From the NCBI GenBank assembly GCA_016931315.1, contig JAFGFB010000035.1:1-49901 (forward strand): a stretch of DNA of 49,901 nucleotides, written 5' to 3'. The notes below the pieces were generated by a model, which worked only from the letters and a program-made list of their open reading frames with translations, ran no database searches and was not told the DNA's origin. Below, one piece after another: positions 1 to 49,901 of this stretch. A program made the position numbers and the translations under genes. Position 1 is the stretch's first letter; the number at the start of each line of letters is the position of its first letter. The stretch is from Anaerolineae bacterium. Lineage in GTDB: Bacteria; Chloroflexota; Anaerolineae; B4-G1; SLSP01.

Positions 1-91
1 GTCTGTTTGCACGACCTCTTTTGGTTTTCTTAATAATCTGTCGCATCCCCGCTTGCGAGGCTTTGATTGCGTGGTATCCTTATCCTTAAAT

Positions 92-904
92 ATGGATAAA
101 CCACTCATTCTGATTACCAACGATGACGGCATTGAATCACAGGGTTTGTGGGCGGTGGTGGAAGCTCTATTGCCCCTGGGTGAGCTCTTGGTCGTCGCCC
201 CAGATCGTCAATGGTCAGGCGCAGGACGCTCAATGCCGCATCATGTGACGGGTCGCCTTATCCCTGCTGATAGAGAGGTGCGGGGACAGTGGGTCCGCGC
301 CTATGCTGTGGATGCTACGCCGGCTCTGGCTGTAATACACGGACTTCTGGAGCTGGTAGATCGCAAACCGGATTTGTTGGTTTCGGGCATCAATTACGGC
401 GAGAACCTCAGCACCGAAGTGACGATTTCCGGCACGGTGGGAGCCGCTCTGGAGGCCGCCTCGGAAGCGATTCCCGCGCTGGCGATTTCGCTGGCGATGC
501 CGATTTCACAGCATTTGACCGGTGGCGCGGCGGTGGATTATACGGCGGCGCAGGCTTTCGCTGTGCGTTTCAGTCGCCTGCTTCTGGAGCGGCGTATGCC
601 CTTCGATGTGGATGTGCTGAACGTCAACCTCCCCTGTGATGCGACCCCCGAAACGCCATGGCGCTTGGCGCGATTGTTGCGGGGACGTTACTTTGAGCCT
701 ACTGCACCCGACCGTGATAATGGAGGCAGTGCGCGCCCCGGTTATCGTTTGATGGATGTATCTGTTGCAGCGGAGCCGGATTCTGATGTGTACCTGCTGG
801 TTAAGCAGGGATTTGTGACGGTTACCCCTTTGTCTCTGGATATGACCTCTCGAGTGGATTTCGGGGAGTTAGCAGCGTTGATTGCGAGTTCTGGTCTGGC
901 GTGA
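92..904 (+). CDS. surE: 5'/3'-nucleotidase SurE
   Basis: SurE-family metal-dependent phosphatase (270 aa) that dephosphorylates nucleoside monophosphates and survives as a stationary-phase/stress enzyme in many bacteria; cytosolic. The metal-binding NDDG motif is at residues 10-13, the Ser-containing PDRQWSGAGRS loop at about 38-48, and the SGINYGEN motif follows, all as in the family. Length is normal (about 250-270 aa). I start at ATG 92 because the family begins directly with a short strand leading into NDDG; the frame is open upstream to a TTG at 53, but those residues do not fit. There is no Shine-Dalgarno sequence before ATG 92, and a TTGCGA (53-58)/TATCCT (75-80) pair 16 bp apart would give a nearly leaderless transcript; this promoter is weak and inferred. 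The PP2C-like gene follows after 21 bp. Confidence 0.95.
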   Translation: MDKPLILITNDDGIESQGLWAVVEALLPLGELLVVAPDRQWSGAGRSMPHHVTGRLIPADREVRGQWVRAYAVDATPALAVIHGLLELVDRKPDLLVSGINYGENLSTEVTISGTVGAALEAASEAIPALAISLAMPISQHLTGGAAVDYTAAQAFAVRFSRLLLERRMPFDVDVLNVNLPCDATPETPWRLARLLRGRYFEPTAPDRDNGGSARPGYRLMDVSVAAEPDSDVYLLVKQGFVTVTPLSLDMTSRVDFGELAALIASSGLA

Positions 905-925
905 ACTCGACTTCAGAGGTGTGAT

Positions 926-3403
926 ATGCGGCGTTATAGTGAGATACTGCGTTTTCACGAAGGGACACGGGTCCAGGCATCTGCCCCAGAGGCGACTTCG
1001 GAGACGCCACCCGCAGGCACGCCACCGGATGCAGGCGAACAGTTTATCGTTTTGGTGGACCTCGGACCGGCATTGGCGCACCGCAGCCGGGAAACTCGCA
1101 CCATTGCTGCCCGCACCTTCTGGAAGTCGGATGGGGGTGTTGTCGCACGCCTGCGCCGCGCTTTGGTTGAGGCAAATCGTTATGTGCTGCAGGAGAGCGA
1201 CCGGACACCGCCAACGCAAATGGCGCCGCAACCAGAATCCGCCAACATTACCTGTGCCGTATTCTCCGGTGAGGAGTTATTCTTGGGCCAGGTGGGACCT
1301 GGCAATGTGTTGCTCTACCATCCTGAGGGGCGTGTGGAACTTTTCCCCAGCGCCGCCCTGCCCATGCTTCCGTTGGGAGCCGCGTTGCCGCCGGCCATTC
1401 ACGTGGGCTACGCGCCTGTCGCGCCCGGCAGCGCTTTGCTGATTGCAACCGCCAGCGTTGCTGAAGCTCAGGCACGTTCTCTCTGGGTGGAGACTCTGGC
1501 TGTGGGGCAACCAGAGCAGAGCATTGAGCAGGTGCTGCGCTCGATGCGTGAAAATCATGTGACGGGGTGCGCGGTTGTGGTGCATTGCCTCCCTGAGCTA
1601 CCAGCCCCCGGTGCTGCAGTATCGGGTGCGGCAGCATCGGGAGAGACCTACCTTCCGCAGAAACCGTTTTCCCATTCTGGACATACCTTTAAACCCTCGA
1701 TCGTGGCTCATGCCGCCGATCTGGCGCCCACATCATTTCCCTCCCGCGTGGAGACTACGTCTGCGCCACCGCCACCCGCGATACCGGAGCAGCGTCCCGT
1801 CTCGGCGCCGACGCACTTTACGGAGCCGCTGGTTCCCGTGCCCCCTCCCGTGCCCCCTCCCGCGGCTTCTCCTAAGCGCCTGACCTTGCTGGGACGCAAA
1901 CCCGCATCCAGATCGGCGCTAGAGCCGGTGAAGGCGCCTGCGGGCGTTATCACATCGCCGGCAGCCGTCGGGCCGGTGGCAGAACCTGTGGAAACACCGG
2001 CGGCACCTCCGCCGTTGCCAGAGGAGTTTGCGGACTTTGATGAATCGACGCCTGAAGCGCGTCCGCGTTTTACGCTGCGCATACCGCGCGTTGTGTTGCC
2101 CAGGCTTAAATTGCCCCAGATTTCTCTTCGGGGCACCTTTGGGCCTCTGGTGAAAGCGTTTGGGCAGGCATTGATGCCGGGCAGAGCGCCAGGTAAACCA
2201 TCTTCGAAACGGGTGCGTGCTCTGCGCGTGCCGCCAAAAGAAAACGCCTTGTTGCTCGGTAGCGTGGTGCTGGGATTCTTGCTCATCATTACCTTTCTCA
2301 CCCTCACGACCTATTTCCGGTTTGGCGGCGCTTCACGGGCTGCGGCTTTGCTAGAGACCGCGGAAACCGCTTGGCGAGATGCGTATGCCAGCCAGGCGCA
2401 GGAGGATTGGCAGCGTACCTTGACTCTGGCAGAGCAAGTCCTGGCGCTTGATGCGCGCAATGAAAGAGCCAAAACATTGCGCGACGAAGCCCAGCTTAAC
2501 CTGGATGTCTTGGAAAATGCTGCTGTGCTTGCGGTTACCCAGATTGCGGAGTTAGGGGTTTCCCCTGCGCCGCGCCGCATGTTGATCACACGCTCTTGGA
2601 TTTACTTGCTGAATCCTGTAACGGATGAAGTGTTAGGGATGCCTCTGGCAGAAGATGGGCTGCGCCTGAGTTCTGCTGCGCCAACATCTATCTTGCGCCG
2701 TGGACAGCTTGTGGGTGGCAATAGCGTTGAGCATCTCGTGGACATCGCCTGGATGACACCTGGCACCGGCTATCCCGATGGGGCTGTATTCATCTATAGC
2801 GATGATGGTGCGCTCTATATTTACGAACCCGCATTGGGGCCAGGAGGCATCACACGCCAGCGCCTGGAGGGTGAACACGCTTCCCGGGCGGTAACGATGA
2901 TGGCTACCTACGGGGATCAACTCTACCTGCTGGACCGTCAACAAGGGCAATTGTTTCGCTATGCACCGATCAATGGCCTCTATAGCAGCCCTCCACGTCC
3001 CTATTTCTCGCCTGGGAATGCTCCCCAGTTACAGACTGCTCTTAACCTGAATCTGGATGGCAGGCTCTACTTGTTATTGGGCGATGGCTCGGTACGCACT
3101 TATTTTGCCGGCGCTGAGGACCTCTCGTTTTCGATGCGAGGGGTACCCGATACGGACCTGTATCCATCCGTGATGTATGTCGAACCCGATCCTGATGCTG
3201 GGCAGATTTTCCTGGGTGATCGCCAGAACGAACGTATTGTGGTGCTCGACAAGCGTGGAAATTACCTGCACCAGTTTCGTGTGCGTGAGGGGCAGTTGCG
3301 ACAACTGGAGGCTCTTGTGGTGGCACAGGAACCGCGTGTGCTGTATATGATTGCCGCCAATGGCATTTACGCCGCGGCATTGCCGGAATTTGTTCGCAGA
3401 TGA
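926..3403 (+). CDS. PP2C-like pseudophosphatase with one membrane span and extracytoplasmic propeller-like domain
   Basis: A protein of 825 aa with four parts. Residues about 35-225 resemble a PP2C/Stp-type phosphatase fold, but the usual DGMGG and GDSR metal sites read VDLGPA and VGPGNVLLY, so the metal Asp residues appear lost. Residues about 230-430 form a Pro/Ala-rich low-complexity linker. A single strongly hydrophobic helix lies at about 440-465. After it, a helical TPR-like stretch (about 470-530) leads to a C-terminal region with repeated strand-turn patterns (YLLNPVTDEVLG, FIYSDDGALYIYEP, LYLLDRQQGQLFRY, RIVVLDKRGNYLHQF) typical of a beta-propeller, probably outside the cell. The start ATG follows AGAGGTG (915-921). 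The role is unknown; a membrane-anchored sensor or scaffold is the inference. Gene reality is certain, the domain calls are by eye. Confidence 0.85.
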   Translation: MRRYSEILRFHEGTRVQASAPEATSETPPAGTPPDAGEQFIVLVDLGPALAHRSRETRTIAARTFWKSDGGVVARLRRALVEANRYVLQESDRTPPTQMAPQPESANITCAVFSGEELFLGQVGPGNVLLYHPEGRVELFPSAALPMLPLGAALPPAIHVGYAPVAPGSALLIATASVAEAQARSLWVETLAVGQPEQSIEQVLRSMRENHVTGCAVVVHCLPELPAPGAAVSGAAASGETYLPQKPFSHSGHTFKPSIVAHAADLAPTSFPSRVETTSAPPPPAIPEQRPVSAPTHFTEPLVPVPPPVPPPAASPKRLTLLGRKPASRSALEPVKAPAGVITSPAAVGPVAEPVETPAAPPPLPEEFADFDESTPEARPRFTLRIPRVVLPRLKLPQISLRGTFGPLVKAFGQALMPGRAPGKPSSKRVRALRVPPKENALLLGSVVLGFLLIITFLTLTTYFRFGGASRAAALLETAETAWRDAYASQAQEDWQRTLTLAEQVLALDARNERAKTLRDEAQLNLDVLENAAVLAVTQIAELGVSPAPRRMLITRSWIYLLNPVTDEVLGMPLAEDGLRLSSAAPTSILRRGQLVGGNSVEHLVDIAWMTPGTGYPDGAVFIYSDDGALYIYEPALGPGGITRQRLEGEHASRAVTMMATYGDQLYLLDRQQGQLFRYAPINGLYSSPPRPYFSPGNAPQLQTALNLNLDGRLYLLLGDGSVRTYFAGAEDLSFSMRGVPDTDLYPSVMYVEPDPDAGQIFLGDRQNERIVVLDKRGNYLHQFRVREGQLRQLEALVVAQEPRVLYMIAANGIYAAALPEFVRR

Positions 3404-3466
3404 AGACTCCCTGCTGCCTTGGGCTTCACTGGCATTTGGGGTTTCAGTTAGGGCTATGCCTGCCTG

Positions 3467-4663
3467 GTGGGGGAAAATCAGTTGAATTATCCTAAACCTC
3501 GTCGTCTGCTACATACTACGGATTGGGCTTTTCTAGTTGTGGTTGTAGCGGCGTATGTGTCGTTTTTTACAGCAGTAGATGTCTCTTTCACCGGTGTTGA
3601 GGCTCTATCGTTGGTGGTTGTGGGTCTGCTCTATACCGCCATTGGTACGTATGGTTTCGAGAATTTCGTCTTTTCGGCTCCCTTAGGGACTAAAATCCTC
3701 TATTATGTGTTGCAGTTCCCCCTGGTGATTGGAATCACGTTATTGAGCCACTTCAGTGGTGCATTTTGGTTGCTGCTTTTGCCATTGGTGAGTCATGGTG
3801 CTGTGCTCTTTACTCGCACAGGTGTGTTGGTTATCAGCGTTTTGACGGCACTTCTTTTTGGTTTATCTCTGGGTATACCCAATGGGTGGCAGGTAGGGCT
3901 TACTGCAACACTCTCTTTTGCGCCAGGCGTGGTTTTCGTCGTCATCTTCACGCAGATGGCCATCAGTGAATCCCGCGCCCGACATCAGGTTGAGGACTTG
4001 GCGCAGGATTTAGCCGAAGCCCATGCGACATTGGCGCAATATGCTGTCCAGGCTGAAGAGCTGGCCACAGCCAAAGAACGCAACCGGCTGGCGCGCGAAA
4101 TTCATGATAGCCTAGGGCATTATCTCACGGCTATCAATGTGCAATTGGAGGTCGCCCGCACGCTGTTGGAGAGCGAGCCTTCTCAAGCGTTGCCGCCCCT
4201 CGAGCGGGCGCAGTCGCTGGCCAAGGAAGGCTTACACGAGGTGCGGCGCTCTGTAGCGGCTTTGCGCGCCTCCCCCCTGGAGGGTAAACCGTTGGCGACG
4301 GTTCTGGCGACGTTGGTCGAGGAGCTGCGTGCCTCTGGCATTGAGGCGACCTTTGACGTGCAGGGTGAACCGCGAGCGCTGCCTCCGCAATTGGAACTGG
4401 CGCTCTACCGTGTGACGCAGGAGGCGTTGACCAATATTTGCAAGCACGCGCAGGCGCGCCATGCCGAGATCACCTTGAACTATGCGGTCGAGGCTGTGCG
4501 CCTGAAAGTGCAGGATGATGGTATTGGCAGTGATGCGCCAGCTGGCGGTTTCGGTCTGGTGGGGTTACGCGAGCGCGTGCAGTTGCTTGGTGGCGAGATG
4601 CACTGTGGCTCCGAGCCTGGCAAAGGCTTTGTGTTGGAAATCTCTGTACCGCTCCAGGAGTGA
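3467..4663 (+). CDS. NarL-family sensor histidine kinase (HisKA_3)
   Basis: Sensor kinase of 398 aa. The first about 165 residues hold five or six hydrophobic segments in a MASE-like membrane domain without a large extracytoplasmic loop. A coiled coil at about 170-205 precedes the HisKA_3 dimerisation helix with LAREIHDSLGHYLT, phospho-acceptor His213. The HATPase_c domain has its N box (ALTNICKHA) and G boxes (DDGIG, GGFGLVGLRERV) near the C terminus. The response regulator gene begins 25 bp downstream, so the two form a two-component system. The start is uncertain: GTG 3467 has no Shine-Dalgarno site, while TTG 3482 in the same frame is preceded by GGTGGGGG at good spacing and may be the true start. 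With the DUF5668-like protein downstream the set resembles LiaFSR envelope-stress modules. Confidence 0.93.
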   Translation: MGENQLNYPKPRRLLHTTDWAFLVVVVAAYVSFFTAVDVSFTGVEALSLVVVGLLYTAIGTYGFENFVFSAPLGTKILYYVLQFPLVIGITLLSHFSGAFWLLLLPLVSHGAVLFTRTGVLVISVLTALLFGLSLGIPNGWQVGLTATLSFAPGVVFVVIFTQMAISESRARHQVEDLAQDLAEAHATLAQYAVQAEELATAKERNRLAREIHDSLGHYLTAINVQLEVARTLLESEPSQALPPLERAQSLAKEGLHEVRRSVAALRASPLEGKPLATVLATLVEELRASGIEATFDVQGEPRALPPQLELALYRVTQEALTNICKHAQARHAEITLNYAVEAVRLKVQDDGIGSDAPAGGFGLVGLRERVQLLGGEMHCGSEPGKGFVLEISVPLQE

Positions 4664-4688
4664 GCGAGTGCGCGTGTGAGGTGGTAGC

Positions 4689-5339
4689 GTGGGGCGTATT
4701 CGCATTCTGTTGGTGGATGATCAGGCGATGTTCCGCGAGGGCTTGCGCACGTTGCTTGCCACACAGCCAGACTTTGAAGTGGTAGGTGAGGCGGCTAACG
4801 GTGAAGAGGCTCTGCGTCTATCTACCACCTGTCATCCGGAAGTGGCGCTTATGGACCTTCGCATGCCTGTCCTTGATGGGGTCGCCGCAACCCGGCGTCT
4901 GCGTGCCTTGCATCCCGAAGTTCGCGTGATCATTCTGACCACCTTTGATGACGATGAGGATATCTTCGAGGGGTTGCGTGCCGGAGCGTTGGGCTATCTC
5001 CTTAAGGATGCCAGCTCAGCCAAACTCTTTGAGGCGGTGCGCGCGGCTGCGCGCGGGGAATCCTTCTTGCAGCCCTCGGTGGCGGCGAAGGTTGTCGCGG
5101 AATTTGCCCGCTTGGCAGAGAACGCGCCTCGCGCTGAAGTGCCCGCGGAGGCGCTCTCTGACCGTGAATTGGCAGTGTTACGTCTGGTAGCACAGGGGGC
5201 TAGCAACAAAGAGATTGCTCTAGCGCTTTTCATTGCAGAAGGCACTGTGAAGAATCACCTTACCAATATCCTCACCAAGCTCGATGCCCGTGACCGCACC
5301 CAGGCGGCGCTCAAGGCGCGTAACCTGGGTTTGCTCTAG
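4689..5339 (+). CDS. NarL/LuxR-family response regulator
   Basis: Response regulator of 216 aa that receives phosphate from the kinase encoded just upstream and binds DNA. The receiver domain (residues 1-120) has the acidic pair Asp10/Asp11, phospho-acceptor Asp56 in LMDLRMP and the switch and Lys positions (LTTFDDDE, LLKDAS). The C-terminal LuxR-type helix-turn-helix (about 150-212) contains LSDRELAVLRLVAQGASNKE and EGTVKNHL. It starts at GTG 4689 with GAGGTGG (4678-4684) five bases before it. Immediately after the gene lies a 183-bp intergenic region with two 10-bp palindromes and a 10-bp inverted repeat in front of the DUF5668-like gene, which are natural candidates for its binding sites. 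Confidence 0.96.
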   Translation: MGRIRILLVDDQAMFREGLRTLLATQPDFEVVGEAANGEEALRLSTTCHPEVALMDLRMPVLDGVAATRRLRALHPEVRVIILTTFDDDEDIFEGLRAGALGYLLKDASSAKLFEAVRAAARGESFLQPSVAAKVVAEFARLAENAPRAEVPAEALSDRELAVLRLVAQGASNKEIALALFIAEGTVKNHLTNILTKLDARDRTQAALKARNLGLL

Positions 5340-5408
5340 AATCGCCGGGCATTGCGCTGACTATCCCAAGATTCTCTTTGAGATTCTGCCGTATGCTCTA
5401 TGACGCGC

Positions 5409-5446
5409 GTGACGTCACACTCTCCAAATGTGACCCGGTCATGACC
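5409..5446. promoter_or_regulatory. Pair of 10-bp palindromes upstream of DUF5668-like gene
   Basis: GTGACGTCAC at 5409-5418 and GGTCATGACC at 5437-5446 are each perfect 10-bp palindromes whose centres are 28 bp apart. They lie upstream of an extended -10 element at 5475-5483. Dimeric NarL/LiaR-type regulators bind such dyads, so these may be activator sites for the regulator encoded at 4689-5339. The symmetry is seen; the function is inferred. Confidence 0.4.
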
Positions 5447-5474
5447 TTTGGGCCATCCTTTCTGCGCCTGCCAA

Positions 5475-5513
5475 TGGTATAGTAGCATCGTTGTTTAAGC
5501 GTAGCTACTATAC
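5475..5513 (+). promoter_or_regulatory. Extended -10 promoter overlapped by a 10-bp inverted repeat
   Basis: TGGTATAGT at 5475-5483 fits an extended -10 element (TGnTATAAT); no good -35 is seen. GTATAGTAGC (5477-5486) and GCTACTATAC (5504-5513) are perfect inverted repeats with a 17-nt spacer. The left arm covers the -10 and the right arm sits just before the ribosome site GGGAGG (5514-5519). This could be an operator or an mRNA hairpin in the leader of the gene starting at 5523. Confidence 0.5.
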
Positions 5514-5522
5514 GGGAGGTTT

Positions 5523-6047
5523 ATGATGAGTAACGACATGCAGGTTCAGAATAACGAGAAACGCCATCACCTGGCTTGGGGTGTAGTTCTGGTCGGTGTT
5601 GGGCTTTGGATGCTGGTGAGCAATATCACGGGTTGGGATTTGGGTTCAGCGTTTCCACTCGGGCTTGGATTACTCTTTCTGGTGTGGGGAAGCACTGCCC
5701 GTAAACTGGGATTGCTGATTCCTGGCGGCATTCTCAGCGGCATCGGTCTGGGGGCGTTGTTGCTCGATGGTCCCTTTCGTGCATTGGCAGGTGACGCGGA
5801 GGGCGGAGTCTTCATGCTGAGCTTTGCGCTGGGATGGGCGCTCATCACGTTGACTTCTGCGCTATTTGTCCGCAAGGTTGCGTGGTGGCCCCTCATTCCC
5901 GGTGGAATCATGGCCTTCATCGGTGTCCTGTTGCTCATTGGGGGTCCCGCGTTGGAGGTCTTGACATACCTTGGTCAGGGTTGGCCCATTGTCTTGATTG
6001 CTGTCGGCTTGTATCTGATTCTTTGGCGTAAGGGCTTGCAGGAATAA
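5523..6047 (+). CDS. DUF5668/LiaF N-terminal-like membrane protein
   Basis: Membrane protein of 174 aa with six to seven short hydrophobic segments (WGVVLVGVGLWMLV, FPLGLGLLFLVWG, LLIPGGILSGIGLGALLL and so on) and Gly/Leu-rich turns, the pattern of DUF5668 domains found in LiaI/LiaF-like proteins. Two in-frame ATG codons (5523, 5526) follow GGGAGG. It lacks the C-terminal soluble domain of full LiaF. Lying directly behind a NarL-type kinase/regulator pair, it may be the target or a modulator of that system; that is inference from context. Nothing catalytic can be seen. Confidence 0.8.
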   Translation: MMSNDMQVQNNEKRHHLAWGVVLVGVGLWMLVSNITGWDLGSAFPLGLGLLFLVWGSTARKLGLLIPGGILSGIGLGALLLDGPFRALAGDAEGGVFMLSFALGWALITLTSALFVRKVAWWPLIPGGIMAFIGVLLLIGGPALEVLTYLGQGWPIVLIAVGLYLILWRKGLQE

Positions 6048-6056
6048 TGCACCACT

Positions 6057-6098
6057 GGCAACGCGTTGCTGGCAACACGTTGCAGGCAACGCGTTGGC
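6057..6098. repeat. Three tandem 14-nt units, each centred on a palindrome
   Basis: The units GGCAACGCGTTGCT (6057-6070), GGCAACACGTTGCA (6071-6084) and GGCAACGCGTTGGC (6085-6098) follow each other without gap. The first contains the perfect 12-bp palindrome GCAACGCGTTGC; the others differ from it by one or two bases. The array fills the space between the DUF5668-like gene and the Lnt-like gene. It could be a multi-site operator or a terminator-like structure; there is no T-run after it. Confidence 0.8.
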
Positions 6099-6147
6099 AT
6101 GGTATTCAAACTGGACAGCTAAGAATAGTATAAAGGACAAAGGTGAA

Positions 6148-7641
6148 ATGTTGACTAAAATACAGACTTCAACTGCGGGGCGTGTGGCTCTGGGGGTGAT
6201 TCTCTCGGCGTTGAGCGCGGGATTGTTGATACTGGCATTCCCCCCCCTTAATTTATGGTTTCTCGCCTGGTTTAGTTTTGTGCCCTATCTGCTGGCGCAA
6301 TACCGTTTCATGCCGCCCAAACTGGCTTCTGTCGCCTCGGCGGTCTTCAACGGCTTGTGGCTGTGGGGATATTTGGGACCGGTCTTCGGCGGCACGGGTA
6401 GCTTTATGGAATACTTGCCGTTGATTGTGGCAGGTATCTCATTGCTTACGGATAGCGGTAGCCGTCGCTTTCATGCGCGCACGGGCTTCCAGTGGTTTGT
6501 GCCACAGAATTTGGTCTCATGGGTGGGCATCGAAATGATCCGCATCTTCCTCCCTATCGCCGGGACATGGGGTTTTGTGGCATACACGCTGCACAGCCAG
6601 CCCTGGTTGATTCAGCCCGCAAGTATCTTCGGTATCTTTGGTGTGAGCGCGCTCGTCATTTTGGTCAACTACACGCTGGGCTTGGGCGCAATTCGTTTGT
6701 TGGATCGATGGTGGTTGCTTGAATCGGACATGCCCACGCCCACCTTGCGTGTCACGCGGCGTTGGTTGATAGTTGCGGGTGTGACGGCGGCGCTTTGGGT
6801 GGGCTTGAGCCTGGTGTTGTACTTTGTGCCGGTTGGAACAACCGTGCGTGTGGCGGCAATTCAGCCGGATGCTTCCCCCATTATCTCGGCCAATACCGGG
6901 CGTGAGGAAATCGTGGCGCAGCTCCACGCGCGGATGGTGGAACAGACGCGCGAGGCTGCGGTGCAAGGTGCTAGAATTATCGTCTGGCCCGAAGGTGCCC
7001 TGCAATATGACCCACAGGTACAGGATCCCTTGGGATTGGTCGCTTTGGCCCGCGAGACGGGCGCCTATCTCGTCATCGGTTATGTGGTGGATGTGACCGA
7101 AGATATTTTTCGCAATGAGGCGACCGTCATTAGCCCTTCTGGGGAGTTCCTCGGCGTTTTTGGCAAGGATCACCCGGTTGTCTTCGGCGGTGAAACCAGC
7201 CCTACCCGCGGCACGTATCCCGTATATGAGACGCCCATGGGCGTATTGGGGACGATTATCTGCTACGACCTGGATTTTACCGATACGGCGCGAAAACTGG
7301 CGCGGCAGGGGGCGCAGATTATTGCAGTGCCTTCAAATGATTGGCCCGGCATTGCTTCCAAGCACTATACGCACGTCGTTTTCCGCGCGGTTGAGAACCG
7401 TGCCGCGATGATAAAATCCGATGGTGGTTACGATTCCGCAGTGGTTGACCCGCACGGGCGTGTGCTGGCACTGGCGATTTCCCCAGAAGGCGGCGAGGCA
7501 ACGTTGGTAGCTGATGTGCCGGTGGGCAGTGGGAAGACGATTGCGACCCGGTTGGGGGATTGGTTCGGTTGGCTTTGTTTGGTGGGCATGGCGTTCTTCA
7601 TCTTTGGTGAGAAGGCCCTGGTGCGTCGCTCGGCAGCATGA
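6148..7641 (+). CDS. lnt: Apolipoprotein N-acyltransferase-like protein (nitrilase fold)
   Basis: Protein of 497 aa with six or more N-terminal membrane spans (residues about 10-230) followed by a carbon-nitrogen hydrolase domain, the layout of Lnt, which N-acylates the lipid-modified Cys of lipoproteins. The Glu-Lys-Cys triad is visible: Glu282 in IIVWPEGA, Lys340 in FGKDHPVVFGG and Cys372 in IICYDLDF. Lnt usually has CYE; CYD here is a difference, so the substrate may differ and the symbol is tentative. The start at ATG 6148 follows AAAGGTG; the frame is open 54 bp upstream but without a ribosome site. The ABC ATPase gene follows immediately (TGA overlaps an ATG), suggesting one transcript. 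Lnt is best known from diderm bacteria, so its presence in a presumed Chloroflexota genome is worth noting. Confidence 0.85.
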   Translation: MLTKIQTSTAGRVALGVILSALSAGLLILAFPPLNLWFLAWFSFVPYLLAQYRFMPPKLASVASAVFNGLWLWGYLGPVFGGTGSFMEYLPLIVAGISLLTDSGSRRFHARTGFQWFVPQNLVSWVGIEMIRIFLPIAGTWGFVAYTLHSQPWLIQPASIFGIFGVSALVILVNYTLGLGAIRLLDRWWLLESDMPTPTLRVTRRWLIVAGVTAALWVGLSLVLYFVPVGTTVRVAAIQPDASPIISANTGREEIVAQLHARMVEQTREAAVQGARIIVWPEGALQYDPQVQDPLGLVALARETGAYLVIGYVVDVTEDIFRNEATVISPSGEFLGVFGKDHPVVFGGETSPTRGTYPVYETPMGVLGTIICYDLDFTDTARKLARQGAQIIAVPSNDWPGIASKHYTHVVFRAVENRAAMIKSDGGYDSAVVDPHGRVLALAISPEGGEATLVADVPVGSGKTIATRLGDWFGWLCLVGMAFFIFGEKALVRRSAA

Positions 7642-7655
7642 ACGGGAGGATTGGG

Positions 7656-8618
7656 ATGAACGAGACTGCCGTTATTCGAACTTATGGATTGAGCAAGACC
7701 TATGATGGTGTTGAGGCGCTCAAGCCTCTGGATTTGACTGTGGCTGCTAACTCCATCTTCGGTTTTCTGGGACCCAATGGCGCGGGCAAGACGACGACGA
7801 TGAAGTTGCTGTTGGGGCTGATTCGGCCCACGAGCGGCAGCGCCACGATTTTTGGTATGGATAGTGTGCGCAAAAGCCCTGATATTCGCGCGCGTATTGG
7901 TTATCTGCCGCAGGAACCGCGCTTTTACGAACATCATACCGTCTGGGAGACGTTGGATTTCACGCTGCGTTTCTTCTTCAAGGGGCCTGAGCAGGCTATT
8001 CGGCAGCGCATCGAGGAGATGTTGGAACTGGTCGGGTTGGAGGGCAAAGCGGAGCGTACAGTCAAGACGCTTTCGGGCGGTGAGCAACAGCGATTGGGGA
8101 TTGCGCAGGCTCAGGTGAACTACCCTGACCTGCTGATTCTCGATGAACCGGCAGCCTCGCTCGATCCCTTAGGGCGCCGCGATGTGTTGGAGGTTTTATC
8201 GCGCTTGCGTAAACACACGACCGTATTCTATTCCACGCACATCCTCGATGATGTGCAGAAGGTGAGCGATACCGTAGCGATTCTCAACCACGGTGTGTTG
8301 GCGGCTTATGGTCCCATCGAGACGCTATTGGCAGGCAGCAGTGGGGTGGTCTATACCGTGACTTTGAAAGGCTCGACCGGGATAACCCGTGCGCGGGTTG
8401 CATCCCTGCCCTGGGTGCGCGACTTGCAAGCGAGTGAACGGGAGGGGCAGAGCACCTGGACTGTGGCTGTGAGCGATGAGGCGACCGCTGAGCAACAATT
8501 GCTGCGGACGATTTTGGCGGATACGGGTTTGGTTGTGACCAGCTTTGGTCGCAAGCGTTATGAGTTGGAGGAAGTCTTTACCAACATTGTCGAGGGGGGA
8601 GCGCATGGCGGGAAATAG
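7656..8618 (+). CDS. ABC transporter ATP-binding protein (ABC-2 type exporter)
   Basis: ATPase subunit of 320 aa with Walker A GPNGAGKTT, signature LSGGEQQRL, Walker B LLILDEP and the H-loop in YSTHILDD, plus the C-terminal extension common in CcmA/NatA-type exporters. ATG 7656 is preceded by GGGAGG at ideal spacing and is preferred over ATG 7638, which overlaps the stop of the Lnt-like gene. The stop overlaps the start of the permease gene by 14 nt, so the two are translationally coupled and form one exporter of unknown substrate. Confidence 0.94.
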   Translation: MNETAVIRTYGLSKTYDGVEALKPLDLTVAANSIFGFLGPNGAGKTTTMKLLLGLIRPTSGSATIFGMDSVRKSPDIRARIGYLPQEPRFYEHHTVWETLDFTLRFFFKGPEQAIRQRIEEMLELVGLEGKAERTVKTLSGGEQQRLGIAQAQVNYPDLLILDEPAASLDPLGRRDVLEVLSRLRKHTTVFYSTHILDDVQKVSDTVAILNHGVLAAYGPIETLLAGSSGVVYTVTLKGSTGITRARVASLPWVRDLQASEREGQSTWTVAVSDEATAEQQLLRTILADTGLVVTSFGRKRYELEEVFTNIVEGGAHGGK

Positions 8619-9399
8619 TGAATTTGAGCTGGTGCAAGAGCAGGGTTGGCGCCGTGGCTTGCGTAACCTGATGCGGCAGGGTTTTGCTGGCTGGTGGAAG
8701 ACGAGCAGTTGGTGGGTGCAAACCTTGATTTGGGCAGGAATCATCAATTTCATCCTGGCGGGTGTGTTGTGGAGCGCGCAGGGTTTCGATGTGCAGGAGG
8801 CGCTGTCATTTTACGCGATTTTTGCCGGGCTGTTTCCACCCATTGCCGTCATCATTATCATGCAGGATGTGGTAGTAGGGGAAAAACTCTCCGGCACTGC
8901 CGCCTGGGTACTTTCCAAGCCGGCTTCTCGAACCGCCTTTATTCTCTCAAAACTCGCGCCCAATGCCGTGGGGGTAGCGGCAACGATGGTCTTCTTTCCA
9001 GGTCTGCTGGCTTTTGTGCAGCTCATGCTTGCGGGAGCGCCGATTGCCTCCCCGCTACACTTCCTGGTGGGCTTGGGCATCTTCGTGCTCAATCTCTGGT
9101 TCTACCTGACCTTGACGCTCATGTTGGGCGTGTTGACCAACAGCCGGGCAGCCGTTATCGCCATTCCTATGGCCTTTGCCTTTGGTCAGCAGTATCTTCT
9201 GGGTATGGCGCCGGTACTTCGGCACTTTCTGCCGTGGACGCTCTCTCTGCCGCCTGGCGAAGCGTTCGGCGGCGCGATTGTGCCTTCGGTGATGGCGGGT
9301 GTCGTCCCCTTCTCCTGGGGACCGGTGATTTTCGTGAGTGTTTGCATCATCGTATTCAGCGTTGTATCTCTCTGGCGCTTTCAGGACCAGGAATTGTAA
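8605..9399 (+). CDS. ABC-2 type permease
   Basis: Integral membrane protein of 264 aa with six hydrophobic segments and the short loop pattern EKLSGTAAWVLSKPASRTAFILSKL seen in ABC-2 permeases of the NosY/ABC2_membrane_2 group. The start at ATG 8605 has GAGGGGGGA just before it and lies inside the last codons of the ATPase gene. It is the membrane partner of that ATPase. The substrate cannot be read from the sequence. Confidence 0.9.
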   Translation: MAGNSEFELVQEQGWRRGLRNLMRQGFAGWWKTSSWWVQTLIWAGIINFILAGVLWSAQGFDVQEALSFYAIFAGLFPPIAVIIIMQDVVVGEKLSGTAAWVLSKPASRTAFILSKLAPNAVGVAATMVFFPGLLAFVQLMLAGAPIASPLHFLVGLGIFVLNLWFYLTLTLMLGVLTNSRAAVIAIPMAFAFGQQYLLGMAPVLRHFLPWTLSLPPGEAFGGAIVPSVMAGVVPFSWGPVIFVSVCIIVFSVVSLWRFQDQEL

Positions 9400-9427
9400 G
9401 CGCCTTTTTGAAACGGATGGGCAGCAG

Positions 9428-10504
9428 ATGAATCAAAACGTGATTATCAGACCAATTCGCGATGACGAGCAATCCGAGGCCAAGCGGGTGATGCGCCGGG
9501 CATTTTCGCCTCCCACATGGTTGTTCTTTTCGTGGAGCAAGGATGTATTGGTGGCGGAACATGCGGGGCGCATCGTGGGCGGGACTGTGCTAAAGACATT
9601 TACCTTGCCCAAGGGGCGCAAGGTGGGCTTCGTCTACTGGCTCTTTACTGACCCTGAGGCGCGCGGTCTGGGCGCCGGACAGGGCTTGATCGAGGGGGCG
9701 TTGGATTTCTTTGTCGCGCAGGGCTGCGATGAGGTCTCCGCCTGTGTTGAGGGCTACAATACAAGCTCCAGCAAAGTCTTCGCCACGCGCGGCTTTGCGA
9801 TCCTTTCCATGGGCGAACAACTGCGGCGTTATGGCTTGGGAATAATCCCCTATTGGTGGCACTCATTCCATTTTATGGATGTGGGGCATTTCCTGTGGGT
9901 CAAGCCTGGTGCAGAAAAGCCTGATAGCCCTGCGTTGCAATGGTTCGGTACCTGGCTCATCAATGTGCTGTTGCTGTGGTTATCTGTATGGCGCTCGGGG
10001 GGCTTGGAGCGCCGCGATTTATGGACGGTCCCCGTCGCATTCCTGATACTATTCGGGTTGCGTTCGCTGGCGATGTGGAGTGTCGCACGCCTGCAAGGGT
10101 TGGCGGTGCGATTCCGCGCCTGGGAATCCAGTGCGACATTGGTTGCGGTGATTGCATTGCTCTTCGGTGGTTTTTTCCCCTTCCCTGGCAGCTTCTATCC
10201 CGTGACGGAGCGCTGGCGTTACCGCGAACTTCTGCCCAAAATTGTACCGATGGCGCTGGCAGGGACACTGGCATCCTTGTTGCTTGCCTGGAGCAGTTGG
10301 GCAGCGCTGCATTGGAATGTGGCGCCTGGATTTACATCACCCTTATCTATCTTGTTAGCGCTCAGCCGTATGTTGGCAGTATTGGAGACGGTTGTGGCTT
10401 TTTTCCCTCTGATCAGTTTCAACGGGAGGCGGATTTGGGATTGGAACCGCCTCATCTGGGGAGTGCTGAGCCTGGCAGCAGTAGCGCTCATGTTTGTGAG
10501 TTAG
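9428..10504 (+). CDS. GNAT acetyltransferase fused to a six-segment membrane domain
   Basis: A protein of 358 aa. Residues about 5-150 form a GNAT domain (IIRPIRDDEQSEAKRVMRRAF at the start; the acetyl-CoA loop is the degenerate LFTDPEARGLGAGQGLIEGAL; then the SSSKVFATRGFAILSMGEQLRRYG end strand). Residues about 170-358 contain six hydrophobic helices with few charged residues. GNAT domains transfer acetyl groups to amines; the membrane part suggests a membrane-bound or membrane-carried acceptor. The start at ATG 9428 is chosen from domain alignment; the Shine-Dalgarno site (GGATGGG) is weak. It lies between two ABC exporter sets. Confidence 0.85.
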   Translation: MNQNVIIRPIRDDEQSEAKRVMRRAFSPPTWLFFSWSKDVLVAEHAGRIVGGTVLKTFTLPKGRKVGFVYWLFTDPEARGLGAGQGLIEGALDFFVAQGCDEVSACVEGYNTSSSKVFATRGFAILSMGEQLRRYGLGIIPYWWHSFHFMDVGHFLWVKPGAEKPDSPALQWFGTWLINVLLLWLSVWRSGGLERRDLWTVPVAFLILFGLRSLAMWSVARLQGLAVRFRAWESSATLVAVIALLFGGFFPFPGSFYPVTERWRYRELLPKIVPMALAGTLASLLLAWSSWAALHWNVAPGFTSPLSILLALSRMLAVLETVVAFFPLISFNGRRIWDWNRLIWGVLSLAAVALMFVS

Positions 10505-10524
10505 CTCTTTTTACAGGTTTTTCG

Positions 10525-10533
10525 TGCTACGAT
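10525..10533 (+). promoter_or_regulatory. Candidate extended -10 promoter for the DrrAB-type exporter
   Basis: TGCTACGAT matches TGnTAnnAT and lies 73 bp before the start codon of the ATPase gene at 10606. No -35 at proper spacing is obvious. The assignment is by pattern only. Confidence 0.3.
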
Positions 10534-10605
10534 TTTACTGCGCCGCGAAGAGTGCGAGCGGTAGAACAACTCTAATCTCTGAATTGCAATTTTGAGGAGT
10601 GAACT

Positions 10606-11553
10606 ATGGCTCTGGTTGAAGTGAATAATCTGGTCAAGCGTTATACATCAGCAGGACCGAATGCAGTAGATGCTGTTTCATTCGAGATTCACGCAGGGGA
10701 GGTGTTTAGCTTGCTCGGTCCGAACGGCGCGGGTAAGACAACCACGATCTCTATGATCAGCACATTGCTTACGCCAACTGCTGGTAACGTTGTTGTGGAT
10801 GGACACGATGTGCAGCGCGAGCCTATGGCGGTGCGCGAGGTCATCGGCGTTGCTCCGCAGGACCTGGCGCTCTATCATGACCTCAGCGCTGAAGAGAATC
10901 TGCGCTTCTGGGGCGAGATGCGCGGACTAGGCGGCGCGGAACTTAAGCGCGAAATTGCCGAGAAACTGGCATTGATGGATCTGTCCGACCGGGCAAAGGC
11001 GCGCGTGAAAACCTTCTCCGGAGGCATGAAGCGACGCCTCAACCTCGCCGTAGGGCTTCTGGGCAATCCCAGGTTGGTCATGCTGGATGAGCCGACGGTT
11101 GCCATTGACCCACAGAGCCGCCGATATATTCTGGACTACGTCAAGCGAATGAATGCCGATGGAGCGACCGTGCTCTATACCACGCACTACATGGAAGAGG
11201 CGCAGGAACTGAGCCATCGCATCGGCATTATGGATCAAGGCAGGCTGATTGCGCTGGGGACTTTGGAAGAACTCACGCGGCAAGTGGGAGAGCATGAGAC
11301 GCTGGTTCTGAAGTTGCACCAGGAGGGTGGTGGCGCCGCACTGGCAGAGGCATTGACTGGCTGTGAGGATGTGTTTGAGGCAAGCGCCAGCAACGGTGAA
11401 GTGACGCTTAACGTTGACTCAGCACAGGCGGCGTTGCCGCTGGCTTTGGCAAAAGCTGGGGATTTGGGGCTGAGCATTCGCACCGTGGATATTCGTGAGC
11501 CTAATCTGGAGACAGTATTCTTGCACCTTACCGGGCGAGCACTGCGGGATTGA
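10606..11553 (+). CDS. DrrA/NatA-type ABC exporter ATPase
   Basis: ATPase of 315 aa with Walker A GPNGAGKTT, the DrrA-type signature FSGGMKRRLN, Walker B LVMLDEPTVAIDP, H-loop in TTHYMEEA, and the C-terminal DrrA-like domain ending LETVFLHLTGRALRD. ATG 10606 follows GAGGAG. Such ATPases drive multidrug, daunorubicin or lipid-type export with ABC-2 permeases; two permease genes follow on the same strand. A clear homologue with the same C-terminal tail lies at 42738-43676. Confidence 0.95.
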   Translation: MALVEVNNLVKRYTSAGPNAVDAVSFEIHAGEVFSLLGPNGAGKTTTISMISTLLTPTAGNVVVDGHDVQREPMAVREVIGVAPQDLALYHDLSAEENLRFWGEMRGLGGAELKREIAEKLALMDLSDRAKARVKTFSGGMKRRLNLAVGLLGNPRLVMLDEPTVAIDPQSRRYILDYVKRMNADGATVLYTTHYMEEAQELSHRIGIMDQGRLIALGTLEELTRQVGEHETLVLKLHQEGGGAALAEALTGCEDVFEASASNGEVTLNVDSAQAALPLALAKAGDLGLSIRTVDIREPNLETVFLHLTGRALRD

Positions 11554-11640
11554 TGGAAGGGTTACTTGGGGGGGGCAGCCTCAAATCCAAGACGCCCTTT
11601 CTTCTTTCTGTGGTGAACATTGTGTAGGAGCCTGTATGCT

Positions 11641-12987
11641 ATGAAGAAACTATGGGTACTTGCATTGAAAGAAGTGCGATTGGCATTCCGCGATGTGGGA
11701 ATGCTGGTCACCATGTTGGCAACGCCATTACTACTCACACTGGCGATTGGCGCGGCATTTGGGGGCAGCGGAGGGGGAAATCTCTCCGATGTGCCGGTCC
11801 TGCTACTCAATCGTGATCAGGGCACGCTCTCGCAGGCTCTGGTCGAGGTCTTTGACTCCGAGGGCGTCAAAGGGTTGATTGCCCTTGAGCAGGTCAGCGA
11901 TGAATCTGCCGCACGCGCGCGCGTGGATCAGGATGAAGTCGCGGTACTCGTCATTATCCCTGCGGATTTTGGCGCGCGCGTTTTCCCGGAAGGGGCGCAA
12001 GTGCAACAAACTGTTGGCCTCGACCTGACGGCGATGGATGAGGCAGACTATCAAGCTCTGACTAACGAACAGAAGCTGGAAATCGGGCGCGCCTTCGCCC
12101 TCTCGCAGGGGCAGGTTGCTCCCGATGCTGTAAGCATCGAGCTCTATGCTAGCCCCGATTGGCGCATCAGCACTGCTATCGTCAAAAGCGTGATAACGCA
12201 GGGTATTGAGATCATGAATATTCGGCTTCAGGGAATGATGGCGATTATGACGCGCTTGGTGACGGCTCATATTTTGAGTGGCGCGAACCCGGAGCCGGTG
12301 CCATCTGCTGTACCATTTGCTGCCATGCCCTCGGAAAATCCACAAGCGAGTGCGCTGCCGGTGCGTTTGACCGTCACCGTGCCCGGCGGTCGTAGCTTCA
12401 GCTGGCTTGATTATTCTTCTGCCAGTCTTGCAATCATCTTTTTGATGTTCGCCGTGACCTCGGGCGGTCGGACGTTGTTGGCGGAGCGTGAGTGGGGGAC
12501 GTTGCCACGGCTCTTGATTACACCTACGGCGCCCCTTGCCGTGTTAGTGGGGAAGATGGCGGGCATTGTGTTGACCGGCTTGCTACAAGTCACAGTTCTG
12601 TGGGGGGCAACCAGCCTGCTTGGCGCCTATTGGGGCAATCCGCTGCTGGTTCCGCTCGCTCTGCTCGTGTTGGTTATATGCGCTACCGGCGTTGGGGCGC
12701 TCGTTTCGTCATGGGCGCAGACGGCGGGACAGGCGGGGGCTATTGGTACCGCCGTTACCCTGGTCGGCTCGGCCATCTCCGGAAGCTTTTTCCCGCGCAT
12801 GAATTTGCCGGTATGGGTACAGCAGCTGAGCCTGATTACGCCACAAGCCTGGGGGATTGAAATCTTCTCTGAATTGCAGAGCGGCGGCGGGCTGGTAGAT
12901 TTGCTGCCTTTGCTGGGGGGAGCGCTCTTGCTTACGGCAGTCTATTACATCCTGGCGCTGGTGGGTTTCAGGCGGCAGTTTAGATAG
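11641..12987 (+). CDS. ABC-2 type permease (long extracytoplasmic loop)
   Basis: Permease of 448 aa: one N-terminal helix (about residues 18-40), a large extracytoplasmic region (about 45-240) and then five to six helices, the ABC2_membrane_3 layout. LAEREWGTLPRLLITP is the usual coupling-helix motif. GGAG (11627-11630) lies ten bases before ATG 11641; the open frame extends to TTG 11620 but that start has no support. It pairs with the ATPase upstream and probably forms a heterodimer with the next permease. Confidence 0.92.
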   Translation: MKKLWVLALKEVRLAFRDVGMLVTMLATPLLLTLAIGAAFGGSGGGNLSDVPVLLLNRDQGTLSQALVEVFDSEGVKGLIALEQVSDESAARARVDQDEVAVLVIIPADFGARVFPEGAQVQQTVGLDLTAMDEADYQALTNEQKLEIGRAFALSQGQVAPDAVSIELYASPDWRISTAIVKSVITQGIEIMNIRLQGMMAIMTRLVTAHILSGANPEPVPSAVPFAAMPSENPQASALPVRLTVTVPGGRSFSWLDYSSASLAIIFLMFAVTSGGRTLLAEREWGTLPRLLITPTAPLAVLVGKMAGIVLTGLLQVTVLWGATSLLGAYWGNPLLVPLALLVLVICATGVGALVSSWAQTAGQAGAIGTAVTLVGSAISGSFFPRMNLPVWVQQLSLITPQAWGIEIFSELQSGGGLVDLLPLLGGALLLTAVYYILALVGFRRQFR

Positions 12988-13044
12988 GTCAAACGGTATA
13001 TTTTTGAGCATTGACTCCTGATGGAGCTTTGTTGGAGGAATAGA

Positions 13045-14253
13045 ATGCAACGTTTACGCGCCATGATTCGAAATGAATTTCTGCTGGAATTCACCTCTCC
13101 TATATCCCTGTTTTTTTTCTTGGTGCTACCACTTTTGTTCACAGCAGCGGTAGGTGCGGGCCTGGGTGGTATGATGGATCAGGATGCTGATACGCCTCAG
13201 GAAGTGCGCATCCCTCTGTATGTCCAAACTCAGGATCAGGGGTCCCTGGTCGAGGCGCTGCTAGCAGTTTTCCCGGAGGCAAATCTGCAACCGGAGTTGG
13301 TGGAGGTGTTGCCGGAAGAGCAATTTGGTCTGGAGATTCCGGCGTATTTTTCCGCCGCCTTGCTCAATGGCGATATGGTTACACTGACCCTGCATACACT
13401 CCCCGATAATAGCTCTAGTTTTGCTGTGGAGCAGGCTGTGCGTGCGGCGCAGGGGCGTGTGGGAGGGGCGGCGTTGGTAGCGAAGATGGGCTTGGAGCAG
13501 GCGCGTCAGGCGGGGGTCGTGAGCACGCCGGAGGAAGAGCTACAGTTTTTTCGTGAGGTGCTAAACGAGGTGCTGGCTACTGCGCAGCAGCCTCCTGCGA
13601 CGGCTCAGGTGCGTTGGGCTGAAGGGGCGACCATCACCGATGATGCTAACGCTATGGCGACGAGCGCCGAACAGGCTTCTGCCGGGCAGCTCGTTACCTG
13701 GGTGCAGATTACGTTGCTGGGAGCGGCGGAAGTGCTGGTCAGCGAACGGCTCGGAGGCACCTTGCGCCGTATGTTGGTAACACCCGCCTCACGTTTTGTG
13801 GTGCTCCTTGGCAAATTACTGGGGCGGTTGGCGTTGGGGTTGCTGCAGATGACGATTTTGCTTGTTGGCGGGGCGCTGCTCTTTGGGGTGAACTGGGGAC
13901 GCCATCCTTTGGCGGTTGCCCTGGTCTCGCTCGCCTTTGCCATCGCCACCGTTTCCCTGGGTATTCTGCTGGCTACCGTGGTCAAGACACGCGGTCAGGC
14001 GGGAAGCATCGTGGTGGGGCTTTCGATGGGCATGGCGGCGCTCGGCGGCGCCTGGTATCCCTTGGAGATTACCCCGCCGCTATATCGGCAGGTGGTACAA
14101 ATTCTCCCTTCCACTTGGGCGATGCGTGCCTATACGGACCTGTTGGCGCGGGGAGCCAATCTGGTCCAGGTATTGCCCTATGTGGGTATTTTGCTTGGCT
14201 TTGCGCTCGTCTTTTTGACCGTGGGCGTGTGGCGCTTCCAGCGCTATGAGTGA
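13045..14253 (+). CDS. ABC-2 type permease (second of a pair)
   Basis: Permease of 402 aa with the same layout as its neighbour: N-terminal helix, extracytoplasmic domain (about residues 35-210), and a C-terminal helix bundle with VSERLGGTLRRMLVTPASR as the coupling region. GGAGG (13034-13038) sits six bases before ATG 13045, which is why I do not use ATG 13021. It overlaps the small membrane-protein gene at 14246 by 8 nt. Confidence 0.92.
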   Translation: MQRLRAMIRNEFLLEFTSPISLFFFLVLPLLFTAAVGAGLGGMMDQDADTPQEVRIPLYVQTQDQGSLVEALLAVFPEANLQPELVEVLPEEQFGLEIPAYFSAALLNGDMVTLTLHTLPDNSSSFAVEQAVRAAQGRVGGAALVAKMGLEQARQAGVVSTPEEELQFFREVLNEVLATAQQPPATAQVRWAEGATITDDANAMATSAEQASAGQLVTWVQITLLGAAEVLVSERLGGTLRRMLVTPASRFVVLLGKLLGRLALGLLQMTILLVGGALLFGVNWGRHPLAVALVSLAFAIATVSLGILLATVVKTRGQAGSIVVGLSMGMAALGGAWYPLEITPPLYRQVVQILPSTWAMRAYTDLLARGANLVQVLPYVGILLGFALVFLTVGVWRFQRYE

Positions 14254-14446
14254 TATGTTGCGCGCTAGCCTTTCTCTGGCATGGAAGATGGCTTTTGGCG
14301 CCTTGATCCTGGTGGCAGGTTTGGGAGGTGTGGGAGCATTATTTTCCGGTGAATGGTTGACCGGATTAGCTCTGCTTGCAGTTGCTATTGTGCTGACTTG
14401 GGTGTTGGCGCGCAGTTTGCGTGGGCAGAGGGTCGGGCGACCTTAA
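14246..14446 (+). CDS. Small two-helix membrane protein
   Basis: A protein of 66 aa with two hydrophobic helices (about residues 15-34 and 38-57) and a basic tail (ARSLRGQRVGRP). It starts within the last codons of the permease gene (8-nt overlap), as translationally coupled genes do; a second ATG lies at 14255. It may be an accessory subunit of the exporter. No family is recognised. Confidence 0.6.
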   Translation: MSDMLRASLSLAWKMAFGALILVAGLGGVGALFSGEWLTGLALLAVAIVLTWVLARSLRGQRVGRP

Positions 14447-14470
14447 GCCGAAGCTTGCCTGCGATACAAT

Positions 14471-14500
14471 GAAAAGGGGCGCCTCGAGGCGCCCCTTTTC
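14471..14500. terminator. Bidirectional terminator, perfect 30-bp palindrome
   Basis: All 30 bases form one perfect palindrome with GC-rich core (GGGGCGCCTCGAGGCGCCCC) flanked by GAAAA and TTTTC, giving A-runs and T-runs on both sides. It lies between the convergent exporter operon (plus strand) and Hsp20 cluster (minus strand), so it can end transcription from both. Confidence 0.93.
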
Positions 14501-14518
14501 GTTTTGGCCGTCGTTGTT

Positions 14519-15028
14519 TTATTCTGTTTTGACCTTGATTTTGCGGCTGTCTTTGGCTGCCACAACTTTGGGCAGATTGATGGTCAGCACCCCGTTCTTG
14601 AAAGTCGCTTCCGCGTTCTCGGTATCCACGTTCACGGGTAGGGCGATAGTGCGGCTGAATGACCCGTATGTGCGTTCCATGCGATAGATATTGCCGCTGC
14701 GCTGCTCTTCCTCGGCCTTTTTCTCCCCGCTAAGGGTCAGGGTATCTCGTGATAGCGAAACCTGGATGTCCTTTTCGCTCATGCCAGGCAGTTCCGCCTT
14801 GATCTGGAGTTCCTTTTCAGTTTCGATGACATCCACCCGCGGGCTGAATTCGCCCCATGCCATTTCAAAGGGGGCAAAGGGCGCCAGGCCAAAGTTGTTG
14901 AAGAATTCCTCAAACAGGCGCTCCGGTCCTTCGTATGGGTTTGCTGATTGCCGTGCCAGCCCGGTTGATCCCGTCTGTTGTCGCGGCCGTCTCTCACGTT
15001 TCCAGAAATTGCGATTCATGATTGACAT
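14519..15028 (-). CDS. Hsp20/alpha-crystallin family small heat-shock protein
   Basis: Small heat-shock protein of 169 aa; ATP-independent holdase that keeps unfolding proteins soluble. The alpha-crystallin domain spans about residues 60-165 (RVDVIETEKELQIKAELPGM at the start; ending in NGVLTINLPK with the conserved GVLxI/LP signature), and a charged, Gln/Arg-rich N-terminal arm precedes it. The start ATG at 15028 has a full GGAGGTGAT Shine-Dalgarno sequence. It is the last of three leftward Hsp20 genes and has its own upstream 15-bp inverted repeat. Confidence 0.94.
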   Translation of the reverse strand: MSIMNRNFWKRERRPRQQTGSTGLARQSANPYEGPERLFEEFFNNFGLAPFAPFEMAWGEFSPRVDVIETEKELQIKAELPGMSEKDIQVSLSRDTLTLSGEKKAEEEQRSGNIYRMERTYGSFSRTIALPVNVDTENAEATFKNGVLTINLPKVVAAKDSRKIKVKTE

Positions 15029-15051
15029 GCTTATCACCTCCTTCAACGTTG

Positions 15052-15093
15052 TGTGATCTCGAGAAGGCGCTTTGTTCACTTCTCGAGATCACA
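15052..15093. promoter_or_regulatory. Perfect 15-bp inverted repeat upstream of an Hsp20 gene
   Basis: TGTGATCTCGAGAAG (15052-15066) and CTTCTCGAGATCACA (15079-15093) are exact inverted repeats with a 12-nt spacer, in the gap between two Hsp20 genes. The inner part GAGAAGGCGC (15061-15070) recurs on the other strand at 16104-16113 before the first Hsp20 gene. A heat-shock repressor operator or an mRNA hairpin are both possible. Confidence 0.7.
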
Positions 15094-15130
15094 AAGCTAT
15101 CTGATATTTTTTCAGGCTTGGGTAACGGGA

Positions 15131-15544
15131 TCAGGCATCTTTGATGCCGATTTTGCGCGTCGTCGGGGTTGCCTTGGGCAAATGCAGGCGCAAAACACCG
15201 TTCTTTACCGTCGCCTCAATATTATCCTGGTCAATTTCCTGCGAGAGCGTGAAGTTGCGTTGGAAATCTCCGATGCGATACTCTGCCCATGCGAGGCTAT
15301 AGCCCTCAGGGTAGCTCGGTGCAACATAGCCATTGATGCTCAGCACATTGCGCTCGAGGGTAATATCCACCGATGCGGGATCAACGCCCGGCATATCTGC
15401 CAGGATAACAATCGCATCGTTCATTTCGTAGATGTCTACACGCGGGATGAAGGCCAATCGTGAACGGGTGCGCTCGGCTTCGCCTTCGACCAGCTCTTGT
15501 TTTTCAGCCTGCTCCAATTGCAGTTCCTTGGTTTCCTCAGTCAT
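15131..15544 (-). CDS. Hsp20/alpha-crystallin family protein
   Basis: Protein of 137 aa. After a Glu/Gln-rich arm of about 30 residues, the alpha-crystallin domain runs from RVDIYEMNDAIVILADMPGV to NGVLRLHLPKA. It differs strongly from its two neighbours, so the three are old paralogues. GGAGGTGA sits four bases before the ATG at 15544. It is the middle gene of the leftward cluster, separated from the upstream Hsp20 gene by 42 bp. Confidence 0.92.
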   Translation of the reverse strand: MTEETKELQLEQAEKQELVEGEAERTRSRLAFIPRVDIYEMNDAIVILADMPGVDPASVDITLERNVLSINGYVAPSYPEGYSLAWAEYRIGDFQRNFTLSQEIDQDNIEATVKNGVLRLHLPKATPTTRKIGIKDA

Positions 15545-15586
15545 TGTGTCACCTCCATTGTTTTACCACGGTAATCATTACCCGGC

Positions 15587-16033
15587 TTAGCCCACTCGCA
15601 CAGCGATTTTCTTGGGCTTATCCTCTTCAGCGCGCGGCAGCGTGATGTTCAGAATGCCGTTGTTGGTTGTGGCTTCCACTTTTTGTGGATCAACCTTGAA
15701 GGGCAACTGAAAACTCCGCGTGAAGGTTCCGCAACCACGCTCACGCCGGTGATAAGTAATGCCTTCCGCTCCTTCCTCGGGCTTGCGACTACCACTGATG
15801 GTAAGCGTGTCATCTACCACGCTGATGTCGAGGTCCTCGGCCAGCACGCCGGGCAGCTCTGTGGTGACCACTGCACCATTTTCATTGACCCAGATATTCA
15901 TTGCGGGATAGCCGCGCAACACGGGCAGTTCGGATGGGGCAGCGGTTTCGCCAAACACTTGGTTCATCTCACGTCGTAAGCGTTCCATCTCACGCCACAT
16001 AGGGCTTACTCCTCTATACGGTCGTTGTAACAT
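15587..16033 (-). CDS. Hsp20/alpha-crystallin family protein
   Basis: Protein of 148 aa with the N-terminal MWREMERLRREMNQVFGE helix typical of bacterial class A Hsp20 and the domain closing NGILNITLPRAEE. ATG 16033 follows GGGAGGTGC; a second in-frame ATG at 16000 also has GAGGAG before it, so two start sites are possible. This is the first gene of the three-gene cluster and probably carries the main promoter in the upstream 250 bp. Confidence 0.92.
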   Translation of the reverse strand: MLQRPYRGVSPMWREMERLRREMNQVFGETAAPSELPVLRGYPAMNIWVNENGAVVTTELPGVLAEDLDISVVDDTLTISGSRKPEEGAEGITYHRRERGCGTFTRSFQLPFKVDPQKVEATTNNGILNITLPRAEEDKPKKIAVRVG

Positions 16034-16087
16034 TTTTGCACCTCCCAAATACTAAGGTATGCTTTTTGTGCTTTGAGTAGCGCTCAT

Positions 16088-16116
16088 TCTGAGAGCTCGA
16101 GTGGCGCCTTCTCAGA
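16088..16116. promoter_or_regulatory. Imperfect inverted repeat upstream of the Hsp20 cluster
   Basis: TCTGAGA (16088-16094) and TCTCAGA (16110-16116) are inverted repeats around a CTCGAG-containing spacer. On the minus strand the right part reads GAGAAGGCGC, identical to ten bases inside the repeat at 15052-15093. Shared regulation of both Hsp20 sites is inferred. No convincing -35/-10 pair was found here. Confidence 0.4.
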
Positions 16117-16212
16117 GCACACCTGAAATTGCTTTTACATTTTTGATTCTATAGCCCGAAGATTAGAATTACATAAGTCCCGGCTTAGAAAATCATCAGA
16201 AATTCCAAAGCA

Positions 16213-16242
16213 AACGGCGGGGTTGTGCTCAACCCCGCCGTT
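16213..16242 (-). terminator. Rho-independent terminator of the nucleotidylyltransferase gene
   Basis: AACGGCGGGGTT (16213-16224) and AACCCCGCCGTT (16231-16242) form a perfect 12-bp stem with a 6-nt loop, 43 bp downstream of the stop at 16286 on the minus strand. The T-run after the stem is short (TGCTTT). Confidence 0.75.
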
Positions 16243-16285
16243 ACAGGTGTGATAAACGTTTAGATTTCTGGCATCTTTTGCATAT

Positions 16286-17353
16286 TTAGAGCAGTCCGGC
16301 TTGACTGTAGTCTCCCAGGGTCAGTTTGAGAGCCTTGGGGCGGATAGGTGAGCGTTGCAAAACGACATGCCGCCCAATAAGGCTGTCTTGAATGCGCGCA
16401 GGCAATGATTCGACGACACTGTGCTCCAAAACGATAGAGCGTTCGATTTCGCTATCCTGAACGCGGCATTCCGCGCCGATGGCGGTAAACGGACCGACGT
16501 AGGAGTTCACGATGCGTGTGTTTTCACCGATGATGGCAGGTCCTCGAATGACACTGTTGATCACTTCGGCGCCCTTTTCAATGGTTACCCGGTGATCCAC
16601 CTCGGAGTCGCGGTCAACATAACCTTCGATGGTGGGCGTGATTTCCTCCAGGACTCGGCTATTGGCTTCCAGCATCTCGCCCGGTTCGCCGGTATCAATC
16701 CACCACCCGCGGTGAATGTAGGGGAAGACACGGTAGCCCTTTTCCACCAACCATTGAATCGCATCGGTGATTTCTAGCTCCCCGCGCCAGGAGGGCTTGA
16801 TCGCGTTTACGGCTTCAAAGATGTGGGCGTCGAACATGTAGATGCCCACGAGCGCCAGATTTGAGGGCGGAACTTTGGGCTTCTCAATCAGGCGGATGAT
16901 CTGCCCCTGCTCGTTGAGCTCGGCGACGCCATAACGCTCGGGCTGATTCACCTCGGTGAGCACAATTTGGCTATTCCAGTCGGAGGCGGCGAACTGCCGC
17001 AACAACGGCGAGATGCCTCCCTGAATGACATTGTCGCCCAGGAACATGACAAAGCGGTCATCGCCCAAGAAATCCCGGCTGATTTTGACCGCATGGGCGA
17101 GCCCCAGGGGTGCATCCTGTGGAATGTAAGTGATTTCGACGCCCCATTTATTGCCGCGCCGCACCGCCTGCTTGATTTCATTGGCTGTATCACCTACGAC
17201 AATGCCAATTTCCTCAACACCAGCATCGCGGATAGCTTCGATGACACGGAAGAGCACGGGTTTGTTCGCCACGGGGATCAACTGCTTGGCGCTGGTGAAG
17301 GTGAGCGGATACAGGCGTGTGCCTTTACCGCCACTAAGAATCAGACCTTTCAT
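16286..17353 (-). CDS. Glucose-1-phosphate thymidylyltransferase, long StrD/RmlA type
   Basis: Nucleotidylyltransferase of 355 aa that makes an activated sugar (probably dTDP-glucose) for cell-surface polysaccharide. The N-terminal catalytic domain shows LSGGKGTRLYPLT (residues 6-18), Lys in SAKQLIPVANKP and FLGDN. The C-terminal third has hexapeptide-like left-handed beta-helix repeats (IGENTRIVNSYVGPFTAIG), as in the 355-aa StrD-type enzymes and unlike the 290-aa RmlA. The start ATG 17353 follows AGGAGAG. CpsD-like and Wzz genes lie just upstream, which supports a role in exopolysaccharide synthesis. UDP-sugar specificity cannot be excluded. Confidence 0.93.
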   Translation of the reverse strand: MKGLILSGGKGTRLYPLTFTSAKQLIPVANKPVLFRVIEAIRDAGVEEIGIVVGDTANEIKQAVRRGNKWGVEITYIPQDAPLGLAHAVKISRDFLGDDRFVMFLGDNVIQGGISPLLRQFAASDWNSQIVLTEVNQPERYGVAELNEQGQIIRLIEKPKVPPSNLALVGIYMFDAHIFEAVNAIKPSWRGELEITDAIQWLVEKGYRVFPYIHRGWWIDTGEPGEMLEANSRVLEEITPTIEGYVDRDSEVDHRVTIEKGAEVINSVIRGPAIIGENTRIVNSYVGPFTAIGAECRVQDSEIERSIVLEHSVVESLPARIQDSLIGRHVVLQRSPIRPKALKLTLGDYSQAGLL

Positions 17354-17452
17354 CGCATCACTCTCCTGGAAAAATGATAAGGGCAAAGCCGTGAGCGAGG
17401 GTTCCTTGATGCACAGACTCGCTCATGGCTGCTTTCTGGTTTGAGGGGCGCG

Positions 17453-18103
17453 CTAGTAGCCTACCTGCACGGCGTCTGGAGCATCTGTCAATACCGCGCC
17501 GAGCAGGCGTACCTGGTAGCGTTCCAAGACGGCTTTGGCGCTTTCGATGCGATCACGGCGGGTCTTTCCAGACCGCACGGTCAATACCAGTCCATCTGTT
17601 TTTGCCGCGAGAGCCGCGGCATCCACTGCTGCCAGAATGGGCGGCGCCTGGAGGATAATCAGATCCGCATGTTCTTTTAGTTGCTCGAGCAACTCCCCCA
17701 TTTTATTGGAGCTCAGAATATCCGAAGGATTGGGGGGGACTTTTCCGGTAGTGAGTACGTGTAAGCCCGGAACTTCAGTGGCGAGCAAGGGCAATGCGAC
17801 ATTTTTCCCCAGGATGGCTTGTGTAACACCGCCGGCGTTCGGGATACCAAAGATGTCGTGCAGGTGTGGATAACGCAGGTCGGCATCAACCAGGATGACG
17901 CGCTGCCCGGCTTGGGCGGCAACTACTGCCAGGTTCACGGAAACATCCGCGGGTACTGGCGCGTTATCCTCTGTCGCCGGCGCAGCAATCACTAACGTCT
18001 TTATGGCGTCATCGAGCGTAGCATAGTTCAGATTGACCCGCAAAGCGCGGTAAGCCTCGGCTGCTGCTGAGGTGGGTTCTGTCAGGGTGATGATCTTCTC
18101 CAT
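17453..18103 (-). CDS. CpsD/Wzc-like BY-kinase homologue lacking the P-loop
   Basis: Protein of 216 aa with the fold of bacterial tyrosine kinases that control polysaccharide export (EAYRALRVNLNYA at the start, ILVDADLRYPHLHDIFGIPN, DILSSNKMGELLEQLKEHADLIIL). The Walker A position (residues about 41-55) reads APATEDNAPVPADVS instead of the GEGKS/T P-loop, and the Walker B Asp of IIDTPP is Gln152 (IILQAPP). Only the A' motif Asp73/Asp75 remains. There is no Tyr-rich tail. ATP-dependent kinase activity is therefore unlikely; a structural partner of Wzz is the inference. Eleven bases separate it from the Wzz gene upstream. The start ATG 18103 has a GAGGA site. Confidence 0.88.
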   Translation of the reverse strand: MEKIITLTEPTSAAAEAYRALRVNLNYATLDDAIKTLVIAAPATEDNAPVPADVSVNLAVVAAQAGQRVILVDADLRYPHLHDIFGIPNAGGVTQAILGKNVALPLLATEVPGLHVLTTGKVPPNPSDILSSNKMGELLEQLKEHADLIILQAPPILAAVDAAALAAKTDGLVLTVRSGKTRRDRIESAKAVLERYQVRLLGAVLTDAPDAVQVGY

Positions 18104-18114
18104 AGTCCTGTTCC

Positions 18115-18780
18115 TCATCGCTTCGTAGGGGTGACCGGCGGAATGATTCCGACTACGGTCAATCCGGTTTGTTCTTCCAGCGCGCGCGGGGTACGGATGA
18201 TGCCAGCATCGAACCATTCTAGCGCGATTACAGCCAGCGCACCCAGAAGTAATCCGAAGACGGCGCCAGCAGCTGTGTTAATTTTCCACTTGGGACGCAG
18301 CAAGCGGTAGGTCGGCTCCTGCAAAATCTGTGCAAAAACACGATCTTCTTTCTGTTGCTTTTGGTTTTCGCTATCACGCCATTGCACGAGCAATTCCGCC
18401 CACCGTTTGGCAATGCGGTTGGCCTGTTCGCCATCATTGGCGTCCACATCAATCTGAATGGTGAGATTCTGGCTATCCGAGGCGATGATGACATCTCCGA
18501 GCAGGGTGTCTGGCTCTAGCATCAGGTCCAGGTCCTCGATGACCTGCTGTGCCCAGGGGCGCGTATGCATCACGGTGGCATACGAGTCTAGCAGGATTTT
18601 GACGGTCTGCGCCAGTCCCCAATCCGTACGGGCTGCCTGAATGCCGATATCAACGCTGCTGCGGTACACAGGCGCCTGTATGAGGCTGAAACCCAAAGCG
18701 CTGCCGGCAGTGAGAACGGTGATGAGCGCAATGAGCCAACCCCTCTGTTTAAGGACCTGAATATAGTCCTGAATCTTCAC
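18115..18780 (-). CDS. Wzz-type polysaccharide chain-length regulator
   Basis: Membrane protein of 221 aa with the Wzz layout: a helix at residues about 16-36 (WLIALITVLTAGSALGFSLI), an extracytoplasmic region with a coiled-coil helix (residues about 120-160) and a second helix at about 172-195, then a short cytoplasmic tail ending in VVGIIPPVTPTKR. It controls polymer length and contacts the CpsD-like protein. The start is GTG 18780, five bases after AAGGAGG; the frame is open a little further to a TTG that overlaps the ribosome site. It is shorter than enterobacterial Wzz and resembles CapA/YveK-type proteins. Confidence 0.9.
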   Translation of the reverse strand: MKIQDYIQVLKQRGWLIALITVLTAGSALGFSLIQAPVYRSSVDIGIQAARTDWGLAQTVKILLDSYATVMHTRPWAQQVIEDLDLMLEPDTLLGDVIIASDSQNLTIQIDVDANDGEQANRIAKRWAELLVQWRDSENQKQQKEDRVFAQILQEPTYRLLRPKWKINTAAGAVFGLLLGALAVIALEWFDAGIIRTPRALEEQTGLTVVGIIPPVTPTKR

Positions 18781-18848
18781 TACTGCCTCCTTCAAGAATG
18801 GCGTTGCGGGGTGGATTGCATTCCCCTGGTAGGAATGCCCTTATCCAC

Positions 18849-19148
18849 TTATCCCCCGCGTAAGCGATAACGCACTTCGCGGCAATACGGGCACGAAGAG
18901 CCAGTGTACTCTCTTCCGCAGGTATTGCAGGTCTGCGTTTCCACAGGGCGGTCGCTTTCACTCGGGATGACCAGAAGGCTGATCTCTTTGTTTTCCTCGC
19001 CGGCAAGCCATTGTTCGATGGCGACGCCATTGATGCTGAGTCGCCCGTCTGTGGCATCACGCCGTAAAACCCCTTCCAGTGAGCGCCCATCCAACTTATA
19101 GGTTTCCGTCGTCAGGCGACGGATATCGGCTTTTCTAATTGCACGCAT
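18849..19148 (-). CDS. Small zinc-ribbon protein
   Basis: Protein of 99 aa. The C-terminal part has a zinc-ribbon CNTCGREYTGSSCPYC (two CxxC pairs ten residues apart). The N-terminal half (ADIRRLTTETYKLDGRSLEG, LSINGVAIEQWLAGEE) has no recognised motif. A strong GGGGGAGG site precedes ATG 19148. It lies 68 bp before the Wzz gene in the same direction, so it may be co-transcribed. The function is unknown. Confidence 0.8.
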   Translation of the reverse strand: MRAIRKADIRRLTTETYKLDGRSLEGVLRRDATDGRLSINGVAIEQWLAGEENKEISLLVIPSESDRPVETQTCNTCGREYTGSSCPYCREVRYRLRGG

Positions 19149-19281
19149 GGTTCCTCCCCCGTCATTATAAAGGGATTAAGCCGGAACGCAACGCGGTACT
19201 GAAAGTGATAGAGGACGGAGTATTGGTTGTAGAAGGTCGTACATAAGATCTGGCGCGCTTGTCTGGCTCGGCCTGGTAAAT

Positions 19282-19322
19282 GGTGTTTTTGGGGACGTGC
19301 GAAGCGCGTCCCCAAAAACACC
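19282..19322. terminator. Long perfect stem-loop, probable terminator of tldD-tldE
   Basis: GGTGTTTTTGGGGACG (19282-19297) and CGTCCCCAAAAACACC (19307-19322) pair over 16 bp, and the inner bases extend the stem to a GAA loop. It lies 27 bp after the stop of the tldE-like gene on the minus strand. The T5/A5 blocks inside the stem favour termination. A mobile REP-like hairpin is the alternative. Confidence 0.7.
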
Positions 19323-19348
19323 AAAGAGGAAATGTCGGGATGTGTGCC

Positions 19349-20647
19349 TCAGCCCTTAGCAATGATGTTCATATCCTCTAGCAAGATGTAGGGCTGGCTG
19401 AAATCCTGGTAGACCCACTCAGTCTCGCGGCTTATAGCGCCCACATGCCGCAACAGCTCATAGATATTGCCGGCGATGGAGGCGTTCTTAACCCGCCCCA
19501 CAATCTCGCCGTTCTCAATCTTGAAAGCTAGCGCCAGGGGATTGGAGAACGCCCCGGAAATGATATTGCCCTGACCTAAACCCAGTACCCCCTCGATCCA
19601 CACTCCGTCTTTGATGCTCGCGAGCATTTCACTGAGTGGCGTCTCCCCGGCATTGAGCACCAGGTTGGTGGGAGCGGGATCGGGTAAGCCAAACAGACTC
19701 CGTGAACCGTTGCCGGTGGAAGTGACCCCGGCACGCGCGGCGGTCTTGAGATCATAGTAGAAGCCCTGAAGTACCCCGTTCTCGATGAGCACCGTGCGCC
19801 GGTGGGGCACGCCTTCGTCATCGTAAGGGGCACTGGAGAACCGTCCCGACAATGTGGCATCGTCTGCCACCGTAATGCGATGATCGAAAATCTCCTCTCC
19901 CGCGCGCTTTGCCAGCGGCGAGATGCCTTTGACGACGTTTTTGCCGCTAAGCCCCAGCATGAGCGGATAGGTGAGCACTACTGCTCCCGGCGGTGAGAAT
20001 AGTACGGGCATTCGGGCGGAGCTTAAAGGAACGATTCTTTGCGCCAGCCGAAACTTTTCTGCCAGGCGGCGTACAGGCGCCATGAAGTCAGTTTCCCAGA
20101 GGGTTGTGCCTTGCATGTCATAGACCATTAACATGTCATCGCCCTTGACGCGATCCACACCGAAGGAGAGCGAAAAAGGTGTGCGCATTTCTGCCACATC
20201 CGCGCCGGCATGGTTGCGCAGGGAGAAACGCTCTATGCGACGCTGAAGGTCCACACTGACCATACCTTCCGGGTCTACTTCACGCAGATAAGCCATGATT
20301 TCCTGCCCGATTTCAACCAGGCGCGGAATGCTGAATTCGGCGATGATAGAGTCATAGCAGGCAACCTCAGGGGGCGTCTGCAATCCGGGGAAGGTGAAAG
20401 GCGCAGGATCGCCATAAGCGGCGGATTCCAGCGCGTTCGCCATCAGTTTCTCTGTCGCGGTCACATCGCTGGAAGCGGCAAAGCCCATGCGCCCGTCTTT
20501 GACCACGCGCACCGCCAGGCCACTGGTTTCTTCTACTTGCGTGGCTTTGAGTGAGTTGGATTCAAAGCGTACCTTGGTGGATTCGCTTCGAACCTGGATG
20601 ATTTCGACCTGCTCAGTCTGAACCTGTAATTGTTGTAGCATATCCAT
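19349..20647 (-). CDS. TldE/PmbA-type metalloprotease subunit
   Basis: Protein of 432 aa of the TldD/PmbA family; the catalytically silent partner (no HExxxH) of the TldD-TldE heterodimer, which degrades unfolded peptides and matures some ribosomal peptides such as microcin B17. Family features: VRVVKDGRMGFAASSD near residue 45, the HRRTVLIENGVLQGFYYDLKTA segment, and the C-terminal GVWIEGVLGLGQGNIISGAFS. ATG 20647 begins two bases after the TAA of the tldD gene, inside GGGGGAAAATAACC, so the two are coupled. No RiPP precursor is visible nearby. Confidence 0.92.
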   Translation of the reverse strand: MDMLQQLQVQTEQVEIIQVRSESTKVRFESNSLKATQVEETSGLAVRVVKDGRMGFAASSDVTATEKLMANALESAAYGDPAPFTFPGLQTPPEVACYDSIIAEFSIPRLVEIGQEIMAYLREVDPEGMVSVDLQRRIERFSLRNHAGADVAEMRTPFSLSFGVDRVKGDDMLMVYDMQGTTLWETDFMAPVRRLAEKFRLAQRIVPLSSARMPVLFSPPGAVVLTYPLMLGLSGKNVVKGISPLAKRAGEEIFDHRITVADDATLSGRFSSAPYDDEGVPHRRTVLIENGVLQGFYYDLKTAARAGVTSTGNGSRSLFGLPDPAPTNLVLNAGETPLSEMLASIKDGVWIEGVLGLGQGNIISGAFSNPLALAFKIENGEIVGRVKNASIAGNIYELLRHVGAISRETEWVYQDFSQPYILLEDMNIIAKG

Positions 20648-20649
20648 GG

Positions 20650-22020
20650 TTATTTTCCCCCAATGACAACGTTCTGAATGCGAATGTGAGGTGCGCCCAT
20701 CCCCACCGGTAACGGGGCCTGCCCTCCCTTGCCACAACCGCCGCCGGGATGCCGCCACACGAAATCATTGCCGACCGCGTCAATGTTCTGAAGGGTGGCG
20801 AAGAGATTGCCTGCCAGAATCACATCCTTGACCATCTCGGCTAACTGCCCGTTGCGAATCATGTAAGCGTAGCCCGAGCTGAAGGAGAAGGACTCTAACT
20901 CCGTGTTGCCGCCGTAGGCGTCGCAGGCATAAATGCCGAGTTCAATATCCTTGAGCATATCGTCGAAGGAGGTTGTGCCTGGGGCGATGGCGGTATTCGT
21001 CATGCGAACGATGGGCGCATGACGATAGTTGACCGCACGTGCGTTGCCTGTGGGGGCTTCACCTAATTTCGCTGCGGTTTCACGGGAATGCAGTCGTCCA
21101 ACCAGGATGCCGTTGCGAATCAGGTCGGTGCGCTGTGTAGGGGTGCCCTCATCATCGTATTTGTGTGTGCCGCGCAAGCCGGGAGTGCAACCATCGTCAA
21201 ATACGGTGAGGAAGTCGGGTCCAAAACGCCGTCCAAGTACCATCATTTCACGCGCGGCGGGGTTCTCGTAGATGAAATCGGCTTCTGAAAGGTGCCCAAA
21301 AGCTTCGTGGATGAAGACGCCAGCCAGGTCAGGGTTTAGAATCACGGGGTATTGGCCCCCGGTAACGCTCTCTGCTGCCAGCAACTCCACAGCGCGGCGG
21401 GCAGTGGTTTCGGCGAGTGCTTCGCGCCCTTGCGCGGCTTCGAAGCCCGCAAGTCGGGAATAGCTCTCATGCGCTTGTTGTACGTTATCGCCATCCCGGG
21501 CTATGGCGACCGTGCCTAGCACCACCATCGGGCGTTCCTCTTCGATAAAGCTGCCCTCGGAATTGGCAAAGGTAATCTTGCTGAAGGTGTCATGGTACCG
21601 GCAGCTGGTGTCTACGATTCGGTCGCTGTAGCCCAGGAGTAGCCGGTTGTAGCCTTCCACAAGGGCTTTCTTCTCCGCCAATGAAATGCCTCGGAAGTCG
21701 CGTGTCAGAGCGACCGTGATATGGTCCTCGACGATTGGTATGGGCGCTAATTCGATGGGATTATCGCTTTTCGCGGCGCGGGCGCATTGGGTGGCTTGTG
21801 CCACCTTCTCTTCCAGGTTATCCCGGTTATTGAAGGTGACGATTCCCCATCCGCCATCGTGGCAGAGGCAGCGCACCATGCCCCCAGCATCAATAACGCT
21901 GCTGGCAGTTTCCAGCTCCTGTCCACGGAAGGCTACGGATGTGGATTCGCGTTCCTCCAGGCGGATTTCGGTGTAATCCGCTTGACTTCTTTCCAGTGCT
22001 GCCAGGATTCGATTGTGCAT
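20650..22020 (-). CDS. tldD: TldD-type zinc metalloprotease
   Basis: Protein of 456 aa with the active-site motif HEAFGH at residues 238-243, inside GVFIHEAFGHLSEADF, which binds zinc in TldD. The later segment DDEGTPTQRTDLIRNGILVGRLHSRETA is the strand pair lining the peptide channel. The ATG at 22020 follows AAGGAG. It is the first gene of a two-gene operon with the tldE-like gene and has a good promoter at 22101-22128. Confidence 0.94.
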   Translation of the reverse strand: MHNRILAALERSQADYTEIRLEERESTSVAFRGQELETASSVIDAGGMVRCLCHDGGWGIVTFNNRDNLEEKVAQATQCARAAKSDNPIELAPIPIVEDHITVALTRDFRGISLAEKKALVEGYNRLLLGYSDRIVDTSCRYHDTFSKITFANSEGSFIEEERPMVVLGTVAIARDGDNVQQAHESYSRLAGFEAAQGREALAETTARRAVELLAAESVTGGQYPVILNPDLAGVFIHEAFGHLSEADFIYENPAAREMMVLGRRFGPDFLTVFDDGCTPGLRGTHKYDDEGTPTQRTDLIRNGILVGRLHSRETAAKLGEAPTGNARAVNYRHAPIVRMTNTAIAPGTTSFDDMLKDIELGIYACDAYGGNTELESFSFSSGYAYMIRNGQLAEMVKDVILAGNLFATLQNIDAVGNDFVWRHPGGGCGKGGQAPLPVGMGAPHIRIQNVVIGGK

Positions 22021-22100
22021 ACGAAAACTCCTTTGGAGACAGGTACTCTTTGAAAGCAGGTCTTCTCTTGTTCAAGGCTTGAAATGGTTCTCTGTTCAGA

Positions 22101-22128
22101 ATTATACGGCAAAAAGAAACAGGCTCAA
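22101..22128 (-). promoter_or_regulatory. Sigma-70-type promoter of tldD-tldE
   Basis: On the minus strand TTGAGC (22128-22123) is followed after 16 bp by a consensus TATAAT (22106-22101). The start codon of tldD lies about 75 bp downstream of the expected transcription start. Confidence 0.7.
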
Positions 22129-22157
22129 GGTATGGATTTCTGCACCGGCTTAAAACG

Positions 22158-22166
22158 TGCTACAAT
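22158..22166 (+). promoter_or_regulatory. Extended -10 promoter of the kinase-like gene
   Basis: TGCTACAAT matches the extended -10 TGnTATAAT with one change; the -35 region is poor. It is divergent from the tldD promoter and lies about 80 bp before the ATG at 22245. Confidence 0.5.
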
Positions 22167-22244
22167 AGCCTTGTTCACCGTTTCGCAACGTTGATTCGAT
22201 TGCGCGTGCGGGGCAAATTCATCGTAGAAACTAAGGGCAACATC

Positions 22245-23063
22245 ATGCTTACGCTTTCACAGCTGGCTACGCCTGTAGCTCAGGGACGCACTGCGGAAAT
22301 CTATGCCTGGGATGCCACTCACATTCTCAAGCTGTATCGCGATTGGTGTCCACGTCATTGGGTGGACTATGAGTCGCGGGTGGCGCATGCCATTGTCGCG
22401 GCGGGTATTCCAACCCCTGCCGCGGGTGAAATCATCGAAATTGAGGGACGCCGCGGCATCATCTATGAACGCGTGCGAGCCTATTCGATGTTGCAAGATA
22501 TGCAGGCGTGTCCATGGCGACTGTGGCGCCATGCACGCGCTTTAGCTGAGCTTCAGGCGCAGGTTCATCGTCTGGTAGTCCCTGGCTTGCCCCGTTATCG
22601 AGATGAATTGGCACATGCAATCAGTCACGCCACAACTCTTCCCGAATCTTTGCGCCGGCTGGTTTTGGAGCGTCTGGTAACCTTGCCGGATGGCGATACG
22701 CTCTGCCATGGTGACCTGCATCCGGATAACGTGCTCCTAACTGAGCGCGGCCCTCTGATCATTGATTGGATGACGGCGGTCAGTGGCAGCCCCTGGGCTG
22801 ATGTGGCGCGCACCAGCATGATTTTGAGCATTGGTGGGCGCGCTGCCGATAAACGGCAGGTGCCGTTCTACCTGCATTGGTTTGCGTTATTCTTCTGTCA
22901 GGCATATCTACGTCATTACCATGCGCTTAACCCTGATCAACAGGAGGAATTTCCCCGCTGGGCGCCGGTCATTGCCGCAGCCCGGTTGGCTGAGGAGATT
23001 AAACCGGAGCGTGAGGCGTTGATTGCGATGGTGCAAGATGGGGTGCGCTGGCAAGGCTCTTGA
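22245..23063 (+). CDS. APH/choline kinase-family phosphotransferase
   Basis: Small-molecule kinase of 272 aa with the aminoglycoside phosphotransferase fold. The catalytic loop HGDLHPDN (residues 155-162, Asp157) and the metal-binding IIDW (Asp174) are intact; the N-terminal lobe has LKLYRDWCP with the ATP-binding Lys. The substrate is unknown; aminoglycosides, choline, homoserine or a sugar are all possible. The start at ATG 22245 fits the domain; an upstream in-frame ATG at 22191 has no ribosome site. Its Shine-Dalgarno site (AAGGG) is weak. Confidence 0.88.
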   Translation: MLTLSQLATPVAQGRTAEIYAWDATHILKLYRDWCPRHWVDYESRVAHAIVAAGIPTPAAGEIIEIEGRRGIIYERVRAYSMLQDMQACPWRLWRHARALAELQAQVHRLVVPGLPRYRDELAHAISHATTLPESLRRLVLERLVTLPDGDTLCHGDLHPDNVLLTERGPLIIDWMTAVSGSPWADVARTSMILSIGGRAADKRQVPFYLHWFALFFCQAYLRHYHALNPDQQEEFPRWAPVIAAARLAEEIKPEREALIAMVQDGVRWQGS

Positions 23064-23155
23064 AAAGGCAATACAATGCACCTGCCCCGGAATGGGGATA
23101 GGCGTGCTATCACTGGAATTTCGCAGTTAGCATTCGTTGGTACAGGAGGGTAAAA

Positions 23156-23986
23156 TTGTTCGAGCTACCTGAATTCGTAACTTTAGCCCGACAGGTCAAC
23201 GCTACACTAAAGGGGAAAGTTGTCGCGCGGGGAAATTTGGGCAATACCCCTCATAAATTTGTCTGGTACAACAGAAGCCCGGAAGATTTCGAGCGATTGA
23301 CCGCAGGGAAACGTGTCGGCGAAGCCACCAACCGGGGCAAATGGCTCTTTGTACCGCTTGAGCCTGGTTATGTGCTGTTGTTAGGCGAGTGCGGTGGCAA
23401 AGTGCTCTACCATCAGCCTGGCGCTGCTCTGCCGCAGAAATTCCATCTGCTCATCGCCTTTGAAGATGGTTCACATCTCAGCGCTACCACGCAGATGTGG
23501 GGCGCCATGGAGCTCTATGAGCAGGGTGAGGAACAACACCGGCAATATATCAAGGATATGAAACCCACGCCCCTGGAACCTGAGTTTACCTTTGACTATT
23601 TTTGTGGATTGATAGACACTCTCATAGTGGAGAAGGATCGTAGCGCTAAAGCTTTACTTACACAGGACCAATCCATCCCCGGGTTGGGCAATGCGATTGC
23701 GCAGGATATCCTTTTCCGCGCGCGCCTGCATCCCAGGCATGCTCTCAGCGCACTTGATGCGGAGCAAAAAAGGGCGCTGTATGCTGCCATTCTCGATACG
23801 GTTGCTGAGGTGATTGCAGAGGGCGGACGTTATGATGAAGTGGACCTTTATGGCAATGCAGGAGGCTATATCCGGGTGATGGATTCTACGGCGGTGCAGC
23901 GCCCTTGCCCAGAATGTGGCGGCAAGGTGGAGAAAATGCAGTACTTGGGTGGCTCCTGTTATTGGTGCCCCAATTGCCAGCATTGA
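23156..23986 (+). CDS. Fpg/Nei-family DNA glycosylase-like protein without Pro2
   Basis: Protein of 276 aa with the Fpg/Nei layout: N-terminal beta-sandwich (ELPEFVTLARQVN), helix-two-turn-helix with PGLGNAIAQDILFRARLHP, and a C-terminal zinc finger (CPEC and CPNC pairs). Fpg enzymes excise oxidised bases using the N-terminal Pro left after Met removal. Here the start is TTG 23156, five bases after AGGAGGG, and the protein begins Met-Phe-Glu-Leu-Pro-Glu, so the catalytic Pro is Phe; Glu3 is kept. I recall related MIELPE-type proteins in other phyla, so this is probably a distinct subfamily rather than a mutation. Its substrate and activity are not known to me. Confidence 0.9.
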   Translation: MFELPEFVTLARQVNATLKGKVVARGNLGNTPHKFVWYNRSPEDFERLTAGKRVGEATNRGKWLFVPLEPGYVLLLGECGGKVLYHQPGAALPQKFHLLIAFEDGSHLSATTQMWGAMELYEQGEEQHRQYIKDMKPTPLEPEFTFDYFCGLIDTLIVEKDRSAKALLTQDQSIPGLGNAIAQDILFRARLHPRHALSALDAEQKRALYAAILDTVAEVIAEGGRYDEVDLYGNAGGYIRVMDSTAVQRPCPECGGKVEKMQYLGGSCYWCPNCQH

Positions 23987-24017
23987 ATTCTGCTGCGCTA
24001 CAATTCCTGATGGTCAT

Positions 24018-25658
24018 ATGGAAAACGAATTCAGCCCCCCAACTTTCGTGCTCACCAGCGAACCTGCCAATTCAGAGCGCTCTGAGATTCAGGAATACTT
24101 CGATATCCGACAGCAACGACGTTGGGTTTTTCCGCGCGCTGCATTGGTAGGCGCTGGCGCCGGCGCACTGGCGCTGCTTTTCCGCGCGGCGTTAGCGGGC
24201 GCCGATGTAGCCAGAAATGCTCTGCTCGACTGGGCGCACAACTTTCCCTCATGGGGCTGGGTGTTTCCTCTAACGTTTTCCATGCTTGGCGCGCTCATCG
24301 CGGTGGCGCTCACACGCCGCTATGCGCCCGAAGCCAGCGGTAGTGGCATCCCCCATCTGGAAGCCGTTCTTCAACGCTTTCGTCGCTTGCAGTGGAAACG
24401 CGTGCTCCCCGTTAAATTCTTTGGGGGCATCCTTGCGGTGGGGAGTGGTCTGGCTTTGGGGCGTGAAGGTCCCACAGTTCAGATGGGAGGAACGGTAGGC
24501 GAGGCTATCTCGCGTTGGCTCAAGGTATCGGAACGCGAACGCCTGACCCTGATTTCAGCTGGTGCGGGCGCGGGATTGGCTGCGGCGTTCAATGCCCCTC
24601 TTTCCGGACTGGTCTTTGTGCTCGAGGAAGTGCGTCGCGACTTTCAGCCCATTGTCTTCGGTGCTGCCTTTGTGGCTGCCGCAGTAGCCGATATCCTTGC
24701 CCAGATTGGCTCTGGGTCGTTCCCTGTGTTTGCTGTTCCAGGTTATCCGACGCCTCCCCTGATTGCGCTGCCGGTATTTGCGCTGCTGGGAATTGCTGCC
24801 GGTGTACTAGGGGTGCTCTTCAACCGGGGTTTGTTGGTTTCAATCGAGCTCCATGCGCGTGTTCCCGCGCGTCTGCGCCTGCCCGCCGCTGCGGTTACGG
24901 GAGCGTTGGTCGGGTTGGTGGGGTGGTTTTCTCCGTTGTTGATTGGCAGCGGACATCATCTTGCGGAGGATGCGCTTCGGGGTGAGGTCTTGCTGGCTGT
25001 CATTCCCCTGTTTTTCTGCGTGCGCTTTCTGCTGACCATCGCCAGTTATGGTACGGGAGCGCCTGGGGGAATCTTTGCGCCGTTACTGGTCCTTGGCGCC
25101 CTACTGGGGCTGGCTGTGGGGCAGGGCGCGCACCAACTGGCGCCGGATATTGTGCCGCAGCCGGCAGTCTTTGCCGTAGTGGGCATGGCGGCTTATTTTA
25201 CGGCGATTGTCCGCGCGCCTCTGACCGGCATCATGCTCATTGTCGAAATGACCGGCAATTACGCTCTGATGTTGTGTCTTTTGGTGAGCTGCTTTTGCGC
25301 CTACGCGGTTGCCGAAGCCCTCAAGGATGTCCCTATCTACGAAGCGCTCTTGCAGCGTGACTTGCGGCGCGGCGCCAATCTTCATCCTCTACAAGCGCCG
25401 ATTGTGATTGAGTTCACCATCCAGAATCATGCGCCATTTGTGGGGCGTGAGGTGCGTTCGCTTGGTCTTCCGCCGGGATGTATCATCGTGCGCTGCGCGG
25501 AGGGCAAACATGAATGGGTTCCTAAAGCCAATACACGCCTTGAAGCTTTTATGCGCATCACGGCTTTGATTGCCCCGGAATCCTCGGGTGGGCTTGAGAC
25601 CCTGCGTCAAGGCTGTCATGCTGCGGCTGCGGAGCAGGCAAATCAGGAAGCGGCTTGA
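24018..25658 (+). CDS. ClC-type chloride/proton antiporter with TrkA_C domain
   Basis: Membrane protein of 546 aa. ClC selectivity motifs are present: GSGIP at residues 108-112, GREGP at 148-152 with gating Glu150, and the GGIFAP segment. The internal proton Glu equivalent lies in VFVLEEV (Glu203/Glu204), so a 2Cl-/H+ exchanger is more likely than a channel. The last about 80 residues (IEFTIQNHAPFVGREVRSLGLPPGCIIVRC) form a TrkA_C/RCK_C-type ligand domain. ATG 24018 has no Shine-Dalgarno site; TACAAT at 23999-24004 would give a nearly leaderless mRNA. The frame is open upstream into the Fpg-like gene, but that part is its shadow. Confidence 0.93.
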   Translation: MENEFSPPTFVLTSEPANSERSEIQEYFDIRQQRRWVFPRAALVGAGAGALALLFRAALAGADVARNALLDWAHNFPSWGWVFPLTFSMLGALIAVALTRRYAPEASGSGIPHLEAVLQRFRRLQWKRVLPVKFFGGILAVGSGLALGREGPTVQMGGTVGEAISRWLKVSERERLTLISAGAGAGLAAAFNAPLSGLVFVLEEVRRDFQPIVFGAAFVAAAVADILAQIGSGSFPVFAVPGYPTPPLIALPVFALLGIAAGVLGVLFNRGLLVSIELHARVPARLRLPAAAVTGALVGLVGWFSPLLIGSGHHLAEDALRGEVLLAVIPLFFCVRFLLTIASYGTGAPGGIFAPLLVLGALLGLAVGQGAHQLAPDIVPQPAVFAVVGMAAYFTAIVRAPLTGIMLIVEMTGNYALMLCLLVSCFCAYAVAEALKDVPIYEALLQRDLRRGANLHPLQAPIVIEFTIQNHAPFVGREVRSLGLPPGCIIVRCAEGKHEWVPKANTRLEAFMRITALIAPESSGGLETLRQGCHAAAAEQANQEAA

Positions 25659-25666
25659 GGTGTGCC

Positions 25667-26149
25667 ATGCTGACTGTGCGGCGGTTGCGGGTGGGCGAAG
25701 GGCAACTTTTCCGGCAGCTGCGCTTAGCAGCTTTGTATGAAGCGCCGTACGCCTTTGCCAGCACCTATCAATCTGCGTTGGATCGTAGCCCTGAAAGCTG
25801 GGATGAGCAAGCCGACGGTACCGCTCAGGGTTCAGAGCGCGCCACATTCATCGCCTTTGCGGACGAATTGCCTGTAGGAATCGCTGCTCTGTACCGTTGC
25901 CCAGCTGACGCTAAGGCAGGTGAGCTTTTGCAGGTATGGGTGGACCCAGTATACCGGCACACGGAAGTTGCCAGAAACTTGTTGGATGCTGTTTTCCAGT
26001 GGGCGCGTGCTCATGGATTCGGCTCCGTCTTCGCTACGATTACCGAAGGTAATGCGCGTGCTTTGGCATTCTATCGCAAACACGGCTTCGAGGTCGCCGG
26101 TGAATTTCCCTCCCAAGGTGAGGGCATTCTACTGCGAAAGCAAGTCTAG
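25667..26149 (+). CDS. GNAT family N-acetyltransferase
   Basis: Acetyltransferase of 160 aa with VRRLRVGEGQLFRQLRLAAL (beta1-alpha1), the strand VWVDPVYRHTEVARNLLDAV in place of the usual Q/RxxGxG/A loop (Arg-His-Thr-Glu-Val-Ala, degenerate) and ATITEGNARALAFYRKHGFEVAGE at the C-terminal side. ATG 25667 has GAGG six bases before it and begins eight bases after the ClC stop. The acceptor is unknown. Confidence 0.88.
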   Translation: MLTVRRLRVGEGQLFRQLRLAALYEAPYAFASTYQSALDRSPESWDEQADGTAQGSERATFIAFADELPVGIAALYRCPADAKAGELLQVWVDPVYRHTEVARNLLDAVFQWARAHGFGSVFATITEGNARALAFYRKHGFEVAGEFPSQGEGILLRKQV

Positions 26150-26157
26150 TCGTGAGT

Positions 26158-26179
26158 GCTTCTCCGGCGCTGGAGAAGC
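26158..26179 (+). terminator. Stem-loop after GNAT gene
   Basis: GCTTCTCC (26158-26165) and GGAGAAGC (26172-26179) form an 8-bp stem with a 6-nt loop just after the GNAT stop. No T-run follows, so it may only be a 3' stabilising hairpin. Confidence 0.4.
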
Positions 26180-26189
26180 GCGAGAGTTC

Positions 26190-26198
26190 TGCTAGAAT
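26190..26198 (+). promoter_or_regulatory. Extended -10 promoter of isochorismatase-GNAT gene
   Basis: TGCTAGAAT matches TGnTATAAT in an extended -10 setting. The expected start gives a leader of about 23 nt to ATG 26228, including AAGGAGG (26217-26223). Confidence 0.5.
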
Positions 26199-26227
26199 GT
26201 TCGTGCTTTGTGATTCAAGGAGGAATG

Positions 26228-27313
26228 ATGGGTGAGTCAAGTGAACGACGGTTGGCAAAGATAGAGCAGGCTGTGACTGCTTTGCTGGTTATTGACGTGC
26301 AACAGGGGCTTTTCGAGAAAGTTACACCGATTTACAAAGGGCCGCAATTACTTCAAAACATCAACACCCTCATCGTCAGCGCCCATCTTTCCGGCGTGCC
26401 GGTCTTCTACGTGCAACATTCTGACCAGAAAACCCTGGTGAAGGGATCTCCTGAATGGCAGCTGCACACGCAACTTGGCCCGTTAAACCAGGATTCCATC
26501 ATCCACAAACAACACGGGAATGCTTTCGAGGAGACGGCTCTGGATGAAGCGCTACGTTCGAGAGGTGTCACCACCGTGGTGGTGACGGGCTTGGTTACCC
26601 ATGGTTGTGTGCGTGCTACCTGCATCGGTGCGCGGCAATTGGGATACCGGGTCATCCTGGTCACAGATGGTCACAGCAGCTTCAGCAAACAAGCCTCAAA
26701 ATTGATCGAGGAGTGGCATCAAAAGCTGGCGGCTATCGGTGTTGAATTGTATGCAACCTCGGAGATTGTATTTAGTTTGAATATTCGTGAAGCGACGGTA
26801 GAAGATTCCCGGGAGCTAGCCCACATTCAGGTGGATAGCTACCGCCGGGCGTATGCGGGGATTTTTCCGCAGGCTTATCTGGATGCTTTCACCTATGAGG
26901 AGCAGGAACAAGATTGGTGTGATCTTCTCACCTCGGGGCTGCAGGATATACTCCTTGTCGCTGAGCTGCAATCTGGAAAGCTCGTTGGCTACGCGCTCGG
27001 CAGGCCTGGCTTTGCCGAAGTCCTACCTTATGATAGCGAGCTGGTGGCACTGCATGTCCGACGCGAATTTCAGGGGCAAGGTGTGGGACAGAAACTGGCT
27101 CTAGCCCTTGCCCGGGCACTGAAGCAACGGGGCTGCACCTCGCTCATGGTGTGGGTGTTGGAGCGGAATCCTGCACGCGGATTCTACGAGCGGCTCGGCG
27201 GTCAGCTGTTGGATGTCCGGAAAGATATTCAGGAAGCCGTGTTTGAAGTGGCTTATGGGTGGGCCACTCTTGAGAGTCTGTTTGCGGAGCGTCTGGAATC
27301 ACCCAGTGGCTAA
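26228..27313 (+). CDS. Isochorismatase-like cysteine hydrolase fused to GNAT acetyltransferase
   Basis: Two-domain protein of 361 aa. Residues about 10-175 are an isochorismatase-like hydrolase with the Asp-Lys-Cys triad at Asp23 (LLVIDVQQG), Lys94 (IIHKQHGNAF) and Cys127 (VTHGCVRAT). Residues about 185-345 are a GNAT domain starting NIREATVEDSRELAHIQVDSYRRAY, with the acetyl-CoA loop RREFQGQGVGQKLALALA and the end strand NPARGFYERLGGQLL. Both active sites look intact. Cysteine hydrolases of this group act on nicotinamide-, isochorismate- or carbamoyl-type amides, so hydrolysis followed by acetylation of the released amine is conceivable but not shown. ATG 26225 and ATG 26228 are both near AAGGAGG; the second has the better spacing. 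Confidence 0.92.
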   Translation: MGESSERRLAKIEQAVTALLVIDVQQGLFEKVTPIYKGPQLLQNINTLIVSAHLSGVPVFYVQHSDQKTLVKGSPEWQLHTQLGPLNQDSIIHKQHGNAFEETALDEALRSRGVTTVVVTGLVTHGCVRATCIGARQLGYRVILVTDGHSSFSKQASKLIEEWHQKLAAIGVELYATSEIVFSLNIREATVEDSRELAHIQVDSYRRAYAGIFPQAYLDAFTYEEQEQDWCDLLTSGLQDILLVAELQSGKLVGYALGRPGFAEVLPYDSELVALHVRREFQGQGVGQKLALALARALKQRGCTSLMVWVLERNPARGFYERLGGQLLDVRKDIQEAVFEVAYGWATLESLFAERLESPSG

Positions 27314-27412
27314 AGGTGAAACCGAAACCACCTCTGAATCATGACCGCTCGGATAGGATCTCATTGCCGTATCTGGTGCTAGTGCTCGTGCGGTTGAAGG
27401 AGCAAAGGGACC

Positions 27413-28321
27413 ATGACTATTCAATTTCGTCACTACCATCATGCCAGCGATTATGCCTTGGTGAGCGATTTCCTCATCACTCACTACCAGCCTGACAATC
27501 AGGACGGCAACTGGATCGAACCGGCTTGGGAGTATATGCACTTCCATCCGGCGTTGGATGCTGCCAATATGAATCGGTTCGGGATTTGGGAGGAGGCGGG
27601 GGGAATCGTCGCGGTGGTCCACTATGAATGGCATTTAGGGGAAGCTTTCTTCCAGTTTCATCCTGCCTATCGCCATTTGCGCGTTGAGATACTGGATTAT
27701 GCCGAAGCCAATCTGCTGGGGATTTCGCGCCGGGATGGGCGACCGTACCTGCTTGCTTATGTCAATGATACCGATCCGGAATTCCTGGCGCTGGTGCAGT
27801 CGCGTGGCTATACCAAAGAACCTGATGAAACACGTCCCATGTCCGCTTTCGACATTCCCGACCCCTTTCCCCCAATCCCGTTGGCTGAAGGCTTTCGCCT
27901 GACCAGCCTGGCGGAAGAGTGCGATTGGGCAAAGGTTCACCGGGTGCTGTGGCGGGGCTTTGATCACGGGGATGACGTGCCCATGACAGATGAAGAGCTC
28001 GAGAGCCGGCGCCGCATGTTCGATACGCCCAAGGCGCGGCGTGACCTGAAAATCGCCGTGGTCGCCCCGAATGGGAATTTCGTTGCCTTCTGCGGCATGT
28101 TCTACGAACCCCAGGGGAGATTTGCCTATGTTGAGCCTGTGGCCACCGACCCGGCTTATCGCCGTTTGGGCTTGGGCCGGGCGGCAGTGCTCGAGGGTAT
28201 CCGGCGTTGTGGTGCTCTGGGAGCAACTGTGGCTTATGTCGGCTCGGATCAACAGTTTTACCGGGCCATTGGTTTTCGCCGGGTTTATGATACTGAATGT
28301 TGGGTTAAGGTTTTCGCTTAG
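27413..28321 (+). CDS. Tandem GNAT acetyltransferase
   Basis: Protein of 302 aa made of two GNAT-like halves. The N-terminal half (residues 1-145) is degenerate. The C-terminal half (about 150-302) has a full acetyl-CoA loop VATDPAYRRLGLGRAAVLEGI and QQFYRAIGFRRVYD at the end. AAGGAG and GGGACC precede ATG 27413. This is the last chromosomal gene before the tRNA-Val remnant; the next 490 bp hold no intact gene. Confidence 0.9.
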   Translation: MTIQFRHYHHASDYALVSDFLITHYQPDNQDGNWIEPAWEYMHFHPALDAANMNRFGIWEEAGGIVAVVHYEWHLGEAFFQFHPAYRHLRVEILDYAEANLLGISRRDGRPYLLAYVNDTDPEFLALVQSRGYTKEPDETRPMSAFDIPDPFPPIPLAEGFRLTSLAEECDWAKVHRVLWRGFDHGDDVPMTDEELESRRRMFDTPKARRDLKIAVVAPNGNFVAFCGMFYEPQGRFAYVEPVATDPAYRRLGLGRAAVLEGIRRCGALGATVAYVGSDQQFYRAIGFRRVYDTECWVKVFA

Positions 28322-28392
28322 AGTGCGCTTCGTAGTCCCTGGCGTCTTGTTGGCTGAGACGCAGATTTTGTGAGGCGAATCATTCTCAACAC

Positions 28393-28424
28393 ATCAGCCC
28401 CCTACACACCGGTAGGGGGCTGAT
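28393..28424. terminator. 13-bp perfect stem-loop next to the tRNA-Val remnant
   Basis: ATCAGCCCCCTAC (28393-28405) and GTAGGGGGCTGAT (28412-28424) pair fully around a 6-nt loop. It lies 16 bp beyond the CCA end of the tRNA remnant (minus strand) and 72 bp after the GNAT stop (plus strand). It could be the old terminator of the tRNA gene or that of the GNAT gene. T-runs are absent on both sides. Confidence 0.65.
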
Positions 28425-28439
28425 CAATATCTGCAGTCT

Positions 28440-28484
28440 TGGTGGGCGAGCAGAGACTCGAACTCTGGACCTCACGGATGTGAA
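28440..28484 (-). tRNA. 3' half of tRNA-Val(CAC), attachment-site remnant
   Basis: On the minus strand the bases read as anticodon loop TTCACAT (anticodon CAC), 3' anticodon-stem strand CCGTG, variable loop AGGTC, T-arm CAGAG-TTCGAGT-CTCTG (perfect 5-bp stem, canonical loop), acceptor 3' strand CTCGCCC, discriminator A and encoded CCA. Upstream of the loop the stem should read CACGG but reads CACTA, and no D-arm or GGGCGAG acceptor strand is found. The gene is therefore only its 3' half, broken at the anticodon stem, as left by tyrosine-recombinase integration. The element must lie on the side of the missing 5' half, that is to the right. Confidence 0.88.
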
Positions 28485-28510
28485 TAGTGATGCACGTATG
28501 AGAGCACCAA

Positions 28511-28549
28511 AGAGCACACGGTACCATTCTATTGGCATCCGTGTGCTCT
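28511..28549. repeat. 11-bp inverted repeat between att remnant and integrase stub
   Basis: AGAGCACACGG (28511-28521) and CCGTGTGCTCT (28539-28549) are perfect inverted repeats with a 17-nt spacer; a partial third copy AGAGCACC is at 28501-28508. It may be the terminator of the integrase gene (minus strand, followed by TTTGG) or a recombinase/excisionase arm site. Confidence 0.6.
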
Positions 28550-28593
28550 GTTATCTCTATACAGCCGTGTGTAGTGCCACAGCGCTCAGGTGT

Positions 28594-28695
28594 CTACCGG
28601 ATCAACTTGCCATGAACTGCCACGCAATCTTCCGCCGCGACTTTGGCGTAGTGTTTTACCATCCACAAATCCTGATGTTCAAGGATCACTCGTCT
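28594..28695 (-). pseudogene. C-terminal stub of a tyrosine recombinase (integrase)
   Basis: A 33-codon fragment, too short for usual gene calling, ends at TAG 28596-28594. It reads ILEHQDLWMVKHYAKVAAED in its centre. This matches the box II end of phage integrases (LGHxxLxxTxxY): His is followed nine residues later by Tyr, the exact spacing of the catalytic His and the nucleophilic Tyr, and the AEDC segment fits the typical C-terminal helix. The Gly of LGH is Glu. An in-frame TAA lies directly upstream, and no earlier integrase sequence was seen, so the rest is lost. It faces the tRNA remnant 110 bp away. Confidence 0.75.
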
Positions 28696-28718
28696 TTAAA
28701 TGACTTCCCAAAAAGGTC

Positions 28719-28763
28719 TTGACAAAACTATATCGTATGGTAATATATCAATATCTGATATAT
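28719..28763 (+). promoter_or_regulatory. Strong sigma-70 promoter with overlapping operator for PadR gene
   Basis: TTGACA (28719-28724), a 16-bp spacer and TAATAT (28741-28746) form the best promoter in the window. ATATATCA (28743-28750) and TGATATAT (28756-28763) are perfect inverted repeats with a 5-nt spacer covering the -10 and the start region. PadR proteins commonly repress their own operon through such AT-rich dyads, so autoregulation is likely. Confidence 0.75.
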
Positions 28764-28812
28764 CACATTCTGTTATAACGAGAAATGACATAGAAGACAA
28801 GAGGACAAGAAG

Positions 28813-29133
28813 ATGACCCAAACGAACGATTTAGAGAAATATCTACCCTTATCAGAGACTAACATCTACATCTTGCTCTCGCTGGTTCAACCGCTACACG
28901 GCTACGGCGTGATGCAGCATGTCCAACAACTCAGCCAGGGCGCGCTGAGCATCGGGCCGGGCACACTATACGGTGCATTTTCGACTTTCGAGAGCGAAAA
29001 GCTGATCGAAATGGTCGGCGAAGAAAACCGTCGCAAAATCTATGTATTGACCGTAAAAGGCCGTCAGGTGTTGGACCTACAGGCTCAGCGTCTGGCTATC
29101 CTGTATCATAATCTGCAAGAAGTATTAAGTTAA
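28813..29133 (+). CDS. PadR family transcriptional regulator
   Basis: Winged-helix regulator of 106 aa with SETNIYILLSLVQPLHGYGVMQ (N-terminal helices), the recognition part GALSIGPGTLYGAFSTFESEKLIEM and the wing RRKIYVLTVKGRQVLD, followed by a C-terminal dimerisation helix. Members often sense drugs or phenolic compounds and repress exporter or DUF2812 operons. ATG 28813 has GAGG eight bases before it. A dyad overlaps its promoter. The DUF2812 gene follows after 14 bp. Confidence 0.94.
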   Translation: MTQTNDLEKYLPLSETNIYILLSLVQPLHGYGVMQHVQQLSQGALSIGPGTLYGAFSTFESEKLIEMVGEENRRKIYVLTVKGRQVLDLQAQRLAILYHNLQEVLS

Positions 29134-29147
29134 GAGGAGAGAACACA

Positions 29148-29678
29148 ATGAACCCTATCATCAAACAACGCCAATGGTTTTGGGCCTGGCAAGACGACAA
29201 ACAAGAAGCCTGGCTGCACGAAATGTCACTGAAAGGCTTGCACTTGGTTAATTTCCAGAAAGGAGCTTATCACTTTGAACAGGGTGAGCCGAGGCATTAT
29301 GCGTACCGGCTGGATTACCGCGACTTGACGGCAAATCAACAGGAATACGAACAACTCTTCGCCGATGCGGGTTGGAAGTACATCGGTTCGATGGGCGGTT
29401 GGGAGTATTTCCGCAAAGAAGCCGCGCCCGACAGTATGCCCGAAATCTACACCGACACAGAGTCGAAAATCCAGAAATATCGGCGGCTGCAATGGTTTTT
29501 CGTGCTGTTGTTGCCCTTTCTCTGGATCACCTTTCCGAATTTCGATTTCGAGTACACTTCACTTTTTCGGTTGGCAACCCATCTCTTTCATCTGGTTGGC
29601 TTCTGCCTGCTGGCAGCCCTTTTGGGGTGCAACCTGTGGAAACTGGAACAGCGCATTCAACAACTCAAGCGACTATAG
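29148..29678 (+). CDS. DUF2812 membrane protein
   Basis: Protein of 176 aa. The first 100 residues are the soluble DUF2812 domain (WAWQDDKQEAWLHEMSLKGLHL, then YRLDYRDL, QLFADAGWKYIGSMGGWEYF). Two hydrophobic helices follow at about 118-138 and 145-165. GAGGAGAG precedes ATG 29148. In many bacteria DUF2812 genes follow PadR genes; the protein may be the envelope-side partner or sensor in that pair, but no mechanism is known to me. Confidence 0.88.
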   Translation: MNPIIKQRQWFWAWQDDKQEAWLHEMSLKGLHLVNFQKGAYHFEQGEPRHYAYRLDYRDLTANQQEYEQLFADAGWKYIGSMGGWEYFRKEAAPDSMPEIYTDTESKIQKYRRLQWFFVLLLPFLWITFPNFDFEYTSLFRLATHLFHLVGFCLLAALLGCNLWKLEQRIQQLKRL

Positions 29679-29694
29679 GAGAGACTTGTCATGC

Positions 29695-30477
29695 TTACGT
29701 CAACACCTGCGCCGCTGCTGCACCGGCCAGCCGCGCCAGCGTCGCTTTCACCCGGCTACTACGTGGCAAAAAGTCGAACGTGCAGCCGGGAGCCAACCAG
29801 CCCTGCGCTTGCCACCAGGCCTGATCATACGATCCTGGCGGCTCGCGCTGCCAGGCCAACTGCTGCACCTTGAAGGCCAACAGGGAGACAAACGCAGGGT
29901 TCTGGGCTTTCTGTTGGGCAATGGTGTTGAATAGTTTATCCGCTGCCTTGTCCGCAGCCGGTTGGTAGCGCGGCAGTTCGTCCGCTGAGGCCAGCGCGCC
30001 CATTTTTAACCCCGTTTGTCCCACCAGATGATAGCCCCAGGTGAGCAGCGCCGCGTTCATTGTGCGCAGGGTGTGACCGGTAGCGCCGCCGCCGACTGTG
30101 GCAAGCGGATAGGCGCACTTGCCGCCCATCGCTGGGCGGTGGCACAGGTAGGCCAGGCGATCCATCCAATTCTTGACCAGCCCGCTCAAATCATCCACGT
30201 AGACGGGGCTGGCGAGGAGGAGGCCATCGGCGGCGTCCATCTTAGCGCGGATGAGCGGGATGTCATCCTTGAGTGGGCAGGCGTCCTCGCCGCGATCAAA
30301 GCACGCGCGACACCCCCGGCACGGGCGGATGTCCATATCGCTCAGGAAGAGCATCTCGAATTCCAGCGGCGTGGTGTGCTGCGCAGCCAATGTCTGCATC
30401 CGCGTCCCGATCATCTGCACGACACGCGCCGTGTTGCCTTTTTTGCGGTAACTGCCAATACAAGCTAATATCTTCAT
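29695..30477 (-). CDS. Flavodoxin-like NAD(P)H-dependent FMN reductase family protein
   Basis: Protein of 260 aa. Residues about 1-180 form a flavodoxin-like fold: ILACIGSYRKKGNTARVVQM binds the FMN phosphate, LASPVYVDDLSGLVKNWMDR is the second conserved segment. The Cys cluster Cys53-x2-Cys56-x2-Cys59...Cys67 is typical of the iron-sulfur flavoprotein/reductase group. The last 80 residues are a helical extension. The open frame runs far upstream through the SDR gene in another frame; the real start is ATG 30477 (or 30489), just after the SDR stop. It is the last gene of the leftward run and converges with the DUF2812 gene at 16 bp. Confidence 0.88.
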   Translation of the reverse strand: MKILACIGSYRKKGNTARVVQMIGTRMQTLAAQHTTPLEFEMLFLSDMDIRPCRGCRACFDRGEDACPLKDDIPLIRAKMDAADGLLLASPVYVDDLSGLVKNWMDRLAYLCHRPAMGGKCAYPLATVGGGATGHTLRTMNAALLTWGYHLVGQTGLKMGALASADELPRYQPAADKAADKLFNTIAQQKAQNPAFVSLLAFKVQQLAWQREPPGSYDQAWWQAQGWLAPGCTFDFLPRSSRVKATLARLAGAAAAQVLT

Positions 30478-30500
30478 TTGAACACCCATCTGGTGCGTTA

Positions 30501-31280
30501 TCAGGCGCGCGCCATCAGATATTTGCCAATGCGCGTGACTAACCGGCGCGGGGTGAACCGAATGGAAAGCGCCAGCAGTTGGTTGAACAGCCCCGGAATG
30601 ACGGTGGTTTTGCCCTTCAGCAAACCGGCGTATCCGACTTTTGCCACCTGCCGCGCCTCCATGGTCCCTGCGCGGAATAACCGGATGTCCTCGATGCCGG
30701 CGCGGCTGGCAAAATCGGTTTGGGTTGCGCCGGGGCAGAGGCAGGTCACCGAGATGCCGGTATGCTCCAAATCCCTGGCAATCGCCCCCGAAAAACTGAG
30801 AACGTAGGCTTTCGTTGCACAATAAATGGCGTTGAGGGGCGCCGGGGCAAAGCCGCCGGTCGAGGCCACGTTGAGGATGCGCCCGCTGCCACGGTGGAGC
30901 ATCTCTGGCAGCAAGAGCATGATCAGGTGTGTCAACGCGGTCAGGTTCACCTGGATGAGGGCCAACTGTTGGGCTACGTCGGTATCCTGGATTGGCCCAT
31001 ACACCTGTGTGCCAGCGTTGTTCACCAGGAAATCCACCGTGATGTCCTGGGCTTTGAGCGTTTGATAGATCACCTCCGGCGCGGTGGGCTGCGCCAAGTC
31101 TTGGGGAATCACGGTCACATTGACGTTGTACTTCGCTCGCAGGTCTGCGGCCAGAGACTTTAGCCGCTCTTGGTCGCGGGCCACCAATGCCAAGTTGACG
31201 CCATCCTTGGCGAACAACGGCGCCAATTCTCGCCCGATGCCGCTTGATGCTCCTGTAATCAAAGCTGTTTGTCGTTTCAT
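30501..31280 (-). CDS. Short-chain dehydrogenase/reductase
   Basis: Classical SDR of 259 aa: NAD(P) site TGASSGIG (residues 9-16), NNAG (87-90), and the catalytic Ser140-Tyr153-Lys157 in AIYCATK. Arg after the first strand (LVARDQERL) favours NADPH. The C-terminal region resembles the DltE/estradiol 17-beta-dehydrogenase-like group. AAGGAG precedes ATG 31280. The flavodoxin-like gene follows after about 11-23 bp, so the two are probably co-transcribed. The substrate is unknown. Confidence 0.94.
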   Translation of the reverse strand: MKRQTALITGASSGIGRELAPLFAKDGVNLALVARDQERLKSLAADLRAKYNVNVTVIPQDLAQPTAPEVIYQTLKAQDITVDFLVNNAGTQVYGPIQDTDVAQQLALIQVNLTALTHLIMLLLPEMLHRGSGRILNVASTGGFAPAPLNAIYCATKAYVLSFSGAIARDLEHTGISVTCLCPGATQTDFASRAGIEDIRLFRAGTMEARQVAKVGYAGLLKGKTTVIPGLFNQLLALSIRFTPRRLVTRIGKYLMARA

Positions 31281-31397
31281 AAGCTATATCTCCTTTTCTT
31301 GGTGCTGCGAAGATCACTGAAAAAACACCATTCAAATCCTACGTCCATATCTATGTTTCAGCCAACCGTGTTGCACTTATCAGTTCCAATAGATACC

Positions 31398-32267
31398 TCA
31401 ACGCGCCAACCACTGCGCCAGAATAGCGTTGTACTCGGTTGCGCGCTCGGCAAAGGGCAGATGCCCCGCCTCAGCAATGACGGCTAATTCAGCACCCTCG
31501 ACCAGGTCGGCGATCTGCTGCGCCTGCGCAGGCGGCACGGTAGGGTCGCGGTCGCCAGTCAGCGCCAGGAGCGGTGCGGTGATGCGCGGCAGCCAATCGC
31601 TGATGTCAATTTCTGGCATCCGGGCAAAGTAGTGTATCATCGCATTCAAATCAAGCTGCTTGAAAGCCGGGTAAGCGCGGCACAGCATATCCGGTAAATC
31701 AGGATAGGCGTAAAACGCGCGCGCATCGGCAACGTAAATGCGCATAGCGGATTTGAGCAGGACCGGCGACAAGCCGGACAGTTTGTAGAGCGCCTTGTAT
31801 ACGGCGCGCCCCGGCGCGCCGCTGCGCACCAGCTTTTGATACAGGCCCAACGCGCCCGTCCAACATCCCTGCGCAAAGCCGGACACGCTGATGACGCGTC
31901 GCGCCAGGGCTGGCGTAGACGCCGCTACCGCTAGCGCCGCAAATCCGCCGGTAGAATGGCCGATGAGCGTGACGGGGCGGTCGTCCACCAACTCGCGAAT
32001 CGCTGCGCTCAATACGCGGGCGATCATCTCGGCGGTGAGCGCCTCGGGCTGCAAACCGGCGGGAAAGGTTGCCGGGAAATGTCCTGGCAGGCTGAGCGAA
32101 TAACACGGCCCTTGCGCCAGCACGCAGGGCGGTTGAAGCGCCCAGGCATAAATTGAACTGGTGATCCCATGCAGCAAAATCACCGGTTCGCCAGGTGCGC
32201 CGGGGTTCAGGCAAACTGCGGCCAGTTGGTAGTCGTCAACGGTAAGTGGAATATGCACAGATGTCAT
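31398..32267 (-). CDS. Alpha/beta hydrolase
   Basis: Hydrolase of 289 aa with oxyanion motif HGITSS (33-38), nucleophile Ser105 in GHSTGG, acid Asp239/Asp241 in TGDRDPTVP and His269 in AGHLPF. A helical cap lies between about 130 and 220. ATG 32267 is used because the longer version would start from a TTG with no ribosome site; even here the site (AAGAGAT) is weak. An esterase, lactonase or haloalkane-type activity cannot be told apart. Confidence 0.92.
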   Translation of the reverse strand: MTSVHIPLTVDDYQLAAVCLNPGAPGEPVILLHGITSSIYAWALQPPCVLAQGPCYSLSLPGHFPATFPAGLQPEALTAEMIARVLSAAIRELVDDRPVTLIGHSTGGFAALAVAASTPALARRVISVSGFAQGCWTGALGLYQKLVRSGAPGRAVYKALYKLSGLSPVLLKSAMRIYVADARAFYAYPDLPDMLCRAYPAFKQLDLNAMIHYFARMPEIDISDWLPRITAPLLALTGDRDPTVPPAQAQQIADLVEGAELAVIAEAGHLPFAERATEYNAILAQWLAR

Positions 32268-32370
32268 GAAGATCTCTTGTTCTAACTTGGAGTGCTTCAA
32301 AGCCGGTCATCGAATTTACCGGATAATCATCAGTTCATTTATCAACTCGGCCATGCTGCGCCGATGATGG

Positions 32371-32577
32371 CTACAGATTTACGCATGTCTTTTGCTCATC
32401 CAGGCTTCCAGATATCGCCCGGTTTCGACCCCGCCCCAAACGCCAAAGAAAAAAAACCAGAAAGGGCAGGATTTGGGTATCCAGGAAAAAACTGGCAATC
32501 AAACTGCCCGGGGAGAGCAGGATGAGGGCACTGCCAACGATCAAGTGTCCCTTGGTGGCCTGTGGATGGATTTTCAT
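32371..32577 (-). CDS. Small membrane protein
   Basis: A 68-aa protein with two hydrophobic stretches (GHLIVGSALILLSPGSLIA and TQILPFLVFFLWRLG) and a polar C-terminal tail. ATG 32577 has GAAGG five bases before it. It lies 65 bp after the ICMT-like gene on the same strand. No family recognised. Confidence 0.55.
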   Translation of the reverse strand: MKIHPQATKGHLIVGSALILLSPGSLIASFFLDTQILPFLVFFLWRLGRGRNRAISGSLDEQKTCVNL

Positions 32578-32642
32578 ACTACCTTCTTTTTGATTATGAT
32601 GAATGATGAAAGATAATGCTGACCACTCTTGCGTTAAGCATA

Positions 32643-33131
32643 TTACTTGCGCCCAAACCATCGGTTAACCGACGCTGTATACATCTCATATTCGCTGCCA
32701 AATTTCCCGGCCAGGTAGTGCTCTTCAGGCAGGATAAGGGCGTAATGGCAGAGCGCCATCGAGACGATGAGCATGACTACCGACCAGGGCAGGTTGAAAG
32801 TGAGCGCAATTCCGAACAAGAAAATGCCCGCTCCAAGATAGAGCGGATTCCTCGACAATGCAAACACGCCTGTCTTGATGACCCGGCTGGTGGGGTGGCC
32901 GGGGTCGGTCGGTTGACCGTAGCGGGAAAATTCCCGGCGCGCCAGGACAAGCAAAACCAACCCCACAATGCCCAGAAGGGCGCCCGCCGGGATGAGGGTC
33001 TGTCTCAGGATGTCCGGTGGGGATGAAAACGGCCAGATCAAGTGCAGGGCCAGGCTGGCAAGGAAAGGGATTCCAAAAACAACTTCCCCAATCCTCCAGC
33101 GGCTTGTATGGGCAGAGTCATGGCTTTTCAT
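32643..33131 (-). CDS. Isoprenylcysteine carboxyl methyltransferase-like membrane protein
   Basis: Integral membrane methyltransferase of the ICMT/PEMT type (162 aa, four to five helices). The SAM-binding signature is at the C-terminal side: RNPLYLGAGIFLFG and PEEHYLAGKFGSEYEMYTASVNRWF. Bacterial members methylate small lipidic or isoprenoid-type acceptors; the substrate here is unknown. Its ATG overlaps the stop of the glycosyltransferase gene (ATGA), so the two are translationally coupled and may act on the same molecule. Confidence 0.9.
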   Translation of the reverse strand: MKSHDSAHTSRWRIGEVVFGIPFLASLALHLIWPFSSPPDILRQTLIPAGALLGIVGLVLLVLARREFSRYGQPTDPGHPTSRVIKTGVFALSRNPLYLGAGIFLFGIALTFNLPWSVVMLIVSMALCHYALILPEEHYLAGKFGSEYEMYTASVNRWFGRK

Positions 33132-34333
33132 AAAACCTCTTCAATCAACCGCACCGCTTCCGTTACCCCATCTGGCTCGGCGCGGATGTCGGCGTCCAGG
33201 TCGGCGGCTTTACGGCGCATTTCGGGCGATTGCAACGCGCGCAGGGCCTCGGCCAGGTTTTCGGCGGTGAGTTTCGGACGCGGGATGGGCTGCGGGCCGA
33301 TGCCCATTTGCACCACTTTGCCGCCCCAAATGAACTGGTCAATGATGTGGGGGATGACCAGCATGGGAATCCCGGCGCGAAAACCGGAAGCGGTCGTGCC
33401 AAAGCCGCCGTGATGGACCAATCCGCTGGCGCGCGGCAAGAGCCAATCGTGCGGAATCGAACCAGCGTGGAAAACACTGGGGGGAATCGCCAACTGTTTC
33501 ATTGCCTCGTCCCAGCCCTGGATGACGGCGCGGAGGCCAGCCTGTTTGACCGCTGCGAGGGCGATTTGCGCGCTCTGGAGGGTGTCCTTGCCGCTGAGCG
33601 CCATCGCGCCCAGGGTAATGACCACCGGCGGCTCACCGGTCTCGAGGAAGGCGACCAGGTCGGCAGGCGGCGTCCAGGTGGTGGGGGCCGGGGCGAACCA
33701 GTAACCGGTCATGCAGTGGCGCCCCTCCCAGAGCGGGTTGGGTGGGGAAATGTGTGGGCTGAGCGGAACCAGGTTCAGCGTCGGGGAGGTGATACCGGTC
33801 GGACCCATCGGGGGCAGGCCGACCCGTTTGCGAATCTGGTTGAGCGGGCGGGTCATCAGCAGTCCCATCCCTGCCCCGGCCACGCCCATCAACATCCGCT
33901 TCAGGAAAGAATCCTGGGGGTCTTTGACCGGGATAGCCTCCGGCATAAGCGTAACGCTGGCGGTGGGCAGGCCGAGTTGGTCGGCCTCCATGCTCCCGCC
34001 GGCTGAGTGTGAGACGATGATCAGATCGGCGGCGCGGCAGAGTGCAAGCACGTCGCTATGGGATTGTTCGAGCATGGCAAACGAAAAGCGCATCACCCGC
34101 ATAAAGCCAAGCATCCAGTGTGGGGCGTTGGCGCGGATGCGGGCGGCCTCGTGGCTGATGTCAATATCCGGTCCCATAGGGGCGAAATGCACGCCGTAGG
34201 ATTCGACCAGTCCGCGCATACACGGGTGGCTGGCGAGGGTGACGGCGTGCCCGGCCTTGTGCAGGCCAAGCGCCAGAGCAATGTACGGCTGCACATCGCC
34301 GCGCGTGCCGATGGTGGGGATAACGATGTTCAT
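33128..34333 (-). CDS. UGT/MGT-type glycosyltransferase (GT1 family)
   Basis: GT-B glycosyltransferase of 401 aa. The N-terminal acceptor domain begins IVIPTIGTRGDVQPYIALALGL, like sterol and macrolide glycosyltransferases. The donor domain ends with HHGGFGTTASGFRAGIPMLVIPHIIDQFIWG, the family's nucleotide-sugar signature with HGG and the DQ pair. Such enzymes add sugars to sterols, macrolides, flavonoids or other lipophilic aglycones, for biosynthesis or detoxification. GGTGA lies before ATG 34333. It is coupled to the ICMT-like gene. Confidence 0.93.
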   Translation of the reverse strand: MNIVIPTIGTRGDVQPYIALALGLHKAGHAVTLASHPCMRGLVESYGVHFAPMGPDIDISHEAARIRANAPHWMLGFMRVMRFSFAMLEQSHSDVLALCRAADLIIVSHSAGGSMEADQLGLPTASVTLMPEAIPVKDPQDSFLKRMLMGVAGAGMGLLMTRPLNQIRKRVGLPPMGPTGITSPTLNLVPLSPHISPPNPLWEGRHCMTGYWFAPAPTTWTPPADLVAFLETGEPPVVITLGAMALSGKDTLQSAQIALAAVKQAGLRAVIQGWDEAMKQLAIPPSVFHAGSIPHDWLLPRASGLVHHGGFGTTASGFRAGIPMLVIPHIIDQFIWGGKVVQMGIGPQPIPRPKLTAENLAEALRALQSPEMRRKAADLDADIRAEPDGVTEAVRLIEEVL

Positions 34334-34397
34334 CCAATGTCACCTTTCCGTTCCAGATGGCGAAAGAACGCGATGGTCAATCCCATATTCTTTTATC

Positions 34398-34428
34398 GGG
34401 TAGGCGACGGCAATAACATCGCCTACCC
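34398..34428. terminator. Stem-loop between ino1-like and glycosyltransferase genes
   Basis: GGGTAGGCGA (34398-34407) and TCGCCTACCC (34419-34428) form a perfect 10-bp stem with an 11-nt loop, 62 bp after the stop of the inositol-phosphate synthase gene. There is no clear T-run on the minus strand, so it may attenuate rather than stop transcription into the glycosyltransferase gene. Confidence 0.5.
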
Positions 34429-34489
34429 CACAATACTCGGTTTGCGCGACCCGAACTTGCACGTAGACAGTTATCACATCGATATGCTG

Positions 34490-35581
34490 CTATCTGTTTT
34501 CTTCTGCGCCTCCGATGAACGCATCGAGCTTGTTTCGCGCCTCGTCATCGCTGAACTGAGCAGGTGGCGATTTCATGAAGTAGGACGACGGCTCGACGAC
34601 GGCACCGCTCAGCCCGCGATTGAGCGCGATTTTGCAGCAACGCACGGCATCAATCACCACCCCGGCCGAGTTGGGGCTGTCCCACACCTCCATCTTGACC
34701 TCCAGCTTGAGCGGCACCTCGCCGAACGTTGTACCCTCCATCTGGATATAGCAGAACTTGCGATCCGTCAGCCACGGCACATAATCCGAAGGCCCCACAT
34801 GGATGCTCTGCGGTGGCAGTTTGAAATCTAACTGGCTGGTCACAGCATCCGTCTTGGAGATTTTCTTTGACTCTAGCCGCTCCCGCTCTAACATATTGTA
34901 GAAATCCATATTGCCGCCAAAGTTGAGTTGATAAGTACGATCGAGGCGCACACCTCGCTCGCGAAAGAGATGGGTCAACACGCGATGGGTAATCGTTGCG
35001 CCAACCTGGCTCTTGATGTCATCGCCTATGACCGGCAGGCCGCGCTCCTTGAACCGCTCTTGCCAGTAGGCCTCGCGGGCAATAAAGACCGGAATGCAGT
35101 TGACAAAACCGCACCCGGCATCCAGAACCTGCTCAACATACCACTTGGTCGCCATCTCACTGCCAACCGGCAAAAAGTTGATCACCACGTCGGTTCCCGT
35201 CTCTTTGAGGATGCGGACAATGTCGTCGGTCGGGCCGGGTGCCTTGGTGATCACCTGCGAGAGGTACTTACCCAGCCCATCGTGGGTCATACCACGATAG
35301 ACCTTTACCCCCATATAGGGTACTTCGGTAAACTTGATGGTGTTGTTCGGCGGTGACCAGATCGCCTCGCTCAGGTCGAGTCCCACCTTGTTCTGGTCTA
35401 TCTCAAACGCGGCGGTGAACTCGATGTCGCGCACGTGATAGCCGCCTAGGTTGACGTGCATCAACCCGGGAACAAAGGCGTCATCTGGTGCATCTCTATA
35501 AAAATGCACCCCTTGCACCAGGGCAGCGGCGCAATTTCCCACGCCAATGATCGCAGTACGCACCTTATTTCGTTTTGCCAT
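34490..35581 (-). CDS. ino1: Inositol-3-phosphate synthase
   Basis: Protein of 363 aa, the length of the actinobacterial/archaeal type, which converts glucose 6-phosphate to inositol 3-phosphate with NAD. The Rossmann motif [15 protein letters not shown] is at the start. Active-site segments [34 protein letters not shown] (Asp-Asp-Ile-Lys-Ser-Gln) and [12 protein letters not shown] are intact. ATG 35581 follows AGGAGG; upstream in-frame codons lack a ribosome site. The product could feed phosphatidylinositol, di-myo-inositol-phosphate or a glycosylated inositol; the following glycosyltransferase and ICMT-like genes hint at a lipid or conjugate. Confidence 0.94.
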
Positions 35582-35961
35582 TGCTTGATTACCTCCTATG
35601 TTGTGATCTGAATCAGTATCTATAGAAATTCGTCTCCATAACGAGTCTCTCTTGGCCACTATCTCGCCTCCCACAGACTCTAACCGATAGCGCTTTTTAT
35701 CGACAAAAGACCACCTCCCCGGTCGTTTTGGCTATAGGATTGGGCTTGAGCCGCGCCATCTTGCTGGCATGTTTGGCGAACAATGCCTCAGTGAGAATAC
35801 CTTTGTCTTGCATAACCTGGTAGAGGCATACCCGGCGTCGCTCCAACTGCTGTTGAGCGCGGCTAGGTCTTTGGCTACCTTGATGCGAAAGTCGAACTTA
35901 GCTGTCGTGATCCCCATGGTACAAAGGTGGTCGAAACGCCCGGTAAAGCCGAGGCTGTTGT
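35582..35961. other. Region of 380 bp without an intact gene
   Basis: The first part is the leader of ino1. From about 35697 to 35850 the minus strand has an open stretch (LERRRVCLYQVMQDKGILTE, then ALFAKHASKMARLKPN) ending in TAA at 35699, without a start or ribosome site. It reads like a protein C terminus and may be another gene remnant. No family is recognised and no clear promoter is seen. Confidence 0.35.
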
Positions 35962-36657
35962 TCAGACGATTGAAAAAGGTCTTCGTCGATCTCCTTTCCA
36001 CAACCCCCAACCGAGAGGGAACAAGGCCGCCAGAAACAGGATGCCGCCAATCATCACGCCCTGGGACAGCAACATGCTGCCGGTCAGCGTGCCGATCATG
36101 CCCAGGATGCAGGTCACGCCGTTCAGCGCCAACAACACCCCACCCCAGTGCAGCGCGCCGGAGCGCCGCCACAGCAACGCGCCGTAAAGCATAGACGGAA
36201 TTCCCAGAATGGCGTAGGCTAACCTGTTGAAGAATACCATCGCCGATTGTGGCTAGGCTCGCAAGGTTAAACGCAGCAGCATATCTGCCGCAGCGGTGTA
36301 CTGCGGGTCGAGGCGCAGCGTCACCAATGCTGGAACGAGCGTCACCTGCGAGAGATAGGCGACCAGGTTGAGCACACCGTAAATGGGGGTGAAGACCAGC
36401 CCGATGACGATCCAGCCGGGGGCTGTCGGCTTGAGCCAGGCATACAAGACGGCAAACAGAGCTATGGCGGCCACGGTCAACAGTGCGACGTTGAGATAAG
36501 TGGCGTAGAATAACCCGTGCAGTCGTGCGGCGTGGGTAAGCACCTGCTCGAAGGTTTCCAGCCGCCCGGTGGTCGCCATGTCGGTGATCAGCAGGCCGAG
36601 GCACAGGACAGTGAGCATCAAGCAAACCAGGCAAAGGACGGCGGCAAGTTTAGACAC
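35962..36657 (-). pseudogene. Multi-pass membrane protein gene interrupted by an in-frame TAG
   Basis: The minus strand encodes one continuous membrane protein of about 231 codons with six to seven helices, broken by TAG at 36255-36253. Both sides are in the same frame: ...MLLRLTLRA-stop-PQSAMVFFNRLAYAILGIPS... A CAG (Gln) to TAG change would explain it. The start is GTG 36657 after GAGGAA. Without readthrough the product ends after about 134 residues; a second fragment could start at ATG 36240 but has no ribosome site. The layout is like DUF4386-type proteins, but this is a weak match by eye. It follows the serine hydrolase gene by 17 bp. Confidence 0.75.
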
Positions 36658-36674
36658 GGCTTCCTCAACTCTTG

Positions 36675-37748
36675 TCAACTAACGGCGCGAACCAGGTTCA
36701 TCATGAAGAAAAGTGGTCTGGGCGGGGTAATCACGTTGAGGGTCCCGGTCAGGTAGAGCGACCGCGACGGGCAGGCAAAGGCGAACGATCCGGTCGAGCC
36801 GGAGTGGCCGACGAATTCCGGGAGCGGGGTGATCCAAAAGAAACGCGGCAACTGAAAGTACATCATCCCGTAGCCGTAGCGGAGCGGGAAGAAAATCTTG
36901 TTCCAGGTCATCATCCGCGTCAGAAAGGCTTTGTCAAAGAGCCGCCCCTCCATAAAAGCGCGCAGGAATGTCATACATTCGGAAGCCGTCGAAACCAGGC
37001 CGCCATCAGATACATTGGACGAAAGGTATTGGGGGACATTGACTGGAGCTTTGTTCAAATAGAGCGTGGCAGGCGCATCAGCCGGGCGGGGCTTGGTCCA
37101 GTCGTAGAGATAGGTGCGCTGTAAGCCAAGTGGTGCACAGATGCATTCCGCGAAATTGACTGCCATGGGTTTTCCCGTGATGGCCTCAATGATTTCACCA
37201 AGCAGGCGGTAATTGAGATTGGAGTAATAGGCCCTGCCGGGTGCGCCGGGTGGAAAGTGTGGGGACAGGATGCGGGTGATCCTGAGCGCCTCAGCAGTAT
37301 CGATGTAACGGTCGTGACCGGATGTCAATTCAGCGATCACGCTTTTGCCGCCGCGCGGTTTATCGGCCTCGAAATCTGCCAGGCCCGAAGTCTGGCTGAT
37401 CAATTGGGACACCTTGAGCTGATAGCTGTAGTCTATCCCCTTATAAATGTGTATCCCATCTAGCATTGCGTCCGGCAGATATGCCGAGACCGGCGCTTCG
37501 AGGTCCAGTTTTTTCTCCTCGTACAACCGCATGATGATAGCCGCGGTGTACATCTTGGTGACACTGGCAATGGAGTACGGCGTGTCGGGTGCCATCGGCG
37601 CGTCGGTGCCGGGATCGGCTATCCCTGCTGCGCCAGCGAAATCGAGGCTGCGGTTGTAGGACTGTACCGCCACGACGATGTTGCGCAGGCCGCCTTTGCC
37701 AACCTGAGCGGCGAGCAGAGATTGCAGTTTTTTGGTTTTGTCGGTCAT
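36675..37748 (-). CDS. Serine hydrolase, beta-lactamase/class C PBP-like
   Basis: Protein of 357 aa with the serine beta-lactamase-like fold: SxxK at Ser62-Val-Thr-Lys65 (SIASVTKMYTAA), YxN at Tyr175-Ser-Asn177 (YYSNLNY), and the HxG motif GHSGSTG near residue 320. No signal peptide is seen, so it is probably cytosolic. Members include esterases, D-aminopeptidases and beta-lactamases; the C-terminal end with hydrophobic NVITPPRPLFFMMNL is unremarkable. ATG 37748 follows AAAGG. Activity towards antibiotics cannot be judged from the sequence. Confidence 0.92.
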   Translation of the reverse strand: MTDKTKKLQSLLAAQVGKGGLRNIVVAVQSYNRSLDFAGAAGIADPGTDAPMAPDTPYSIASVTKMYTAAIIMRLYEEKKLDLEAPVSAYLPDAMLDGIHIYKGIDYSYQLKVSQLISQTSGLADFEADKPRGGKSVIAELTSGHDRYIDTAEALRITRILSPHFPPGAPGRAYYSNLNYRLLGEIIEAITGKPMAVNFAECICAPLGLQRTYLYDWTKPRPADAPATLYLNKAPVNVPQYLSSNVSDGGLVSTASECMTFLRAFMEGRLFDKAFLTRMMTWNKIFFPLRYGYGMMYFQLPRFFWITPLPEFVGHSGSTGSFAFACPSRSLYLTGTLNVITPPRPLFFMMNLVRAVS

Positions 37749-37838
37749 CGTTTTACCTTTCAGTTTCTTCTCCGTTCGCAATGCCACTCTGACATACGAG
37801 AAAATGCCACCCATGATGCCCCATTCTTCTCGATACGC

Positions 37839-38328
37839 TCAACCTTCCGGCAACACGCGCGGAATGGGACGCATCTCATCCACACACCAGGTCAGCACGC
37901 GCCGCCAGGAAAAGCCATCCTGTTCCTCCAACGACCCCAGCAAACGCGGCTCGCGCCGCCCGACGCGCGCCAACGCACACAAGCCCGCCGCCAAGAGTGG
38001 ACGCGGCGGCAGCCCCAACGGGCCCCGTCACCAGAATGTAATCGAACGTTTGGTCGGGAAAGGGCAAACGGGTCACGTCGCCCTGAACCAGCAGCGCTGG
38101 TAATAGCCCCGCCTGATCGACCCGCGTCAGCATCGGCGGAGCCAGGTTGAGCGCGTACACGTCCACGCCGCGTTGCCGCAGGGTCAACGCCAGCGAAATC
38201 GTGCCGCAACACGCCTCCAACATCCGCCCGGAGACGCCTTCGGCGATAGCGGCTTGCTTGTCCGTCTAGCGCCGACTGCGCAGGGCGTCGTCGTAGAAAT
38301 GCGCTACACGACTCCAAAAGGTGTTCAT
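37839..38328 (-). pseudogene. SAM-dependent methyltransferase gene with nonsense and frameshift
   Basis: From ATG 38328 the frame reads MNTFWSRVAHFYDDALRSRR, then a TAG at 38268-38266, and goes on in frame through GRMLEACCGTISLALTLRQRG (SAM motif I), VYALNLAPPMLTR and VTRLPFPDQTFDYILVTG. Near 38010-38025 the sense jumps to another frame (LLAAGLCALARVGRREPRLL and on to RVLTWCVDEMRPIPRVLPEG) and ends at TGA 37841-37839. The normal protein would be about 160-165 aa, short for the family. Both lesions must be repaired to give a product, so the gene is dead unless sequencing errors explain them. Confidence 0.8.
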
Positions 38329-38405
38329 CTCATAGCTTCTTGAAGGATATCGTGTAAGCGGACCACTTTCCAAAGAACGCTTGCACAACCAAGACCGTTA
38401 ACCTG

Positions 38406-38615
38406 TCATCCGCGTCCTGAGCGCATGCTGTTTGAGAATTGGCGGTCTGTCACTCTCTCCGGGTCGGTTTCGTTGCCTTTTGTAAAGCGGGCTTCCAGTT
38501 CCCACAGTTCAGGTTGGCGTCGAGGGGGTGAGATTCTGTTGCGCAGACTAGCGAACATACGCTTCAAGCCTGCAATCGCTTTTTGAAAAGTGGTTCCAGA
38601 TGACTCGACTTTCAT
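38406..38615 (-). CDS. Small basic hypothetical protein
   Basis: A 69-aa protein rich in Arg, Ser and Glu (FASLRNRISPPRRQPELWELEARFTKGNETDPERVTDRQF). ATG 38615 is preceded by GGAGG at good spacing, which is the main reason to accept it. It has no hydrophobic segment and no recognised family. It lies between the esterase gene and the broken methyltransferase gene. Confidence 0.45.
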   Translation of the reverse strand: MKVESSGTTFQKAIAGLKRMFASLRNRISPPRRQPELWELEARFTKGNETDPERVTDRQFSNSMRSGRG

Positions 38616-38708
38616 GTTGTCCTCCAAGTCAACAGCAGAAAGAACGCCTCAGTACCTAAAAAAACATCTACAGGAAGCGATGTTTTGCAAAGCCTCCCAA
38701 ACATCGTT

Positions 38709-39650
38709 TTATGGGTGTGGATGCGCGGCGAAAAAGTCCCATATCACCTGCGAAGCGTTCAACTCGGTCGTCGGAACGTCACCGCCCTTCCAACCCGGCT
38801 GACCACCTGGCCAGGCGTGCCCGCTGCCGACCACGGTGTACAGTTCCACCGCTGCATCTTGCTGGCAGCCGTTGTAGACGGTGTGACGGATGCTGCCGTT
38901 CTGTGTGACCTGGGGCGTCGAAGCACAGCCATTGTGCCCCACCCAGAACTCTATCGTCGTCTCGACCGGCTCGAAGGGGATGCCCACCAGCGATTCCGCG
39001 CCGACCCCGCCTGCGTAAGGCGCGTGTTTGTCGGCGTCGCCGTGGATGTGCAGCACGGGCACCGGGCGCGACGGCGTGCAAGCGTCGAGGTTCTGCGTCG
39101 CCGCTACCGGGCCGATTGCGGCGATCACGTCCGCTAACTCGCAGGCCAGGCGGTAGGACATAATCGCCCCATTGGACATGCCGGTGGCATAGATGCGCCG
39201 CGCGTCCACGTTGGCAATCGCCTCCAGATCAGCCAGCAGCGCACGCACAAAGCCCACGTCATCCACGTTCTGCTCCATCGCATAACCACAGCAGCGCCCG
39301 CCGTTCCAGGTGAGCAGCCGGTCTGACCGCCGCCCCGTGCCGTTCGGATAGACGACGATGAACCCTTCGGCGTCGGCGACGGCGTCGAAGCCGGTCATCG
39401 TGCGAGCATTCTCGGCATAGCCGCCCCCGCCGTGAAAGACCAACACCACCGGCGTCGCCCGCGCCGGGTCGTAACCGGGTGGGACGTGGACGATATACGA
39501 ACGCTCGCGCCCGGCGTGGGTCAGCGTGCGGGTTACGTCGCCGGGCGACAAGGCCGCCGGCGTGCGTGCGGCCTGGCGCGCTGCCAGCCGACCACAGCCG
39601 GTCAGCCACAACCCACATAGCAGGAACAATAAAAATACGCGACGGTTCAC
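38709..39650 (-). CDS. Secreted LpqC/PHB depolymerase-type esterase lipoprotein
   Basis: Protein of 313 aa. A lipoprotein signal peptide ends in the lipobox LTGC (Cys19). The mature part is an alpha/beta hydrolase of the poly(3-hydroxybutyrate) depolymerase/feruloyl esterase group (LpqC): oxyanion HGGGG (73-77), Ser159 in GMSNGA, Asp205 in IHGDADKH and His278 in GSGHAWPGG. Paired Cys residues (Cys120/121, 170/191, 242/262) suggest disulfides and support export. GTG 39650 begins right after the TGA of the MGMT-like gene with GAGGAT before it, so the two are coupled. Confidence 0.92.
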   Translation of the reverse strand: MNRRVFLLFLLCGLWLTGCGRLAARQAARTPAALSPGDVTRTLTHAGRERSYIVHVPPGYDPARATPVVLVFHGGGGYAENARTMTGFDAVADAEGFIVVYPNGTGRRSDRLLTWNGGRCCGYAMEQNVDDVGFVRALLADLEAIANVDARRIYATGMSNGAIMSYRLACELADVIAAIGPVAATQNLDACTPSRPVPVLHIHGDADKHAPYAGGVGAESLVGIPFEPVETTIEFWVGHNGCASTPQVTQNGSIRHTVYNGCQQDAAVELYTVVGSGHAWPGGQPGWKGGDVPTTELNASQVIWDFFAAHPHP

Positions 39651-40160
39651 TCAGGCATCCTCGAAATTGCAGAACAGCACATCCCGATACCCCAGGACGT
39701 AATACCGCTTGCCTTTTTGCGCGACGGCAAACCCTTCCGCTTCTAGCAACGCTTTGTGCGCCTCAGCGCCGCCGGGGAATTTCTCGTTCAGATAGCCATC
39801 GGCTTTGAGCGTCCGCCAGTAGGGGATGTCCAGGTCACAGCCCTCTTGTTTGGCTTCTTCGACGGCGTTGGCGGCGGTCATAACGAAAATGCCGGCGGTC
39901 AGCGTACAGCAGCCCTTGGCCTGGTACTTGTGGGCCAGCCAACGGCACATCTCGATGAGTGTGGTCAGGCGGCCTGGCGGCACCTGCCGCATCAACGCCG
40001 TCACATCGCTGGGATTGACCAACACCACCGGATCGCCGGCCTCTGCCCCCATCTTGTGGACGGCATTGTAACAGGGGAAGCCCGCTTGCAGGGCGATTAC
40101 CTTGGGATAGCCGGGCTTGTCGGCGAGTTTCTCTTGCCAGGTTTTTCGTTTCGCTGCCAT
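39651..40160 (-). CDS. MGMT-family (alkyltransferase-like) protein without catalytic Cys
   Basis: Protein of 169 aa. The part VPPGRLTTLIEMCRWLAHKY matches the DNA-binding helix-turn-helix region of O6-methylguanine-DNA methyltransferases, and DIPYWRTLKADGYLNEKFPGG aligns with the active-site strand (IPCHRV...G.L..Y..G). The acceptor Cys of PCHR is Tyr114 in PYWR, so alkyl transfer is not expected; alkyltransferase-like proteins that only flag damaged bases are known with Trp or Ala there. I recall similar proteins annotated only as MGMT family. It sits between an ABC permease gene (3-bp gap) and the esterase gene. Confidence 0.8.
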   Translation of the reverse strand: MAAKRKTWQEKLADKPGYPKVIALQAGFPCYNAVHKMGAEAGDPVVLVNPSDVTALMRQVPPGRLTTLIEMCRWLAHKYQAKGCCTLTAGIFVMTAANAVEEAKQEGCDLDIPYWRTLKADGYLNEKFPGGAEAHKALLEAEGFAVAQKGKRYYVLGYRDVLFCNFEDA

Positions 40161-40163
40161 TTG

Positions 40164-41393
40164 TTATGCCTCCCTTGCCCGAAAGCGCCACACGGCCAGG
40201 ACGAAAAAGCCCAGGGCGTAGGCCAGCAGGATGCCGGCGGGCTGCCAAACCGACGCCAGCCCCAATCCGCGCACCAGGATATTCTGCAAGCCATCCATCG
40301 CCCAAGCGCCCGGGGTGAGATGCCCAATCGTATAGAACGCCTTGCTCGTCACTTCCAACGGAAACCACGCCCCACCCAACGAGGTGAACAGGAACATGGC
40401 AATCAGACAAAAGAGAATGACCTGCTCTTCGCCTTGAGCTAACATGCCGATGAACAAGCCCATGCTGGCGATCCACAAGCTGAACGCTGTGGCGACCAGC
40501 AGCACGCCCAACGGCTCGCGGAAATAATTGACGCCTAACAGAAGCTGGCCGAACAGGATGAGCAGCAGTGTTTGCCCCAACACCAGGGCCACCATCGCCA
40601 GCCAATGCCCGGCGATGATCTGCCAGGGTTTCATGGCCGTGGTGATGAGCCGCTGCAAGGTGCGCGTCTTGCGTTCCTGCACCAGGATGCCCGCCGCGCC
40701 GATCATGCCCGTGATCGCAAACTGCACCAACATGCCGGGCGAGCTTTGGTTGAACGGGTTGCCGCCCAGCGGCGCGGCTTGCTCGGTCTGGGCGACAGCG
40801 CATTCGACGCGTACCCACGCCCCCTGTTGATCGGTTTGCATCCAACCAGCCAGGGCGGCCTTTAGCGCAGCCTCACGTTCTTGCGCCTGCGCCTCCTCGT
40901 CTATGAGGGCGTTTTGCGCGGCCAGCGCGGCTAGGTCCAGGCGGGTAATCTCGACCGCGCTCAGCGTCCGCACGACTGCCGCCCGCACGATCTGGAAGAG
41001 CGACTGCCCGGTCGTGCTGGACTGGTCCGCGATCAGGGTGAGCTGGAGCGGCGCAGCGGAGAACGCCGCCTGGCCGAATCCGGCGGGGATGACCAACGCG
41101 CCGGCCACCTGGCCTCGGCGCACTGCCGTCTCCGCATCGGCGGGGTCCATCTCCACCCACCTGACTGATCCAGATGCCTCCAGGTCGGCATATAACCGTT
41201 GGCTGAGGTGGCTCTCGCCGTCGGCGTTGACCCAGCCCAGGGGCAGGCGCGGATTGGCAGGCTGTGCCGCACCGCTAAAAGCCAGCCCCATCACCAAAGT
41301 GAACACCATCGGCATCACCAGCAAAAACAGCAGCGACATCTTGTCGCGTAGCACTTGGGAGAGGTCTTTGAGAGCTAAATCGAGGATGCGCAC
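40164..41393 (-). CDS. ABC-2 type permease
   Basis: Permease of 409 aa: N-terminal helix (residues about 20-40), extracytoplasmic region to about 215, then five to six helices; coupling segment LVQERKTRTLQRLITTAMKP. GTG 41393 follows AAGGAG. It is the second permease of a set with the genes at 41405-42676 and 42738-43676. The gene order ATPase-permease-permease matches the exporter at 10606-14253. Confidence 0.92.
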   Translation of the reverse strand: MRILDLALKDLSQVLRDKMSLLFLLVMPMVFTLVMGLAFSGAAQPANPRLPLGWVNADGESHLSQRLYADLEASGSVRWVEMDPADAETAVRRGQVAGALVIPAGFGQAAFSAAPLQLTLIADQSSTTGQSLFQIVRAAVVRTLSAVEITRLDLAALAAQNALIDEEAQAQEREAALKAALAGWMQTDQQGAWVRVECAVAQTEQAAPLGGNPFNQSSPGMLVQFAITGMIGAAGILVQERKTRTLQRLITTAMKPWQIIAGHWLAMVALVLGQTLLLILFGQLLLGVNYFREPLGVLLVATAFSLWIASMGLFIGMLAQGEEQVILFCLIAMFLFTSLGGAWFPLEVTSKAFYTIGHLTPGAWAMDGLQNILVRGLGLASVWQPAGILLAYALGFFVLAVWRFRAREA

Positions 41394-41404
41394 GAGATTC
41401 TCCT

Positions 41405-42676
41405 TCAGGCAAACCTACGGCGAAACAGTATTGCGCCGAGGGCAAACATGGCCGCGCCTATCGCCACGGCAATAAAAAAGGGCAGCAGCAGCTCGTTCGG
41501 CGCTTGGCCGGCCAATGCCAATCGCCAGCCCTTTAGCACCCAGCCGTGTGGCGTAAACAGCGCGGCCACATCGAGAAACGCCGGCATCCCCTGAATCCCC
41601 ACCGTGAACAGCCCGCCGAGCATCCCCAACACGGTCAGCCCGCCGCCTAGCACCGGCCCGGCCTGACGCGAGTGCTTGACCAGGGCGATCAACAGCACGC
41701 CCAATCCCGCCGTGGCGACGACCTGGGCGACCAGGGCCAGCAGCGCACTGTCGGTGCGCCCCCAATGAATGCCAAAGGTCAGCCCGGCGAACAGCATCAG
41801 CGCCGCACCTTGCAGGATGACGGTCAGGATTACCGCCAGGAACTTGCCGCCTAAAATGACGGTGCGGTCGGTCGGTGTAGTGAACAGACGCGCTAGGGTG
41901 CCTTCTTCTTGCTCGCGCAGAATCGAGGTCATCGAATAAGCCGCCGTGTAAAAGGCGAAAAAGATCATCTGCCCGGCCATCGTTGTCCCTAGAATCTGAC
42001 TCATCGGCGCGGCTGTCTCATCCACGCCTGGCGCGACCAGGCGCAAGGCCGCTTGGGTGGGATGGTGGAACGTGGCGCGTTGGAAATCAGTGTACCAGGT
42101 CTGATACTGCCCGATCAGCGCCGGAATCTGCGTCGGGGCGAAGGCCAGTCCGCGCGCCGCGTGCCGCTCCTGGATGACCTCAATAGCGATGCGTCCGCCG
42201 GTGACGCCATCCAACAACGACATGACCATGCCGCCGACCACCTGCGGCCCCAGGGTCAGGGTGGGATCGTGCAAGATGAGGACCATCGTGTCCGGCGACG
42301 GTTCGCCGGAGAGCGCCGCTGCACTCAGGCCAGCCGGGATGATCACGGCGATGCCGATCTCCTGGCGGTCGAGGGCGGCGCGCGCGCCGGCTACGTCGGG
42401 ATACACCCTGACATTCAGCCAATCGACGACGCTCGCATCGGTGAACATCTCGACCAGCGTTTGTCCCAGGTTGAAGGATATATCAGGAGATGGCGCGTCG
42501 GCATTGATCAATCCCACTTGAATGACCGACATATCGCGCTGTTCGCCGCTTATGCCGCCAAACGCGAGATAGATCAGTCCGGTGATTAGCAGCGGCGCCG
42601 CCACCATCATCCCCACCGCAAACAGGCTGCGGAAAGAGCGCAGCATATCTTTGAGCGCAATGTCGAACAGTTTCAT
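41405..42676 (-). CDS. ABC-2 type permease
   Basis: Permease of 423 aa of the same layout (N-terminal helix, extracytoplasmic domain of about 190 residues, C-terminal helix bundle with LREQEEGTLARLFTTPTDR as coupling segment). ATG 42676 has GGAGG six bases before it. The open frame continues upstream through the ATPase gene, which is an overlap in another frame. It stands 61 bp after the ATPase gene. Confidence 0.92.
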   Translation of the reverse strand: MKLFDIALKDMLRSFRSLFAVGMMVAAPLLITGLIYLAFGGISGEQRDMSVIQVGLINADAPSPDISFNLGQTLVEMFTDASVVDWLNVRVYPDVAGARAALDRQEIGIAVIIPAGLSAAALSGEPSPDTMVLILHDPTLTLGPQVVGGMVMSLLDGVTGGRIAIEVIQERHAARGLAFAPTQIPALIGQYQTWYTDFQRATFHHPTQAALRLVAPGVDETAAPMSQILGTTMAGQMIFFAFYTAAYSMTSILREQEEGTLARLFTTPTDRTVILGGKFLAVILTVILQGAALMLFAGLTFGIHWGRTDSALLALVAQVVATAGLGVLLIALVKHSRQAGPVLGGGLTVLGMLGGLFTVGIQGMPAFLDVAALFTPHGWVLKGWRLALAGQAPNELLLPFFIAVAIGAAMFALGAILFRRRFA

Positions 42677-42737
42677 AGCGTCCTCCGTAGAGCAAAGATG
42701 CAGGATGCAAGATGCAGAATTTCCGTTCTTGCTTCTT

Positions 42738-43676
42738 TTAGTCCCGCAACGCCCGCCCGGTGAGGTGCAAAAATACCGCTTCCAGGTTCGGCTCGCGAAT
42801 GTCGACGCCGGTGATGCGCGCGCCGGCAATCGTAGCCGCCTCGAACAGACGCGGCAAGACGCGGTTGCTGTCGTCCACCAGCACCGTGACCAGCCCATCC
42901 TGGGCAGAAGCGCGTGAGACGCCCTCCACCTGCTGCCAGGCGGTCAGGACGCGCTCTGCGTCCACGTTCAGGGTCAGGTCGATGCGTGTCTGCTCGCCTA
43001 CCAGTTGAATCAGCTCGTCGTGTGTGCCGCAGGCGATCACCTGTCCGTGATCCATTATGGCGATGTGGTCAGACAACTCGGCGGCTTCTTCCATATAGTG
43101 GGTGGTGTACAGCACTGTCATACCCTGGCAGTTGAGTTCCTTGACGTTGTCCAGGATGTGACGGCGGCTCTGCGGATCAATGCCCACCGTCGGCTCATCC
43201 ATGATGATCACCTGCGGCTTGTGCAGCAGCGCCGCGCCGATGTTCACCCGCCGTTTCATCCCGCCGGAGAACTTTTCCACACACCCCTTTTGGCGGTCAG
43301 CCAGGTCGATGATCTCCAGCACCTCATCCACGCGCCGTTGGAGGACCGTGCCGCGCAACCCGTACATTTTGCCCCAAAAGAGCAGGTTTTCGCGCGCCGA
43401 GAGGTCGGGGTAGAGCGCGATGTCCTGCGGTACCACGCCCAGGCACGCTTTGGCCGCCTCCGGTTCGCGGTTAATGGAATGGCCCATCACCAGGGCATCC
43501 CCCTCGGTGGGAGCCAGTAGGCCGGAGAGCATAGAAATGATCGTGCTTTTGCCCGCGCCGTTGGGACCGAGCAAACTCAGGATTTCCCCGACCGGCGCGG
43601 TCAGGCTGACGCCTTGCACGGTGTGCAGGTCGCCGAATCGTTTGTGCAAATTCTGCATTTCGATAGCCAGCATCAT
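42738..43676 (-). CDS. DrrA/NatA-type ABC exporter ATPase
   Basis: ATPase of 312 aa with Walker A GPNGAGKST, signature FSGGMKRRVN, Walker B VIIMDEPTVGIDP, H-loop TTHYMEEA and tail LEAVFLHLTGRALRD. It is clearly related to the protein at 10606-11553. Two ATG codons (43676, 43673) follow GGGGAGAG; its start overlaps the end of the membrane-protein fragment upstream. With the two permeases it forms a complete exporter inside the integrated element. Confidence 0.95.
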   Translation of the reverse strand: MMLAIEMQNLHKRFGDLHTVQGVSLTAPVGEILSLLGPNGAGKSTIISMLSGLLAPTEGDALVMGHSINREPEAAKACLGVVPQDIALYPDLSARENLLFWGKMYGLRGTVLQRRVDEVLEIIDLADRQKGCVEKFSGGMKRRVNIGAALLHKPQVIIMDEPTVGIDPQSRRHILDNVKELNCQGMTVLYTTHYMEEAAELSDHIAIMDHGQVIACGTHDELIQLVGEQTRIDLTLNVDAERVLTAWQQVEGVSRASAQDGLVTVLVDDSNRVLPRLFEAATIAGARITGVDIREPNLEAVFLHLTGRALRD

Positions 43677-44002
43677 TGTTTTCTCTCCCCGGAGATCGAT
43701 TTTTGTGCAACGCCCCGTACGGTCAGGCCGAACGGAACAGAACACACTGCCCCCATTGCGAAGATTGCCACGAAATCCTCTGCCGGAAAGGGCGCGTCGG
43801 TGATAAATGGCTGCAAGATGAAGAAGACCAGCAGCGCCACGAATAACATGCTTGCCTGAAAGAGCAATCCTGTTCCGACCACGTAACCCAACGTCCGCCG
43901 CTGCCACAGCGCCACACCACTAATCACCCACAGCGGCGTGATCAGTAAATCGGCGATCAGCACGGCGAGTTCTGCTGGTGGTAACGGTGTCCCAACCGGC
44001 AA
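43673..44002 (-). pseudogene. 5'-truncated multi-pass membrane protein gene
   Basis: About 109 codons with three hydrophobic helices (VLIADLLITPLWVISGVALW, YVVGTGLLFQASMLFVALLVFFIL, FVAIFAMGAVCSVPFGLTV). The sequence fits the C-terminal part of larger eight-helix membrane proteins I recall from related bacteria. Only a TTG could start it, without a ribosome site, and upstream the same frame is closed by TGA 44011-44009, which ends an unrelated-looking open frame. The N-terminal two thirds seem lost, probably by recombination near 44000. Its last bases overlap the ATPase start. Confidence 0.65.
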
Positions 44003-44008
44003 GTGCGC

Positions 44009-44239
44009 TCACAAGGCAAGAATACGTTTTTGAGATGGGCGCGGTACTATCTGAGCACATTCGACGCGTAGCGAAACATCTGTGTAAAAAGTGGGCGCCT
44101 CTTTCCAACTCCGGGAGAAGCGGGCGTATCGCAGTTCCTGCGCAATGTTATCTTGTGCAGAAACCACAATCCACGATGGCTCTTCGAAGATTGGAACTAC
44201 GGTTTGACGATATATCCGCAGCGGATAATTCAGTTCCAT
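44009..44239 (-). CDS. Hypothetical protein
   Basis: A possible 76-aa protein starting at ATG 44239 with GGAAG before it. It has aromatic-rich polar sequence (IFEEPSWIVVSAQDNIAQE, then RSWKEAPTFYTDVSLRVE) and no hydrophobic helix. It ends in the same frame as, and six bases before, the membrane-protein fragment at 43673-44002. It may be a remnant itself. No family recognised. Confidence 0.4.
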   Translation of the reverse strand: MELNYPLRIYRQTVVPIFEEPSWIVVSAQDNIAQELRYARFSRSWKEAPTFYTDVSLRVECAQIVPRPSQKRILAL

Positions 44240-44408
44240 GCCCGCTTCCAGGAATTGATGTCTCGTTATTATCATAGCATGGATAAATTAATAACTGTTT
44301 ACTGGCACATTAACACTGTGTAAAAATTCCCCGGGCCGCTTTTCTCCGCGCCAAACACTTTCATCTTATCAGCCTGATGGGATCGGTGGGTATATGGATT
44401 CTGCTCAA

Positions 44409-44466
44409 TCCTACCTTCCAACCTATCTTTCGGTAGGTGACAACCTAACCCCTCCTCAGTTACACT
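44409..44466 (+). promoter_or_regulatory. Candidate promoter with inverted and direct repeats
   Basis: GTGACA (44437-44442) and TACACT (44461-44466) are 18 bp apart and could be -35 and -10. CCTACC (44410-44415) and GGTAGG (44432-44437) are inverted, and CAACCTA occurs at 44419 and again at 44441, 22 bp (two helix turns) apart. A regulator site for the rightward genes from 44497 is plausible. The remaining bases from 44240 show no gene. Confidence 0.4.
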
Positions 44467-44496
44467 GTACTTAACCGCAACAAACGGAGGTGCAGG

Positions 44497-44739
44497 ATGA
44501 TAGAAAATGGATTAGTGGAAGCGTGTTACGAGATCCGATTTCAGGGGCATCTGGATCAACAGCGAGCGCAGCATTTTGCAGGGTTAACTATTATGTTGCT
44601 GACCAATGGCGAAACGCTGCTTAGTGGCCCGATCGCGGATCAAGCCGCGTTACATGGCATCCTGGCCCGTATCCGCGATTTGGGAGTCGTGCTGCTGGAA
44701 GTGAAGCGTACACCTACGAACAAGCCTGTGACATACTGA
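44497..44739 (+). CDS. Conserved small protein (Chloroflexota-type)
   Basis: Protein of 80 aa. The core YEIRFQGHLDQQRAQHFAGL, then LTNGETLLSGPIADQAALHG, then IRDLGVVLLEV is a pattern I know from many Chloroflexota genomes as a small protein of unknown function. The alternating strands suggest a small alpha/beta fold. A strong CGGAGG site precedes ATG 44497. It stands first in a rightward group with a methyltransferase and an FtsX-type exporter. Confidence 0.8.
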   Translation: MIENGLVEACYEIRFQGHLDQQRAQHFAGLTIMLLTNGETLLSGPIADQAALHGILARIRDLGVVLLEVKRTPTNKPVTY

Positions 44740-44762
44740 TTCCAGGGAAGGCATATTTTCTC

Positions 44763-45401
44763 ATGAGCATTTTGCAATTTACCATTATCGCTATCGTTTT
44801 GTTTGTCATTGTATCGCTGCTTTGGCGACTTGGCTCACATTGGAAGTCGCTACCTTGCCCATCCTGGTTGGGCTGGGTAGTGGAAATGGACAACCCGTTC
44901 ACCAAAACCAACCGCGCCAGCGTCATCATCAGTCTGTTGGAGTTGCAGCCCGGCATGAGAGTATTGGATGCTGGTTGTGGGTCTGGGCGGCTAGCCATTC
45001 CCGCCGCACAAGCCATCGGTCCGCAGGGCGAGGTAACTGCATTGGACCTCCAGTCTGCCATGTTGGCGCGTGTGCGGGAAAAAGCCCAGGACGCACAACT
45101 CTCGAATATCCGCTTGATGCAGGCCGGGTTGGGTCAAGGCACACTAGAAAAGGCCTACTACGACCGGGCGTTGCTGGTCACGGTGTTGGGGGAGATTCCG
45201 GAGCAGAAGGCTGCCCTGGCGGAGATACATGCGGCGCTCAAACCGGGTGGGATTCTCTCGGTAACGGAAGTCATTTTCGACCCACACTTCCAAACCCGCG
45301 AGTCAGTGCAACGGGCAGCCAGCCACGTTGGATTCCGCGAGGCAGGGTTCTTCGGGAAACGCCTGGCTTATACCTTACACTTCGAAAAAATCGGGCAGTA
45401 A
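44763..45401 (+). CDS. Membrane-anchored class I SAM-dependent methyltransferase
   Basis: Methyltransferase of 212 aa. An N-terminal hydrophobic helix (residues about 4-22, LQFTIIAIVLFVIVSLLW) anchors it to the membrane. Motif I is VLDAGCGSGRLAIPAA, followed by VTALDLQSAML and ALKPGGILSVTEV. The substrate is unknown; UbiE-like and arsenite-type methyltransferases look similar in motif I. ATG 44763 lies 23 bp after the small protein gene; its ribosome site GGGAAGG is somewhat far away. Confidence 0.9.
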   Translation: MSILQFTIIAIVLFVIVSLLWRLGSHWKSLPCPSWLGWVVEMDNPFTKTNRASVIISLLELQPGMRVLDAGCGSGRLAIPAAQAIGPQGEVTALDLQSAMLARVREKAQDAQLSNIRLMQAGLGQGTLEKAYYDRALLVTVLGEIPEQKAALAEIHAALKPGGILSVTEVIFDPHFQTRESVQRAASHVGFREAGFFGKRLAYTLHFEKIGQ

Positions 45402-45430
45402 TTCTGTTTTGCGATCAAAAGAGGTCATAA

Positions 45431-47749
45431 ATGTATTTTAGAACCATTCGCAACGATATACTGAGAAGCAAGGCCATCACGCTGACGACCATGCTGTTTA
45501 TCACGACCGCGGCAATGCTGGTGGCATTGGCAGTTATCCTGGTCGTCAACCTGACAGGCGCGATTGATACACTGATGACGCGGGCGCAAACACCCCATTT
45601 CATGCAAATGCACGCGGGTGCGTTGGATATGACGCGGCTGACAACTTTTGCGGGAAAGCATAAGGACGTCGCTGATTTCCAGGTAATGGAATTCCTTAAC
45701 ATGGATGGTGCGCAGATCGTATTCCCAGGCGGCTCGTTGGCGGGAAGTGTTCAGGATAATGGCTTCTCGGTGCAGAGCGAGCACTTCGATTTCCTGCTCG
45801 ACCTCGACGGGAACATCATCCAGGCAGCTGATGGCGAACTGTATGTTCCCATTAGCTATATGCAGGATGACACAACCAGCATCGGTGATCGGGTCGAGGT
45901 AGCTGGCAAAGCATTGGTTGTGACAGGATTTCTCCGCGATTCACAGATGAACTCCCTGCTCTCTTCATCCAAGCGCTTCTTGGTGAGCCATAATGACTTC
46001 GCGGCTCTCAAGGACTCCGGTAGTATGGAGTATCTGATCGAGTTCAGGTTACATGATCTGGATGCGTTGGGCACATTCGAGACCGCCTACGCTGCTGCCG
46101 AACTCGAAGCTGCCGGACCGACGCTCACCTATCCGCTGTTCAAGATGATCAACGCCATTTCTGATGGGATGATGATTGCGCTTCTGCTATTAGTCAGTTT
46201 ACTGATTGTGGCGATTGCGTTTTTGTGCATCCGCTTTACGCTCCTGGCGAAAATCGAGGATGAATACCGCGAAATAGGCGCGATGAAAGCCATCGGGCTG
46301 CGAGTTTCTGACATCAAGCAAATCTACCTGGCGAAATACGCAGCGCTGGCAGCGGCGGGCAGTGTGCTAGGCTTGGCGCTTTCATTTGTCTTTCGGAATG
46401 CGCTTCTCGCTAATATCTGGCTGCATATGGGTGAAAGCGCCAACGCCGCTCAAGCCCCGCTCTTGGGAGGCCTGGGTGTGCTACTGCTGTTTGGGGGAGT
46501 GTTGGTCTACGTGAATGGGGTGCTAGAGCAATTTCGCAGAATATCCCCAGCAGAGGCCATCCGTTTTGGCATCGTGCAGGGAAAAACCGGCGGGATACAT
46601 CACTTTAACCTGAGCCAGAACCGGCTACTTGGCGTGAATGTTTTCCTTGGCGCAAAAGATGTTCTCACCAGGAAGAGACTGTATGTCACCATGTTGACGG
46701 TGCTGGTACTGGCGGCGTTCATCAGCATTCTCCCGCAGAATTTGTACACTACGATTGCCTCTAAAGACTTCAGCACCTATATGGGTATTGGTGATAGCGA
46801 TCTGCGTATTGACCTCCAGCAGATGAACAACATTGCCGTAAAGGCGACAGACATTGCCCAGGCGCTGGAGAATGACAAGGATATATCCCGCTACGTTGTA
46901 CTCACCACCTACACATTCCGGGTCAGAATGCCCGATGGTACGCAGAGGCGGATACCTGTCGAGCTGGGTGACCATACGGTGTTTCCTGTTGCATATGCAG
47001 CGGGCCGCGCGCCCACCGCAGCTGATGAGATAGCGCTCTCGGTGTTGCACGCCAACGAGCTGGGTAGACAGGTCGGTGATAGTCTGATCTTGCTGGTTGG
47101 AGGACAAGAGCAGCAGTTTACAGTATGCGGTCTGTATTCTGATGTGACAAACGGCGGCAAAACTGCCAAAGCTGCTTTCAGTGATGCTACGGCGGACATT
47201 GTGTGGAGCGTCATTAGCGCGGAACTGGTGGATGAGACTCGTGTTGATGAGAAGGCTGCAGAATATGCGACCAAATTCGCTTTTGCCAAAGTCACAGGGA
47301 TTGAAGGCTATATCGTGCAGACGTTCGGCTCAACTATACGCGCTGTTGCACAGGCAGCCCGCGTGGCCAGTGTCGTTGCAGTGCTCATCACCATTCTGAT
47401 TACCGTGTTGTTTATGCGGATGTTAATCGTCAAGGATAGATATTCCATTGCCGTAATGAAAATCTTCGGCTTTACCAACACGGATATCAAGATGCAGTAT
47501 CTCTCTCGCGCAGTCTTCGTGCTGCTGATCGGCGTTTCGCTTGGAACGCTGCTGGCAAACACACTTGGCGAAACGCTAGTGGGAGCGGCGATTTCCTTCT
47601 TTGGCGCAGCGTCTTTCAAATTCACCATTAATCCGTTCTTTGCCTATCTGCTCAGCCCGCTACTGATGGCAGGCGCGGTGCTTGTTGCAACTGGTGGGGG
47701 GACATTGGATGCGGGACAAATCATCATTACAGGGATTATCAAGGAGTAA
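45431..47749 (+). CDS. FtsX/MacB-type ABC transporter permease
   Basis: Permease of 772 aa with two FtsX domains. A first helix (residues about 18-42) is followed by an extracytoplasmic region to about 235; three helices with YREIGAMKAIGLRVSDIKQIYLAKY (coupling part) end at about 375. A second helix, extracytoplasmic domain and a final set of helices with YSIAVMKIFGFTNTDIKMQYLSRA follow. Such tandem FtsX permeases export or sense lipids and peptides, including antimicrobial peptides. ATG 45431 has AGAGG. The ATPase gene begins three bases after the stop. Confidence 0.93.
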   Translation: MYFRTIRNDILRSKAITLTTMLFITTAAMLVALAVILVVNLTGAIDTLMTRAQTPHFMQMHAGALDMTRLTTFAGKHKDVADFQVMEFLNMDGAQIVFPGGSLAGSVQDNGFSVQSEHFDFLLDLDGNIIQAADGELYVPISYMQDDTTSIGDRVEVAGKALVVTGFLRDSQMNSLLSSSKRFLVSHNDFAALKDSGSMEYLIEFRLHDLDALGTFETAYAAAELEAAGPTLTYPLFKMINAISDGMMIALLLLVSLLIVAIAFLCIRFTLLAKIEDEYREIGAMKAIGLRVSDIKQIYLAKYAALAAAGSVLGLALSFVFRNALLANIWLHMGESANAAQAPLLGGLGVLLLFGGVLVYVNGVLEQFRRISPAEAIRFGIVQGKTGGIHHFNLSQNRLLGVNVFLGAKDVLTRKRLYVTMLTVLVLAAFISILPQNLYTTIASKDFSTYMGIGDSDLRIDLQQMNNIAVKATDIAQALENDKDISRYVVLTTYTFRVRMPDGTQRRIPVELGDHTVFPVAYAAGRAPTAADEIALSVLHANELGRQVGDSLILLVGGQEQQFTVCGLYSDVTNGGKTAKAAFSDATADIVWSVISAELVDETRVDEKAAEYATKFAFAKVTGIEGYIVQTFGSTIRAVAQAARVASVVAVLITILITVLFMRMLIVKDRYSIAVMKIFGFTNTDIKMQYLSRAVFVLLIGVSLGTLLANTLGETLVGAAISFFGAASFKFTINPFFAYLLSPLLMAGAVLVATGGGTLDAGQIIITGIIKE

Positions 47750-47752
47750 CTC

Positions 47753-48517
47753 ATGAAACGGCTTATTGTCGGTGAAAATATCACTAAGGCTTTTGGTGCA
47801 GGCGTCGAAAAGCGCAAGGTGCTCGATGGCATCTCGGTTGAAATCAACGCGGGTGAGTTCGTTGCAGTCATGGGGCCATCGGGATCGGGAAAATCAACGT
47901 TGTTGTTTGCGCTAAGCGGTATGGACAAGGTTGATAGTGGTTATATCACATTCGATGGGGTAGATCTCTCGCGGCTTAGTGATAATGCGCTGGCCGATAT
48001 TCGCCGAAGGAAAATGGGCTTTGTGTTCCAGCAGCCGACTCTGTTAAAAAGCCTGAACCTTCTTGACAATATCATGTTGCCAGCTATGCGCGACAGTGGT
48101 GAAAAGGCCGCGCAGCTGGCCGCAAAAGCCAGGGTGCTGATGCAGAGAACGGATATTCTGGAACTGGAAAAACGTGACGTGACCCAGGCTTCGGGTGGGC
48201 AGCTTCAGCGGGTGGGTATCTGCCGTGCGCTAATGAACGACCCGCAAATCATCTTTGGGGATGAGCCAACCGGTGCCTTGAATTCAACAGCAGCTAGTGA
48301 GATTATGGCTCTTCTATCTGAGATTCATCGCACCGGCACAACCATCCTGCTGGTCACGCACGATGTCAAAGTGGCCGCCCAGACTGAGCGCGTACTATAC
48401 CTTTTCGATGGCAAAATCGCCGGAGAGTATCGACCTGGCTTGGCTAATCTACACCACGATGACCTCAAGGCTCACGAGGAAGGTCTCACAGCCTGGCTCA
48501 CTGAAATGCGGTTTTGA
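47753..48517 (+). CDS. LolD/MacB-type ABC transporter ATPase
   Basis: ATPase of 254 aa: Walker A GPSGSGKST, signature ASGGQLQRV (Ala in place of the usual Leu/Ser), Walker B IIFGDEPTGALNS and H-loop LLVTHD. The TGALNS form of the D-loop is common in BceA/LolD-like ATPases. AAGGAG precedes ATG 47753. It pairs with the FtsX-type permease just upstream; the set resembles bacitracin- or peptide-type exporters, though no BceRS-like regulator is present. Confidence 0.95.
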   Translation: MKRLIVGENITKAFGAGVEKRKVLDGISVEINAGEFVAVMGPSGSGKSTLLFALSGMDKVDSGYITFDGVDLSRLSDNALADIRRRKMGFVFQQPTLLKSLNLLDNIMLPAMRDSGEKAAQLAAKARVLMQRTDILELEKRDVTQASGGQLQRVGICRALMNDPQIIFGDEPTGALNSTAASEIMALLSEIHRTGTTILLVTHDVKVAAQTERVLYLFDGKIAGEYRPGLANLHHDDLKAHEEGLTAWLTEMRF

Positions 48518-48528
48518 ATTGAAGAAAT

Positions 48529-49800
48529 ATGGCTACTCAACTCTCTATTAGCGATAACAAACCCTGGATAGCCTCCTTTTTCACCATCTGGGGTGGACAA
48601 GCGCTCTCCATTCTGGGCAGCCAACTGGTGCAATTTGCCCTCATCTGGTATATGACTGTCCAAACCGGCTCGGCTATCGTATTGGCAACAGCCACTCTTG
48701 TGGGCACGTTGCCCAACATTGCCCTTGGCCCGTTTGTCGGCACGCTTGTGGACCGCTGGAATCGCCGCCGGGTAATGCTTACCGCTGACAGCCTCATCGC
48801 GCTAACAACGGTGGCCCTGGCAGTCCTTTTCATGCTGTCCCGCGTTCAGATTTGGCACATCTATCTGGTGATGTTTGTCCGCGCTCTGGCCAATGCCTTT
48901 CACAGTAATGCCATGAGTGCCTCGACCTCGCTGATGGTGCCGGTTGAGCACCTGACCCGAATTCAGGGTCTAAACCAGATGCTTGATGGCGGTCTGAACA
49001 TCGCAACAGCGCCGCTTGGTGCACTGCTGCTAGGGGTGCTGCCCATGCAGGGAGTCCTGATGATTGATGTAATAACCGCTCTGATCGCCATCCTGCCCCT
49101 GCTCCTCATCCAGGTTCCGCAACCGGAACGGGCTCACGCTTCCGGCGTGGCGCAAGCCACCGTCTGGCAAGACTTGCGCGCCGGGTTACGTTATATCTGG
49201 AAATGGCCGGGTCTGCTGCTGGGGGTAGCGATGACCATCGGCATAAACTTCACTATTATCCCTGCCTTCTCCTTACTTCCACTCTTGGTCAGGAACTATT
49301 TTGGCGGCAACGCCATCCAATTGGGCCGGATGCAGGCCGCGATGGGGATTGGAATGTTTGTGGGGGGAGCACTGCTGGGTGTGTGGGGTGGGTTCAAACG
49401 TAGAATCCTGACTACTTTGTTGGGACTGCTCGGTATGGGTATCGGCGCCCTGCTGATAGCATTGACACCTGTTGCAAGCTTTGCTCTGGCGATCGGCGGA
49501 GTATTACTGGTCGGCATGATGACGCCGGTGATGATGGGTCCGTTCTTTGCTATCATCCAATCACAAGTCGAGCCGGATATGCAGGGACGGGTGCTTTCAC
49601 TTCTGCAGAGCGTTGGCGCTGGCGCCGTGCCGTTAGGATTGTTGGTCGCCGGGCTGACAGCAGACTACTTGAGCATCCAGTTCTGGTTTCTGCTGAGCGG
49701 CTCACTGTGCATCCTGATTGCACTATCGGGGCCATTTGTCCCCGCAGTGATGAATATTGAGGCACCCTGCTCTGGGGCATCCATTGCCACACCCGGCTAA
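48529..49800 (+). CDS. MFS transporter, MefA-like (MFS_3)
   Basis: Transporter of 423 aa with about twelve hydrophobic helices. The loop between helices 2 and 3 reads GTLVDRWNRRRVMLTAD, the MFS signature (GxxxDRxxRR), and the family of MefA/MFS_3 proteins, which contains macrolide efflux pumps and enterobactin exporters, is recognisable from SQLVQFALIWYMTVQTGSA. ATG 48529 lies 11 bp after the ATPase gene with only a weak GAAGAA site. The substrate is unknown. Confidence 0.92.
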   Translation: MATQLSISDNKPWIASFFTIWGGQALSILGSQLVQFALIWYMTVQTGSAIVLATATLVGTLPNIALGPFVGTLVDRWNRRRVMLTADSLIALTTVALAVLFMLSRVQIWHIYLVMFVRALANAFHSNAMSASTSLMVPVEHLTRIQGLNQMLDGGLNIATAPLGALLLGVLPMQGVLMIDVITALIAILPLLLIQVPQPERAHASGVAQATVWQDLRAGLRYIWKWPGLLLGVAMTIGINFTIIPAFSLLPLLVRNYFGGNAIQLGRMQAAMGIGMFVGGALLGVWGGFKRRILTTLLGLLGMGIGALLIALTPVASFALAIGGVLLVGMMTPVMMGPFFAIIQSQVEPDMQGRVLSLLQSVGAGAVPLGLLVAGLTADYLSIQFWFLLSGSLCILIALSGPFVPAVMNIEAPCSGASIATPG

Positions 49801-49842
49801 CTCTCAAAAACTGACTTGGTAGTGTATCTATTTCGGTGGAAA

Positions 49843-49901
49843 TTAGCCTTGGGGCTGGGTCTGGTGAAACTCCTGCACCACTTGTACCATCATGGCCTTG
49901 A
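49843..49901 (-). CDS. Possible C-terminal end of a leftward gene (partial)
   Basis: At the right edge the minus strand is open for 19 codons (KAMMVQVVQEFHQTQPQG) before TAA 49845-49843. It could be the tail of a gene that starts beyond the window. It is too short to name. Confidence 0.25.
   Translation of the reverse strand, partial: KAMMVQVVQEFHQTQPQG

Follow-up and report, generated by a model that had tools for sequence, protein, structure and literature searches.

The window, by which we mean the whole stretch of 49,901 bases analysed here, is all of contig C104 of a draft genome assembly (G000; 4,347,111 bases in 330 contigs, 88.8% complete) in which the binning of the window is uncertain. 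The same site was compared in four congeners, G001 to G004. A long resident block on the left ends at a piece of a tRNA-Val(CAC) gene, which is followed on the right by short inverted repeats, the end of a tyrosine recombinase (integrase) gene, and DNA that is not collinear with any congener. The features are:

51 to 28441, no strand assigned: resident block, collinear in G002 at 82-90% identity by block
28393 to 28424, no strand assigned: terminator-like inverted repeat with 13-bp perfect arms (I5), in the resident flank of the core
28440 to 28441, minus strand: two bases that make a CCA look-alike, absent from the intact gene; both mismatches of the 45-mer fall here
28442 to 28484, minus strand: 3' part of tRNA-Val(CAC) from the anticodon loop onward, the putative attachment core at attR; 43/43 identical to the tRNA-Val gene on contig C23
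28512 to 28521, minus strand: predicted integrase-binding site, an inverted copy (9/10) of the tRNA 5' anticodon-stem decamer
28539 to 28548, minus strand: predicted integrase-binding site, a direct copy (9/10) of the same decamer
28597 to 28695, minus strand: C-terminal remnant of a tyrosine recombinase, 33 aa, with a TAG stop at 28594-28596; called by profile and by identity to the G002 integrase
28696 to 49901, no strand assigned: DNA without collinearity to the four congeners, a candidate element body of unproven extent

The final 83-87 bases of the window (49815-49901) were found at 9 more places in its own genome, some of them at contig ends, so contig C104 ends inside a dispersed repeat. 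In the resident block, a single ORF (26156-27310) encodes, in this order, an isochorismatase and a GNAT acetyltransferase domain; in G002 the two belong to separate ORFs. An inverted pair of sequences with 70% identity (10846-11252 and 43033-43439) lies in ABC-transporter gene regions, with one member in the resident block and the other to the right of the tRNA fragment.

An earlier note on this DNA had read bases 28440-28484 as the 3' half of a tRNA, from anticodon loop to CCA. A genome-wide search with these 45 bases, allowing up to 3 mismatches, returned the fragment itself (0 mismatches) and the second copy that this reading calls for, at C23:19008-19052 on the opposite strand (2 mismatches). 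The latter is an intact tRNA-Val(CAC) according to ARAGORN, and the Rfam tRNA model matches it too; the intact gene thus sits on contig C23 and the fragment on C104. Over 28442-28484 the two agree at 43/43 bases, far above chance, and identity sets in exactly where the anticodon loop, TTCACAT, opens. The start in the anticodon loop is therefore upheld, but the CCA end is not: since both mismatches sit at 28440-28441, and given how the intact genes end (CCCACTG in the own genome and in G001, and CCCACCTG in G002 and CCCACCTG in G003), the CCA of the fragment looks incidental. As the note had also claimed, the 5' half is missing; its best minus-strand match in 28485-31500 reaches only 17/32 bases, and a split or intron-bearing tRNA was rejected on this ground. 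ARAGORN called no tRNA over the window, Rfam gave nothing over the window at its gathering score, and at a lax threshold it gave two matches in 28200-28800, both at chance level. Folded alone, the 50-mer has modest stability (z -1.53), so the tRNA call rests on identity to the intact gene and not on folding. The hairpin at 28393-28424 resembles one after the intact tRNA-Val of G001, a likeness that is suggestive only.

The recombinase remnant matches positions 284-311 of a 320-position family profile (E 1.8e-5, with 7156 stop-to-stop segments from 12 contigs searched), for which 81 sequences were combined: 8 alignment rows, and those loci that are free of stops and reach 290 aa or more. It is identical to the complete G002 integrase at 20/27 residues, keeps the last ~30 codons, breaks off at 28695, and reads into the core. 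Between remnant and core lies a perfect 11-bp inverted repeat (I7, 28511-28521 / 28539-28549), which contains two mutually inverted copies of GAGCGCACGG, the decamer in which the tRNA 5' anticodon stem ends. These copies are predicted to offer the integrase additional places to bind next to the core; they span the attachment arm of the window (28512-28548), to the right of the fragment. On this side, toward the integrase, the arm sites exceed what 500 shuffles give (p 0.002), and in the 170 bases of resident flank to the left of the core there is none. Together with the position of the integrase tail, this asymmetry bears out the proposed polarity, by which the element lies to the right.

Contig C155 of G002 is collinear with window positions 51-28686 (28.6 kb) and then carries a complete 330-aa integrase gene reading into the fragment. 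Contig C232 of G003 matches window 27484-28611 at 83% and has other genes past the arm. Relatives with conserved order across 28440 had been named as what would speak against an island; the order is indeed kept, to 28686 in G002 and to 28611 in G003, yet this does not refute an insertion, because the shared stretch includes the integrase end and the order breaks just beyond it. A 42-base core (28443-28484) is identical at this site in G000, G002 and G003, while the surrounding DNA is 82-88% identical. That the scar predates the split of the three species is a reading we have softened, for any insertion at tRNA-Val leaves a core and a resident flank, and only the shared arm argues for one old insertion. 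The arms of the window and G003:C232 agree at 90/111 bases, about equal to the similarity of the flanks, which suggests a single old insertion common to both. The G002 arm belongs to a separate and younger type (68/93 with the window, 99/99 with G003:C47). In G003:C232 (L029 2867-3105), an ORF ends on a stop that arises where the last integrase codons start, which looks like the outcome of a deletion that joined a different gene to the end of the integrase.

Around the intact tRNA gene the picture is more layered. A segment of G003:C47 that is 99.3% identical over 1673 bp to the G002 integrase end precedes another core copy; the order there is intact integrase, core, and then a stretch, H1, in which 6 arm-site matches fall at 3 places (mean over shuffles 0.30, p 0.002) and which holds decayed integrase pieces, whose profile matches are weak (65-114, E 0.013; 196-219, E 0.03). 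On contig C23 of the own genome, H1 follows directly after the intact tRNA-Val; counting the core, 262 bp agree with G003:C47 at 90%. A second H1-like copy, on contig C270 of the own genome, holds three integrase pieces (E 1e-4, 0.0021 and 0.047) and stops at the contig end ~10 bases from the expected core position. The intact tRNA is thus followed by a relic of the integrase-side end of a related element, which suggests that two or more elements have made use of this tRNA. A different stretch, X, follows the intact tRNA-Val of G002 and G003, and no arm sites were found in it in either genome; compared between the two, X alternates between identical and diverged segments but their integrase ends agree at 99.3%, so it is uncertain whether X is the other end of that element. 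In G001, about 170 bp separate the tRNA-Val from the opposite end of the resident block (window 51 to about 17354; G001:C265), which means that one of the two lineages carries this block inverted with respect to tRNA-Val. No tRNA-Val fragment was found in G001, where the intact gene is present but flanked by the other end of the block, and no tRNA-Val match in G004.

To the right of the fragment, 28560-44700 and 44000-49901 gave scattered matches only to the four congeners, the largest being 3.07 kb at 72% (G002:C197), 1.04 kb at 74% (G004) and 0.70 kb at 75% (G002:C16), as against 28.6 kb of collinearity on the left; a further match (0.75 kb, 74%) lies elsewhere in the own genome. A Pfam scan of 17 ORFs on this side found no mobility family. 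The non-collinearity fits an island, and the 21 kb remains a candidate for one element, but with the integrase cut and no mobility family in the 17 ORFs it does not establish one 21-kb element. The earlier claim that everything rightward, more than 21 kb, is the element therefore keeps the lack of collinearity in its favour, while the integrase cut at 28695 means that one element need not fill this DNA.

We consider it highly probable that the fragment is the attR scar of a mobile element with an arm-less, Xer-like tyrosine recombinase that integrated into tRNA-Val(CAC). The identity of the core, the integrase tail alongside it and the intact tRNA-Val(CAC) elsewhere in the genome all sustain the earlier reading of a 3'-half scar of tRNA-directed integration, as do the complete integrase at this place in G002, the second case in G013 and the tRNA-linked integrase loci described below; among the points against are that the remnant is only 33 aa and that an inversion must be assumed for G001. 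The scar is likely old and at a tRNA-Val hotspot that was used repeatedly. Strand exchange would have taken place in the 7-bp anticodon loop, where identity starts, with the anticodon stem presenting two inverted core half-sites. The element would have supplied a new tRNA 3' half while the old one stayed behind at 28442-28484, a later deletion would have truncated the integrase and so fixed the remains, and related elements would have reused the same tRNA, leaving an array of relics. In G003 the order would be tRNA, [X ... integrase], core, [H1 relic ...] ... [integrase tail], core, resident block, and that of G000 would be the same minus the youngest element. The contig breaks, with intact tRNA and scar on separate contigs, mean that the array order is only inferred.

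The earlier note pictured one island that fills 28485-49901 and continues beyond, with the intact tRNA-Val, which would be that of C23, at its other end. The scattered congener matches over 28560-49901 (none larger than the 3.07 kb at 72%), set against the collinear 28.6 kb on the left, would suit it, but the truncation at 28695, the 17 ORFs without a mobility family, the H1 stretch after the intact tRNA, which belongs to a related, integrase-first relic, and the second H1-like copy on C270, which points to more than one element, make it improbable. The arm sites of H1 and the integrase pieces in G003 and on C270 are more than a single element bounded by the C23 tRNA and the scar would account for, and that model was dropped. 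Serial use of one tRNA is the simplest reading of H1, X and the core copies. Taken as a whole, the earlier observation is confirmed and its interpretation partly supported: it has the kind of event and the polarity right but oversimplifies what the site contains.

The unchanged 42-base core in G000, G002 and G003, amid DNA of 82-88% identity, could also mean that the 43 bases are retained for a function of their own, for instance as a tRNA-derived small RNA or a decoy. With the 5' half absent, no Rfam family, and an intact tRNA-Val(CAC) present we hold this to be very unlikely; an unchanged core would also be expected if the site were reused for attachment or converted by the intact tRNA gene. 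Slimmer still is the chance that the tRNA piece was moved by a chromosomal rearrangement or an assembly error with no integrase involved: the assembly is a draft and the block is inverted relative to tRNA-Val in G001, but three genomes have the same core and flank, with integrase-end sequence on the same side in each. Integration at a reused tRNA-Val thus remains our preferred account.

A second case at tRNA-Val was found in another genus of the same family. In G013 an identical 51-bp repeat, oriented like the tRNA-Val, lies 12.5 kb downstream of it; next to the repeat stands TTTTTGAC, just as it does after the intact tRNA-Val in G020. The repeat lies 8 bases from the contig end, so this right end is provisional. 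G020 would be the empty site for this case, and G018 has a tRNA-Val fragment with a flank similar to that of the G013 repeat. The segment in between is:

L035 7437 to 19896 (G013:C9), 12.5 kb: DNA between tRNA-Val and its repeat

Nine of its ORFs were scanned, out of 20 that reach at least 120 aa when overlapping frames are counted; they gave restriction-modification, Peptidase_C39, TPR, NB-ARC and DUF1186/SEC-C families, three were without a family, and none was an integrase. The segment may be an island that was moved in trans. A tblastx comparison of the window with tRNA-Val loci of other genera found no common downstream gene order.

We turn to the integrase family and its targets. In Pfam the G002 integrase has a SAM-like and a Phage_integrase domain only, that is, the core-binding and catalytic domains of a simple tyrosine recombinase with no arm-binding domain. 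RKHRH-type residues and the tyrosine, read by inspection, are conserved in an alignment of 8 sequences. The protein falls below the NCBIfam Xer cut-offs (XerA, 153.7 bits vs 220; XerD, 141.1 vs 329.6; XerC, 135.3 vs 335.15), and its closest solved structures are XerC-like, XerA and XerD. How the directionality of integrases without an arm-binding domain is controlled is less understood than for that of lambda. A scan of genome contigs, taking the best 80 of 528 confirmed stretches, gave 79 loci; from their titles, we take 71 of the 79 to be Chloroflexota and 7 to belong to other phyla, and 1 has no assignment. With L085 and L078 added, 81 integrase loci were examined. An intact tRNA lies within 301 bp in 52 of the 81, and in 52/52 it is upstream of the integrase start on the same strand. 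The targets among the 52 are tRNA-Met(CAT), Pro and Val, with Arg(CCT) at a further locus, L080. The remaining 29, with no intact tRNA at this distance, include G002 and G005, where both integrases read toward a core.

The arms of these loci carry copies of the target tRNA stem. We took the tRNA-integrase gap plus the first 30 bases of the matched gene at 53 loci (the 52 and L080), reduced these by shared 8-mers to 37 non-redundant gaps (16 dropped), and counted, on both strands, every 10-mer that agrees at 8 or more positions with either the 3' or the 5' anticodon-stem decamer of the tRNA. There were 52 (3') and 26 (5') matches, 78 in all, with at least one in 29 of the 37 loci; dinucleotide shuffles gave 6.2 + 4.6 (10.8) and tRNAs of other amino acids 20.6 + 7.6 (28.2), a sizeable count, so part of the signal is a shared motif. 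Control decamers from the T-arm and from near the tRNA 5' end gave 7 and 0 matches. The 78 matches occupy 60 places, because the near-palindromic stem lets one place match both decamers; the controls were likewise counted as matches. The longest common substring averages 7.84 for the own stem vs 6.56 for tRNAs of other amino acids (Wilcoxon p 4.7e-5; 6.46 for the own T-arm), although such p-values overstate independence, the loci being related. By this measure only 13/37 single loci pass p 0.05, and at many loci some swapped tRNA scores at least as high as the own one. The pooled match counts are the stronger test, but at some loci (L112, L122 and L139) swapped tRNAs match better than the own one. 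The arms of the scar group (window, G002, G003 twice, and G005) have 3-4 matches each (p 0.002-0.014), and the G001 flank has 2 (p 0.2).

On our predicted reading, the stem copies would be the core site put to use a second time, in the arms; the hairpins in the arms possibly have other roles, such as termination. At two tRNA-Pro loci (L078 and L089) a GACCACACGG copy immediately adjoins the integrase ATG, a placement that could enable the integrase to switch off its own gene. We tentatively propose that a lineage of arm-less tyrosine integrases in the Anaerolineae makes its arms out of copies of the anticodon stem of the target tRNA, with the core half-sites recurring next to the core and, in some members, as far as the integrase start codon; a single DNA-binding domain would then serve for cutting, complex assembly and shut-off of its own gene, and a new target would need rewritten arms. 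In literature searches on arm or core sites we recognised no paper that describes such arms, although they may still have appeared in print.

As an event, the scar represents ordinary tRNA-directed integration in an uncultured member of the Chloroflexota, and relics at an apparently reused tRNA-Val help to order the events. The broader result is that integrases without an arm-binding domain have, on the element side, copies of the core site, and that these copies tend to change in keeping with the target tRNA. If the copies bind the enzyme, they would be a simple route to arms and self-regulation, and the target of an integrase could perhaps be predicted from the leader of its own gene.

The scar is of a known kind, and the arm design may be a variant. 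Set beside the tRNA-targeting tyrosine-recombinase elements of a review (PMC8371274), ours resembles them in having the recombinase at the site, a core that starts at the anticodon loop, a repeat of the tRNA 3' part and arrays at one locus; unlike them, the window element is decayed, its integrase is a tail only, and its arm imitates the anticodon stem. Simple tyrosine recombinases, as classified in PMC8138268, share the make-up of core-binding-like and catalytic domains only, with Xer matches below cut-off, but differ in that 52 of our 81 relatives lie just after a tRNA, across gaps with stem copies. IntS of the KplE1 prophage (PMC2951348) has separate arm-type sites and autoregulation at attL; there, as at our 52 loci, the integrase gene begins inside the attachment region beside the tRNA, whereas at some of our tRNA-Pro loci, such as L078 and L089, the core-stem copies extend up to the integrase start codon. 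The Dehalococcoides islands (PMC3146451) depend on a serine recombinase, with ssrA as the target and a repeat of 20 bp; like them, our elements are from Chloroflexota and form serial islands at one RNA gene with 3'-end repeats, but here a tyrosine recombinase acts at tRNA-Val, which sets the window element outside the ssrA type.
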